Origin: Bryum argenteum
Lineage: Eukaryota; Streptophyta; Bryopsida; Bryales; Bryaceae
Direction of reading: 5' to 3'
NCBI GenBank assembly: GCA_037043015.1
Contig: CM073321.1
Location: 20,767,001 to 20,831,000, forward strand
DNA length: 64,000 bases
Positions 1 to 64,000 of the stretch are shown here, one piece after another (position 1 is the first letter of the stretch; the number at the start of each line of letters is the position of its first letter). The notes beneath the pieces are model-generated. The model was given only the letters and a program-made list of their open reading frames with translations. It did no database searches and was not told the DNA's origin. The position numbers and the translations under genes were made by a program.

Positions 1-540
1 GTTAATCGACGTGATAATGATATTAGTTTAGTTATTATTCTTCTTTTTGTACTTTAGTTGAAAAAAGGTAATATATATATATAAACAATATAATAGAAAA
101 TGTATTTGTGAATTTCTATTCTCTATAAGCGAATCAAAGAGCTCGTAGCCCCTTCAAAGCGGAAATTTATCAAAAAGTATTAATCCTTAAACGTCAGGCT
201 ATACGGATTTGGGCAACCCAGTATTGGATCACATCATCTTTTGGACTCGGGCATCATGAATAGTGCACTTTTTAAACTTGGGCATCATGAATGATCCAAT
301 CAATGATGAGCTTGCAACCTCCTACAAGTATTGTACAACTCCAACCTACCTACCACAATCCTTTCAAAGCACAAAATCACTCATACAAATTGTGATATGA
401 ATTCTAAAATTTAACTTTTTGAATGCATCAGAAGAAGGTGACCGAAATATAAGTGAAAAGTTGAGTACATTGACAGCTACAGAGAAGATTCTGTTGGAAA
501 AGGACCCCTTAGGTCACCTTAGACGTTTAAGGGTTAGATA
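1..540. other. AT-rich non-coding stretch
   Basis: No convincing coding region on either strand. A short direct repeat built on GGGCATCATGAAT occurs twice between about 248 and 293. Nothing else here was recognised. Confidence 0.5.
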
Positions 541-579
541 AAAGTGGCGAAAAAGCTAACGGACCTCCAACTACTCCTC

Positions 580-848
580 CTGCACATCGCAGCGTCCGAT
601 CGAGAAGAAGGCAAACAACATCACCGCCTCCCTCCCTTTTGCATCGCCGCCTCCCTTCCTTACGCTTCGCAGCATTCGATAGAGACGAAGGCAAAGAACA
701 TCACCGCTGCAACCGATTGGCAATCAATGGAGAAGAAGCCAGACAACACAAGTTTCAACAGAAGTTTCATACTCTTTATGACGCAACGACAGAAAATGGT
801 TTCAACACAAGTTTCATATACTTGACGATGCAATGACAGAAAATGCAT
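580..848. repeat. Two short tandem duplications
   Basis: A segment containing GAAGGCAAACAACATCACCG at about 588-627 recurs with changes about 80 bases later (668-707). A second segment (AGTTTCA...GACAGAAAATG) at about 751-799 recurs about 48 bases later. Overlapping open frames in two phases across 544-836 reflect this repetition, not a recognisable protein. Confidence 0.5.
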
Positions 849-1989
849 AAATACAGTATGTGCTGAATACTTTCTTGCTTGGCCATAATGCTCTTGTTCA
901 TCCTCATGCCTATGCTTTGGTAATGGATAAGGTTTTGTGATGGTGCACTTCAGTTGAGAGGTTTAAAATTCAATTGGTTAGTTGATTTAGTGCAGAATTG
1001 TTTGGTCAGGATGGGGTGTTTAGATAGTAAACTGAAAACAGTAATAGGGTAAACCAATCATGTATGCTATGAAAAAACCTTTTTCCTGCTTAATAAGGAC
1101 AAAAATTCTGAGGTACTGATGAAGACCAAGGAAAACCACTAGGAAACAGGACGTAAGTGGTTATACTTCAAAATCTATTACCATTAAAGCTGCGTTTACA
1201 CTACAAACGCGAAGCACAGTGTATGTTGCTGACTGGTTCCAACACGTTGGCACGTTCCCGCGCTGTTACGTGTGAGCGCTCCCTACGTAAGCTCATGGAC
1301 GTCATTCTTACATGGAGCACAGTCACTGTCCGTTGCCACTTACCACTCACTGTAATGAACACGTTTCCGAATGTAACAGCAATGATGAATGCTGAGCAGA
1401 ACGGGCCAAGAATTCCGATGTCTGTTAACAGAATATATTCAGAATGAATACATATAAGAATGGCGGGAGTATGGTATTATGCTCACGTCTTGCAGTAGGT
1501 GATGAGACTTGCTGCGTATAAGTCCCGAAGTGCTTTTACATGCTTAGCGTGATTGTCACTCTACGTGACTGCCTTTCGGTGGAAGTCTGAGGACATGAGC
1601 ATCCTTCGTTGAGCAGAGACATACCAAACTAATTTCAGTTTGCGCCATGAACTCCGAAGCCATCTCACAGGTATTGTCTCATGTATTTTGGAAATGTGAC
1701 GTTAGTTTGTACACAAGGTAAAGCCCTGAGTGACTTCGCTTCACACTCTGATGTGTAAGTCTAGAGAGGCGTGACTATGAGGAAAGCATATTTTCACAAG
1801 GTGTTTCAGTTTTGGAATTCACCATAATATATGGCAAATGATTGACCCCATGGATCCTGATATATTCCAAGGAATAAAACGACGATCAGGGAGTAAGAAG
1901 TACAAGTGTTTGGAATGACAATACAAGATTTGTTAAATGCATTGTTCATAAGTTTCGTGTGCTTGTCAAGGATATGTTCTAATTTGTGG
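849..1989. other. Non-coding sequence, nothing recognised
   Basis: Only short overlapping open frames without family resemblance. The sequence has the same base composition as the tandem units that start near 2 kb and may be a diverged part of them. Confidence 0.35.
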
Positions 1990-2652
1990 CTCTGATAACA
2001 AAGTGTAGGCATGTTGAAGACACCTGTTGTGCGTCATACTAACACTCACTCTTGTGTGTTGGATGGCATGGGCACATGTGAGACATGCCTTCTCCAAATT
2101 CGAGCAGTATTCCTATTCCGATCCATCAAACTCATTTGACGATGTTTAATACTGGTGAACGTATTGGTATACCGCTACAGTTGTCCTGTATGCAAAAGTA
2201 CTATATGAAAGAAGGTTGATAGCCAATGTTTATATAAGTCAGATTTTGTCCAGATGCGTACCTGTGTCGCCAAACTGGCTGACACGATTGAACCAATATG
2301 TACTATACAAGCAATAGTATATGAGCTTTTGTGTTCTTGAAACGGAGTTTCAGTATGAATACCATTTAGACTGTATAAGAAGATTACACCGGGTGCTCTT
2401 GATAGTTTCTTGAAAACCAACCTGGTAGGATTGGTCTTGTTTCTTGACGGTCCAATACCCGTTGTAACAACGAGAACGAGTAAGTCAGAACTATATACTG
2501 GAACCATGAATCCATGGATACACCAAGTATTGCTGGTTACGTAATGAAGGAGACTACAATGAACTTTGACAGCGATGTAATGGAAAGATAACAGTAAGAA
2601 AAAGTCATGTGAGCTCCTTGTAGTAGTGTCAAGGGTCTAGAGTGACGAGAAA

Positions 2653-2709
2653 ATGCCCAGTATTGGGATGTTGAGTAATATCTGTCTTCTCTCTCTCTCT
2701 CTCTCTCTA
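2653..2709 (+). repeat. Module B copy with (CT)n tract
   Basis: TGCCCAGTATTGGGATG forms a small inverted repeat and is followed by a CT microsatellite. The same arrangement recurs at every unit boundary of the array, most clearly at 5228, 12203 and 15260. Confidence 0.5.
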
Positions 2710-4602
2710 TAGAAAAAAAGTGAATCTATTTCTTTCTACAAAACTTTATTAGTTAAAACCGGCTTTTAACTAAAACTTCTAATCTGCTTTGAAAAACTGA
2801 ATCTAAGCCTCATGTTGTACAAGGCGACACGGCTGCAATCAGTAAGTGCTTTCATGCACAAGCTTATGATAAGCTACATACTCCAAGTTGATACCCGCAT
2901 GGGGCAGGCCATCACTCACAGTCGCTTTCGTAGCTATCTGGCTGCAGACAGTACACCTTATGCACACCTTATGCAATCATGAATTCCACATGAGGCTCCA
3001 GGACTTGTTGAACAAGCTTCAGTTCAAGAACTGAACGTAGCACAGGATCAAGAATCGACTGCATAAGGCCGTTCGCTCTACAGTTTGGTTACCAGATACC
3101 TGTCGAGTTCGCACACATTGCGTAGCTTGTGCGTAGTGCTCTGTCCTGAAGCAGTCCTAGCCGAACTACTGCCGTGTCACAAACTCGTTCTTCGTAGCAG
3201 CAGTCTTACTCGTCCAACTGCACGCATAGCAGATTTCCATACAATGGTAGAGATCAATGAGTCTCAGCCAATTGAACAGGTTTGAGAGAGACGCTTCATA
3301 TTCTGGGTGGTTTGTTGACCGTGCGTTGTTGTTTTGTCTATTGTGCATGCTTGCGACATCGATAACAAGAGATGATTAGCTGAAGACACCTGACACACGC
3401 ATCCAAATTAACTAACAGTTTGTTTGTTTGCATGGGTGCAGGTGAGGCGTCATCCTCAAACATGCTTACTTGACACTTGCACGTCCAGATTTTGCAAACA
3501 ATCAATACCTCTTAGTGGATTTTACGGTTCCAAAAGCTGTCACCGTAGTGGCTTGAACAACATGCTTACTCTTGTGTAACACTGGCTTTGGCCAGCTCCA
3601 CTATCTTCTGGCTCATTGCGTAGTTTCAGGGTCTGAACTAATGACTCCTACATGAAACCAAAGATTCTGTTGATGGCAAAGGCTTATTCAGGAAAAAGCC
3701 ACAGTACTTGTGTCCGTTTGGCCGAGCATATATATTTGTTGGCGTATGTCCATGTATGACCCATGCAGATCAGATCAGTTCGACTGAGCCCTTGACGGGG
3801 AAGTCTAGAAATGAATAATAGTTGCTCTCTCTCTCTCTCTCTCTGGAAAAACAGCGTGTTTTGCATAAATAGCCCACGTCACAAATGCACAACACTCTTT
3901 TGGTAACACACACCTAGAATAATGGTGTGCTCTCTCTCTGAAATAATGGATTAACGCACACCTACAGAACATGGGAATGACACTGTGTTTGCCACAGTAT
4001 GAGATCCCGCCTCGTCACTCGCTGTTTGGGACCTGGGCTGCAACTGGTTTTCTCCCCTAAGCCCACCAATACCATACCCTGACCATGCTAACGCTCTCCA
4101 TGCGCATATGGCTCATGTCTGTTACCACCTTGCTACTCGGTAGCTGAGCCACCACAAAGTACCCGACCATGCTCACACCTTACCTCATGATGCCTTGAAT
4201 GATACGGCGTGCCACCTATGGACAACACAGGCCTGGCCTCCATCATGAGCCCGCACGCCCCTTGTAACTGTTCTGATAAGGGCCCACCTGGTATGGTTCG
4301 GACTTCTTGTTTGCATGCTGTCTGCATTCTCCCACGTCGGTCGGTGGTGCCGCTCCTGAGTTTTACGAGCTCTGGTGAACCTGCTGATTCTGGATCCCAC
4401 CCTCCGCGTGTGCTTCTCGTAACCACAGCATGACGCAACTACTGTTATCTCAGGTGTTGTGAAGGTTTCGTGTTGGCTTATGTTTGTTCTCCTCAGAGCA
4501 GAGTCTAACCTCCTCGATTCTTGTTCATTGTCACGCAGGTTGTTCAAGTTGCTGAAACAAATGCGTTGACTTGTTTGTCATGAGTTGTTTAGCGTTCTTT
4601 TA

Positions 4603-4735
4603 AGATGTGATTCGGATAACAACGTGGGGTTATCGCTGTAGACACCTAGCATGCAGACTAAGTCTAACTTCGTGTTCGTCTTGTCTATGGGTGCAGGTGA
4701 GGCGGACCCCCTCAGCTTAGAGCCTCGCTCTACGC
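4603..4735 (+). repeat. Module A copy, representative
   Basis: One of the best copies, very close to those at 6013-6150 and 14640-14775. All three continue into GACCCCCTCAGCTTAGAGC after the GCAGGTGAGG core. The core resembles an overlapping splice acceptor and donor (CAG followed by GTGAGG) behind a T-rich tract. Function unknown. Confidence 0.55.
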
Positions 4736-6864
4736 TTGTGATGGATTCTTCACCATTCTACCTGTTGCTGTTCACCACTCTCTGAATTGCATATCATAGC
4801 CTTAGGGTCACAGATTCTTCCTTGAGTCTGCTCCAATGTAGGTCCGATTTTACATTAATTGCCAGCGGCACAGACACGGATCATGTCTGTATGTTGCCTT
4901 CACCACTGTCTTCCAAGACATGCTGGACAAGATTTTGCTTTACAAACCTGTATTCTCCCCGTTCTTGTACTGAACCCGCCCCCCCTCCTGGACGGGAAAG
5001 GGCCTGATTCCTCATACTAACCCTCTCTACTTACTCGTTGACTGCACCTGTCGGTTGCAAGTGTTTGACCTTGCACTATAGCAAGCTGCGAAACCCAACC
5101 CCTTATTATATTCGTTTTGCATCTTTGAATGCGTGTCGCACCTTCTTAATACCTGTGTGACGACCAGTTTGCGTTCTTTGTCGAGAAATGATCTGCACAG
5201 ACGGTATCTTGAGGAACAATTACCCGAAGTGACAGAAGGATCCCTAAAAAGGGGTGACATGACTCCTGTATCTCTCTCTCTCTCTCTCTCTCTGGAATTT
5301 TGACCTTTATCAGATGAATGAATCCTCTTACAGAATCTTTCAGATTCCTTACGGATTCTTCTCTACTTCAAACTGCACAGATTCTATGTTAGCTCTAGGC
5401 TCGGTTACATTGCCACTAACCTCTATGCCAACTATGACACCCACCGGTTCTTACAAGCGGGACCGTTTGGTACACTACCCGGTCGTACAGCTGCTTGACT
5501 CGAACCTCCTGGACAGACAATACCTGTCTCAATACCCGGACACTCTTTTTATACCAGGGGGTAGTACCATGGCTATTGATGCCCAGGTATGGCTTGGGTA
5601 CTGGGTTGTACATACTGCCATGTTGATTCATGATGAATCCAAGCCCCACTCTGCCCTCGTAGTGGCTCAATGGCAAGATTCACCGAGACTTCATGAGCCC
5701 GCTCCTCACAGCCGTGCTACGAGCAGCGTGGGGGACTTGTTTAGAGAACTCCAAGGCTAGCTCTCGCCCTCTCCCGTTACGACTCAGGTCGTGTCTCTTA
5801 CGATTGCTCACTCCTCGGGTCCCTGCGGCTTTCTGAAGTGTGGATCCCTGTGCAAACTTCTGAACGGCACCATGACTCAGGTGTCACGACGAACTCATTC
5901 TTTCCCTGAGAGCTGAGCCTAACCTCTTCGATCTTGTTCTTCCGTCATGCAGATTCACCAGTAACCGCTGTGAGAGATGCTCTAAAGCGACTGTCATGAG
6001 TTTTGTAGCGTTGTTTTAAATTGTGACTCGGATAACAACGTGGGGTTTTAGCTGAAGACACCTCGCACACGCATATGGACTAACTTCTTGTTTGTTTGCA
6101 TGCATGGGTGCAGGTGAGGCGGACCCCCTCAGCTTAGAGCTTCGCTCTCCACTTATGGCTGTGTCCTCGTTTTTTGCCATTCGACTTGTTGCTCCCTGTC
6201 AATCTTTGATTGCCTGATACTATAGGGTCTGGGTTTTGTGTTTTATGCTGTGAATCTGGTCCGAATTCCCTTCGATACCTGTTTGCCACTAGTTGACGCT
6301 CAGTAGGAGCCTCCCTGCCAGTTTCACTCATGATCAACCATGGAGTATTGGGACCTACACAGTGCACTATATTATGGAATTTTTGGCTCCCATACTGCCA
6401 TTCGCTCGTTTAGTCTGGTGTATATTGTACCCGCCCACCCTCCCGTATGGAATGGATTCTGTTTTTACTTGGAATCAACTACTGTTTTTCTTGGCGTCAC
6501 ACACATTGTGCTTCAGTCCACCCTTTTGGATCCCGTTGACCTGGCCAATTCTCGAACTATTTGCTTGTACCCATGACATGCAGCAGGCTATACCTGTAAG
6601 ATGACCTCGGGTGATGTCACTCATAAGAGCCCTGTGCTGACAAAGTGGTTGTGAGGATACCTATCGTGTCATTGTAAAGAATTGACAGAAAGATCCCTGT
6701 ACAGGGGTGAAGAATAGTGACTGTCTCTCTCTACCCTCGATCCACAAAGAAGTGGTGAACTTCTTTATCTTTCTTTCCTGTCTTTCAATCCTTTCGGTAT
6801 TTCTCACTCGCCTATTTGGCAGGCCAATGATAACGCTCTGCTACAAGGTCGCCGGGCTTCTGAT

Positions 6865-8583
6865 TTGACGGCGCTCGGTTACGACGACCCCTTACCGGCG
6901 CCTGCTCCCGCCGTTCAGGCTACTCTGGCCTCGTTGCGATCACCTGAAGTCCACTCCTTCATACAGGAGAAGGACAAGGATGCGCTCCTCGATCTGGACG
7001 AAGATGGTGAGCACGCACCACTTTTATTGGCTACCCTCGATCTGTCACAGTGGACGCTTATCCTTAATATTACGATCCGGGATTCTCCCGAAAAAGCGTT
7101 GGCGCAACTGCGCGTGGCCCACGCACAACTGGCTGACATCCTCGACTGGGAAAACGACGCCCTGATACAGGCCGAAAAAGACTCCGTTGCCGTCGACACC
7201 GCTCTAAAAGCAGCGAATCCCCACGAGGCGGCTGCTCATGCGGCCTCGTTCTCTGGTCTCTCGACCACGACGAACCACCCGTTCTTGAGCGGCTTGAATA
7301 TAGTGCCTGCTGCCAAAGCCGCGCTGGAGGATCTTGTAGAGACCATTCAATCTTCCCAAGCGGAGAAAGATTTGGCACTCCTCCTCGCTTCTGGAAAGGG
7401 CCCAGTGGCTCCGTTTACCCCGGCTCGGACAGTCGAGGCCCAGGTAGCAGCCAAAATGCATTGCTGTTGGGGACTCCCCAACATTAACGTGCTGGCACCG
7501 ATTTCGGTCCCCATGTGGCGAACTTGGGGTAATATGCGTGCCGCGGAGGTGGAAGCACTCCGTGCGAATGCTGTGCATGGAACCGGCATCCTCAGGGAAG
7601 GGCAACCAATCCCTGGTGCCTTCCCCCTGGTTATGTTTGACCACCAGAAATGCTCGTCCCCCGAGGTGCGGATTCTCACCAAACAGGCACTGAATTCCAA
7701 TTTTGGGAGGATTGACAAGTACTCCTCCGCGATTTGGAACTGTCAACGCCCTTACTTTCGGTGCACGTGCAAACCTGACCCATCAAAAGGATGTAAGGGA
7801 GACGTAATGTGGTTTGACCAGGCGGTGTGGTTCACGGTCAACAACCTCGACATTTTCTTTGATGACGACTACCCGACGTTAGCTGCTAAATTTGGCGCGT
7901 TTATTATCTGGATCAGCGACGCCGCCCGTGTGGCTGTGCGGCATCAGATCACCTTTCACTTTATTCGGGACTTTATGATCGAGGCAGCGCTGGAATTCAC
8001 CGCTGACCCCAACGCCAAGCTACTATCGGCCCATCCGCCTGGAGCTGGCATTCGCCAGATCGAACGCTGGATTAAGCCAGCGGCCTTCTCCGCGGCCAAC
8101 CCGATCGCCCCGAGTCCACACTCATAGAGCAAACGCCCGCGCCTCAATATCAACGCCATTGCGTATGGCACTGAGGAGGCTCGCACGCCACCCCAGCCAC
8201 GTAACGTCCAATGCAATGCGGCTCGAGGAGGACGTGGGGGCTACAACAGACGCTATCGCCCTGCACCTCAGTCAGCGCCTCCACCGCGACTGCACCAACG
8301 GGCTACGCGCGGTGGTCACCACCAGCATTCCCCAAATGACGCTTTCGTCTTCACGGGCCCTGCTTACCGTAATACACCTACGTCTCGCAGCTCTATCCAG
8401 ATTGTACCAGCAGAATCCTTCGGGACCCCGTCTCACGCTCATGCAGCGAGCGGGTCTTCCGTACCTTTGACCTCGCCCTCGCAAGCTCTCACCAACGCCT
8501 CGTCATCGGCTAAGACGGCTCCCCGTTTCGAGCGATCCGCCATGAAGGGAAGAGTTCTGGACTGGGACTCCCTCGCGGACTAA
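6865..8583 (+). pseudogene. ORF1, gag-like protein with one in-frame stop
   Basis: The frame is open from a TTG at 6865 to a TAG at 8125-8127, and continues open in the same frame to a TAA ending at 8583, about 570 codons in all. It is also open upstream of 6865 without an ATG, so the true start is uncertain. The N-terminal half is Ala/Leu-rich and helical. The middle has a Cys cluster (CTCKPDPSKGCKG, about 7768-7806) and an aromatic region (MWFDQAVWFTVNN). Downstream of the stop come a basic KRPR tract and an RGG box (ARGGRGGYNRRYR, about 8220-8260), which fit nucleic-acid binding, then a Ser/Pro/Ala-rich tail. By position and composition it is the gag-like RNA-binding partner of the RT in ORF2. 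The TAG may be a point mutation or a read-through site. No named family recognised. Confidence 0.6.
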
Positions 8584-8596
8584 TTTCCTTCCACTT

Positions 8597-10330
8597 TTGT
8601 CTGCAGGCCCTCCAGACAGGTCATTGTCACGCGATTCATATGGAAGACTTCAACGTTCCAACAAGATGCTAGGCATCAAGTTTATTCCAGTATACTATGC
8701 CAGTAGAGCGATGGACTGGATTAACCTGCGCCAGATCTTCAGGGCAGTTCTCGCGCATTTTAGCCTCTCAAAGCAAGTCTGTATTGATGACATTGCGTTC
8801 TCTTGGTCTTACGACCGGAACTTGTCCACGCACATTTACAAACCTTCGGAAGTTTTCAAACATTTTTCTTTCATACACTTGCTTGACGCTGAGAATGGAT
8901 GTGGGTGTGCTTCATTCCGCCGTTTTCTACCTTTCTTGGATCCTCTAACGATCCCTGAAAGCTCTAGTTACTGTAAGCCTGCCCCCCATGTCCGTACGAT
9001 GGACTTAAGGATTGTGCAAAATCCAAAGCTCCGTGCTGCTCTTGCTCACGGGCTCAATCACATCCCTCTCGCACCGACAGACTTGAACCAGGAGGTGCAA
9101 ATTGCACTCCAAGCCTTTGAACGCACGTTCTACTTGTTACACCTGCAGGGTTTCGGTCTTTCTCTCTCCGAGGCCTCTGAGTATTGTCGTCACCTCTGTG
9201 TGGCCTCACTCCATAAGGCTTCCCGGATGAACAAATTCCGCTTTAGACACTCTGGCTCAGCTTTGTTCTTCCATAAAGCCGTGAACGATGAGCTACGCTG
9301 GCTCCTTACAAATCTTTACGTTTCGGGTCTGGACAAGGCCAGCAACAACCCTTGTTTCATGTGTATTAAACACATACGCCTTCTGGCTTTCGATCGGCTG
9401 TCAAGCGACGATTTCACTCCCTGTAGATCTGAGACATCCTGGGATCTTCCATCGTCTGTTCTGCAGGCGGTGTTGAACGATCTTAACGATCTACTGCCTG
9501 AGACTCCCCCGGTGCATATGGCTCTTCCTTTCCTGATGGCATCTTTTAAACAACATAAGTTGAAGTATCGCTGGCTCACTAACGCCTTCTATACGGTTTA
9601 TACCAATATAGCAGCACTATTGACTATAGCTACCATGGAGGTGCTCGACTCATTCCGTACTTGGGCTAAAACAACGGTCACAGACTACAAGAAGTTCATG
9701 GGAGTAGACACCTCCATTTTTTGGATGGTTGACTCGATCCTCCACGTCAAGCTGAACTTCCCACCCGTAGTGCACAACGTCTTCGTTGCTGACATTATGA
9801 AGTGCTATGAGTCTATTCCCCTTACAGGCCCGGACAATCTCTTAGATGCAGTCCGTTTTGTCCTCAAGGCTGGCTACAGACAAGCTGCTTCCTTACACCC
9901 TAAGGCTGTGGCTAAACTCTGGGTCAAACTGAATGCCGATGCCTCACCTTCACCTTCTTCTGCCCGCTGGAATACCACCCAACCCCGTTACGGCCATTGA
10001 ACACGTAATTCATTATAATGGTACTATTCACTGATTTTGAGAAATGTCGGTTTAGCTCGAGCCGAGCTAAATGTACCCACACAGTACATCTGGCTCAACT
10101 CAAGCTCAATTTTCATCAATTTGATAATGTGAATATTCCCATTATAACGAATTACGTGTTATTGGATCGAAATGCCACTGGAACGCATCTTGATGCTCCA
10201 TTCATGGCATATGTCCCACTGCATAGTCGCTTTGGGCGATCGCGTGTGGCGACAAACCAAAGGAATCCCCATGGGATTCAGCTGCTCACCCTTGTGGTGT
10301 AACATTTATCTTACGGCTTACGAGGCATAA
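8597..10330 (+). pseudogene. Reverse transcriptase ORF2, split by a MITE and truncated
   Basis: The frame runs 8597-10000 from a non-ATG codon. It resumes in the same frame after a 161-bp MITE plus a 4-bp duplication (165 bases, exactly 55 codons), then ends at TAA 10328-10330. The long N-terminal part includes GLDKASNNPCFMCIKH (about 9327-9374), a conserved-looking block upstream of the RT core. The RT core begins near KYRWLTNAFYTVYTN (about 9560-9606). Motif A is VADIMKCYESIPL (about 9785-9825), with the catalytic Asp in ADI. Motif B is GIPMGFSCSPLWCNIYL, 10262-10312. The protein stops just after motif B, so the second catalytic Asp pair is missing. The motif-B form is unlike Ty1/copia, gypsy and typical LINE enzymes. 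I place it only as a non-LTR or Penelope-like RT of uncertain class. Confidence 0.7.
10000..10160. mobile_element. 161-bp MITE inside the RT gene
   Basis: The ends are inverted repeats of about 30 bases with few mismatches, beginning AACACGTAATTC and containing TTATAATGG and TATTCAC. The element is flanked by the 4-bp direct repeat ATTG (9996-9999 and 10161-10164). Its centre carries a palindrome with half-site TTTAGCTCGA (about 10051-10072), the motif that forms the array at 25,482-25,700, plus a decayed second copy. It is therefore probably a non-autonomous relative of the transposon at 22.5-26.4 kb. Removing it with one duplication restores the RT frame. Confidence 0.85.
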
Positions 10331-10352
10331 CTCTCTCTCTCTCTCTCTCGCG
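10331..10352 (+). repeat. CT microsatellite ending the retroelement
   Basis: A (CT)n tract follows directly on the truncated RT frame and matches the tracts that end the array units. This suggests the 3' truncation occurred at, or was replaced by, an array boundary. Confidence 0.6.
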
Positions 10353-10414
10353 TCAAAAACCTGGCTTGACTCGTGCAGCACTTGCTCAATCAGGTGTTAC
10401 AAAAATCAGAGGCA

Positions 10415-10550
10415 TATACCTCCTAGCGAGGTGAAAGCATTGGCTGTTGGATTTTGTACAGACTCCTAGCAAGGTGGAAGCATTGGCTGATGGATCTTGT
10501 TGAGCCTCCTAGCAAGGTGTAAGCATTGGCTACTGGATTTTATTCAGTCC
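10415..10550 (+). repeat. Three tandem copies of a ~45-bp repeat
   Basis: The unit is CTCCTAGC(G/A)AGGTG followed by AAGCATTGGCT and a variable GGATTTTGTACAG-like end. Three copies with point differences. Non-coding. Confidence 0.7.
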
Positions 10551-11012
10551 CATCATGCTTGAGGTTGGGGTTAACAGGCATGGGCCCACAGACATGGCTA
10601 AGCATGGTAAGTCACGATCGGCCTGGTATCAGGCTCTCGGCTGACCATACGGGTACTGCCACTTGGCATGCACTGCCCCGCGCAGAAAACGGCCAAGAAG
10701 CCTTCAAAGGCGTTCAGTCAAGCTCACAATCCATACGTTCACTGTCTACAGTGTGTTCACTGCCTGCAGTTTGTCCGCATTGTGTTCATTGTCTGCACTT
10801 TGTCCCGATTGAAGCTCGTACCGTCTTCTTTGCGTGTAGCACTTGTATCGCCTGCACTTTATGTGCTGCTATGACCACCCAGGTCGCTCTTTCTGCATTT
10901 CCGCGAGCATGATAACAAATGTTACTTAATCTTTTTTGCTTCTGTCAGATTCTTACGTTCTTGCATGGTGTGGTGTAAGCTCTTATGAATCGTGTGAGAC
11001 GAGCAGGGTTGT
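10551..11012. other. Array spacer, no gene
   Basis: Only short open frames. A loosely repeated GTGTTCACTGCCTGCAGTTTGTCC / GTGTTCATTGTCTGCACTTTGTCC pair lies at about 10748-10805. Confidence 0.4.
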
Positions 11013-11225
11013 AATCTCCGATTCGGATGACAACGTGAAGCCACGCTGAAGACACCTCGCACACGGATTTGAACTAACTCCTCTTTGTTTGTTTCCATGG
11101 GTGCAGGTGAGGCGCGGCTTCCTGGGATTAGAGCATTGCTCTACACTCACGGCAATTTCCATTCTACACCTTTCTCTCAACTGATTGCTCTTCTTGAAGT
11201 ACTGTAGGGTTCAAGATACATAATT

Positions 11226-12030
11226 CTTGATTGAACATACAATGTTTGACTAGTAATTCGTATTTCCATTCGCATCATGATGCCGTGGATGCTTATGTCG
11301 CGATCCACCAGCTGTCTGCCAGTTTCGTGGTTCTGCTGCATACTCCCCTCCTTTCGAGACCATGAAAGTTCATATTATGAGATTTTGATTGAACATAAAA
11401 TGTTTGACTAGTAATTCGTATGTACATTCGCATCACGAGGCCATAGATGCTTATGTCGCGATCCACCACCACCCCCGCGCCAAGTGGTTCTCGCCGCATA
11501 CTCCCCTCCTTTCGAGACCATGAAAGTTCATATTATGAGATTTTGATTGAACATAAAATGTTTGACTAGTAATTCGTATGTACATTCGCATCACGAGGCC
11601 ATAGATGCTTATGTCGCGATCCACCAGCTGTCTGCCAGTTTCGTGGTTCTGCTGCATACTCCCCTCCTTTCGAGACCATGAAAGTTCATATTATGAGATT
11701 TTGATTGAACATAAAATGTTTGACTAGTAATTCGTATGTACATTCGCATCACGAGGCCATAGATGCTTATGTCGCGATCCACCAACTGTCTGCCAGTTTG
11801 GTTCTGCTTATGCTGTATACTCCCCTCCTTTTGAGACCATGAATGTTCATATCATGAGATCTTGATTGAATATAAAATGTTTGACTATTAATTTGTATTT
11901 TCATTCGCATCACAAGGCCGTGGATGCTTATGTCGCGATCCACCAACTGTCTGCCAGTTTCGTGGTTCTGCTTATGATGCATACTCCCCTCCTTTCGAGA
12001 CCATGAAAATTCATATCATGAGATCTTGAT
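11226..12030 (+). repeat. 159-bp tandem repeat, five copies
   Basis: Five head-to-tail copies with a period of about 159-160 bases. Anchor positions of the GCGATCCACCA motif are near 11299, 11458, 11617, 11776 and 11936. Copies 2 to 4 are nearly identical and copies 1 and 5 more diverged, as expected for unequal crossing-over. Each copy contains CTCCCCTCCTTTCGAGACC and ATGTTTGACTA. Minus-strand open frames of 68-71 codons repeat with the unit and are not taken as genes. Confidence 0.85.
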
Positions 12031-12259
12031 TCCTGGACTTTTGAGCGTTCACAATTTTGGGTCACAAATTGGGTTCATCATGCATGAGATTATCCTGTTT
12101 CATCATGCTCTCGAACTTTGATCTGTTCGATAACTTTGCCGAGTCTTGTGTTTAATGGGATCTGTAATGATCGATGGAAAGATGTTTCGAATTGACAGAA
12201 AGATCCCAGAACTGGGGTGACTTGTAATGTCTCTATCTCTCTCTCTCTCTCTCTCTCTA

Positions 12260-13057
12260 AATACTAAAATGGGTCGCTGCTATTCTAAATTAATATTTCA
12301 ATTCTCTTCGAAGGAATATTTTTAGATACTGCATGGGTATAGCATGCATATACCTAGTACTTGATTCCATGCACCGGTATCAATCAGGGTCAAGGTCTGG
12401 AAATGCACCAGATCAATGCACACCGGTTGAATGCAATTTCACACACCATGTATAAGCTTAACTCTTTTCAAATAGCAAGCCACTGATTACCCACCACAAC
12501 GGTCACTGTAGCAATTGTCTGGGTAACTTTCATCAAGGAATGATTCCCTGTTAAAGCACACCATCCAATCATGACACATGCATGAGTAATTCTTGCATTA
12601 CCCCATGTGACCAGTCTTTTCTCTGGTTGGATCAGCGTGATGTGTGAAGGCATAATACCGCTCCTACTGCTTTTCTTGACGATCAGCGTGTCTTGACAAC
12701 AGCTATGGACAACTCACTACGCGCTTCATCTAGTCTGGAAGTCTCGGCTGGGGATTAGGGACAATTGACGGACTGTTGCTCAGTGCACCGGAGGTCTCTG
12801 CTGTGAACTGTCCAAAGGGACTCGATCACTGTTGCTCCATATTCTTGCTGATTCTCCAAAGAAGTGGCACTTGCAGCCCGAGGTCTTCACGGAGCATCCA
12901 GTCTTATCCATGCAACATTCTGCACAGTCGACCACTGCAATGGCAAATAAGGTCCCGAGCATATGGTTGAGAGTTATAATGACGAGAGACAGAACGGATG
13001 TTGTGCATACATGTTGATGGAAATAAAGATCGTTCTGATGTATCTTGTGTGTTTTTG
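12260..13057. other. Array spacer, no gene
   Basis: Several overlapping short frames on both strands between 12,776 and 13,139. None has a recognisable domain. Confidence 0.4.
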
Positions 13058-13458
13058 TTGTGATATGGATGACAACTGGGGTTTGCTGAAGACACCTTGC
13101 ACACGGTTTTAAACTGACTACCTGTTTGTTTGATCCCATGGGTGCAGGTGAGGCAGCCCCTTCAACTTTTGCCCGGGATTGTCATGAACGAAGGATCAAC
13201 GTCACCGGCTGCTTCGTTTCTAGCCATGCTGATTCTTCTTCTTTTTTCCTTCATTAGTATTGCTTTAATGTTTTCTTCATAGTATTGGCACAATACTTTT
13301 GGCCTTTTTTCAAACTTTAAGAGAGAGAGAAAGATATATGTGCCCGCCCACCCTCCCGTCCTTGCGGAGTGAATGAAATGACTGGATAAGTAAGACAGGG
13401 TCGAGGTATGTTCTATGAACAATACGATATTAGAGTACCTAATGCCTCCGGCTCGTTA

Positions 13459-13522
13459 GATTGATCAATTGTTGATCAATTGCTGATCAAGTGCTGGTCA
13501 ATAATGATCGATTGCTGGTGCG
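13459..13522. repeat. Short tandem repeat of palindromic GATCAATTG units
   Basis: About four degenerate 16-bp units containing TTGATCAATTG. The TTGATCAA core is itself palindromic. Confidence 0.6.
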
Positions 13523-14639
13523 GCGTACTCGTGCTGGCCAATATGTGACATACAGCCTAACTAGCTATCGGGTAGAAGGGGAATCTGAACAGTCCAGGTT
13601 CATATGCTACACTATGAAAAAGCCTATATAATGCGTGATGACGTACATGGTGAACAACTGTATTCGAAAAACTGTCTAATCTAACCGTGACATCTGAACA
13701 AGTTTGAATGAGTATGTAGACTTCGTGGTAATTGCACAGTAGCAGATCGAATATGCCCAGAAATGGGGTGTAATGAAAAGAAAAATCTACTCTCTCTTTC
13801 TCGGGAAAATCATCCTATTTTTGAAAAAATAGGCCCCTGTACAGGATGCTTAAAGAATCCTTACCGGATACTCCTGATAATGCAGCACACAACCTCTCAA
13901 TCGTACGAGTGTTAAGATACTCAGCCAGTGCCCATATGTGACATACATACCCGAGGGCTTATGAATTAGAGCCCTTACTCTACACGGGTACATGAACTGG
14001 TTCTTACCAGATAAGCCTGCTACGTGCATGGGTGGTTGTTAACGGCACACATTGCCTTTATGTTGTATGCTGTTACCTCTCTCTTGTTACCATGGCAACC
14101 GGTTAGCTACCCTGCCCTACCGAACCACATGACTTGGCACTTGGTACCCGGAACAAGTACCTTCACCTAGCAGTGCTAGCCACCCCGAGTAGTGATATCT
14201 CGGTAGTGCTCCACTCGGCCCACCAACGGTCCGGCGCACAGGACGTACTCGGTCATCATGAGCCCATTTCTTGAAACCAGGCCGTGTACACCCCAACGGC
14301 CTTGAAACGAAGAACGGACAGAATTTTCATCTTTCTCCCGTGCCGGCTGGTGTTGTCTCTCTCCCGTAGCTCAAGGCTTTGTATCCTCGTGAACGACTGC
14401 ACTGGTGCTCTTGTAAAGGATTGTACTGGCGTGAGCGATTGTATATTACTGTTACGTCGTGGACCGGAGCCCATTGTCGGCAGTGCCGCATTCCACCATG
14501 TCTCAGGTGCTCTAACAGCGTTGTTCTGTGCTTGAGAGCAGAATCTAACCTCATCGTGCTTGTACCTATGCATGCAGGTTGCTCAGTTACGACTGGGATA
14601 CGTGTATACGTTTGAATGTCATGGATCTTGCAGCGTTGT
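13523..14639. other. Array spacer, no gene
   Basis: No supported coding sequence. Contains a module B copy near 13,752-13,805 and two copies of ATATGTGACATACA (about 13,542 and 13,935). Confidence 0.4.
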
Positions 14640-15295
14640 TTTAACTTGTGACTCGGATAACAACGTGGGGTCTTAGCTGCAGACACCTCGCACACGCATC
14701 TGAACTGACTTCTTGTTTGTTTGAATGCATGGGTGCAGGTGAGGCGGACCCCCTCAGCTTAGAGCAATACTCGATTCTTACGACTGTTTTCCCACTTCAC
14801 CATTCAACCTCTTGCTTGATGACAATATGTACTTGCATAATGTCACCGTAGGGTTATAGATTCGAGCTCTGATGAAAACTAAGTCTTGATACTCCTGTCA
14901 GTAAGTTGTGCAGGATGTGAGACTTATTGTGATCCGTTATACGTGTTTTTATCTCCACCATTTCTGTGGGAGTGTGATTTGCATACAAAGTAACGATGAC
15001 TTGCACTCTCTGTTCTCTGCGATACTTGTTGCACCCGCCCTCCCTCCCAAACGGGCCGAGGATGAGCTGCATACGTACGTTACTTGATATATAGTGGTAG
15101 AATCCTTTCTGTCTATGTCTGCACTGTGACACTGTTTCTGGACGTGGAAATGTTATATAATACGTGGATAAATACTCTTTGTGAGTCTTTTTGGTGTGCG
15201 ATATCATAATGGTTGACACATGCGGACAACGATGGTGAGCAGGACTCGATTTGAAGGAAAGAGCCCAGAAATGGGGTGTATGCAAAGTCTCTCTC

Positions 15296-15331
<36 letters not shown>

Positions 15332-15334
15332 GCT

Positions 15335-16107
15335 ATTTAACATAGCAGGAATAATTTTCGCATTTATTGCTCAATCTCTGTCTTTATACACAGGAATACT
15401 CTCACACACCATACAGTCCATGATGCTCAAGCACTTCACGCAGCCTACATGGCTCATGAAAATTCGACATGAACTCTATAAATCATGAACCACCGCTTCT
15501 GATACCTTCTGGTAGCCCTCTTCCATGCCATGGTATAGCAAAATGGACATGATTTTTTACCTGCGTGTGCTAGACATGTGCTGATGCAAAAAATAGCCAG
15601 CACGCATCCATATTCCTACATGGACACTCCCGGTCCAGTACTCCAGTGCAGTTTGATGCTCTCGTTCCCCTTTGCACACAATACCTCTGATACCCGGCTA
15701 TACCTGGTACCAATTGCAAAGACGGCTGCAGTTACTGGTCAATCATGAGTTGCCCGCCAAACGTGCATGGCCACTTATTTAACTCCATCTCCCTGCCATG
15801 ATTTCCTGTATCGGCCTGTTCAAGAAGAGAACGATCTGCCTTCTGTTTACAGCAGAACAGGATCTTGCTCCGCATCCACTGCTCCGAAGTCACAGACTCC
15901 GAAACCACTGCTCCGGCAGCTTGTTTGTACCTCGCATCTGTGTGTATCACGCGAAGGCGATTTGTCGTTGCGATGTCTCAGGTTCCTTGGATTGACGCAA
16001 TTTTCTGCTTGAAAACAGATTCTGCTGGGTTCACATGATATCACAATGTTGCTTCTCTTTGCTATGCGACAAGATATGCTACGTTTCTTATGAGTTTTGA
16101 TGCGTTC
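15335..16107. other. Array spacer, no gene
   Basis: Short overlapping frames only. It leads into the last, truncated module A copy at 16,108-16,206. Confidence 0.4.
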
Positions 16108-16206
16108 TCGAATCTTTGACACGGATAACAACGAGAAGTCGTGCTGTAGACACCTCGTGTACGTCATCTAACATACTTCTGTCTGTTTGGGTGGCATGGG
16201 CACACT

Positions 16207-16520
16207 TTAAATATTTATCCCTGGTCCCGGGATAATTTTACTATCTAGATCCTAGTGATCATTATCCCCGGGTCGGCGATGATATCTTTCTCCGGGTCTC
16301 ATTGATGCTATCCCCAGGTCGGGGATACTATACCCTATTTCAGTTCGTCAATATTTATGCCCAAGTCGGAGATAATTCTAATTTCTTTTTGTCAATGATC
16401 ATTATCTTCAGGTTGAGAATAATTTTAATTTGCTGAGCTCATTCATCATTACCGCCGAATCGGGGATAATTTTATAGTCTCCAGCATCGATAATTATCAC
16501 TTTGTCGACGATACTGTCTA
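16207..16520. repeat. Family-1 palindrome array
   Basis: Six or more degenerate palindromes spaced about 50-60 bases. The best are near 16,214-16,235, 16,259-16,282, 16,308-16,331 and 16,450-16,475. Half-site consensus is TTATCCCCG(A/G), giving a 21-bp palindrome with a 1-nt centre in the clearest copies. The array begins immediately where the tandem array's last module is cut off and lies upstream of the plus-strand transposase remnant, so it belongs to that element. Confidence 0.75.
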
Positions 16521-17198
16521 CCTACCTTTGTGAACATGGTTATCGCTTCACAAAGAATAATTTTGAGCATTTAGAATGGACCCCAGACCGTGGATATTTA
16601 CATTATATTTTTGGATTTTTCCTCTAGTTGATAAGTGGATTTGTTTCCCCAATACTTGCTTCGGATTACTCTTATTGGGCCATGATTGCACATCCAACAC
16701 TCGTGGCTTAAACAAATATTTAGACGTCGACAGTGTCTCTGCTAGTAAACTTCTTTAATCCTATTTGATTCATGTTGCAGATACTTATCCTCTTGCCTTT
16801 GTTATGGTCATTATTTCGGACTCCTGGATAATGAAGCGAATGGTCACAGTTTGGTGACTATCCCTGGCCCAGGATAATTATCCAATCAACGACTATACAA
16901 GTCTTTATACCTAATGACTTGATTATAAACACAATCAACTGCTGATAATATATTTTGATTCATAGTTGTTTATCCATGAGTCAGGATTAATTTGAATATG
17001 CCGTGCGGTTCCATTCAAGGTTTTGCATGTGTTTTGAAAGGTGTTTTCAAGGCTCATCTTCAATATTTACATTGCTTAATTTTGAATCAATTATTGTTGG
17101 AACCCTATGCTTTCATGTTTTTGCTCCTCATACCCTCATGTTTTAGATCAATTGATCATTTTCTATTTATATTAATCAATCTACTTCATTTTTGTAGG
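16521..17198 (+). other. Presumed 5' intron of the family-1 transposase
   Basis: AT-rich and non-coding. It contains two more partial palindromes (near 16,863-16,882 and 16,965-16,990) and ends in a pyrimidine-rich tract and TTTGTAG, a good 3' splice site one base before the ATG at 17,199. Confidence 0.5.
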
Positions 17199-19579
17199 AT
17201 GGAGACTTTCATTGTCAACAGTGTCGATTTTTGTCCTCTTATTCTACCTCATGGTGTCGCAGAGTGTGAGAGTTTCATTCGTTCATCATGGGTACTGAAG
17301 CTAGTCACCATTGTAAATGAAGCTGATAATAACGTAGCAAAAGTTGTTTGTTCAATCATTGACTCTCACGTTGTTCCTGAGACTGGTAGGCGACCTCTTG
17401 GATTGAATGTGTTCGTGTTCGGATTGCAGAGTCCTTAGTAGAAATAGTAATTCCCTTTGGTTGGATCTACTCTTTGCGTGCATGGCCATTGACATGTGTC
17501 CTTCTCAATGGTGCAATCCTTTACAAGCACGACCAACGCACCATCTTCAATGCTGCTACCAAGGCAATCAGTCAACCAGCACGGAATGGCATACGCCAGC
17601 ACGACAGCACCCTTCAAAGGCATTGTCGGGATTCACCACCAAAGAAGGAATACTTTCGTACATCCAAGTCCATAAACTTTGTTGCCACAGCAACATGCTG
17701 TCCAAAGACCTGTGTGGAGCCCTTCCTTCCAGGCAAAATCAAAGATCTGAGGTTTCAATTCTATGTTTACGGCAATGTCTTCTTTAGAAAACATCGCCTA
17801 CTTGATGTTCATAGCCAAGTCCACGAAGATGCAATCGGAAATGATATGATAATGTTGGAGGGTATTGAAGTGTGTTACATAGCCTGGTACTTGATTATGG
17901 GTGTGTCACGGGCCACGTTTTTTTGACGGAGGCTTGCCCATTAGGATGGAGATTAAGCAGAAGACTACGGAAATTGTATTTTCAGGAAACCTCGTATCTA
18001 GACCTTGCAAGCCACTGCTTCCCTTTAAACCATTGATAAAAATGCTGCTGATCTCATGCCTCATCAAACGAGGACTATTCATATCGGCAAAAAGGTAGTG
18101 TCCGAATGCTTGCCCTCTTCCTACCATTGGAGGGACAATTTACCAAAAATGAATGCCATCAATGCCGTTCATTGTCTTCCTCCTATATCAAATTTGTCTC
18201 TAAGTAGGATCAAGCATGATTCATTCCAAGAGTACTACACCAAGCCAAAGGGTGGCACATTTTTTTGTTGTGGTGAATGTGACAAAATCAAACACTCTAG
18301 GCAAGTTGGCATGGGCTCTTCATAATGCAGATTTTAAACGTCAAAAGACATTTCAAAGGGTGCAAAGGTTGCTCTATTGTAGCAACCGTTCCAAGTCTAA
18401 GGCAAGGCCAAAATCATCTTCATGCATTATTCATGATAAAATGGATCATTCATGGAGAGCCTCTCCGTTGTTCTCATACAAGAGCAAATCAACTGATTTC
18501 TTTATGAAATTGTTGGTATCTAAAACAGGCGTGATTGCTTGTAGACATGACGATGTACGATATGCACATTACAGCCTTGATATATATCCGCCATATTCTA
18601 ATCATGCTATCGCACCATTTGCTCAACTTCCACGATTTGGAATCTCATTCGAAGTCTTCTTCCAGGCAATTGTTTACGGGTGGTAGAAGTAGCCCTCTTC
18701 CTGAGGTTCTTTTGGATGGTGTGGAGATGCGCTTGGATTAGCTTGGTCTTCTTCCGGAGGCACCAATCTCGGCTAAGACTCTACATGCAGCTTGATAATG
18801 CTTGCGAGGATAATTCAAATCGGTTTGTCTTTGTATCCTTTTCACTGCTTGTTTACAAGGGTGTTTTTAGAGAAATTTACTAAAACTTCCTTATTTTGGG
18901 TCACACTCTTGAAGATATTGATGTTCTATATGGGTGATGGCGTAGTAAGCTCAAGATGAACATCTACCCTATTCTTCCCCTTCTCATGAGATCCTTCATG
19001 GACACTGAGGATAAGCCGGTTATTCCTCACTTGATTGAGGAAGTTCCCGATTTCAAAATGTTCATCGAAGGTAATCCGTGTCTTGACGATGACGTGTACT
19101 CGAGGTATAATAGTCCTCAACGATTCAAAATTTTAAAAGATGCTTCCAGAAGGCCTTTGATGGAATACAAAATATTATGTACAGATAGCGGGTGGCTTCT
19201 TTATGATAGTTAAAGGATTAGGTTGTGGAAAATATTGCCTATTGGTGAACCTCAAGTTCCTCTTCGAAGTTACATTCGAAAGGAAATGAAATGAGGAATT
19301 GATGACATTCGAAAGGAAATCAGTGGTTTTGTGAGCTTGTGGGAGTCTTTGGCAGATACAAATCCGACAGGCGACTATCGTAGACATCATGAGCAATTCA
19401 TCTGCTATTGAAAAAGAGTTTGCAAGGCTTTAGACTTGCCCCTTCCTATTCCTTCTGCATTTGAGAATGAATTTTGGCCTACTTCTAGGTACTCTCGTAG
19501 TGAAGACGATTGATTTAAAGATAACAAAGAATTGCGCAAGGAATTTGCTGTTGACTCTCGATTCGGAGGCAATTTATAA
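17199..19579 (+). pseudogene. Family-1 DUF7869-like transposase, decayed
   Basis: Homologous along its length to the minus-strand genes at 41,141-43,994 and 22,529-25,397, but broken by many frameshifts and stops. The ATG at 17,199 starts METFIVNSVDFCPL. A CCPKTCVEPF zinc-type block is near 17,698-17,727. The MDHSW block (DKMDHS in relatives) is near 18,437-18,454. QLDNACEDNSNRF is near 18,791-18,829. GHTLEDIDVLYG, the relatives' GHTHEDID block, is near 18,899-18,935 and is followed by a stop. VIPHLIEEVPDFK is near 19,020-19,058. The C-terminal FWPTSRYSR block is near 19,471-19,497. These are the likely catalytic Asp and His/Asp positions of a DDE-type transposase. This copy cannot be active. 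Confidence 0.8.
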
Positions 19580-20229
19580 GACTCTTAAAAAAATAGAAGG
19601 ATGCATTTCAAATCAATAGTGACAACTAGATGAAACGGAATGCAAGAGTCTGTGCCATTGCATTTTTTTTCGGACAATAGAATTGTGCACTGAATGAAAT
19701 ACAAGAAATTTTTCAAAGCAACTTGAATCGTACATATCAATTACCAAGAAAAGAATCGGATACTGAGTCTCATTGAAGTTTATTTCACAATCAAAATGCA
19801 GATCTCCAACTCAATCCTAAGCATGATGAATCTCTGAGATTTAATAAAGAGAATATCAGAGAATACTCTAAAGTATTGCAACTAAGAGGATTTCTCATCT
19901 ATTTTGAATCAACCCTAATCATTTGTATGAAGCACTTGTCTAGAATTTAAGAGTTGCTCTACATTTTAAGGAACTCTAAAGCTAGTAAAATTCAAGGAGC
20001 GAGCTTTGAAAAGCTCCGACAAATGAAAAGAGAAACTACAAGCACTAATTGAAAACTGAATATTGAAACCAGAAACAGAAAGTGAAAACCTTCACTCATA
20101 CAATGGTTTAGGAAGTCCAACTACATCTTAGAAATCCTAAAGTATAAATGATTCAAGCAGTCAGCTCTAAAAAACTAAAACACATGACAAATTAATGAAA
20201 GAGAATCAAAAGAAGAAAAGAAAAAAACT
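19580..20229. other. A/T-rich non-coding stretch
   Basis: Low-complexity purine-rich DNA with no credible ORF, probably the 3' part of the family-1 element or its flank. Confidence 0.4.
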
Positions 20230-20700
20230 TACCCAGACTCGATGATTGTGGAAGTCCGGCACTAGGGCTTCAAACCTACAGTGCTGCTAGAATTGCAGAA
20301 GCCTCAAATGATAGTGCAAAAAATAGCAACAATAAAAGAGCGCCCGAGCAATGAGTACAGAGCAAAGAGGAGCACAATGTGTTGAAGAGGAAGAGCATGG
20401 CACAGTGTAAGAGCGTAACTAAAGAAAATGAGAGCGATACGAAAGGAAACCGTGGGCGCGAAACTGATGCTAGAGCAAAACTAAAAGAAATTAACAAGAG
20501 CAAAACTTTTGTAAGCGCAAAACTATAGGATACAAGCGTCGCAATAGGAGTGCAAAAATACAGAGGAAGGAAGCAATGTGGAGCGAAAGGAACTAGTAGC
20601 GCACAAGTGCAAAAACACAAGGAAGAAGTAGAAAGAATGAGGGCCAAAGGTCCCCTGCCTCATTTAGTGCTCTAATTACTTGGGCTAGATGGCGGCCGAT
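20230..20700 (-). other. Possible non-coding leader exon (minus strand)
   Basis: More GC-rich than its surroundings, with repeated GAGCAAAA / GCGCAAAA words. Read on the minus strand it ends in CATCGAGTCTGGGTAAGTTT, a good splice donor near 20,231. A Leu/Cys-rich open frame (20,276-20,647) follows the word repeats and is not considered a protein. It resembles the leader regions at 25.9-26.3 and 45.2-45.7 kb in style, but no downstream coding exon is evident. Confidence 0.25.
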
Positions 20701-22528
20701 GCGAGCCCCAAGCCTACTTCCGCCTTTCCAATCCAGTCCAAGCCTAGGTAACCAAATCTGCCAAGTGCCTACACATGACTGCCATCCATTCAACAAAATC
20801 TATGCTCCATTTCTGCCGTGTCTGCTCGAAGTTTTATATGTATGCTCAAAGTATTTACGAATAATATTTTTTTTTACTTCGTGTAGATTATGTTGTATTA
20901 GAATAACAAACATTCATTGCGCACCATAATACTATACTAAATTTGATAATTAGTATTAGATATACTAATTTTAAGCATTTCCCTAGTTGTGATTTTTGAC
21001 GTTAATGTAAGATCAGTAAATGACAATTTTAATTCTATATCAGCTCTGTAGTAAAATTTGGGGTATTATTGGATAAATAACTAGTATAAAGTATTGTCTA
21101 AGCACGTATAAAAACTGAATAGTAATTTCAAAAAATGCTAAATATACAAACATTCTAAATATAGCAATAGTCTACATAAACATCCATATTTCATTAATAT
21201 AACTTTACAATATTAATTAATTACGTATATTATTTAAAGAATATATTATTCTAACATATTATTTTATTAATATATCATTGGCTATAAACCGCGTTACAAA
21301 CACTAACACATTGTTTTCTTGATAGTCGTCGTGAAGTCTATTCACATAGAATGGGAGTCATTGTAAACATATTCATGGCAAGGGAATCAACTCATATACT
21401 CTAATTGTCAACACTCAAATACTAGTTCCACTCTGCTCATGCTCATAACTGTCTCACAACCGAGCAGTTAACTACTACTAAATTACATGCAGACAATAAT
21501 TACAAAGCGAGGTATTGATTGATACTTTAATCAATGTTTGAAGTTACTCATCTAGAAAAAATTTAGCATAAGTGTATCAATATAAGTATCAAAGGTGTAT
21601 CAATATAAGTAGTCATAACTCATAAATTGTGTATTATTGTATTATTGTTTATATGCAAATGTAAACTAAATTGTTAAAATTGTTTATAGAGCCAATTTTT
21701 AATTCAAGAGTTGCTCTTGGAGCATGATAGCGCCTGCTAGTCTGCTACTTGTGATCTAATACTTTTATGTTATCACTTGAGTTCCATTGGGATTTCAAAG
21801 GTAAGCTATGATATCATTACAAGAGAGCTCTAGAGCGATTATTGATCACGTTGTCTAATTGTACCTCCCCCAGGAACTATTGCCTTTGTATAAGTTCTAA
21901 GTATTAGAAGAATAGGAGGTGATAGAGGGTGTTGCTTTCGCGACAATAAATAAAGAAGTTTTTTCTTGGTAAAACATTCTGGATGCCTCGAGTAGAAGTA
22001 CGAATATCTTGTGTCTATACTCACACTCATATCTCGTTGATTAGCATATTTTTTTTTGATGACTTGTCTCTTCTAATTGAAGTAAACCCCATATTTGTTA
22101 TATTTGGAACATTTTTATCTCCCGAATTAAAACAAGACAACGGATGAAGCGAAAATCAATATTTAGAGGGGTTTCACCGCAGGCATATGTACTTTGAATT
22201 TACTAATTTCCATTATATTTGGAGATGATATAAGACCTCTTGAATCTTAGAAAGTATGTTTATCTTAAAAAAATTCAACCATACATATATTTGATACGAT
22301 ATATGTCAAGATTAACATACCAACAAAGGATAATTTTCTTTCAATTGGTAATAATGATGGAGTCAACTTAAACAATCTTCTTATTCAAAATAAATATATT
22401 GAATATGGATAGTAAATCGTACAAAAATATAATAATCTATATAATTAATATCAAAGTAATATATATGTCAATACCAAGTTTAAGTACTAACACACCTACT
22501 TCCATAATAAATACTATATACTAGAAGA
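20701..22528. other. AT-rich spacer
   Basis: No credible coding region. A short tandem duplication (GTGTATCAATATAAG) lies at about 21,563-21,612. Probably the 3' flank of the minus-strand family-2 transposase. Confidence 0.45.
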
Positions 22529-25397
22529 CTACTCTAGAGAAGATGAAGCAAGCTCCCGCAAAGAAGCCTTGATGATTTCGACCTGCTTCTTCGGTATTGT
22601 AATAATAGCGTCTATACCTTCAATGCTTTCCTCGTCAGAATGCGTAATTCTTGATTTCCAAGCAGTGAAAATAGCATCTGTAGGTTGCGAAGATACATCT
22701 ACACCTTTCTCAACAGTCCAACGAAGCTTTCTATTTGTATCCCAATCTGTGTAATACTTCAGAATTTCTTTGGAGCGTGATATTGGACGGAAGAACTGGA
22801 TATCGATCGTATTGGGTAGGTCTGGGTTTGAATTTGGATCAGACATTGCCCGCCCAAGCCAGAAGGGTCGGCCATCGGTGCCGCATGGACGTAATGCAAC
22901 AAAATAACCCTTATAGAGGTCACGTCCAACTCGAAATGAAGGAGCAGGACGATCACGTCTCTGGCCAACAAAATGCTCATCGTCGTCGAACTCTTCGCGC
23001 ACATTCCCTTCTAAAGTAAACTCATCTTCCATAGCATGTGCAAGTCGAGTTGCCGGCCAAAAACCATGTTGTAACGGTAATGGTTCCTCCAAAGTTGACG
23101 GAATCCCATTTTGCGGCGATGCAAGTACATCCATGGGTATACAAAGAGCATCTTTAGCGCCAGTAATAGGCTCGTACAATCTCCGCGATACAATTGACTC
23201 ACGTAATAATCGTTCCCAATGATCGACAAAGCCTGAAATCCCTTTTACCACCTCAGGCAAATGGCGCATCTCGTTTGGACGCATTGCATCCGGGTCACCA
23301 TGTGGCCATAATCATCTGCTTTTAGAATCCTCCTTCCACAATTTAATACCAGCATGATCTCCTCTAGGAAGCCATTCCTTGTCGTGACAGAAAATCTTGT
23401 ACTTCATTACGGGGCATCCACTTGGATCCATGTAAAACTTAAATTGATGCGCTTTCGTATGCCCCACCAATGCTTCATTGCCGACTAACATCGACTCTTC
23501 AATGAATTTCTTGAAGTCCGGAACCTCTTGAACGAGGTGTGGAATAACTGGAAGTTTCTCAATCCTCATAAAAGATTTCATGGGAAGAGAGATGGTAGGA
23601 TAATCCTCCTTTCGCAACGCCATGCTCCAATGCCCAAATAATGCATCTATGTTATGATGAGTTTGACCGACGAGCATAAAATTAACATATATCTTTCGGA
23701 ATACTCGTTTTGCTACCAAAAGAGACCAGAAAATGAAGACGAATCTATTCTTGTTATCACTCACAGCATTATCCATTTGGACATTCAAAATCGGAGGTAA
23801 AGACTTTGCTGGAACTAGGATGTCAGGAATCGGGCCTAATGGATCCATACACACCTCTGAACCTCGTAAAAGAGCAGTATATAGTGGATGGGATGGGGGC
23901 TCTGTAAAGAGTTGTCTAGCTGAGGATTTAGGTGCAGCTTCGAGATCCCGCAGAAGTTTTGCAAACGAGCCAACCGTATAATTGGCATCATGTGAGTAAA
24001 CATCTAGTCCATAATAAGCGTATCGCTGGTCTACATGACCACGAGCAAGAATTCCCGTAACCGCAAGAGGTAACTTCATGAGTCCGTCTAAGTTCTTCAC
24101 CTTATGAGACAAGGAAGGTGATGTTGTCTTAGAGTGGTCCATCTTGTCATGCATAATTGTCAAAACATCTTGAGGCAACTCCTTAGACCTAAAGCGGTTG
24201 ACGTAGTATAAGTCTTTGTGTGCATATGCAGAATCTAAGTGCACATTCAACTTCCTCGACCATATAAGAGATGATTGTGTCCCAGGAAGAGTGAGCTTCA
24301 TCAGTGATTGTAACTCACCACACTTAGAGCAATGCGCGAAATTGTCCCCCGATCTTTTGGTATAGTATTCTGGATAGCTGAGGCGGCGAATCTTACTAAG
24401 GTTTGAAGATGACACAGGCGGGAGCCCACACTCTTGAAGGTGATGATCAAGAAGAGGAATTTGGTCCTTCCACTTAAAACTTGAAGGAAGTACCTTGGCC
24501 ACGACCTTCTCCCCTGACGGAAGGCTCCGGGACTTGTGAGGCATGTGATCGGCATGTCTATCAAGTATTGCCCCTAAGACGGCAGAAGCAACAATCGTAT
24601 GACTCCTAGGCTTTGGCAAGCCCGTGTTCCCGTGTAACTGGGCCTCATGACCATCAGCTACACTCTGGGCGTTGCGATAAAACGTACCGTTACTCACGCC
24701 TATTATTTTCATCCACGCAATTGGACAAACATCAATACCCTCTAGAGTGACTACATTTCGCCTTTCATTAGTTCTGTAGAACTGCCTATGGACACGGAGT
24801 TTGACGTGATTCTTGAACTGCACAGTTGTCTTGTCATACATGCGACACCTGAGAACCTTAATCTTCTCCCTTGGGTATAGTTGAACACAGTTGTGCCTAC
24901 AACAGGTATTACATGCAACCGCATTGATTGACTCAAATGTCATCAGAAACTGTGCTTTGCGCAAAACTGGAGTAGACTCATTTCTTGAAGAATTATCATA
25001 CGATTGAGTTCGAGATGACCCCTGCCGCCGACTGCGTTCACGGACCCATCTGTTGTAAACATCTTGCTCACTATGGTCAAAGAGACTAACACCGTCTAGG
25101 AGGACTTGTTGGATGGCCACGACTTGAAGGAGTATATCCAGTTGTCTGGATCCTCGACCGCAACAAACAAAGTTGAAACTTGCACCACAACTCGGGAAGC
25201 ACCGAGTAAGCCATTACAATCGTGTACGGCGCCAGATTGTAGGTTTCGAAGTAAACCCTCAGTGATTCTGAGTCCTTCGAAATCAAGCATTGCAACAATC
25301 TCCCTGTCCAGAGCCATGGAGGAACAACTTGAGCAGCAAGTAAGCGAGGATTCATAGGTGCATTGACAAAAGTGTCATCGTGTGAAGAGAAATCCAT
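22529..25397 (-). pseudogene. Family-2 DUF7869-like transposase, frameshifted
   Basis: Three blocks in order on the minus strand. The N-terminus starts at ATG 25,397 (MDFSSHDDTF), and its coding is split over two frames down to about 25,090. The core is open at 23,312-25,120 (about 602 codons). The C-terminal domain is open at 22,529-23,284. The core has a CNTCCRHNC cluster, a CSKCGEL zinc pair, HDKMDHSKT, VQMDNAVSDNKNR and GQTHHNIDALFGHWS. Relatives have GHTHEDID in the last block, so the first His and the Glu-Asp pair are changed here, which argues against activity. The C-terminal domain (GYFVALRP...RPFWLGRAM, then YTDWD) matches the frameshifted tail of the element D transposase. The splice acceptor that sits just before the ATG in the other two families reads CTGG here instead of CAGG. 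Confidence 0.8.
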
Positions 25398-25481
25398 CCA
25401 GCAATATATCTTCACAAGGTTAATTACTATTTGAACAAAAACATCGTCACAACTTCAGGACAGTATGAGAAACGAACACAT

Positions 25482-25700
25482 GCAGTTTAGCTCGAGTTGA
25501 GCTAAATTGACTAAGATAATACATTCTACAGTTTAGCTCGACTCGAGCTAAATTGTATGGCATGGAGATGTCTGCAGATTAACTCGAGTCGAGATAAACT
25601 GTATGGCAAGCATATTTCAGCAGTTTAGCTCGAATGGAGCTAAACTGCAATATGCATTAGGTCGGACAATTTAGCTCGAGTCGTGCTAAACTGCATGACA
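25482..25700. repeat. Family-2 palindrome array
   Basis: Five 21-bp palindromes spaced about 45 bases, near 25,486, 25,532, 25,578, 25,623 and 25,669. The half-site is TTTAGCTCGA with a 1-nt centre; two copies have one or two changes in a half-site. The array lies between the transposase ATG and the presumed leader and promoter to its right. The same palindrome occurs in the MITE at 10,000-10,160. Confidence 0.9.
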
Positions 25701-26270
25701 AGAGACAAGACTATTCCCGAAAATTCCGGCGTAATTCACGGGATTCAAATATAATACGAAATTTAGTTACAACCAGCGCTCTTCTATTCTATCATCACAC
25801 ACAGGAATCAACATCTACTCTTGTATCAAGGTAATCGTCATATCAAAAGATAATGTCAATAACAACTGCTCCGAATGCACAAAGGTTATCTACAAGTCGT
25901 TAAAATACAACCATTGAATAGAAATTTTCAACTACTACTACTCAGAATAAGGAGAAAACTATGAAGAATAATGAAACAAACAATGCGAGAAGCTACACAA
26001 AGAAAATTGAAGGACAAAAAATCATGCATAGATGCAATCAAGAAACACGTACGCGAAGGCAGAGGGCGAGCACTAGGAAGTGCGGAGAACTCAAATACGT
26101 CAACGGAGTTCAGCACCCCCAGAGATTGAGAAGAAAACAATCATTATGTCCTGGATTTCGAAGGTCATTGCCTAGCGCAATACCGTTTTTGCGCTTTCCC
26201 AAGAATAGAAAATTGGAGGGAAATGACGTTTGGATAATTGAAAATTGGCAGGAACTTAAGTCTCGTTAGA
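25701..26270 (-). other. Presumed leader region of the family-2 transposase
   Basis: Non-coding by my reading. A plus-strand frame at 25,961-26,269 has no recognisable domain. Its position between the palindrome array and the telo-box cluster suggests a 5' leader exon on the minus strand. Confidence 0.35.
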
Positions 26271-26274
26271 TGAA

Positions 26275-26396
26275 AATGGGCGCGAACTGAAGTGTCAAAA
26301 GTTAATAATGGGCGGGAACAAAAGTCTCGACATTTAAAATTTGGTGGGATTGGGGTTATAAGGTTTAGGGTTTAGGGTTTAGGGTTTCTGATTTTA
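26275..26396 (-). promoter_or_regulatory. Telo-box cluster with E2F-like sites
   Basis: The plus strand shows four uninterrupted TTTAGGG-type units at about 26,362-26,390, which on the gene's sense strand are AAACCCTAA telo-boxes. Next to them are GGGCGCGAA (about 26,279), GGGCGGGAA (about 26,301) and related words, close to E2F/DP binding sites. In plants this pairing marks promoters active in dividing cells. Its location upstream of the leader, palindromes and ATG fits the family-2 transposase promoter. An interstitial telomeric repeat is the alternative. Confidence 0.5.
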
Positions 26397-26399
26397 GGT

Positions 26400-28140
26400 G
26401 TGTGATAATTGTTATTGGTCAAAAAAATGTTAATCTTTATACACCTACTGTGAGGTATACTATGTTAGCGAACACTCACTAACAAATTAAATCTTAGTTA
26501 AATTACTTGGAAGCAATACAATGGATACAACTTCTAATTTCATATTTTTGTGAATCGGATATCGTTAACATCAAACCTTTCTTTTTAAATAAAATATCTA
26601 TACAATAAATTCAATCCAATATTAACCTTAAGGTGAAGTCTTATTAAGTATTAAGCTATTATCTTATTTATAAGTTTAATAATACTAAGTTCTTTGTGTG
26701 TATGCACTTGCTAACAATTCATATTTGAATGTTGATTATTATACCCTTCAAATTAATTCTATCATTCGCAATATCTCGTTAAAAATTGTACGTGTAAACA
26801 TAATTTTTATTAAATTGTGTTTTCTTATTCGTATATACGTAATATATATGATAATTATATATATTTCAATATAATATATGATATTTATTACATATTATAT
26901 TATATACTATTTATCTATATATAAAAAATATATCTTTCAAATTGTAAATTCATACAATGTAAATATAATCTTAGTATATTATTGAGAGTATCAAATTGCT
27001 TCAGCTATAAAAAGTAGTGATGAAATCAAATATTTTAACTTTAAATTTCAAAAAAAATCTTCAAAGTAATCTACGATGAAAAATTTATACAATTTGATAA
27101 GTAAATTTGTAAACCCTGTTAAATTCAATAGAATTCAAAAGAAATCTTATTTTGGTAAGCTTTATTGGAATATTTAATAGAAATTTGATGTACATAAAAT
27201 TTTGTATTTAAACTTAATGTCAATGTATACATGCTCAATGGTATACATGTAATTTAGTTTTTTTTAACATAAAGCTTACCAAAATAAGATTTCTTTTGAA
27301 CGCTTTAATTTGATTTGTAGATGTTTAACCTTACAATTGGATTTCTTATTGATATGTTCAAAATCAATTGCAAATATGGACATTTTTTCGTTTCAAATAT
27401 GCATTTATCAAATACAACCAATACATTCATTGATCTTTAATGTTGAAATTCTATTTTGCATATTTTAGTAACTTTTAAATTACCTATTAACTATCGTCTC
27501 CAAATGCATTTCAATGTCTTTAAGCATAGTGTATAGTGTAAGAACTACTATAAGCTTTGGTCCTCCAAAGGCAATTGGTATCTAGTGGTTTGTATTAAAT
27601 GTTAGTACAAAGCATTTTGTACTATGTCAATCAAAACAAATGATTGTAGAGTGTGCAGAAGAGCTGAATGTTTTTTTATCGAATGACCAGATTTTGTGTT
27701 TGAAATGAAATGTTGTCTGTATACACCGTCATGTACATCTGTACAGGTGATTGTAAACATTGCTAGCAGAGTAAAGTATGGTGTTGGTATTGGTTATGTA
27801 CTTAAAATGTACATTAATTTTGCGCTTATTCAAAAATATGAGCACCGTGACAATAAGAAAATAAACAACAACAATATTTGTTGAGCCATTTACAAATTCT
27901 TCCTTTCTGCTCATATTTTACGCAATTCACATTATCGAGATTCACAAATATAAGTATTGAAATTATTATTACTTTTGAACAACCTTTGAGTGTGAGAATC
28001 TTCACCGACGTATTTATGTTTTAAACATGACTATTCCTTAATATTTTATTTTACTACATTATAAATATATTTAAAAGCATACTAAAGAACAACAATGTTT
28101 ATAAATGAACATGCAATAAGAATAAATGTACAGATTTTCA
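26400..28140. other. Very AT-rich spacer
   Basis: No coding sequence seen, apart from the inverted-repeat element annotated at 27,134-27,300. Confidence 0.5.
27134..27300. mobile_element. Small inverted-repeat element (MITE-like)
   Basis: About 32 bases starting TTCAAAAGAAATC and ending GCTTTAT (27,134-27,165) recur as a perfect inverted copy at 27,269-27,300, with about 103 bases between. Size and structure fit a MITE. No clear target duplication was found, so the type is open. Confidence 0.65.
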
Positions 28141-28563
28141 TCTGCTTTCTTTAGTTTAAATGCTCATGTTGCCTTTGATGTGTCGGCGTTTGCCGGTTTG
28201 GACAATCCTGCATGCTTTGGCACTGTAGACGGTGTTGTTGATTTGTTTCCGGACTTCAAATGGCGCCTCACATATTCTAGAGGTGGATCGGGTGTTTGAA
28301 AAGCGTCATGAGTTTAAAATAATTTGAAAATGAAGCACCATTACAATATAAAACATTCACTATATATAACATGATTCCACTATAAAACAAGGTCAATTCT
28401 CTGCTCACAAGATATCTTATACTAACAAAATATACTTGTATTGTTAAATACTTAACATTGCATTAACATATCAAAGATAGTCAGAATATGTCTACTCTAA
28501 TTTTACTTGCTCAGAGTGCACGGGTTCAGGCAACCCCGCTGCAGACACTAGAGTTATGGCATC

Positions 28564-28789
28564 CTAAAACTCTTGCACTACTTCAGCGGCTGCTGTGATC
28601 AGTGCCACTCCATCTCCCTCTCCAGAGCCCCCTCCTTTCGCCTGCTGCATCGGCATGCCTCCTTCCATGGCCTTCATAGCGCCTACATTGACATTGTCTC
28701 TCTCGCTATGATTGGGCACGCTAGATGCTCCATGGTTTGGAGATGGTGGCCTAGTGTTCTCCGTGGTGGCTGTCGGCGTTGGATTGACC
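28564..28789 (-). pseudogene. Possible 3' exon of a disrupted gene
   Basis: On the minus strand an open frame follows a good splice acceptor (TTATTGCAG at about 28,790) and runs to a stop at 28,564. It is rich in Pro, Ser, Gly and Gln (begins VNPTPTATTENTRPPSP). The CACTA element begins only 34 bases upstream, at 28,824, so the rest of the gene would be cut off. No family recognised; it could be a fragment of an older TnpA-like gene. Confidence 0.3.
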
Positions 28790-28823
28790 TGCAATAACAC
28801 ACATATTGCAGGAACCGGCATAT

Positions 28824-29060
28824 CACTATAAGAAAACCATTGAATTTTGGATGTGTTAAGATTAGGGAAGATCACTTTTAAGATGTCTTGCTGTCTTGCA
28901 GAATGTCTTGTGACATGAGAAGAAATCTTGTTGTTTTAAAGATATCTTCAACTAGGAGTGCTGGATGACTTGAAGACATGAAAGACACGTGGATGTTTTA
29001 TAAGATGTCTAGTAAGATATTGCATTAGAGATGAAACTGCCACGTTGGCAAGAAATTCCG
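28824..29060. repeat. CACTA left terminus and subterminal repeats
   Basis: The terminal CACTATAAG is followed by degenerate AAGATGTCTT / AAGACAT words at about 28,880-29,020. In this superfamily such repeats bind the TnpA protein. Confidence 0.7.
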
Positions 29061-29335
29061 GTTTCACTAAGTGAAAAACTCTGAAAGTTACGGGTAGGGG
29101 GGTAGAATGTAGCCCGGTTGTAAAAAAAACATAATAATGGGTAGGAGTTTGTATGAGGACAAAAAAGGAACTTCATCCTTTTAGATACTCTTTCGTTATT
29201 TGTGCGTTATAATTTTATTTTGTACAACTAAAAATATTAAAATATGATTTTTATAATATGAAACTTGTAATCTTGAATTTTTTCATTGGACCAATTTTTA
29301 TATTAGTATTTAAATATTCTAATTTAATTTTTAAA

Positions 29336-29356
29336 AAAATATATATATATATATAT

Positions 29357-29408
<52 letters not shown>
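29336..29408. repeat. (AT)n microsatellite
   Basis: Nearly pure TA dinucleotide repeat with one short interruption, in a strongly AT-rich stretch with no gene. Confidence 0.9.
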
Positions 29409-29412
<4 letters not shown>

Positions 29413-29689
29413 AGAATATTATAATAATAAATAATAAATAATACTTCAATAAAACCAGAAAATTGTAAAATATTTATCATTAAATATTAAGATATTATTC
29501 AATTATTATTCAATTATTATTCAATTATTATTTAATTAGTACACTAACTTAGTTAGCAAAAATAGTAATATTAATATATACGGCAAGTTTTGCATATTTA
29601 TAAAAGAAATTATACATGAATATTTCATTAATTTTATAATTTACAGCTGTTTATCTACGTGGTAAACAACAGTCCACGTCGGACGAGAG

Positions 29690-29875
29690 TACATGTCATA
29701 CAATTTCTATCGCAGTGTCTTCATAGATATTTAAACAGATGTCTTATAAGACATCTTAGAAGACATTGTGTTAGACGTCTATTACTGCAACTTCTACATT
29801 GAAAAACTTGTCTTTGAAAACATCTTCAAAGACATCTATCCAGACGTCCACTACTGCAAGCAGACACTATAAAAA
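29690..29875. repeat. AGATGTCT-type subterminal repeats near TnpD 3' end
   Basis: Several facing copies of GATGTCTTATAAGACATC-like words, many forming short inverted pairs. Same family as the repeats at 34.8, 37.5, 39.2 and 63.6 kb. Confidence 0.7.
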
Positions 29876-29907
29876 GAATAATATATGAGTAATAAGAAGC
29901 TCATATA

Positions 29908-32900
29908 TCAGTACTCCTCTTCGATTTCAATATGATTGATTGTGACTGTTGCGGGTGCAACATGGGACCCTCTTGTAGCAGGTCCTCTTCGAATTGCCTT
30001 TGTCTCCAAAATCTGCTGTTGTAAGCCTTGGAAGTCCGCGTCCTCACCAATTGCAATTCCAGTCCGCACTGGCAGTTGATGTTGAAGTGTTGTGCGCCTA
30101 CCGCGGACATTAGTTTGGCACACAACCTTCCATCCGCATCTCGTGGGGTCATCGGCGAAAAATACCTGCTGACAATGCAAAGGGAATGCAAATGGTTCCG
30201 GATGCATTGTACTCAAGGTTGTCATATCGGGCGTGTTGAGGTAATCGGGCGGGCAAAATGGGCATACGAATTGTCCCGGACGGACGGGCGTGCCCGCCCA
30301 CCTTGATTGTAGGAGGTGTGTAAATTTTCGTGGGTAACAAACTTTGCAGTAAAAATCGTGTGTGGCGTTCCACGCGGCCCGTACGCGGCGGTCAAGTAGC
30401 TTAGTTTTCACCTAAATCCTTGCCACGTCGTCGTTTTTTTACCTAAACTAAAAGTCAATAGCCATTCGACCCTATCGGGCAAGCCACAACTCAATCGGAC
30501 GAACAAGGCGGACGGAAAGGGGTGCGCCGTGCCCCCCCGGTATGACAACCTTGACTGTACTGTCCATGTGGTTGAAGTTCGCCTCGATGAAACCATACAT
30601 ATCACGCTCAATATTGGGCACTCGCACATCCCGTGAGGGTCGTACCCATTTGCATAGCAAGACCGTCGTGCAGTGATTATGATAATCCAACTCGAGTATT
30701 TCCTGGATGTATCCTACATGCTCTGCGGTATGGTCAATCGGCTTCCCATTCCGAATCCTCCAACGTAGCTGTTGCGTGTAGGTTGCGACTACACATGAGT
30801 CTCATGTAACAAGGCCGCCCTCAGAAGTCCGAACACGCAAATGCATCCCGAATGCATTCATATGCCGATGTAAGATTGCAAATCGCTCTGGAGGACATGA
30901 GTACTATACCACGTCTTCTTCTAGACGCTGACCGGCATGTTCTGCTTCAACGACGCGTGCCTTTAGCCAATCTGTAAAGCATGGCAAATCTCGAAGTTTG
31001 ATGGGGTACGTCACAACTCTAGAAGGTCGATGCTGCCTTGACTGTACTCGATATGCCTCTCGCTCCTCTCATCGGCATCCCTTTGCGATGATATATTCCC
31101 TATACAACACCCCCCCTCTATTGTTAGATACTGCAAATTCATGCTTCATACTTAGACGATTAGAGCACCTGTATTCATTGCAGATTTGTCTTCTTAGACG
31201 TCTACAAAGACACTGTAGTGTCTATTCTGATGAAATATAAGACATCTGCAAATACTTCAGCAAGACATGTACGAAAATATTTGATTGTCTAAAAGTATGT
31301 CCTTACAGAAATGTTCTTAGTTATTACACATCCACGTTTCAGCAAAATTAATTGAAACATTGATAAGAACTTAGCATGCTACTACAGCTACATATTGAAT
31401 GCATCATACTCCCACGGTCATATACTGGTATGGGAACTCACTCTCGCCACGGTTCCAAGCACGGTGCGTTGTCGATGACGAATGCATGTGCGTATCCTCG
31501 TACCTCATCGGACATACGACGTTTCGTGGATGCATTTTGCCTCAATATCTCGTCATTCATGTTGGCTTCTTCATTCGCATCCCATACGCGAGAAGTTGTT
31601 GGTTGATGTTGTTTCATGTACTCTGTACAAAACCCAAGTGTTTCGTCCAAACGACACCCTTCCGCAATGCTCCCTTCAAGATGTGCGTATGTTCTCACGT
31701 AATCTTTAAGCTTCTTCAAGTATCTCTCAATTGGGTACATCCATCGGCAGTGGACTGGTCCACATATAAACAGTTGTTCAACAATGTGAATCGGAAGATG
31801 GGCCATCAAGAACGTCGGAGGAAACTCCTTCTCGAAGACACAGGTTGCCATTACTACACCCCGCATCACAGTATCGCGCGTGTCTTCTCGTACTTCTTTC
31901 TCACATATGCGCTGGAAAACTCTGCAAATTTTAATGATAGCAACCCGCACCTCTTCATCCAACAAGTTTCAAATGGCCACCGGAAGTATCTACATCCACC
32001 AATACAATCATTATCTTTACATGCATGGCCAACTGAAATAACCTTGACTTTGGAATAAGCATGCCTCCATACTCGACCATGTCTTAGATAATGTTTTTTC
32101 AAACATCTCTAAATGTTGCACGATGTCTTCTACCTCTAACGACGTCTACAAAAACATCAATATTGTCTTCATAATTACCACAATGTCTTTGTAGACGTTA
32201 ACGTTTTTTCCAACAATCAATTCCCTTCTTTGGCATTTGGGAACTCTTATACCTACTTCTTTTTATGAGTATTTCATTCCAGAATGTACTGCTTACGTGC
32301 TGCATGAGGACATGGTAGTCGTGCGTCTTCATGTACTGCAGTTTACCCTCTTGCAGCCGCTTGTGAAGTGCCCCCACGTACTTCGTTGGAGTGCGTATAT
32401 TAGAAACTATGTGAACAAATTCTTCTTGCTCCTCTGGCTTGAAAATATACGGGGCCTGCGGCATGTAGTACTCGTCACCTCGACGTCGTGGGGGCTGCAA
32501 CCATATCTCCTCCCGTATGTTCAAGTCCTGCAAATCTTGACGACTTCCTGGGCTATCGTTCATTCCGAACAGAGTCTTCAAAATATTTTTCTCACGTCCA
32601 ATATGTGTCGAATTTTAAGATGCTGTTACAATGTACCACTTCAAATTATTAAATTTATTTTTCTAATTCTAAGTATGACACAATTAAGTCATTCCTTGCA
32701 AGCAATGTCTACCTTTATATAGTTTCGTATACATAAACATCTACAAAGAACTTTTACATGTCTAACCAGACATCCTCAAACAATTTTGTACTCTATTAAA
32801 TGTATGCAAAGACGTTTTAAATGTGAAAATTTAATCAATTACAAGAGCGCAGAGAATATATTTTTACCTGCCAGTACGGTAGTTCAAAGAATGCACTGAG

Positions 32901-34675
32901 AAACTTCACTCCCGTGCTATGAACAGGGTCACTTGGAGCCCCTTCTCGGCCACCGAGGTCAAGGTATGATTGTCGCCATGCAGCATATTTAATGACATCC
33001 ACTCCAAAGACTGTTGTTGGTGCCTTCCGACTCTCACGGTCGCCATTAAATCGAGTGTATCTACGATATGGATGATGGCGACTAAGGTATCGACGTACTC
33101 CCCTGTACACAATCTTTGAACCCCTGGCCGTACGGTTTGCATGTAGATCCCCTGTCTTTGCCATACGAGCATCCGTCTCTAGGCCACAACAAGGACAACC
33201 TTTATATCCCTTGCATGATAGGCTAGAGATCGGGCCGTACGCAGGAAAATCTGATATAGTCCACATAAGCAACCCCCGTAGCGTGAATTGTCGAGACCGC
33301 ACAGGTTGGCTCAAATCCTGTGCTGGTACACCTTTCCAAAGTGTATGTAGCTCATTCAATAGTGGGCGTAAATATACATCAATGTTTGTCGCATTCGGTG
33401 ACCGCTTCCCCGATATCAATATGGACAAAGATATGAAGAAATTCTTTGTCACAAACTAGGGCTCCAAACTATATATCAATATTAGCACTAGCCACGTCGA
33501 CCAATTCGTGTCGCTTAACTTGAATGGGTTCACACCATCTAGTCCTAATGCGAGCCGCATGTTTCTGCTCTCACGTCCGAAGATGTCAAAAGCAGTGTCT
33601 GTGTTGATGTGCTTCCAAGCAGGGCTGTCAACCACAGAGCGCATTATGCCGTCGTCATTAACGTGCTTCGTATGACCCGTCAGCATGCCGGCAATCTCAG
33701 GCGATCTCCACATCCGTTTCAGTCGGGGAATAAGAGGGAAGTGACGGATCACCTTCGCTGGTATGGATGTCGTGCCCTCCAAGCATTGCGATTTTGAACA
33801 CTTCGGGCATGTCTCCAACCCCGCATGATCATCCTCGTACAATACACATCCATCTGGACAGGCATGGATGTTGTTGTACTCCAAATCCAATCTCCGGATG
33901 CTCTTTGCAGCAGCATGCAGCATAATGACTTTTGGGCAACTTTGTTCCCCTCCGGTAATAAGTCTTCCGCCAAGTACCGCAATAATTTGGTCCTGAAAGT
34001 GTTGCTCACCCCAAACACAATACACATGTTCATAAGAACAATCGTGGCGGATACAACGCTCGTTTTTGATCCCGGATACAACGGTGTCTTAGCTTCTTCA
34101 TACAAGTATTGTAGGCCATCCACCGTGTCACTATCAAAGTCATCGTTGCCAACCCCAGTGGGTTCTCGGCCGACATCCATATGGAGTGTATCACCGCGTT
34201 CCAGAGCATCCATGACCTGCCGCTGCACGTCGTGATACTCATCTAGTGGAGTTGCAACATCAGGAATATCATTATATCCAGAGACGTCTTCGACGACATC
34301 AGCAGTCGCAGCGTTCGGAACATCTTCTAAGAGGTCGTTGTCGTACGCAACATCCTCCACCTATATTCCGTCGAGCGGATATCCTTGTGGTTGGTCACCA
34401 CCCAGGATTGACTTCGTCAAATATGGATCCCTTCCGGGGGACGCGTGGTGCTGTCTTATGACGCTAATTTTCTGTCGTCGACCTCCACGACAGTTGTAGC
34501 ACGGACAGTAGTATGCTGTTAAGTTCTGGGTAGTCGCCACTCGGAGCTCTGTTTGGAGGATAAGGTCAGCCACTGGGATGTGACGCATTGTCCGTCCATC
34601 AACATCGATTTTTATGCTTGTGCCGCATTGAACCCTGTGCAAACTCATTGCACCAACTATGCTGCAAACACTCAC
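29908..34675 (-). pseudogene. TnpD-like CACTA transposase (Transposase_21 type)
   Basis: Reads right to left. The N-terminal exon (34,675-34,361) ends in DPYLTKSILGGDQPQGYP. Next are YNNIHACPDGCVLYEDD and CPKCSKSQ (about 33,870-33,780), FPLIPRLKRMW and RNMRLALGLDGVNPF (about 33,560-33,520), all hallmarks of the family. The next block has YLRPLLNELHTLWKGV and GCPCCGLETDA, ending at a GT splice donor near 32,867. A further exon has KTLFGMNDSPGSRQDL and THDYHVLMQH (32,580-32,270). FPPTFLMAHLPIHIVEQL, GPVHCRWMYPIERY and EGSIAEG follow (31,850-31,670). The C-terminal block has LDYHNHCTTVLLCKW, then QQVFFADDP. Damage: a frameshift near 33,940, an in-frame TAG at 33,456-33,458, a small deletion near 32,590-32,620, and a MITE at 30,214-30,553. 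Confidence 0.85.
30214..30553. mobile_element. 340-bp hAT-type MITE inside TnpD
   Basis: The ends are inverted repeats starting CAAGGTTGTCATA, a hAT-like terminus. They are flanked by 8-bp direct repeats with one mismatch (ATTGTACT at 30,206-30,213 and ACTGTACT at 30,554-30,561), the duplication length of the hAT superfamily. Element plus duplication is 348 bases, a multiple of three, so the TnpD frame is the same on both sides and excision would reconnect NHMDST to MHPEPFAF. It is GC-rich and has no transposase. Confidence 0.85.
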
Positions 34676-34799
34676 AATATGTATTAGGCAGTGTCAAAAA
34701 CTATGATTGTTTTGAAGGGCTGAAAGGAAAAAGTATATAAAAGATTCAAATTTCATGTAAATGTTATATGAGTTACTAACGTGTACGTTAGAAAATTTT

Positions 34800-34910
34800 T
34801 AAATGCATGTAGCATAGACTTTTACGACAACATCCGTGAAGACATCTCCACAGACATCTATGAAGACATCTCCAGAGACATCCGTGAAGACATCTTTACA
34901 GACATTCATC
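34800..34910. repeat. GAAGACATC repeat cluster in the TnpD/TnpA intergenic region
   Basis: About seven copies of the words GAAGACATC(T/C) and ACAGACATC in tandem. Same family as the subterminal repeats, placed upstream of the TnpD reading frame. Confidence 0.7.
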
Positions 34911-35150
34911 ATAACCATAACTGCACACATTTTCGCAAACTCAAGTGACAAATCAACATGGAGTCATACATATCTGCATCTCATATAACCATGTATTAAT
35001 GTTGAAATAAATAAACACGATACATGTAAATCACAATCTTTATTGTATGTACAAACTATATTGACATTCTCATACCTAGTTGAATGATCTTAAGGAGTAC
35101 CGTTTAAATACTCTACTGCGATCACTCTGCATTCAAAGTGACGCTGCAAA

Positions 35151-35462
35151 CTATTCAGAAACCATTGCAAGATTGACTTGGTCATACAACCACTGATCAT
35201 AGTTGTCCTCCCATGTGTCAAATGGATAATCACCCTCATAGAACCACGAAACGGTGAACATGTTTTTGCTATAAGCATCGTCCACAATCTCCGATACAAA
35301 ATCCTTCGAGTTTAACAAACCATGCTCAGCATGTAGTAGTGCTAGCCTCTCCAAGTATTCTGCATGGCGTACATCATATTCTTCAAATGGGTACTCTTCG
35401 TATGGGTGATTACACTCTCCTACAGATTCCACATCGGACATTGCTTTCCCATTGAACGCCAT
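35151..35462 (-). CDS. Small acidic protein or TnpD first exon
   Basis: A 103-codon frame from ATG 35,462 to a stop at 35,151, rich in Glu, Asp, Tyr and Trp (for example YEEYPFEEYDVRHAEYLERL). It lies at the head of the minus-strand side of the CACTA element and faces away from the TnpA-like exons. It may be a separate small gene or an upstream exon of TnpD. No family recognised. Confidence 0.4.
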   Translation of the reverse strand: MAFNGKAMSDVESVGECNHPYEEYPFEEYDVRHAEYLERLALLHAEHGLLNSKDFVSEIVDDAYSKNMFTVSWFYEGDYPFDTWEDNYDQWLYDQVNLAMVSE

Positions 35463-35679
35463 GTGGATGTCCCAAAGACTACTAAAAATACCAAGAAAAA
35501 ACTTTTATGAGTCCTGTTGTACAAGCGGAGTTATCCAATATCTGTGTTTATAAAGAAAAAAAATTCTACTCCGCATCTATTGGAACAATGTCTACATAGA
35601 TGTTCAAATGGATGTCTTTGTAGATGTCTACAATAAAGTCTCGAGATATCTTCTAAGATGTCTTAAAAATTATCTACAA

Positions 35680-35720
35680 TGTTTTTTTTTTTTTTTTTTT
35701 TTTAAAAAAAATTTTTCCAC
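35680..35720. repeat. Poly-T / poly-A tract
   Basis: About 20 T followed by A-rich and T-rich runs between the two divergent genes. Confidence 0.8.
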
Positions 35721-36332
35721 TTAGAAGAATCCCTAATCCACGTGGCACACGAAGCTCCTATAAACACTGTAACAAGAGGTACAGTACAAACTTAGTACTC
35801 CAACTTTTTTTGTTAGGGTTTCTCCAAAATCCTATCATATTGCTTGTCATTGCATTCAAAGATGGGAGTCATTACACAATTTCTTGATCACGATACGGTA
35901 CAAGGATCTAGATACACTTTACTAGAGGAAGTGCGAGGATTGGAGGTAACTGACGCAGCTCTCTACGTTTTCAGCAACTGCCTTGAAGAAATTGCAAGAG
36001 TCACTCCACGTTCTGCAACAATGAAGGAGAGAACAGCAACTTCCACCACTAATTGCGGCGGAGGGCACGGTTCATGGACCAAAGTGACTCACTTCGTCAA
36101 GCTCAAATCTCTACTCCTCCACCAATCGTCACCACAATTTCTAGGAAATCGAATGCGCAGAAGGTATGAACTCTGAACCTATCACTGCCAGCCTAAAATT
36201 TCACTTTGGACATGTCTATATTTCCTATTTGAAGGCCATCTCCATAATCTGTACTAAAAGGCAAAATTTTGTGAAACGAACAATTCTGCAAATTGCGCTC
36301 TTGTTTCCGGCGCCTCACAGGAGCAATACGAG

Positions 36333-36640
36333 AAACAGATCGATGGGGGGGCGTGGCATTGGGAGCCTGCGATCTGGGGGGGTGCAGCAGTGGGTGCCGG
36401 CGGGGAGTGCGCAACATTAGGTCCATGGGGGCGCCAATCAGAGGAATGGGGGGACCGGTCAAAGAAATCGAGGGGGGGGGGTGCAATCAGATAATTGGAG
36501 GGGGGGCCAACCAATCAAAGTATTTGGGGAGGGGGGCCAGCTAGTGAGAAGAGGGGGGGGCAGCCACTCAGATAATTTGGGGGAGGGGGGGGCAGAGTAT
36601 TGATGGGAGGGGGGCTGAGTATTGATGGGAGGGGGACTCA
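36333..36640 (+). repeat. G-rich degenerate minisatellite
   Basis: Runs of 6 to 9 G recur every 30-40 bases, linked by words such as CAATCAGATAATTGG and AGTATTGATGG. Strong G over C on the plus strand, with potential to form G-quadruplexes. It lies in a presumed TnpA intron. Minus-strand Pro-rich open frames here are translations of the repeat. Confidence 0.75.
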
Positions 36641-36967
36641 CTGCAGCACTTGAGTGCATGGGGGGCGCACTGGCTGCCCATTGGGGGAGGGCGGCCCAGT
36701 GGCTGCCCACTGCCTGCCAGTAGGTGCCCCCGCCATTGGGTGTCCCGGCAGTCGGTGCCCCCGGCAGTAGGTGACCTTTGGGGTGCCCGGCTGCGGCTAT
36801 AGGTCCCGCCTACGGGCATGGGCCAAGTCCGCCCCCCGCATACAACCTCTCGCTCCCGCCATTATCGCCAAACATCTGGCGGTACTTTGTAATCTCCTCT
36901 TTCGATCACTTTTGTAATCTTCAAAGATGTCTTCTTTCAATTTGATTCTACAACTTCTTCTGTTGAT

Positions 36968-37095
36968 AGTATTTGTATTTGTGTTGATAGTATTTGTGTT
37001 TGTGTTGATAGTATTTGTGTTTGTGTTGATAGTAGCTGTTTGTGTTGATAGTAGCTGTTTGTGTTGATAGTAGCTGTTTGTGTTGATAGTAGTTG
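36968..37095 (+). repeat. Tandem TGTTGATAGTA(G/T) repeat
   Basis: About seven units of 18-21 bases, TGTTGATAGTATTTGTGTT giving way to TGTTGATAGTAGCTGTTTG. Intronic. Confidence 0.85.
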
Positions 37096-37487
37096 TTGTA
37101 CGAGCTTACTTCTCTACTCGTTGCAGATGGACCAAAATTATCTGCATTGATTGTTTCTGAGTGTTATTTATCGCTAGGTTTTTTCTTCAAGTGCGTTTGC
37201 TCTTCTTTTAGAGGTGAAGGTCTTGGAGTTCTTGTGTGAAGCTAGGACATTTATGCTTGATAAGTTAAATGTCTGAAAAGATTTCTTCATAGATGTTAAA
37301 TTTGTGTTAGTTGAAAATTGTGATAGAATTTGTTTTCTTTTAGGATCAAAGTTTGGCTAGTGCTTAGTTATAGGTGGTATCTGTTCGTTGTTATGTTAGA
37401 GGAGGTGTTTTTCAAATGCATTAATCCCACTAATTTTGTAAGGAATGGATAGATTTTATTCCTTGAAAATGTCACCTACATGTCTTG

Positions 37488-37745
37488 GTAGACATCTAAT
37501 TAGATGTTTAAGACAATGTTTAACTAAATGTCTAAGTAGATATCACAGTAGATGTTTAAGTAGATGTCTAAGTAGATGTCTAAGTAGATGTCTAAGTAGA
37601 TGTCTAAGTAGATGTCTAGGTAGATGTCTAAGTAGATGTCTAAGTAGATGTCTAAGTAGATGTCTAAGTAGATGTCTAAGTAGATGTCTAAGTAGATGTC
37701 TAAGTAGATGTCTAAATAGATGTCTAAGTTTATATCCAAGTTTAT
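37488..37745 (+). repeat. 12-bp AGATGTCTAAGT array, about 18 copies
   Basis: Long, nearly perfect tandem array of AGATGTCTAAGT. All six frames stay open because the unit is a multiple of three, producing artificial (RCLS)n and (DIYL)n frames. This is the cleanest version of the repeat family scattered over the CACTA element and a likely TnpA target or amplified by-product. Confidence 0.9.
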
Positions 37746-38324
37746 GTTATCGGTGTTGAGAACTTGAGATGTTATATTGTTGCATGCAATTATAGGTTCA
37801 TATACTGTCCTCACATAGAGGTCATAATTATTCATGCGCATATTGTGGGTTGCAAATGTAATGATTATTTTTATTTCCAGATGGTTGCATCATTTTGTAC
37901 ATAGTTTACATGGCAATTTGCATGGATGTGAATGTAGTTGTGTAATTTGGTTTTTGTAAATGTGTCAGAAATATTTGGAGGCATTTGTGGAGTGGCCAGC
38001 CCGTCGCGTGAGGATGACGAAGAATAGCGGAAGCAAGAGGCAAAGGTCGCCCCGTAGGGTACAAGATATCAGTGATGCAGATGACGGTAGTGTGTGGCAA
38101 GTTCGTGAGCGCCGCACCAAGCACAGACAAGACTTGCAGCCTATTATCAGTGGCAAGGGGAAACAAAAGCTACAAGACGTATGACCCACATCGACAAAGC
38201 GCACAAACAAGCTGCAAATGCAGCAAAACATCTCGTGAGTTTGTTGTTTATAGTTGAAGTAATGAACAGGTACAATCTGTGAAATAATCGTGTGGTTCCA
38301 ATTGACGCTTAAAAATGTTTAAAC

Positions 38325-38580
38325 AATGTCTAGTAAGACATCTGAGAATGTCTTCTCTAATGTTTTTGGAGAAATCTTTTAATGTCTTCTGTAATATCTT
38401 GTAATACATCTTTTACAGTCTTATGTAATGTCTTTAAAGACATCTGCTAAGGTCTATTGTAATATCTACTCAAACATCTTTCTTTGTATTTTTCATTGTC
38501 TTGTACGACATCTTCAAATGTCTTATGTAATATTAACTAATACATTTTCAAATGTTTAAAAACACTGCTACAGAGACATG
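38325..38580. repeat. Degenerate AATGTCTT / AGACATCTT repeats
   Basis: Dense diverged copies of the CACTA repeat word, between TnpA-like exons. Confidence 0.6.
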
Positions 38581-39149
38581 GTTAAATCTGTGCTGTAATA
38601 TTTGGCCAAACATTATTATATGTTTATGAAAACGTTTGTTGAACACTTCTTAGATGTTACATGTATATTAGATTTCCAGCAAGGGATCTTTATTTTTCTG
38701 CACATTCTCGTATGCTCTATGATATGGATTAGTTTCAGAATTGCAAGCTTATCATGCAGTTACATATTTTGTGCTATTGAAATTTTTATAAGCAAGGTTC
38801 TTTGTTGTACAGTCGAGGATATGTGACACCAGAGGAGGATGCAGAGGAAGCTGAGGAGCAGGAAGATGCCGACACCAATAATGTAGACGAGTCTGAAGAA
38901 GAGGCACCGACGCAGATGGCAGCTAAACTTCAGGTGATCCGGCCCCGCTTGAAGAAGCCCCTCCAAGTGGATGAGCACGGCACACCATACGGGCCTTTGA
39001 GAAAGGCGTTCGAAGCGTATGTAAGACTATTCACAAAAAAATTAGATCCCAGCCTGAGCTATAAGGAGCAAGAAGAGGAGGCGAGAGAGGAGTTTTTGAA
39101 CCAACTTTTTGATGGTATGTATCCTTCAGAGGTCTGTAGAAGTTTAAAA

Positions 39150-39306
39150 AGATATCTACATTCGTGAAAAGATGTCTACTTAGATGTTTGAAAAGATGTC
39201 TACTAAGATGTCTGAAAACATGTCTACTTAGATGTCTATTTAGATGTCTAAAAAGATGTCTACTAAGATGTTTACTAAGATGTCTGTAAAGATGTCTACT
39301 TAGATG
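39150..39306 (+). repeat. AAGATGTCTACT(T/A)AGATGTCT repeat cluster
   Basis: About a dozen 12-bp-type units with short spacers, in the intron between the two best TnpA-like exons. Confidence 0.8.
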
Positions 39307-39823
39307 TTGAATTTGTGAGAAATTGGTTTTGGCAAGGTGGCAGGTGACGGGAGTACATCGCAATAAACAGGCAGAAGTGGACGAGAATTGGATTGCGATG
39401 AGGGTGAACAAGTCTCTCACAAATCAGCGGTTTCGGTTTAACAAGATGATTGACAATGGGGAGCCGAAACCTTCACATCTTTCTGACGAGCGCTGGAACA
39501 AGATGGTGATGATTAGGAAGACTGAAGCGGCAAAGCATAAGTCCAAGAAGATGCGGTAAGTTGTGCTACGGAAGGGAGATAAGGCATCTGTGATGGCAAT
39601 GCTGCAAGACGGTGCGCTAGTGAGGCTGGTACGATCAAAGTCCGCACTTTTAGTTGATAACCAAATATATTTACATGTCTGCAAATGTCTTTTAAGACGT
39701 CTTTACATGTCTTATGTAATGTTTAACAAAACATACTTAACTATCTAAAGTAATGTCTTGCTAGTCGTTTAAAATGAATATAAAAAATGTCTTTCAAGAC
39801 ATCTTATAATGTTTACGGTAATG

Positions 39824-39836
39824 TCCAACACAGTGT
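39824..39836. repeat. Left 13-bp direct repeat of element C
   Basis: TCCAACACAGTGT, repeated exactly at 62,749-62,761. On its left the CACTA intron (AATGTCTTTCAAGACATC words) is continuous with what follows the right copy. Confidence 0.75.
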
Positions 39837-40178
39837 GTCGGACCCTATTTTTTTGATTGTGTGCCAATATGTTTAAATGCGCATTAAAAATAAGTATAGT
39901 GTCAAGAATTTGACCTAAGTTTGTGATAGGCCGTATACTATAAGGCAAATACGTTTTTACAAATAAGTATTATCTTTAGAGTGTAGTTTATAATAATAAG
40001 GACGGGTTTGCAAATCCGTACTCCGCACTCGAACGGTGAGGACGTACTGTCAGAAGCCGGAATGTAGGTAAAGACGGCGGCTCGAGGGCGGAGTGGCTGG
40101 AAGGATAATAATGACAAACAGTGCCAAAGACGACTCCGTACAAAGACGGTACTGATGGCAGACGGACAGGACATGATG

Positions 40179-40196
40179 GTCGGATTTGAATCCGAC
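40179..40196. repeat. Element C palindrome, copy 1
   Basis: GTCGGATT and AATCCGAC flank a 2-nt centre. Matching palindromes lie at 61,791-61,808 and 62,238-62,255. Confidence 0.7.
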
Positions 40197-40279
40197 TCTC
40201 TCTATAAAACGCGACCCGGAAACACAAGTAGGCGAAGACGGCCTTCCACGGGAAGCCGCACAAGAACAACGGCTACACA

Positions 40280-40645
40280 GTGGAACATTGCCAGGAGCCG
40301 AGGGAGCGTGCGGTCATCATGTTCCTAGCGCCGATCATTCACGCGGAGAAGCCGCATCGAATCACCGTCCGGCTTGCCAACACCGTCCTGGGGTCCGTGC
40401 GAGGAGAGCAAGAAGTCGACTGGGGGATCATCATCCGCGACTTAGTCGTCCGGCTCGCGGAGAATGTGGGTAAGACCCGACCGAGCCTGATCACTCCTTT
40501 TCTTTATCATTTGTATAAAAAGGAGGAGGTCCTGACGGAAGAGGAGGAATCGAACTACGAGATCGCGTTGTCGTCCCAAAACAACGGCGTTTTCGACTCC
40601 AAAGAGGACGCGACAGCAAAGCCATCTAATCGGATGACGAAGAGG
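40280..40645 (+). pseudogene. Element C gene, 5' part, cut by element D
   Basis: Open from ATG 40,280 to the insertion site of element D. The protein has basic and hydrophobic blocks (IMFLAPIIHAEKPHRITVRL; TRPSLITPFLYHLYKKEEV) and an acidic tail. Across the empty site the downstream frame reads DDEEDVAGSNEEDTQ, an acidic run that crosses the junction, but that frame has a TAA two codons before it, so the copy also has a 1-base frameshift. Unknown function, carried by element C. Confidence 0.5.
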
Positions 40646-40649
40646 ATGT
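40646..40649. repeat. Left target-site duplication of element D
   Basis: ATGT, repeated at 60,572-60,575 directly outside the terminal inverted repeats. Confidence 0.85.
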
Positions 40650-40675
40650 AAGGCCTTATTCATTAAATTGAGACA
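40650..40675 (+). repeat. Left terminal inverted repeat of element D
   Basis: 26 bases, one mismatch to the inverted right end at position 5 of the repeat (C against G). Confidence 0.9.
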
Positions 40676-41140
40676 CATTGAAGTCTCAATTTAATCTCTG
40701 CTATAAATAAACTTCTAAATATGCAAATTAAATTGAGACATTCCATTAAATTGATACTTTTTGAGTGTTTTGATAATTGAAAATTCTTTTTAAATAGATA
40801 AAGTGTTAATATCAAACATCCCATGATACATAATAGAAAGTGATTATTTGTTAAACCAATTTGAGACATTCCATTAAATTGAGATTCTCAAAATAACTTT
40901 TCAAAGGTAAAGTTTTAGTTAGAATAATATGCTATTTATTTCTAAATTGGATAGATGAAGTAAAGACAAAGTCCTCGTTGCACAATCTACTAGCTAGAAT
41001 ACAACTTTATCTACTAGCTAGAATACAACTATGAAGGAAAGTATTCTATCTATTTCCTACCTGCAATATTATAACAAAGAAATGCCCCTTTAGACACTAA
41101 GACACTCTACAATGTGAATCTTCAACATCGAAAGCATATA

Positions 41141-43994
41141 TCATCCTTCTGGAGTAGATGCGTCGTCTTCAGAGTTTGTCGTAAAAGCATTCACTGATGC
41201 CTTGATGATGTCAATTTGAGGCGTTGGTATAGCTATCTTGCGATCTGAAGTTGATTCGCGCGCTCTTGGCTTCCAAGCTGTCATGATACATGATGTGTTA
41301 GACCATGTTGGATCCATTGTTCGATCTTCCCGCCACACATTCCCTTTTTTTGTGTCCCATCCTACATACGTGTCCATATTGATATGTTTTCTAGTCATAG
41401 AGCCCAATATTGAATTTGGATCATATGCATATGTCCGGGATCCGGACTTGGATTTGTTTAGGCTCTAGTAAGCCATAATGGCCTTGGATCATCCTCTGCG
41501 GGACGCACTGCAACAAAATATCCTGCAAATGTATCGCGATTTACACGGAATGAAGCACGCGAACGGTCACGGACACGTCCTACAAAGGGTTCATCTTCCG
41601 CATCCTCTTCTTCCGTGCAAAGCCATCTCCATGCATGAAGTCAACCTCGTCAAGGACAATTCTAGAAGCCGGCCAAAATCCATCAACTAAACTTTCACGT
41701 GGCTCGATCGATGCATCGAGAGCAGCTCGAACACCTTTCCAATAATCTCTTGAAGGATTGTTTTGCCGTCTAAATTCTCCAGAGAGATCCTCATCAGCCA
41801 TTCCTGTCCAATGTGCAATGTACCCATCTAGCCCTTTCTTGACATCATTGAGTAAACTTTTATGTTCTAGGATGACAGGTTTCGGTGAACCAGATGGAAC
41901 ACAAGGTCTACCATCTTCAGTTTCACCCCACAAGCGAATCCCTTTGCCATGCTCTGGTAACCAATCCTTGTTAGTACACAAATTCTTGTACTCCATTATA
42001 GGCCACCCATTCGAATCCATGCAGAACTTAAATTGCTTTGCCTTGGAATGACCCTCTAGAAAGTCACCGCCTGTGCCAAAATAACCATCGCAAAATTCCT
42101 TGAAATCGGGAACCTCTTCAATTAAATGGGGAATGACAGGTTGTGTTTCACAGTCCATGAAGGATTTCATAAGTCGTGGGATTGTTGGATAGTCATTTGT
42201 ATTCAACTTCGAGCTCCATCGGCCGAACATGGCATCTATATCTTCATGCGTGTGTCCAACTATGAGGAAGTTCATGTAAACTTCACGAAAAATTCCTTTG
42301 TATACAAGAAGTGAACAAAAGGCCAAAAGCCATCTATTCTTGTTGTCCCCTGAAGCATTATCTAGCTGCAAGACTAGTATAGGGGGCAAAGCTTGAGCAG
42401 GGACAGGAGCATCAGGTTGAGGAAGAAGGGAGTCAACGCATGTATCTGAACCTTGCAGAACTGCATTGGATAATGTCGATCGAGTATTCTCATTTGAAAA
42501 TAGCCTACGGGATGAATTCCTAGGTTTTCCTTCAAGATCTCGTAGGAGCTTTGCAAGAGATCCAATGGTTGAGTTAGAATTTGCGGGGAAGATGTCAAGA
42601 CCATAATGCGCGTATTTAACATCTCCATGACCGTGGGCAATCATTCCCGTGACTGCAACAGGCATTTTTGTGTAAGAATCTGTTGCCTTGGTCTTGTGAG
42701 AAAAGTGTGGGGACGCAGTCTTGGAGTGATCCATTTTATCATGGATGATCGTCAGCAGCTTGTGAGGAGAATCATCCGAAACGGTCCGATTGAAATAGTA
42801 TAGTTCTCTATGTGCCCTTTGAGAGATGAGGTGGCTTTCCAATTTATTTGACCACTTCTGCTGTGCATACGATAGAGGTGTGCAAGCGCTTCGAAGTTGC
42901 TTGTATCTATCACACAGGCCACATTGAGAAAAAGTATCACCTCGGGCCTTTGGGGCAAACTTTGGAAATGAAGAACGCCGAATGTTACTCAGGCCACCTG
43001 AGGAAATTGGCGACAACTCGAATCTTGCATTCATCTCATTGATGTGAGCTAACTTGTCACTCCAACAGAACGCAGATGGCAATACCATGGCAGGGACTTT
43101 TTCACCGTTCGCGAGCGTCCTTGTTTTGTGAGGCATTTTGTCAGCATCAGAAACTATGAGCGTACGAAGCGTCGCTGCTGCTTGGACCGTATGTAGTCGG
43201 GGTTTTTTCAACCCCACATTCCCGTGACCCTCAGCTTGTTTCCCACTCTTGGACATTTCCTTGTACCTGTAGAATGTAGCTCTAGAAATACCATGAATGA
43301 TCCACCAAGGAGTAGGACACACTTCTCTACCTTTCAAGGTGATCCACTCCAAGCCTGCCAGGTCCTTGTGGATCTGTCTATGGACGTCAAGGAGACACTT
43401 CTTACGAGCATAGACCCCATCATTCACATGCAGTTGAGAGCGGATATCATGAATATGTCCACGGGGAAATGGTTGTAAGCAATTTGCCTCACAACACGAT
43501 TGTGTGGAGACTGCAATGATAGATGCTGGCGCCAGCAAAGCATCTTTCTTGGGTGGAGCAACATTCTCTACTCTATGACGCATAGAGTCATATGAACGAA
43601 CACCTTTCCGACCTTTTCGATTAACTGCTTTCATAGCCTCTTTGTACTTATGAGTTTGCTCATGGTCGTAGAGACTCACGCCATCAAGCAAAACATGTTT
43701 TGTGTCCCATGCGTGGAAGGACCACATCTGTCCGGATGGGAAATGCTCCTCAGATAGGGACTCCGCAATTTGCACCATAACCTGATTTTCACCAAGAATT
43801 AAGCCTTCTATCCCGTCATCCACATCCGGATCCAGGTTCTGGCACAATGCTTTGGCCACGTCAAGACCTTCATTGTTACGAAGGGTCACAACTTTTAAGA
43901 TCCATTTAGCCCGAGAAATGCCGTCGCAGACAGCGACACCAGGAGCCAAAGTAGGCAATGACCTTGCAAACTCTTCTGGACGATGCATATCCAT
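41141..43994 (-). pseudogene. Element D transposase, DUF7869-like, frameshift near C-terminus
   Basis: Main frame is 804 codons from ATG 43,994 to 41,580. Residues: CCEANC cluster at 167-172; CGLC at 358-361; HDKMDHSK at 418-425; LQLDNASGDNKNR at 542-554; GHTHEDIDAMFGRW at 580-593; IPHLIEEVPDF at 621-631. The invariant Asp of MDHSK, the Asp of LDN and the His/Asp of GHTHEDID look like the catalytic set of a DDE-type transposase, inferred from conservation among the three copies in this window. After FARKK a 1-base shift moves coding into another frame (PFVGRVRDRSRASFRV...GYFVAVRP), then come a TAA and a further shift to WDTKKGNVW, ending at 41,141. The family-2 copy has this tail as one open block. 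A splice acceptor (TGCAGG) lies directly before the ATG. The copy may be inactive or may contain assembly errors. Confidence 0.85.
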
Positions 43995-44158
43995 CCTGCA
44001 AGAAAATCAAAAATATATAACAAAATTAAGTTCAGATCGATGACTGAAAGAATAACAATTCTTCATGTCAAACGCTTATTCCGTCCACCGGCGAAAATGA
44101 CAGTGGTATATCATGAATATGATAAAGACAAGAAGAAGAGCGCTATAAGGGACATGAA

Positions 44159-45130
44159 TCGTCGACTCGACGATACCATCTTAATAGTTTCCGTCTCCAA
44201 GCTGTGGAGTGAAGAAAGAATCCTCACGAATCGTCGAGCCGACGATATCCACAGCAACTGACTAATAGTTTTCTTACACCTCTACAGACAGAGGCTATCA
44301 AATCTAACTAACATACTTATTTGAGTAGGTTGTCCGTACAACAACATAGAGTATATCTTGATAGCCATTAACCCAATTAATCAAAGTTATCGTCGACCCG
44401 ACGATAACATGACGGACGACCACATATAACTAAGATAAAGTACTCCCCGGCCGAGAATAGATGAGGTATCGTCGACCCGACGATAACCACCTATGGTAAT
44501 AATAGCATTAATCATAATATACTACCTTTTGTGCAGCTTGAAAGATATCGTCGACACGACGATAGCATGTCATAGAAGTAATATTTTCAGTTTACATTCT
44601 CGTATTGGATAACATTTATGTTATCGTCGACCCGATGATAAATGGGATAGTTCCAGACGACATAATAGAGATCGTCGACGCGACGATAAATTGACATTCA
44701 TAGAGGTTAAGAGAAGAGGTTATCAAAAGAGGTTATCAAAAGAGGATACCATAAGAGTTATCGTCGACACGATGATAACCTGGCATACTAATCATTTAAA
44801 TGTGAAATGAACCTACTGGTAATCATGATGGTTATCGTCGACTCTACGATAACCAGGCAAAAAAAATACTGCAGGCCCCCCGAGGACTGCACGCCCCCTC
44901 GAAGACTTTACGCCCTCCGAGGCGACCCTCAGGGTTATCGTCGACACGACGATAACTTGGCATGCTAATCATTTAAATGTGAAATGAACCTACTGGTAAT
45001 CATGATGGTTATCGTCGACTCTACGATAACCAGACAAAAAAAATACTGCACGCCCCCCGAGGACTGCACGCCCCCTCGAAGACTTTACGCCCTCCGAGGC
45101 GACCCTCAGGGTTATCATCGATCCGATGAT
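44159..45130. repeat. Family-3 palindrome array 1, twelve copies
   Basis: Copies near 44,159, 44,230, 44,388, 44,467, 44,546, 44,621, 44,671, 44,758, 44,831, 44,934, 45,008 and 45,112. The half-site is TTATCGTCG(A/G), giving a 21-bp palindrome with a 1-nt centre, or ATCGTCG-n3-CGACGAT in shorter form. Most spacers read ACC or ACA on the plus strand, which is GGT or TGT on the strand of the minus-strand gene. Spacing is about 50-160 bases. Confidence 0.95.
44757..45110. repeat. 177-bp direct duplication within array 1
   Basis: Two adjacent near-identical copies (44,757-44,933 and 44,934-45,110), each with two palindromes, a CATTTAAATG-like word and a CCCCCCGAGGACTGCACGCC block. Confidence 0.9.
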
Positions 45131-45190
45131 GGCACAAATCCCAAGGCATTTCCGAATTTTTCGGCGTAAAAGACGCAATGTACGTTGCGG

Positions 45191-45665
45191 TCGTTGCCAA
45201 CACATGTTTGGTAACAAACGTTAACACAGATACAACAACAATAAACTCAACCGATATACTACAGAAAAATTGAAGAACAATAAACACAAATAAAGACGAC
45301 GAACAATGAACAGAAGCAAAGACGATCAGCTCGACAACAAGAGGCGGATTATACATTCTAGACAATCGCAAAAGGAAGTGTCGTGGAATGTTAGCTAACT
45401 TGCGGCGGAAGTTCAGAGCCAACACCGTGAAGTAGCGCCCAAGAATTGATAGAAAAGAAGAGAAGAAGAGAGGAGGAGAGAAAGCGCGGAAGAGCACCGC
45501 CTCAAGCCGAAGGAAGAGCAGCGCAAGAACTTGACCGGGGTTTACACAACACAAAGAGCAGTGATTAAAGCCAAGGCGGTTCCTCACGCGAAGAATACCA
45601 GCATTCAATGGATGAATTCCGCGCGCAAGGAAAGAGCGGGAATAGTTTGCCGCCAAAAATGAAAT
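45191..45665 (-). other. Presumed leader exon of the element D transposase
   Basis: GC-richer than its surroundings. The long minus-strand frame 45,021-45,656 has no recognisable domain and runs into the palindrome array, so I take this as non-coding leader. Confidence 0.35.
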
Positions 45666-45960
45666 TCAAACGGTCATTGTTCAAACGGATCTTCTTATAA
45701 GACATATTCAAGATAAGATCCGGCTAATAAATGAGAACCCACGACTTTCGTAACGAACTTATTAGCAGGATCTTAGGTAACGAATATACGTCCCAAATAG
45801 CATCCTCTATGAAAATCCGCTTTGTGAACAAATTCATAATTAAAGGCTTACAAAAATAAAACCTCAGGGTTTAGGGTTTAGGGTTTAGGGTTTAGGATTT
45901 GGGGTTTCGGTTTTAGGGGTTAGAGTTTAAGGGTTTAAGGTTTAGGATTTTCTGGTTAAG
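45630..45960 (-). promoter_or_regulatory. Telo-box cluster upstream of the element D transposase
   Basis: Four consecutive TTTAGGG-type units at about 45,868-45,896, degenerating to 45,960; on the sense strand they read AAACCCTAA. GAGCGGGAATAG at about 45,635 resembles an E2F site. Same order as at 26.3 kb, which supports a real promoter arrangement. Confidence 0.5.
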
Positions 45961-48900
45961 AATTTAGGGTTTACGGTCAATGCTTAAGGTTTTAGGGGTT
46001 AGTAAACTTAATGTAAGGATTTTTAAAGTAAAGGCTATAAGCTTTCTGCTTAAATAGTTGATAAAGTTCTAAAAGATAATGTAATGAATGTAATTATAAG
46101 TAAATGTTTTTGTTTGGTGTTAACGAATGTAAAATTTTCTAATATTGTTATCATTGATTCACCATTTTACATTTACAATATATAACATATGATTTTTAAA
46201 ATTTGGCGTTAGAAGAACGTTTGTAAATACTTAAAGTAGCATAATGTAGGTTGAATATCAACCATAGAATACAATAATTATGAGTAAAATGTATATTATA
46301 AAAAATATTCTAACTTTACATACGAGACTACATAATCAAACTTAAATGCAATAGTTAGCGACTTTACATAGAGTTTCAAATTTCATAACTTTATTTGAAT
46401 TGTGTTATTGTGTAAAGTGCATATTTATGTAGTTTTATAGTACAACCTATTCTAGATTGGACTTATAGAGTGAGTGTATTATTAAAAGCTTTCAAACTCT
46501 TCTCTCTTAAATACCTAATAGCTCAACCATGATACAAAACTATAAACCTATAGAAGATGTCCTAGGATGTTACAATTATGTTACAAGTTATATTCATGTA
46601 CAATTACTTAAGTAACTAGATTTTTTTTTCATAATTTTCTCAACTAATTCTCTAACAATTCTTATAAGACAATTATGATATTTGCTCTATTATTTCTATT
46701 TTATAATAAATAATAACTTAAATTCATACTACTAAAAGATAGTTGTTTATGTGCCTTTGAAAGTTCATAGTATCTTCTTCTTATAAAATATCTCTTAGTC
46801 TCATCATTATTCTAGTTTCTTAACCTAGATCCTACTCTCGTATTAAATTTTTTTTCAAAAAAAACCTTTGACAAATATTGGTATCTAGCTCTTCTAGGTG
46901 CTCCTCATGGATCACTTTTCCAGTTCAAAGAATTCTCATGTACATGCAATCCAATACAAGAATTGTACTGCAGCGTTCACCGAGGCCAAATTCATCATCG
47001 GTCGGTGTTAACTTGGAGTTGCTGAACAACGCAACAAAATTGATGAAAAAGGACCTCGTCTGTTTATTACAGTAGAAAAATGGCTGAACAAGGTGTCACA
47101 CTTGACCGTAAAGGACCTCATCCGGAGCACTTTCACAAAGGGTCTCTACACTTTTTTTTTTTAAAGGAGAATGTACGCGTGAGACATGTGTCTCACCCAC
47201 ATGTTACAATTGTAGGAATTTCATTTTATGAAACCACGAGTATGAAATTCAATTGTATGAAATTTCATATATATTTTGTGGTTTTTGTGGTGAAACATAT
47301 GCTACATTAGGTTGATGTATTTCTTAAAAGTTTAGGTTTCTCTACATATGTAATACAGTAATATAAAAAGACTCATGTCACAATTTTATCCATTACCTTG
47401 ACACCTTTTTCTAAGAGCAAAATGGGAACTATAAGGTTCCTTTTACTACTTGTTGGTTCATTAATCTAGTTGATCTAACTTCTAATCAATTTTCATGTAT
47501 ATTTGCATTAATGGCACTTTAAATGCATTTTATTTTTGACTTTGATTTCATAACCTTTTAATTAAATCTTAAAGTAATTCTATAATACCTCTCGAGCGAT
47601 TTAAGAATGAGATTAATAAGATAGACACTTATATTTTATTTTTTTTGTGAATTTTTTCCAAATTATTTTGGTTTCAACTTAGAGCAAGGGTGTGGCATGT
47701 GTCTCACCCTCTTGTTAAATACATGTAAATTGCAAGAATATTTGGCTTCAGTAAGGCACATGTTTCATTCCAATATGAAGTAATTTTGAATGTTATAAGT
47801 TGTGATTTATAAGATTTAGATTTACAAAATGTGAATCTTTTGGGTATGCAAGAATTCAGGTAGTGTTCTTTTTTATGAAATCATTTAACAACTTAAACTC
47901 TTTGAAATGTGAAATACAGTATTTGAGGAATATGTGGTCTAAAAGATTTAGTACCCAAAACTAGTTTATATAAAGAAGCTTATGTAGGAATTTTCAAGAT
48001 GTGGGTTTTGGGGTGAGGCATGTGTCATACCCCTTCAAGCTCTTGCAATTTTCATGATTTGAAGCATGGTGTATGGCATGTCTCTCACCCCTTACTTCAA
48101 AATTCACATATTTGATGTCCATAATATAAAATGACAAAGTACAATGTATCAAAACCTAGTCTAATTTCTCATATGAGAAATTTATAGCGGTTTTCCAATA
48201 CCCTTTGGAATTTTTATCTGTTGGAGCATTCTAGTTGATTCATTTGGCTATAAAGTGACATCGAAAAAAGCTCTCGAGTTATTACAACAAAATGATAATG
48301 TTCTTTAGCATGTATATGTATTACGCAAAATGGTATTGCTACTAGTACTTGCAAAGCATCATATTTAACAATGACATACTTGAATTACAAAAATATTTAA
48401 GTTGCTAACAGAGTTGATGGGTAGGAATTGACTATTCATGAATTTTAAAAGGATTATTAATTCTCATCTTTTGATTGAGATTGGACCAAAATTATAAAGT
48501 GTAGGTATTGAGTGAGGCACATATTCCTCTCCTTCTTATCCCTTTATTGACAGAGCGGACCAAATTTGTCAGTGAGGCGCCTTTGCATGGCCAGTGATGT
48601 CAATTAAGGGTTATATAACTTGTTGATGGTAAATGTGGTTCTTAGGGTGAAACATGTGTCACACTTTTTTATGTATTACTTGAAAACTAATTTAGAGTTG
48701 GAATATTTGCCTCACCGCTATTTGAAATTTGAGATTTTGCAAGTGCTTGAATACTTGGTTAAAATACATGATAGTGTATATGACTTACTTTGGAATCTTG
48801 TGAATATTTGTTGATTCATATTAAAAAACAAACTCATTGTATCTTTATTAAGATAGTAACTTATCAATTATCCAAGTATTTGCTTCATAGCCATGTATGA

Positions 48901-50626
48901 GTATACTGAACAAATATTTAATTCATTCCAACTTTTAGATAAGTTAGACTTTTCTTCACTATTGGCTTTTGGTTTATTAGACTCTATAGTTTGCATTTCT
49001 CTTAAATACTAATAATATAATAGGGAAAGAGTAGGTCTTGTGTGAGGCACATGTCCCACCCCATTTCATAATGTTCCAACTTGTATATGTATGCTCCAAC
49101 AAGTTTGGGACAAGGCATGCATAGTATTCCCTTTGTGGATTGTTAAAATATTCAAACTTAAACCATGGAGGTTTGTCATGTGATTTATCTCCTATTTTAA
49201 TACTTGAAATTTGGTTTGCGCTTTACTTAAGTGAGGCACATTGCTCTCTCACTGAAGATTCATAGATTAAAAGTTAAAATACAATGTAATCATGACAAAT
49301 ATACAATGAGCATGATTTTTTTTGGAATTATTTGGAATCAATATTATTTGAATTGAAACTAAACCAAAATGTTAACTTGTTGCATATACATTCAAAAAAT
49401 TGTGATTATAATATTAAGAATTAATCCAAAAATAAAGTGCACATTTCAATTGGCACTTTTAACGAAACCGTTGTTCTTAATGAGTTCCAAACCTTTCATT
49501 TTTGCAACCCCACACACTGGCATGCATTGTGGTTACTGCATACATGTGGGATGCAAACTAAAAATTAATTGGCAACATATAAAGTATGAGATGTGCCAAA
49601 TGTGAACCTTACATCAATCTTTTGGCAATTTGTAATCATCATAAAATTTTGGCAATTTGTAATCATCCAAAACTTTACAAGCCTAAAGAATTTAGAGTTT
49701 AGATGAACACTGCTCTTATTTATTCCAAATTCAATGTTCATTTATACCTTGCTTTATTTTTTCTTTCTACATAAGGCTATATTTCTTGATTCGAATAGTT
49801 ATTTTCATTTTTAGCTGACATACATGTATTGGCTTGTTGTCGCCTTTTCGTGCCAAAATTAGATGTCGCCCTTTGCTTCTATCTCATGTTTGTCTTTTGG
49901 TGATAACTAGTCAAACTTCATGTCTCGTAAGTTGCACAACTTAGTATGGGTCGTCTCAACAGTAGGGCATGCTAAAAGGCATATAAGAGGGTATAAGAAG
50001 CTATAGAGCTCATTCTATTTTTGTTTGCACTTTGCATAGCTTTTATTTGAGCTAAGAAATTTTTTTGATGAATTTTTGTTGGGTAAAGGATTTATTAAGA
50101 TGAAGGTGAACATCTTTCTAGTTGGTGATTTTTTCATTGCAATAGGTATATTGGTAGCATTTCCACCTCGAAGTGAAAATGATGAAACTTTGCAGTTTGT
50201 TTTTTATATTAATATGTTATGAACTCCCGATCTAGAAGGCCTTATGACTCAAATTTTGGTCCACATGATCTTGGATAAGTCTATTACAAGTTTCTACGGT
50301 TTAAATCTAAATAGCTTGTCTTGATTTTCATATATGACGATTTCTATGGAAATGTGCTTTCATGCTAAAAATAGGCTTGGGCGTTTAAGGGTTAAGTAGC
50401 AACAAATATTTGACAATACAAACGTAAAAAACTAAAATCAGCGTCGAAGCAATTAATTTTCTAACACTTAACAAAATTTAGAATGAAAATAAATAAACGC
50501 AAAACCATAAGCGTAATTTTGAGATCTATAAATAGTTTTGTAAATTTTGTAAACTTTTAATTTGTTTGGTATTCTAAATTTTCTAAAATTTTAATTTGTT
50601 AATTTTATATATTATGTTTTCTAATT
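45961..50626. other. AT-rich central region of element D, no gene
   Basis: No coding sequence supported on either strand. Contains the degenerate palindrome family annotated at 47,175-49,260 and may include an older nested element. Confidence 0.5.
47175..49260. repeat. Degenerate GTGAGRCAYGTGTCTCAC palindromes
   Basis: About nine weak copies near 47,180, 47,690, 48,014, 48,072, 48,512, 48,570, 48,647, 49,041 and 49,231. The best reads GTGAGACATGTGTCTCAC. Irregular spacing and decay suggest remains of another palindrome-bearing element inside D. Confidence 0.6.
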
Positions 50627-50642
50627 ATGTTTTTTTTTTTTT

Positions 50643-50704
50643 TGAAATTATCATGTGCATGGGCATGGTCATGCATGACCATGCCCATGCACATGATAAT
50701 TTCA
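50643..50704. repeat. 62-bp perfect palindrome
   Basis: The two 31-base halves are exact reverse complements with no spacer, centred between 50,673 and 50,674. The left half contains ATTATCATGTGCATGGGCAT. DNA or RNA from it would form a long perfect hairpin. It lies just upstream of the plus-strand cargo transcription unit. Confidence 0.95.
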
Positions 50705-50870
50705 TGGCATGGTGGCCATCATGGGGGGCATGATGACCCCGTTGCGCCGCCTTTCCACTTCATTCTTGTTGTCTTGCTCTTCGTCGTCGGCTCTTTTCGC
50801 AACTCCGTTTTTTGCTCCGCCACCTTCTGTCTTCCCTTCTCCGTGTTGCGCCGCCTGCGCGTTGCTTGTT

Positions 50871-50958
50871 TAGTGTGCGCCGCTTGTTTTGTGTGCGCCG
50901 CTTGTTTTGTGTGCGCCGCTTGTTTTGTGTGCGCCGCTTGTTTTGTGTGCGCCGCTTG
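50871..50958 (+). repeat. 18-bp GTGTGCGCCGCTTGTTTT tandem repeat, about five copies
   Basis: Near-perfect copies. The open frames VCAACF (plus) and its minus-strand counterpart arise because the unit is a multiple of three. GC-rich and probably part of a promoter or leader. Confidence 0.9.
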
Positions 50959-51633
50959 TGACCTTCTACCACCAGGTCTCAAGCTCGAATAGCAAACGAT
51001 TGTCTGTGTTTTGTTAAGAGTGGAAAAGGCACGTTAGGTTTTCGGAGAGAATTATTTAAAGCAGCGGGTTCTTCCACGAGAGAAGCTGATTGAGTATGTG
51101 TACTTTTGTGCGGTGCTTACTTACGGTGTGGAGAGGCAAGTGATTTAGAAGGCCACAAAGAGATGGTGATTGTGTGCTAGCGTGTGCATTGGCGGCTAGT
51201 TTCTTGTTGACTTCTCTCTGCGATCGCACTCTAGAGGCGTATTTGAATGCAAATGAAAGCCAATTTGGTAATCAATCGATCGACCCTCATCCTTTATTGT
51301 TTCTTTTTGTAGAAACAATGGCTTGATTGATGCCGCTTTTTCATTCCGCAGCTCATGCAACTAGCTCGAGATGGATTATTTGTTGTGGATTCTTCGCGCA
51401 ATTAGATGTCGATGCGTTTGTTAATTGCTCGTATGGGCATCTCAATGATTCGGCAGCACTTCGTGCGATTCGGGAGGAGTTCGGCGTCTGGGAGCACTTC
51501 GGCAAATGGGCAATTAGGGTTTAGGAGCGTTTAGCATTCAAGAGCAGGTATGGTTTTTACTGTTTTTTAGTATCGCACGTTTTAGAATTACGTTTAGGGT
51601 TTAGGAATCCGTTGATACTTTATCTTATGGTAG
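50959..51633 (+). promoter_or_regulatory. Probable promoter/leader of the cargo genes
   Basis: GC-richer non-coding DNA with two TTAGGGTTTAGG telo-type words (about 51,514 and 51,593), in the same relative place (before a palindrome-filled stretch and an ATG) as the promoters of the transposase genes. No start site can be fixed. Confidence 0.35.
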
Positions 51634-52336
51634 TATCGTCAGGCCGACGATAGACCAATAGAATGTAGTATTGAGAAAATTAATAATAAAATCAAAAAGC
51701 CACCAACTCCAAACACAGTTTAGAGAGCAGTCGCCTGTATCGTCGGGTCGACGATACAAGGGTTCAAATCCCCATATCGTTGGGTCGACGATACAGCACA
51801 AGAAAGGAGGATAAGAATACTGTAAAAGAAGTAGAGTTGAGAAGCAAATTTCAAATATAGTTGATTGAGCATAAGTTGTATTGTCGGGTCGACGGTAAAG
51901 GCTTCAAAAGCTGCATCATCGGTTTGACAATGCAAGGCCACTAGTAGCCTTATCGTCGGGTCGACGATACAACGCTTCATAAATCGTGAGAAGTATTGTA
52001 ATAAAAAATAAAACATTCTAGATCATGAACATACATGTTTCTTACCAGATTCATGACGCTGAAGCCAAGCAATAGAACAGACATTGACGTAGCTATCGTC
52101 GAACCGACGATACCGAGTTTGAAGGTAGCTATGTTGGAGCTAAAGGACCACCTAAAGGACAAAATTAACAAATTTCTAGCGTTATATTCATGACGCATAT
52201 TCATGTAGGAGTATGGCAAAAGATGATCCATACGTCCTTCTATCACCGTTGTCAATGGAAATAATATATAAACCAATTGATTCATCTCTTCCATTTTCTG
52301 ATAGATAACAGAGGCCCTCATCGTCGGGTTGACGAT
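51634..52336. repeat. Family-3 palindrome array 2, eight copies
   Basis: Copies near 51,634, 51,737, 51,775, 51,879, 51,913, 51,951, 52,094 and 52,320. Same motif as array 1 but reading ATCGTCGGGTCGACGAT on the plus strand, so the spacer is GGT along the direction of the downstream gene. Confidence 0.95.
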
Positions 52337-53866
52337 TGGTACCTTAGAATCAGCTCAGAGCTAATTGCATAGCGATGAAACGTCTAACTCAAATCCGTGA
52401 CGCTGATGTAGAAAGATAAAATGGTGGAAGTCGAAGCATATGAGTACAAAGTCACCCTGCATCACCTCGAGCCGTTCGTGAATCCATTGGGAGACGAGCC
52501 ATTTTTTGAAGAAATGGCCGAGACATATGGAGATCTCTGGCAGTTCAGGCCCCATATTCAAACATGGAATTTTGGAGTCAACAAATTCAAGAATTTTGTG
52601 TTCATTCGATACAAGGCGAACGGATCATCTACTTATCCGCCTGAACCACAACGAAGGTCACCATCATCGAGTGCCACAGAGACATCTACATCGTCATCGT
52701 GGTCCGTGCAGTGGACGAGAATGGATTCGAGCAAGATCACTGCCACTCTATTGTCACTGATACAACAAAGGAGCATGGAATTTTTGACATTCAGGACCTC
52801 ATGACGTACTTTGAGGGTACCGAAATGGCCTCCCTGAATATCGAGTTCATCAAGTTGGGATATGTGAGCGGACAATGTGGCTCTGCAAAGTCCATCGCAA
52901 ATCGACTCATGAGGATCTTCCAAACACTCGATCGATACGCCCTGGCAAACGTCCGCTCGTAACCACATTTGCGCGACGAACACCAAACAAGAACCGAATC
53001 GGGTGCATCGATTTCACGCCTAAATTTGGCGTCCACCCCTCCCGGATCTGCAGGGGAGGAGGAGTAACACCGAGTCGGCCTCGGTCGGAGGGTAGGAAGA
53101 GAGCTCCACCTTCTACACGATGGAGTCAATCGAGCCGCAAGCGCAGCGCAAGAAACCCGCTTGGCCGCACCAAGTATTGCAATAGTACCGACTCAAACTA
53201 CGGGGAGTTCAGGGTCAGCATTGACAAACGTGACCGCTAGAGCTGGTACTTCTGATGAGAATCTGGAGGAGTTCGAGAAAACCGCGACCTTACGAGAAGG
53301 AGTTTTGGGATAACCACAAGGATCGCTTTTTCTTGAACATGAACCCGATGGAGGTAGATATCGATCGCTGCATACCGCCAAGGATCGATGTTATCCGAAC
53401 GCCGCAGCAGGACATGGTTGAAGGAGTCGCCAGAGAACTTGTCCAGATGATCGATGTCAAGCAGAGACAGAAAATCTGCCTAACTCCAGTGGATTCCAAA
53501 GGGAAGCTGCTAAAGAACAAGCCAGAAGATTGGGATGAGATCAAGGACGGGAAGTTCATGATCATCAACGGGCAGCATAGTGTTTGGGCATCAAAACAGC
53601 TCCAGAAAGAAGGATGTGGAGAGGTTCGGCGCAACGAGCTCCGCAAATGGAACGCTTACATCATCTGGACATTGGACGCAACTAAACTTCGAGGGATATC
53701 AAAATTCTACAACATCACAAACCACCTGGATCATGCACAACCGTCATGGGGAAACCAGGTAGTGGCGTGTAGAAATATTTGGATAGCCCTAAAGCGGCCA
53801 TATGATGTATTTTCGGAAGCGGTCACGAGGGGTATTAAGGCGGTGCTCAACGTTGTCAGGTTCAAG

Positions 53867-53969
53867 GTAACGTTTCGATCTCAAGTGGCTATCGTTGCAT
53901 CGACGATACCTCTTATGCTGACGTTCACCTTACTTCACAATGCTAACCTGAGCTAATTAACGTACGCAG
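53867..53969 (+). other. Intron with one palindrome
   Basis: 103-bp phase-0 GT-AG intron. A family-3 palindrome (TATCGTTG...CGACGATA) lies at 53,890-53,908. Confidence 0.75.
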
Positions 53970-55295
53970 AGCTTCACGGATGCTGTGACGGAGAGATACC
54001 CGAACATCAATCCAACAGGGGATGGGGCACAGATAAAGTCCGCAGCCAATCTGAAGAATGAGATTCAAATCATCACCCTACCGGACCACAAGTTCGACTA
54101 TTGGGAAAGGTTTCTTCAGAAGCATGCTGATGGCGAACTAATTGACCCCGTCTCGAAATTGCCTTTCAACAAGACGAAGACCTACAAGTCCAAGAGTAAC
54201 AAGCTGAAACGCGAGTTCTTCAGGCGATGCGGATGGTTCACCGACACAGACTTCACCATCATGCCAAGGCGTCTACTTGGGGAAACTCCGGGACGGACTG
54301 CACCATATCCGAAAGTCACTGTTGGGAAATCTCTCGTACTTGTGGCAGACAACCTTGTGTGCGTCGACTGGGTGGCGAGAAGGAAGCGCAAGAAAGTTGT
54401 GCTTGAGGATATCATTTCAATCAAGCCCTCCCTCAAGCTTATCGACGTCGGCGGCGACACCATTGACGCCACATGGAAGGCGTGGAAGATTAGGCACCGG
54501 TTCACGTCGGCGAGCTGGGATTTTCTCTTGTCGTATCCCAGCGCGGAGTACTACAGGAAGCGCCTCCGCAACGAGGCAAAGACAAAAAATGCGGTCGAGT
54601 TGGAGCAGCAGCATCCAGAGGTGGTGTACATGTACAGGAGGTTCATGACGCTGAAGTACCGCCCGAAAGAGCCTCTTGAGAGTGTGCAGATCAGAGGGCT
54701 AGACTTCAAATCAAAGGCTTTAGTCACGAGCAGACATTACACCAACACTGCACGCGAGGTGAATCTGCCACTACTCGACTTGCGCAATGTCCCACGATCG
54801 CAAGTGACCGAGACGAGCGGAGCCGTTGACCCATTCCTGGACTATCTGCGGCATCATCTAGAGCCCAAGATCTCGGAGCCGAACGTCTGGCTGATGGTCT
54901 TGTCTGGAAAGGAAGACCAGAAGGTTGCATCGAAGTTTGCAGCTAGAGAGCTCCCTCAGTATGAGCCGTCTCTCTCCACGTACGTACCAAGTAAGGCGGA
55001 AATGCTGGACAACGTCAGCAATAGGAAGACCGCACCGGACGTGACACTTCTCTTCCTGTTTAAGAACGGAAGTGAAATAGCGAAGGATGCGAAGAAGTGT
55101 GTCAGAAAGAGGTATGATACACCAGCTAATCGCTTGTACTATATAGAGGCCGCCAGAAATACAGAGGCAAAATGGCGGGTGTATCCGACTGAGCTTCGCA
55201 TGGAGTTCTACTTCGAGATACTTGCCGCGTGCGCGTCAGTGAAGGAGAATGTCATTGGCATTCACGCGGGCGCGAAATTCCTCCTCGCTTCTAAG

Positions 55296-55435
55296 GTAAC
55301 CACTCGTATACTATTCCTTGGTATCGTCGGGTCGACGATACCCAGAGCTTTATTTCAACTGTGTGCTTCATAGTAGTGTGAATTATTGTCGGCTCGACGA
55401 TAATGTGATCTAACAGTGTTACATGTATATGCCAG
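55296..55435 (+). other. Intron with two palindromes
   Basis: 140-bp phase-0 GT-AG intron, ending TATGCCAG. Palindromes lie at 55,321-55,341 (perfect) and 55,383-55,403 (one mismatch). It splits the methyltransferase-like motif. Confidence 0.8.
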
Positions 55436-56099
55436 ATGTTCGGAGCTCATTACTATGGGTTTGTAGATCGTGACGACGTGAAGAGCGAAATCAAAATCTC
55501 GGCTCTTGCAGAACGGCTTGACATGAACGATTTTATGCACTCGAACTCGCCGTATTCGAAAGATTTCGTTCGTCCGGTCACGCGGGGTCCCGTAATAGTG
55601 CACTCCGACTCTCCTCCATCGCCACCTATGAATCTAAACTCTCCTGTCGAAGGTGGGTTCGGAGTAGTGCGCCAACCTGAAGAAGTAGGAGCGCATGTTT
55701 CCAATGATCCAGGCATCCAGGGCATTGATCAATACGGGACGAACACATTCCGAGTCTGCTCGAGGATGAATTTTGAGCGAGCTTTCCCCCTCGCACCAAT
55801 AGATGACCAGGGGGCCGGTTCATCTCAGAATCCCATCGACATGGAGACAGATTCTGAGTACGAGGCGCAACGAAACCATCGTTTAGATGACGAGGATTCG
55901 AAGGGCGATGAACAAGCGGACGGTAATGTGCATTTGCAGGTCAACCCCTTGGAAGATCAAGAATTGCCCTCACAGGATCAAGGCGAGCATGATTCCTATC
56001 ATGACAATGCAGTCCAAGATGATGTCGTCATCGATCTGGCTGCGAGAGAGGTGGGACAGCATGGTCTGGTCGCCCAAGTCGGTTCTCAGAATGTCGAGG

Positions 56100-57625
56100 A
56101 TCGTCGGTCCGGCGATGCTGCGGAGCCTGTCAAGGAACCTGGTCCTGACCCGGAACAAGAGCAGGGGTCACATCGTCGGGACGACGATGTACATGATGAA
56201 GTACAAGATCTTCGTCTAGGCCGCAAGGGGGTTGAAAGTGTGGATCGTTGGAGCGACGTTGCACAGGACGATGTGTTGGACCTCCGTCAAGCCGGTGCGG
56301 GGGGTGAAGGGGTCGATCATCGTGCCGACGATGTGGAAGAGGATGTTGTGAATCCCCTTCAAGCCGGTGCAGGGGATGGAAGGGTCGATCGTTGTGCCGA
56401 CGATAGACAAGATCAGGATGCTGATACCCGACATGACGGTGCAGGGGTAGAACACGTGGAACAGGACCAGTCTATAGAGCCTCTGCATGATGGAACTGAT
56501 CGTGGTGAAGGCCAAGATGCAGCGGATCGTCGACTCGATGATCGGGACGCAGTCAGCAGTCAAGTCACCACACATGCAAGGGCAGACAGGGCCATGCGCG
56601 AGCAAAGGCTGAGAGGAAAGTCTGCAAGCAGCAGCAGACAGGTCATTCCAGAGGCGAGGGTAAACCAGGCGACCCGTAGGCGTAGGCCGACAGGTCGTCC
56701 GGCTGGCGAGGGCGGACAAGACAATCCCGAGTCGCAGGCTCGCGAAGTCGTGGGTGGTGATGACGATGTAGTTGTGACCCAAGTCGTTGAAGAACGGGTG
56801 CCGAGTCCCTCAGAGATCATTCATCTTCCTAGCGATGACGAGTTCGATAAACCGCACTCATCGGACGAGGATGACGAGGAACCCGTAGATCCGGACGCTG
56901 TGGAGTACAAAATCACGACGGCCCCCAACGGCTTGCGGGTCAAGTATGAAAAGAGATATTGGGAGAAGGACGAGGAAAGGAGGGCGAAGAGAATCAGGCG
57001 GGCACAGGAGAAGGAGGAGGTGAAGGCCGAAAACAGGAGGTTAGCTCAAAAGCAAGCCGAGTCGGACAAGATAGTGGAACAACTGCAGGCTCAGATGGCA
57101 GAGATGCAGTTGTTGTTGCAGAGCCGGACCGGAGTCAATCTTGGTGCTGCCGTTTTGTCTTCTCCAGTGCTTCCTCCGTTGACATCCGCCTCCTCTACAC
57201 TAATGCCTCCCGCGTCGACATCATCCCACCCACCTGTTGAGCTCATGGTCTTGAATATGCCCCCGCCTCCTCATTGCACATCGGCACCTCTACCTTCTCC
57301 TACAGAGCATCAGCTGCTTCAACTTGCTCCAACTTTGGCTGTGTCTCCTCATCGTCGAGCCGACAATACCAGTAGAGCAGTTCCCTCTGCAAACGAGGAC
57401 GTCATAGAGTCGACTCCTCTCTGCCAGTTGTCAACGATTCCATCTACCGTTGAGGGGCCTGTCAACCTCTGGGTGCCTGAGACGGCTGCACCAATGGGAT
57501 CTCCTGCCGTACAGCATCATCGCCACGACGATAATGTTGATGTCAAGTCGCAAGCGAGTCCTCGTATTGAGCACGTGCCAAGAGCTGGAGATGCTCCCGC
57601 AGACTTGGATCGTCGAGCCGACGAT
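56100..57625 (+). repeat. Family-3 palindromes inside the last exon
   Basis: Nine copies at 56,100-56,116, 56,171-56,189, 56,244-56,260, 56,316-56,332, 56,388-56,404, 56,526-56,542, 57,351-57,367, 57,516-57,532 and 57,609-57,625. All lie in the same codon phase and encode (D/H)RRxDD variants: HRRDDDV, DRWSDVA, DHRADDV, DRCADDR, DRRLDDR, HRRADNT, HHRHDDN, DRRADDA, DRRSGDA. Confidence 0.9.
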
Positions 57626-58315
57626 GCTGATGAGGAGGACGAAGTCGAGAAAGTCGACTACGAGTTGGGAGCTGACGACCTGGAGGTTGGGAGCTCGGAA
57701 CTTCAAACGGCTCCTGAAGTTCCTTCTCAGGACCCTAGTGCAGACGACCAGGTACAGACCTCTGACCCTTACTGTTTTGATTGATTCCACGCCCCCCACT
57801 GGAGTCTCTCATGCCGTGTGAGCGTAGCCCAACTCCGTACCGCTCTTCGTATCTAATTTGTATCTTATGCTTGTTGATAGGATATCAACTTCGGTTCTTG
57901 AGTGCTCATGGCGGACGACATTCAAGTCCGTTGCTCGCGTACTTGTATTGTAGTGTACTGCCTAGTGTAGAGAGTAGATTCGAGTGCCAACTGCGGCTTG
58001 CGAAATTATCCCAAATGTATTATGATATCCTTGTTTATAATGATATGCCTATTTTGAAGGCCTTTTTCTGCATACATGCCTAATTGTCTTTGTTTGTCAA
58101 TGTTTATGCTGCACAGTTACGAATCAGTGTTTGCGTGCCACTCTCATTTGAACTGGAAGCAATCTGTCCACTCCCTGGCTCTCCCATTTCTTCATTACCC
58201 GAGGTAACTCCTTGATCAATCTCTCTGTGTCTTCTGTCTTGCTCAGGTAGCTGTCGAGGATTAGGTAGCTGTCGAGCGTGCGATAGAGATCGTCGGGAGG
58301 ACCCTCCCGCCTCCG

Positions 58316-59097
58316 CCGCGGAGGAAGTGGTTAAACATTGTCCTCGACTTGAATGACGTTCTCCGCCATTCTACGTATAGGTCCAACCACAGTGGACCCA
58401 GACCGTACACTCTGGGGACAATATTCGCTCGCATAGGACTCCTACTGTCATTGGTCCTAAGGTGGTGTTTGCGAGGAAAAATATCGGGGATTTTCTCCGT
58501 CAGGTTTCCGACATTGCGGACAAGGTCTTAGTGTGGACTTCGATGATGAAGCATAATGCTGAGGGTGTCGTTGGCCACCTCTTTAGCGGTGGCAAACATC
58601 CTTTCGATGTCCTCTGCCAAAAGGATTGCACCACGATCCAGCTCCCCGACGGGAAGTCCTTTCAGCTCGGCCACAAGGTTGTGTACATGAAAGTGCTCTC
58701 GGAGGCTGTGTTCAGCAATCCTAGTGGTGACACGTTCTTTTCCCCAGACAATACTCTTCTCATTGATGACTCTCCCCAAAAGAGTATCTGCAATGAGAAC
58801 GGTAATGCTCTATTCCTTCGCACCTGGAGTCCCCGGGATGGCGAGAACGACTTCCTCACGGAAGACCTTCTGCCTTGGCTAAACCGCCTAGATTCCCACG
58901 AGGGACATTTGCAGCGATTCGTGGAGGACAATCGCATTGGCCAAAACCCGTTGCGTCCCGGTGACCCGACCGCCAAGAAACTCATCGCCGGCATGTTGAT
59001 GTCTTCGCAGACCATGGGGACTCAATTTAGTTTACCTGGGATAGGCTTAGTCATAGAACATGGGCGCACATTTACTAGGAGACCTGGCTTTCTGTAG
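58316..59097 (+). pseudogene. FCP1/NIF-type HAD phosphatase-like cargo gene
   Basis: RRKWLNIVLDLNDVL (about 58,319-58,363) holds HAD motif I, with nucleophile Asp in DLND. After a 1-base frameshift near 58,410-58,430 the frame 58,462-59,097 continues: VVFARKNIGDFLRQV, motif II in VLVWTSM, then motif III/IV in LLIDDSPQKS, followed by NGNALFLRTW, DFLTEDLLPWLNRL and QRFVEDNRIGQNP. This order is typical of NLI-interacting-factor/FCP1-like CTD phosphatases. The enzymes remove phosphate from Ser in proteins such as the RNA polymerase II tail. The frameshift makes this copy doubtful. No ATG start was assigned. It follows the ParB-like gene on the same strand after about 530 bases of non-coding DNA. 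Confidence 0.7.
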
Positions 59098-59363
59098 CTT
59101 CCTTACTCCATCTACATATCCATCTACATTTTGACATTTCCATCTACATTTTGTAATTATTGTACCGTGATGTACACCATGTATTTACCGGAAGTTAATA
59201 ATAAAGGAGTTGGATTTATCCCTAATTCTTGGTATTATTACTATCGGTTGTCTATGGATGAATTTCCTAACATTGAATCTACTGTGATGGAATATGCTTC
59301 TTGTTTGACCCTGCCTGACGCGGTTCTCTATGTAACGAATGTTTGTGTACATAGGATGAATGC

Positions 59364-60137
59364 ATGCGCGTAGCTGTGCCGCGTCAAAGGCCATCCACGA
59401 GCCTCCTCTCGGGGTTCGTGTCGGAGGGGGGCAGTTGCGGCACTATTGTCTGCTCCGTGCCGTACCTCCTCCGGTCTGCCGCAGACGCTACATCTGCGGC
59501 CATCGACTACTCCAAAGGGCACATCGAAGACCGCGTGGTCGACAGTCCCCCGAGTCGCGGATTCGTGAGGACTCCGACTTGCTCTCCCTCTCCACTAAAA
59601 CGGACATTGCCGACCTTAGGCAATTGCTTCTCGCTTATCGCTCGGACTTGTGAGGGATCAATTCGCAAACTAGTCCTCCTTCCTGTTATGACGCTCGAAC
59701 CTGAACCCCTCGTGGCCGCTCGAAGTCCTGCTCAAATTTTAAAGGATATTAGCTGCGAAGCAAGTGGGGAGTGCGCGGAGAGCCTACTTCAACATCGTGT
59801 CCGCCTTTCGCCAGAGCGTCGTCTTCACTTTCCGACATTAACTGCAACACCGGTCACGAATACAAAGACTCCCAGTACAACGGTGTCTAGAGACTCCGGA
59901 CGACCTCCTCGCAGATCACGGTCCGTCTCCGCTTGTGGGCCCTCTGATACCATCCCTCCAGTTCGAAGGTCGAAGCGGAAGGTCTGTGCAGCTGAACAAG
60001 TTAGCGCAAGCGAAGCCTGCTCGTGGGGAAGTGGGCCCCTCCATCGATCACGACGCGACGATATTTTCAAAGGGCTTGCAAAGCTCAGAGCACAAGAAGC
60101 AGCTCAACTTAATGACACAAAATCGGATGTGCGCTGA
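59364..60137 (+). CDS. Unknown basic Ser/Pro/Arg-rich protein
   Basis: 257-codon frame; the M at 59,364 is a GTG-type or other non-ATG start, with an ATG at 59,356 in another frame, so the start is uncertain. The middle has a stretch RDSGRPPRRSRSVSACGP and a basic KRKVCAAEQ patch. Near the end SRRDDIF is encoded by a decayed family-3 palindrome (about 60,047-60,062), again giving RRDD. Low complexity and likely disordered. No family recognised. Confidence 0.45.
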   Translation: MRVAVPRQRPSTSLLSGFVSEGGSCGTIVCSVPYLLRSAADATSAAIDYSKGHIEDRVVDSPPSRGFVRTPTCSPSPLKRTLPTLGNCFSLIARTCEGSIRKLVLLPVMTLEPEPLVAARSPAQILKDISCEASGECAESLLQHRVRLSPERRLHFPTLTATPVTNTKTPSTTVSRDSGRPPRRSRSVSACGPSDTIPPVRRSKRKVCAAEQVSASEACSWGSGPLHRSRRDDIFKGLAKLRAQEAAQLNDTKSDVR

Positions 60138-60545
60138 TTGAACTACTATGGCGAGAAGTCATGTTGCAGAAGATTATACATGTAGATCGTTTAGTAGTAG
60201 TATATACCCGTACATTAATTCTTTTGAAGTCTACTATGTTTGTTGACCTCCAGCAATGCTATTTTTGTATACAATTACGTATTAAATATATTACCCTCTT
60301 TGAAAAGCACTCACTTTTTCTTCTATGAGCAATTGTTTCATTTATGTTTCATAGATGCATGTCAGTTTCATGCAACCTGCACACTATTAATGCTGGAGAT
60401 GAATAACAATAAATGTCAATTTGAACTTCTTCAGTTCAAGATTTAAATATTTACCAACTCATCACTTCTACATATCGTTGGGTTCAACAACTATTGATTC
60501 ACTAGACTTCTACATCTGTTTCTGAAAGTCTCAAAATGTACATTT
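60138..60545. other. AT-rich right flank of element D
   Basis: No gene seen. Probably the 3' end of the cargo transcript and subterminal DNA of the transposon. Confidence 0.5.
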
Positions 60546-60571
60546 TGTCTCAATTTAATGAATAAGCCCTT
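60546..60571 (-). repeat. Right terminal inverted repeat of element D
   Basis: Reverse complement of the left end with one mismatch. Followed by the ATGT duplication at 60,572-60,575. Confidence 0.9.
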
Positions 60572-60575
60572 ATGT

Positions 60576-61745
60576 GGCCGGATCCAACGAAGAGGACACG
60601 CAGCCAGATGCGCCGCAGGAGCTGACTCGCGAGGCAACCCCGCCACGAGCGAAACCGGAGTTAATAGTGGTTCCGTCCCCGTCCCCTTCTGGAAAGCCGA
60701 CCTCGGCCGGAGTCCAGACTGAGCGCGGGCAAGCTTCAAGGGTCGTGGAAGACGACGAGGTTACGGCCGACTGGGAAAATCCCATGCAGCCCAATGACCC
60801 CCGACTTCCTCCACCCACTAGTCCGTCCGCCAATCATCCGGATCCAATGAGGAGGGCGTGGTACCACTTCACGAAGGCTCGCACCACGTATTTCTTCTAC
60901 CAAAGTCTAATTGCACAAATGTGTAAGGAATTTGGAGTGCATACTTTATTTGAGGTGAAGCAGAAGTGGGACTCCAAGCCGACCGAGGAGCAGTACCAGC
61001 AGATGGAGAGGCAGGTGACAAAGCTCACCCTTGACAACAGGCGTTTACGAGATACGGTCAGACGAAGGGAGGAAGAACTCTTGATCGGCCGGCAAGCCGT
61101 GATGACTGCTAACGAGCAGGTCGTAAAACTTGTGGAGATTTGCGAGACTCTGGCCGAGGTGCTACAAAAGGCAAACATGTACGAGGCCGGAATCTTGCAG
61201 TCGGAAGTCTTCAAGGCCGAGACCTTCCGGAAGTTTCTCTTGGCAGCAAAGACGTACGCCACCAAGACGAGAAGAGCAATGCCGAAGTAAAGGTGCTGCT
61301 AGACTCCGTCCGAGAGCGGATGGCGGAGATGGTGACTCTAGCCTTTACGTCTACTCCTGCCCAGACTCTGAGGCCGGATCCGGTCAATGTTGAGAGGACG
61401 GATGCTGGACCATCGAGTCCGACCAATACGAAAGGGAAAAGCAAGGTGAAGATGGAAGAAGGTGCATCCGGCCCGGCAGATTCTCCGGCCAAAAATACCC
61501 GCACAGCAAAGAGGAAGCTTACGACCGAGGAGTACGAGAAGTCCCCTGGAGCCCAGAAGCTCCACGATATTGGCCTCCAACATTCGGAGGAGGAGGAATT
61601 GAAGAGCAGGGACGACACGAACGAGGATGCAAGCGATGACGAGTACATGATCACAGATGCGGGCAAGAGGGTCAAGACAGGTCGGATTGCAGCCTCGCCA
61701 CTCAAACAACCGAAGCACGGAGTTAATTTGAGGAAGAAAAGGTAG
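60576..61745 (+). pseudogene. Element C gene, 3' part, coiled-coil protein
   Basis: Open from the element D junction to a stop at 61,290, then continued in another frame to 61,745; a 1-base shift near 61,260-61,285 connects KTYATK to EKSNAEVKVLLDSV. Acidic and Pro-rich N-terminal part (VVPSPSPSGKPTSAG), then RRAWYHFTKARTTYFFYQSL, a long coiled coil (about 60,970-61,370, for example RQVTKLTLDNRRLRDTV), a Ser/Lys-rich stretch and a basic end (KHGVNLRKKR). It may bind DNA or self-assemble, but no family is recognised. Together with 40,280-40,645 it is one gene of element C, split by element D. Confidence 0.6.
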
Positions 61746-62748
61746 GACGTACTTAGAGGCCGGAAGTTAGAAGTCGGCCAGGGTTAGGAAGCCGGATTGG
61801 AATCCGGCCTAGGACAGTAGAAATATCTTTTTGGGGATGCGAGCCGCTTTTTGAGGAGTAGGCCGTGTAGGCGGGCGCCGCAATCCAGTTAGGTTTCTAA
61901 GTCGTTGATTTAGAAGTACTTATAGGTGAAAGTTTTGTCACCTAAAACATTCCTTGCTTTAGTGTTCATCAAAACCTTCTTATGCGCATATTCGGTGTGA
62001 TCCTTTCTCTGTCTCCCTTTTAGGTTGAGTGCTTAGAAGTCGTATCTACTGTATCTGGGTCGTGAGTTGGGAGTTAGGAATCCGGATTCTTTGTTAGATC
62101 GTTTTTTTGGAGTTGAGTTCGGGTTGGGCGTATTCTGGAGTGCTTTGTGTCTTGAGCTGGTCTAGGTGTCTGAGAGAGGGAAACTGCTGTGGTAAACACT
62201 TTACGGTCTGGGAGGGTCTGGGAGTAGAGTGTGCGAGGCCGGATTCCAATCCGACCTCCAACTGCGACAGGCTTGGGTTCCTCTGTAGTCTCAGTGGACA
62301 GATCAAGCGCAGTACGTGACCAAAATACGTGGAGACGTCCTCTAGCCGGATTCGGAGCTCTTGGAGTCTGTCATTGTAGTAAGGGTGATAGGGTAGTCAG
62401 GACAACCTGTGTGACCTGCTAATTCGAACGGCCAGGACGGATTAGCTGTGAGGTAGTAATGTTTGCCTAAGTGTGTGTGTGTGTTTGTATGGGAAGAGTC
62501 TAAGTGTGGAAGTTTCCGCCACGGTAAAAATAAGGGAAAGAGTCTTTGTGCATCCCCTCTTGCAAAGAGATATCCTTGCCATGCAAGGCTAAAACATAAG
62601 TTGGGACTAGAAACATTTGGTGGTTGGTTGTTTTAGCGCTATTTTATCTTGGTCACTTCACAGAATCCCTGGAACGATACACGAGTCACCTAAAACACGG
62701 GTATTACAGTAATAAACGTGTAAGGGAAGAGAAAGTGAATACATGGCA
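61746..62748. other. Non-coding right part of element C
   Basis: No supported gene. Contains two element C palindromes (61,791-61,808 and 62,238-62,255) and several half-sites GCCGGA. A short (TG)n tract lies at about 62,470. Confidence 0.5.
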
Positions 62749-62761
62749 TCCAACACAGTGT
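62749..62761. repeat. Right 13-bp direct repeat of element C
   Basis: TCCAACACAGTGT, identical to 39,824-39,836. CACTA intron sequence resumes directly after it (ACATCTTCAAATGTTTTAAG). Confidence 0.75.
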
Positions 62762-62987
62762 CTGCATAACATCTTCAAATGTTTTAAGTAATGTTTAAGA
62801 CAACATGTTTAGATATATTAAACAATGAAGGTGCTGAAGTCTTCACATGTATCATATTTTCAAAGATAATTACATATGTCATTCATGTAATTGGCACGTA
62901 TTAAGGATAATCCGGGTTATGATTGATTGCATTGTTCTTGAGTATCCGCCACGGTAGGCCTCCTTATGAGTCCGAGATCCAAGAAGG

Positions 62988-63542
62988 ATGGAGAAGGAAT
63001 ATGAGAGACTGCATCCAACCCAAGAGAGTGATGACGATGAGAAGGAGTCACTTGAGACAAGGATGACAAACCTTGAGGTTTTCATGAAATCAACAACGGA
63101 CCAACTACATGGGAAGATCGACTCATCTTATAACCGGTTGGAGGCTATGTTGTGTCAGATGCTAGGCGTAAAGGCCTCCTACACGGACTCAACAATGCCA
63201 GATCCGATGGATGCGGGTGTGTCTGCAACACCAATGGTACTCCAAGTGACCCAAACACCCACAACTACTATAGAGAAGGCAAAGGCATCGTCTGCAACCC
63301 ATGGTGCATCGGGCGTCTCTGATGGGAGCGATGAAGACGAAGGTAATATGGAAGCTCAGAAGAAGCAAGAGAGAGGCACCTCAACGGAGGAGGTAGAAGG
63401 AGAGGGTGAAGAGGAGGGAGAGGCACCTCCACTGAATGCAACAATTGATGAGGTTGAAGAGGAGGTTCCAGATGTGGAAACGCCGGCGAGTGTAGCACTG
63501 ATTGCTGGAGCAGTGGACGCCGAGCAGGTAAACATGCAGTAG
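62988..63542 (+). CDS. TnpA-like CACTA gene, later exon
   Basis: 184-codon frame from ATG 62,988. It contains SLETRMTNLEVFMKSTTDQL, a short coiled coil, then a Thr/Ser-rich linker and an acidic, Glu-rich end (EEGEAPPLNATIDEVEEEV) reaching NMQ at a stop. Composition and order match the C-terminal half of TnpA-type proteins, where a coiled coil mediates dimerisation. It lies downstream of the earlier exons at 35.9-39.6 kb once elements C and D are removed. The exon starts before or at the ATG; the acceptor was not fixed. Confidence 0.5.
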   Translation: MEKEYERLHPTQESDDDEKESLETRMTNLEVFMKSTTDQLHGKIDSSYNRLEAMLCQMLGVKASYTDSTMPDPMDAGVSATPMVLQVTQTPTTTIEKAKASSATHGASGVSDGSDEDEGNMEAQKKQERGTSTEEVEGEGEEEGEAPPLNATIDEVEEEVPDVETPASVALIAGAVDAEQVNMQ

Positions 63543-63589
63543 CTCTCGTTTGATCAAAATTTAGGTGTAAGAATGTTGTGCATGTTGTC

Positions 63590-63722
63590 TGCAAACATCT
63601 AAAGATTTCTGCGAAGACATCTGCAAAGATATCCACAGATGTCTACAAAGACATCTACAAATGTCTGCAAAAATGTTTGATTTCACATCTACAGATGTCG
63701 TAATAGACGTTAGATAAGACAT
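63590..63722. repeat. AGATGTCT-type repeats, right CACTA portion
   Basis: About ten facing copies of ACATCT(A/G)CAAAGA-like words. Same family as at 29.7, 34.8 and 37.5 kb, so the CACTA element extends to here. Confidence 0.75.
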
Positions 63723-64000
63723 CTATAATTTGCACACATAGTGTTAGGAACAAACTCGTGTCTAAAGGGGCATCAATCATATATTTGTGTAGACATGAAT
63801 GTGTTTGAGGCATTTCTGTAATTGCAAATCAAGCATGTTAAATTTAATAAAAGTATTTGCTTTCGTTATATGTGTAATGTTTTCTTATAGTCAACCTATG
63901 TTCTATGTATCATTTTACTAGAATGTGTTTTTTGCTTTCAAAAAATGGAAATTGCATATGTAGTGAATTATTGAATGTGCAGGAGGTGTTGGATACCCCG
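63723..64000. other. AT-rich CACTA intron, runs off the window
   Basis: No gene seen. A possible splice acceptor (TGTGCAG) at about 63,976-63,982 is followed by GAGGTGTTGGATACC, perhaps the next TnpA-like exon. Confidence 0.35.

What the first reader, a model, noticed from the sequence alone, without database searches (positions are those of the whole stretch)
40650..60571. A 19.9-kb DNA transposon with precise ends and cargo genes
Seen: 26-bp inverted ends with one mismatch, a 4-bp ATGT duplication, and one transposase-like gene on the left. At least three other coding regions (ParB/methyltransferase-like, HAD phosphatase-like, unknown) are tied to the element because its family-specific palindromes lie in their introns and exons. 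Plant cut-and-paste elements of this size with non-transposase enzymes are unusual. This is my candidate for the undescribed system.
Basis: partly seen in the sequence, partly recalled or inferred. Interest (0 to 1): 0.92.

Follow-up and report, generated by a model that had tools for sequence, protein, structure and literature searches.

The report
Giant plant transposon with self-address sites
A 20-kilobase jumping gene of a moss-like plant carries, besides its jumping enzyme, a bacterial-partition-like protein and dozens of copies of a short mirror-image DNA word that differs from family to family together with that protein, which suggests that each family recognises its own DNA.

Summary
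Window 40650-60571 is a precise DNA transposon. All 12 copies examined have both inverted ends; 9 of 12 have an identical 4-bp duplication; related repeats show the empty site.

The extra genes are not captured cargo. A ParB-fold plus degenerate amino-methyltransferase-fold protein and a NIF-type HAD phosphatase-like gene evolve under purifying selection, and 48 of 84 gene copies in the genome keep them in the same order, including copies only 30-35% identical to this one.

The palindrome is the real find. ATCGTCGNNNCGACGAT occurs 31 times (two mismatches or fewer) in this copy and nowhere else in the window: upstream of both genes, in both introns of the ParB-like gene and in its last exon. 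The same intron in other families carries other palindromes: TATCCCCGNNNCGGGGATA or TTAGCTCGNNNCGAGCTAA. Palindrome class follows protein class in 19 of 20 introns read, with no crossing. All three classes have arrays in this window, each upstream of a DUF7869 transposase gene or remnant.

Best reading: the ParB/pseudo-methyltransferase protein binds its family's palindrome and marks that family's DNA, most likely against host silencing, as VANC proteins do for VANDAL elements, though built from different parts. Binding and function are inferred, not shown.

The parts
40646..40649 (.). left copy of the 4-bp target site duplication ATGT
40650..40675 (+). left terminal inverted repeat
41144..44006 (-). 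transposase-like gene with DUF7869 domain (PF25273, E 2.7e-46); 808-aa open frame 41580-44006, homologous sequence continues to 41144 past frame breaks near 41615 and 41395
44158..45130 (.). array of 12 class A palindromes (ATCGTCGNNNCGACGAT, <=2 mismatches) upstream of the transposase gene
51635..52336 (.). array of 7 class A palindromes (<=2 mismatches) upstream of the ParB-like gene
52421..53866 (+). exon 1 of the ParB/pseudo-methyltransferase gene (frame shifted in this copy, open in two other copies); ParB N-domain fold and weakly a PH-like fold predicted in its relative P0003
53867..53969 (+). intron 1 (GT..AG), holds one class A palindrome at 53891-53907
53970..55295 (+). exon 2 (442 aa, open): C-terminal half predicted with the fold of beta-class DNA amino-methyltransferases, catalytic motifs degenerate by eye
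55296..55435 (+). intron 2 (GT..AG), holds two class A palindromes at 55323-55339 and 55385-55401
55436..57784 (+). exon 3: low-complexity tail with 9 class A palindromes (56100-57625), all in the same reading frame (DRRxDD-like peptide), five of them 72 bp apart
58210..59097 (+). NIF/SCP-type HAD phosphatase-like gene (PF03031, E 9.2e-9 on 58381-59097; 296 aa open in other copies; start approximate)
60546..60571 (-). right terminal inverted repeat
60572..60575 (.). right copy of the target site duplication ATGT
25486..25690 (.). array of 5 class C palindromes (TTTAGCTCGNNNCGAGCTAAA, <=4 mismatches) of a second element
22529..25213 (-). DUF7869 transposase gene of the class C element (E 4.3e-38); left end of that element at about 22085
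16215..16469 (.). decayed array of 5 class B-like palindromes (TTATCCCCGNNNCGGGGATAA, <=4 mismatches) of a third element
17390..19213 (+). broken DUF7869 transposase remnant beside the class B-like array (DUF7869 E 8e-7 in one piece; three other pieces 44-53% identical to the window's class A transposase)

Best explanation
This is one family of a superfamily of large DNA transposons, most likely of a moss. A DUF7869 transposase moves the element by cut and paste and makes 4-bp duplications. A second element gene makes a DNA-binding protein (ParB/sulfiredoxin-type domain, degenerate beta-class amino-methyltransferase domain, repetitive tail, perhaps a PH-like domain). The protein, probably as a dimer, recognises a CpG-rich palindrome with a constant inner CG-NNN-CG and family-specific arms, present in dozens of copies over the element: in arrays upstream of both genes, in its own introns and in its last exon. 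Protein and palindrome have changed together, so each family recognises only itself. The most likely purpose is to keep copies of the own family free of host silencing and transcribed, as VANC does for VANDAL elements; a NIF-type phosphatase-like protein helps in a way not yet clear. Shown: ends, duplications, empty site, copies, gene order, purifying selection, palindrome classes and their match with protein classes. Inferred: exons without RNA data, folds from predicted models, the moss host. Not shown: that the protein binds the palindrome, and that binding counters silencing.
Against: No binding, transcription or methylation data. Models have modest confidence (mean pLDDT 60 and 67). Palindrome arms in introns and exon 3 are not clearly better conserved between copies than their flanks, though 207 of 300 arm mismatches are CpG transitions, so decay after methylation could mask constraint. 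Exon 3, which holds nine sites, is hardly constrained as protein (dN/dS 0.71). Three protein classes are only a few independent changes. Expected counts for the protein tails are not small. No NIF match lies next to the three class C copies read.
Confidence: 0.55

Rival explanations
1. Same protein and sites, opposite sign: the ParB-like protein is a self-repressor and copy-number governor, like KorB on plasmid RK2, silencing both element promoters in proportion to copy number.
For: Arrays lie upstream of both divergent genes; the ParB domain model resembles KorB among others; KorB acts from distant operators by sliding (PMC11790492, passages); class C arms TTTAGC..GCTAAA equal the KorB operator arms TTTAGC(c/g)GCTAAA (PMC2680271, passages).
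Against: A repressor needs few sites, not 31-42 including exons (inference); operator likeness can be chance; no helix-turn-helix was identified.
Confidence: 0.22
2. The palindromes are binding sites of the DUF7869 transposase, which diverged along with the other genes.
For: In this window an array lies upstream of each of three DUF7869 genes or remnants; the transposase also differs between families (47-56% identity in the distant group).
Against: Palindromes are absent from the outer 3.4 kb left and 2.2 kb right in 12 of 12 copies, unlike usual transposase end sites (recalled); introns and last exon of the ParB-like gene are their other home.
Confidence: 0.12
3. The methyltransferase-like protein is active and modifies adenine or cytosine at or near the palindromes, marking self DNA chemically.
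For: Fold matches to CcrM, M.MboIIA, MTA1 and METTL3; ParB-methylase fusions exist in prokaryotes (PMC5512222, passages).
Against: By eye the DPPW/Y motif (recalled) is replaced (LDxRxIPR) and the glycine-rich motif degenerate in the 22-row alignment.
Confidence: 0.08
4. The palindromes have no protein partner; they spread passively with tandem duplications and drift by family.
For: Some sites sit in tandem repeats of 177 or 72 bp.
Against: Two-fold symmetry with changed arms in three classes at the same intron needs paired changes; sites occur in unlike flanks.
Confidence: 0.03

Closest known systems
VANDAL elements and VANC anti-silencing proteins of Arabidopsis (PMC5735166, passages; PMC10398659, abstract)
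   Same: DNA transposon whose second gene makes a protein tied to family-specific short motifs, arrayed in upstream regions and introns by tandem repeat formation; related families have other motifs; the variable protein part has tandem peptide motifs.
   Different: Here a DUF7869 transposase, 4-bp duplications, a ParB/methyltransferase-fold protein, palindromic motifs with a CG-NNN-CG core, and motifs inside a coding exon; anti-silencing is not shown here.
ParB/KorB with parS/OB sites of bacteria and plasmids (PMC11790492, PMC2680271, passages)
   Same: ParB N-domain fold by prediction; many short palindromic sites on the same element.
   Different: Eukaryotic transposon; arginines of the nucleotide-binding box look replaced (INGQHSITAS, by eye, motif recalled); joined to a methyltransferase-like domain; no partition role known.
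Prokaryotic ParB-adenine methylase fusions, e.g. Bacillus cereus Bce_0392 (PMC5512222, passage)
   Same: The same two kinds of domain in one protein.
   Different: No sequence match in phage records, Pfam or PHROGs below E 0.05; catalytic motifs look lost.
Eukaryotic DNA transposon superfamilies with 4-bp duplications such as Sola, Ginger1 and Chapaev (recalled)
   Same: Inverted ends and 4-bp duplications.
   Different: Relation of the transposase could not be tested; the term DUF7869 is in no paper of the library.

Membership tests
Cut-and-paste DNA transposon | terminal inverted repeats in independent copies | tested here: met
   12 of 12 copies; 103 pattern matches genome-wide, related families included
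Cut-and-paste DNA transposon | target site duplication of fixed length | tested here: met
   identical 4 bp in 9 of 12, 3 of 4 bases in 2, absent in 1
Cut-and-paste DNA transposon | empty site | tested here: met
   39 of 40 scored places match across the joined flanks; paralogous, not allelic
Cut-and-paste DNA transposon | DDE/D transposase | tested here: inconclusive
   conserved acidic residues in the DUF7869 alignment but no fold predicted and no PDB sequence match below E 0.3
VANDAL/VANC | Mutator-type transposase | tested here: not met
   DUF7869 is the only Pfam family above cut-off
VANDAL/VANC | family-specific motif arrays in non-coding parts | tested here: met
VANDAL/VANC | motif changes together with the protein | tested here: met
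   19 of 20 introns, no crossing at <=2 mismatches
VANDAL/VANC | protein binds motif and removes silencing | not testable with these tools
   needs experiment
VANDAL/VANC | homology of the protein to VANC | not tested
   no VANC sequence compared
ParB | ParB N-domain fold | tested here: met
ParB | CTP-binding motifs | tested here: inconclusive
   box present as INGQHSITAS without the usual arginines, by eye (motif recalled)
ParB | helix-turn-helix DNA-binding domain | tested here: inconclusive
   not seen in the matches; parts of the model barely tested
ParB | palindromic cognate sites on the same element | tested here: inconclusive
   palindromes present, cognate relation inferred
beta-class DNA N6A methyltransferase | fold | tested here: met
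beta-class DNA N6A methyltransferase | catalytic DPPW/Y and glycine-rich SAM motif | tested here: not met
   degenerate in the 22-row alignment, by eye (motifs recalled)
NIF/SCP phosphatase | Pfam NIF domain above cut-off | tested here: met
   35.6 bits against 21.8
NIF/SCP phosphatase | DxDx(T/V) active site | tested here: inconclusive
   reads DLNGVL in another copy, i.e. Asn for the second Asp, by eye (motif recalled)

The most novel reading that the evidence does not exclude
A ParB-parS-like system has been taken over by eukaryotic transposons: the protein loads at the element's palindromes and spreads along the element as a clamp, coating it against heterochromatin, and the arms race with the host drives new palindrome-protein pairs in each family.
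Probability: 0.15. Interest if true: 0.93.

Novelty: new variant of a known kind. Interest (0 to 1): 0.8.

Why it matters
It would be a second, independently built case of transposons that carry family-specific address sites and the protein that goes with them, outside flowering plants. Because three protein-palindrome pairs sit in one genome, with 434 exact class A sites and 1722 class B and 9509 class C sites at one mismatch or fewer, it gives a natural set for asking how a DNA-binding protein and its site change together, and whether self-recognition lets transposons escape silencing without harming the host. It also puts a bacterial partition-type domain in a plant selfish element.

Tried and rejected
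Viral or phage origin of the ParB-like gene: no relative of exon 2 in IMG/VR (57 pattern stretches, none confirmed), no match of an exon 1 homologue in phage records (E up to 0.1), no Pfam family above cut-off, nothing below E 0.05 in PHROGs, no PDB sequence match below E 0.9. RNA or tRNA genes in the window: none. The last ORF (59355-60137) as a gene: rejected for now. Conservation of palindrome arms above flanks: not seen. A first guess for the class C palindrome with the wrong spacer found 0 in the window and 1 in the genome; the right spacer found 9509. Two further arm types inferred from other genomes were also tried on the 20 introns: they match only at 1-3 mismatches, in introns that hold class A or B sites, best 1 mismatch in L050, and I read these as decayed A or B sites. 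A first count of NIF neighbours used 101 of 150 NIF rows, partly picked by eye, and 84 of 99 exon 2 rows; it was redone with all 150 and all 99 rows merged to 84 copies and gave the same 48 of 84, control 4 instead of 3 of 504. Paper searches (listings seen) showed no description of these elements; a paper on active transposons of P. patens (PMC7466625, passages) speaks of LTR elements and Tc1-like ones. Most subscription papers are not in that library.
Full report
WHERE IT IS. The window lies at C1:20767001-20831000 of a 258.8-Mb assembly of 25 contigs; C1 has 44.1 Mb. Of 114 transposase homologues only five carry an organism name in the listing: two of Ceratodon purpureus (one, by its locus tag and the 110.5-Mb contig, on what I take for the V chromosome) and three of Physcomitrium patens. 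I infer a moss; the assembly itself was not identified.

THE ELEMENT IS REAL. Window 40650-60571 has 26-bp inverted ends with one mismatch and ATGT on both sides. Searches with the two ends gave 41 rows each, the window's own included (40 candidates scored of 65 and 79). I fetched 11 further copies whose two ends lie 11-28 kb apart in the right orientation; pairs further apart or without a partner were not fetched. With the window, 12 of 12 have both ends; 9 of 12 have an identical 4-bp duplication, 2 match in 3 of 4 bases, 1 has none. They form a closer group (aligned pieces mostly 93-98% identical to the window) and a second one (mostly 83-93%). Two copies, 11.8 and 15.4 kb long, lack the ParB-like exons and still have both ends. 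The TIR pattern with at most 2 mismatches has 103 matches, reversed control 0; part of these belong to related families. The joined flanks with one ATGT match 39 of 40 scored places straight through, at 80-88% identity, so the window copy sits in a member of another repeat and the predicted empty site exists in paralogues.

THE GENES. (i) A transposase-like gene on the minus strand with DUF7869; homologues of about 950-990 aa show that the gene runs to 41144 and is broken near 41615 and 41395 in this copy. (ii) A three-exon gene on the plus strand. Exon limits rest on GT..AG signals and open frames shared by copies, not on RNA: 52421-53866, 53970-55295, 55436-57784. Exon 1 is shifted in the window and open over 513 codons in two other copies. 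(iii) A NIF-type HAD phosphatase-like gene. (iv) An ORF at 59355-60137 that I do not accept as a gene: its dN/dS of 0.59 in diverged pairs is no better than 0.54 in a wrong frame. For the others the median dN/dS in diverged pairs (dS over 0.12) is 0.38 (transposase), 0.24 (exon 1), 0.35 (exon 2), 0.71 (exon 3) and 0.42 (NIF), so the added genes are kept by selection like the transposase, the tail exon hardly.

THE GENES GO TOGETHER. In the own genome exon 2 finds 99 rows (95 of 1005 candidates scored), which merge to 84 gene copies; the NIF gene finds 150 rows (150 of 751 scored). A NIF match lies downstream on the same strand within 8 kb in 48 of 84 copies: 17 of 33 at 63% identity or more, 11 of 19 at 45-59%, 20 of 32 at 30-35%, mostly about 3 kb away; opposite strand 0 of 84, shifted places 4 of 504. 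Of 56 transposase rows (of 59), 25 have an exon 2 in divergent orientation within 16 kb; flipped 0 of 56, shifted 2 of 336. One relative on C4 (transposase 72%, exon 2 57%, NIF 60% identical) shows the whole order and has an inverted repeat of the same type at the expected place on the right; its left end was not read. The three class C copies whose intron was read have no NIF match, so the NIF link is shown for the A and B groups only.

THE PALINDROMES. ATCGTCGNNNCGACGAT (class A) has 35 matches with up to 3 mismatches in the window, 1.48 expected; 33 are in the element. With up to 2 mismatches there are 31, all in the element: 12 upstream of the transposase gene, 7 upstream of the ParB-like gene, 1 in intron 1, 2 in intron 2, 9 in exon 3; the nine are all in one reading frame. 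Twelve copies have 13-42 each. They stay 3.4 kb or more from the left end and 2.2 kb or more from the right end. The genome has 434 exact class A sites, control 0.

PALINDROME CLASS FOLLOWS PROTEIN CLASS. I read 351 bases around the start of intron 2 in 20 of the 84 gene copies, chosen to span identities and contigs. Class A relatives (45-57% identity) have class A palindromes in 9 of 10 at 2 mismatches or fewer (L055 has none). Copies at 31-34% on contigs C1, C2, C4, C5, C7, C8 and C10 have TATCCCCGNNNCGGGGATA (class B) in 7 of 7. Three copies at 31% on C1, C9 and C10 have TTAGCTCGNNNCGAGCTAA (class C) in 3 of 3. No intron has a foreign class at 2 mismatches or fewer (one class A copy, L050, has a class B match at 3); shuffles gave 0-1 of 1000. 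Exon 2 is 32-35% identical between A and B, 31-32% between A and C, 29% between B and C. Genome counts at 1 mismatch or fewer: 1722 class B, 9509 class C, controls 0. All classes share an inner CG-NNN-CG and differ in the arms. In homologues from other genomes only the protein was available; frames that run on into the intron can encode such a palindrome in 7 of 14 (2.15 expected) and 5 of 8 (1.25 expected), including arms that look like TATCCTCG and ATTTTCGA. This window alone shows all three: class A at 44158-45130, class C at 25486-25690, class B-like (decayed) at 16215-16469, each upstream of a DUF7869 gene or remnant.

DECAY. In 361 class A sites of 12 copies, 207 of 300 arm mismatches are C to T or G to A at CpG, as expected if the sites are methylated when copies are silent. 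Arms of the 12 sites in introns and exon 3 are not clearly more conserved than flanks; I count that against strong selection after insertion, but it does not bear on selection in active copies.

HOW IT LIKELY WORKS. A protein of two-fold symmetric partners would recognise the palindromes; the only element protein with DNA-related folds besides the transposase is the ParB/pseudo-methyltransferase, its introns carry the sites, and its class predicts their letters. The arrangement closely parallels VANC and VANDAL, where a transposon protein binds family-specific motifs in upstream regions and introns and removes silencing (PMC5735166, passages; PMC10398659, abstract). It differs in transposase, protein, symmetry of the motif and presence of the motif in an exon, so it is not a member. 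A KorB-like self-repressor is the main rival; class C arms equal those of the KorB operator (PMC2680271), which may be chance.

CHROMOSOME BIAS. Of the listed TIR matches with at most 1 mismatch, 60 of 64 are on C1, which is 17% of the assembly. Of the rows for the class C left end 39 of 40 are on C1, of those for the repeat that was hit 36 of 40, so C1 collects several kinds of repeat; but the distant exon 2 copies at 30-35% are spread, 16 of 32 on C1. C1 may be a sex chromosome, which I did not test.

VERDICT. The novelty lies in the family-specific palindrome-protein pairs.

Noticed in passing
window 16215-19213 and 22085-25690: Two more DUF7869 elements in the window, each with its own palindrome class (B-like, decayed; C).
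   Followed up: partly
G000 contig C1 (44.1 Mb): Strong concentration of this family on C1: 60 of 64 listed TIR matches at <=1 mismatch. Possible sex chromosome, not tested.
   Followed up: partly
window 45866-46000 and 26357-26390: Telomere-like TTTAGGG stretches 4-5 kb from the left end in both the class A and the class C element, near the palindrome arrays.
   Followed up: no
class C palindrome, e.g. window 25532-25552: Arms TTTAGC..GCTAAA are the same letters as the KorB operator arms of plasmid RK2 (PMC2680271); chance or convergence unknown.
   Followed up: partly
window 56100-57625: All nine exon palindromes lie in the same reading frame and give a DRRxDD-like peptide.
   Followed up: partly
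window 40232-40651 and 60562-61290: The element sits in an open frame of another high-copy repeat (354 candidate places, 40 scored).
   Followed up: partly
proteins P0013 and P0126: A transposase homologue (77%) and an exon 2 homologue (60%) are both listed on a contig of 46,150 bases, perhaps the same one, in another genome.
   Followed up: no
G000, TIR pattern list: Two further end types, AAGGCCATATTCGTTAAATTGAGAC and AAGGGTGTATTCATTAAATTGAGAC, recur in the list; some lie beside relatives of the class A and class B genes (e.g. C4:24823236, C1:22515476).
   Followed up: partly
window 6721-10000 and 32835-34360: Further transposon-like open frames of other types, not identified.
   Followed up: no
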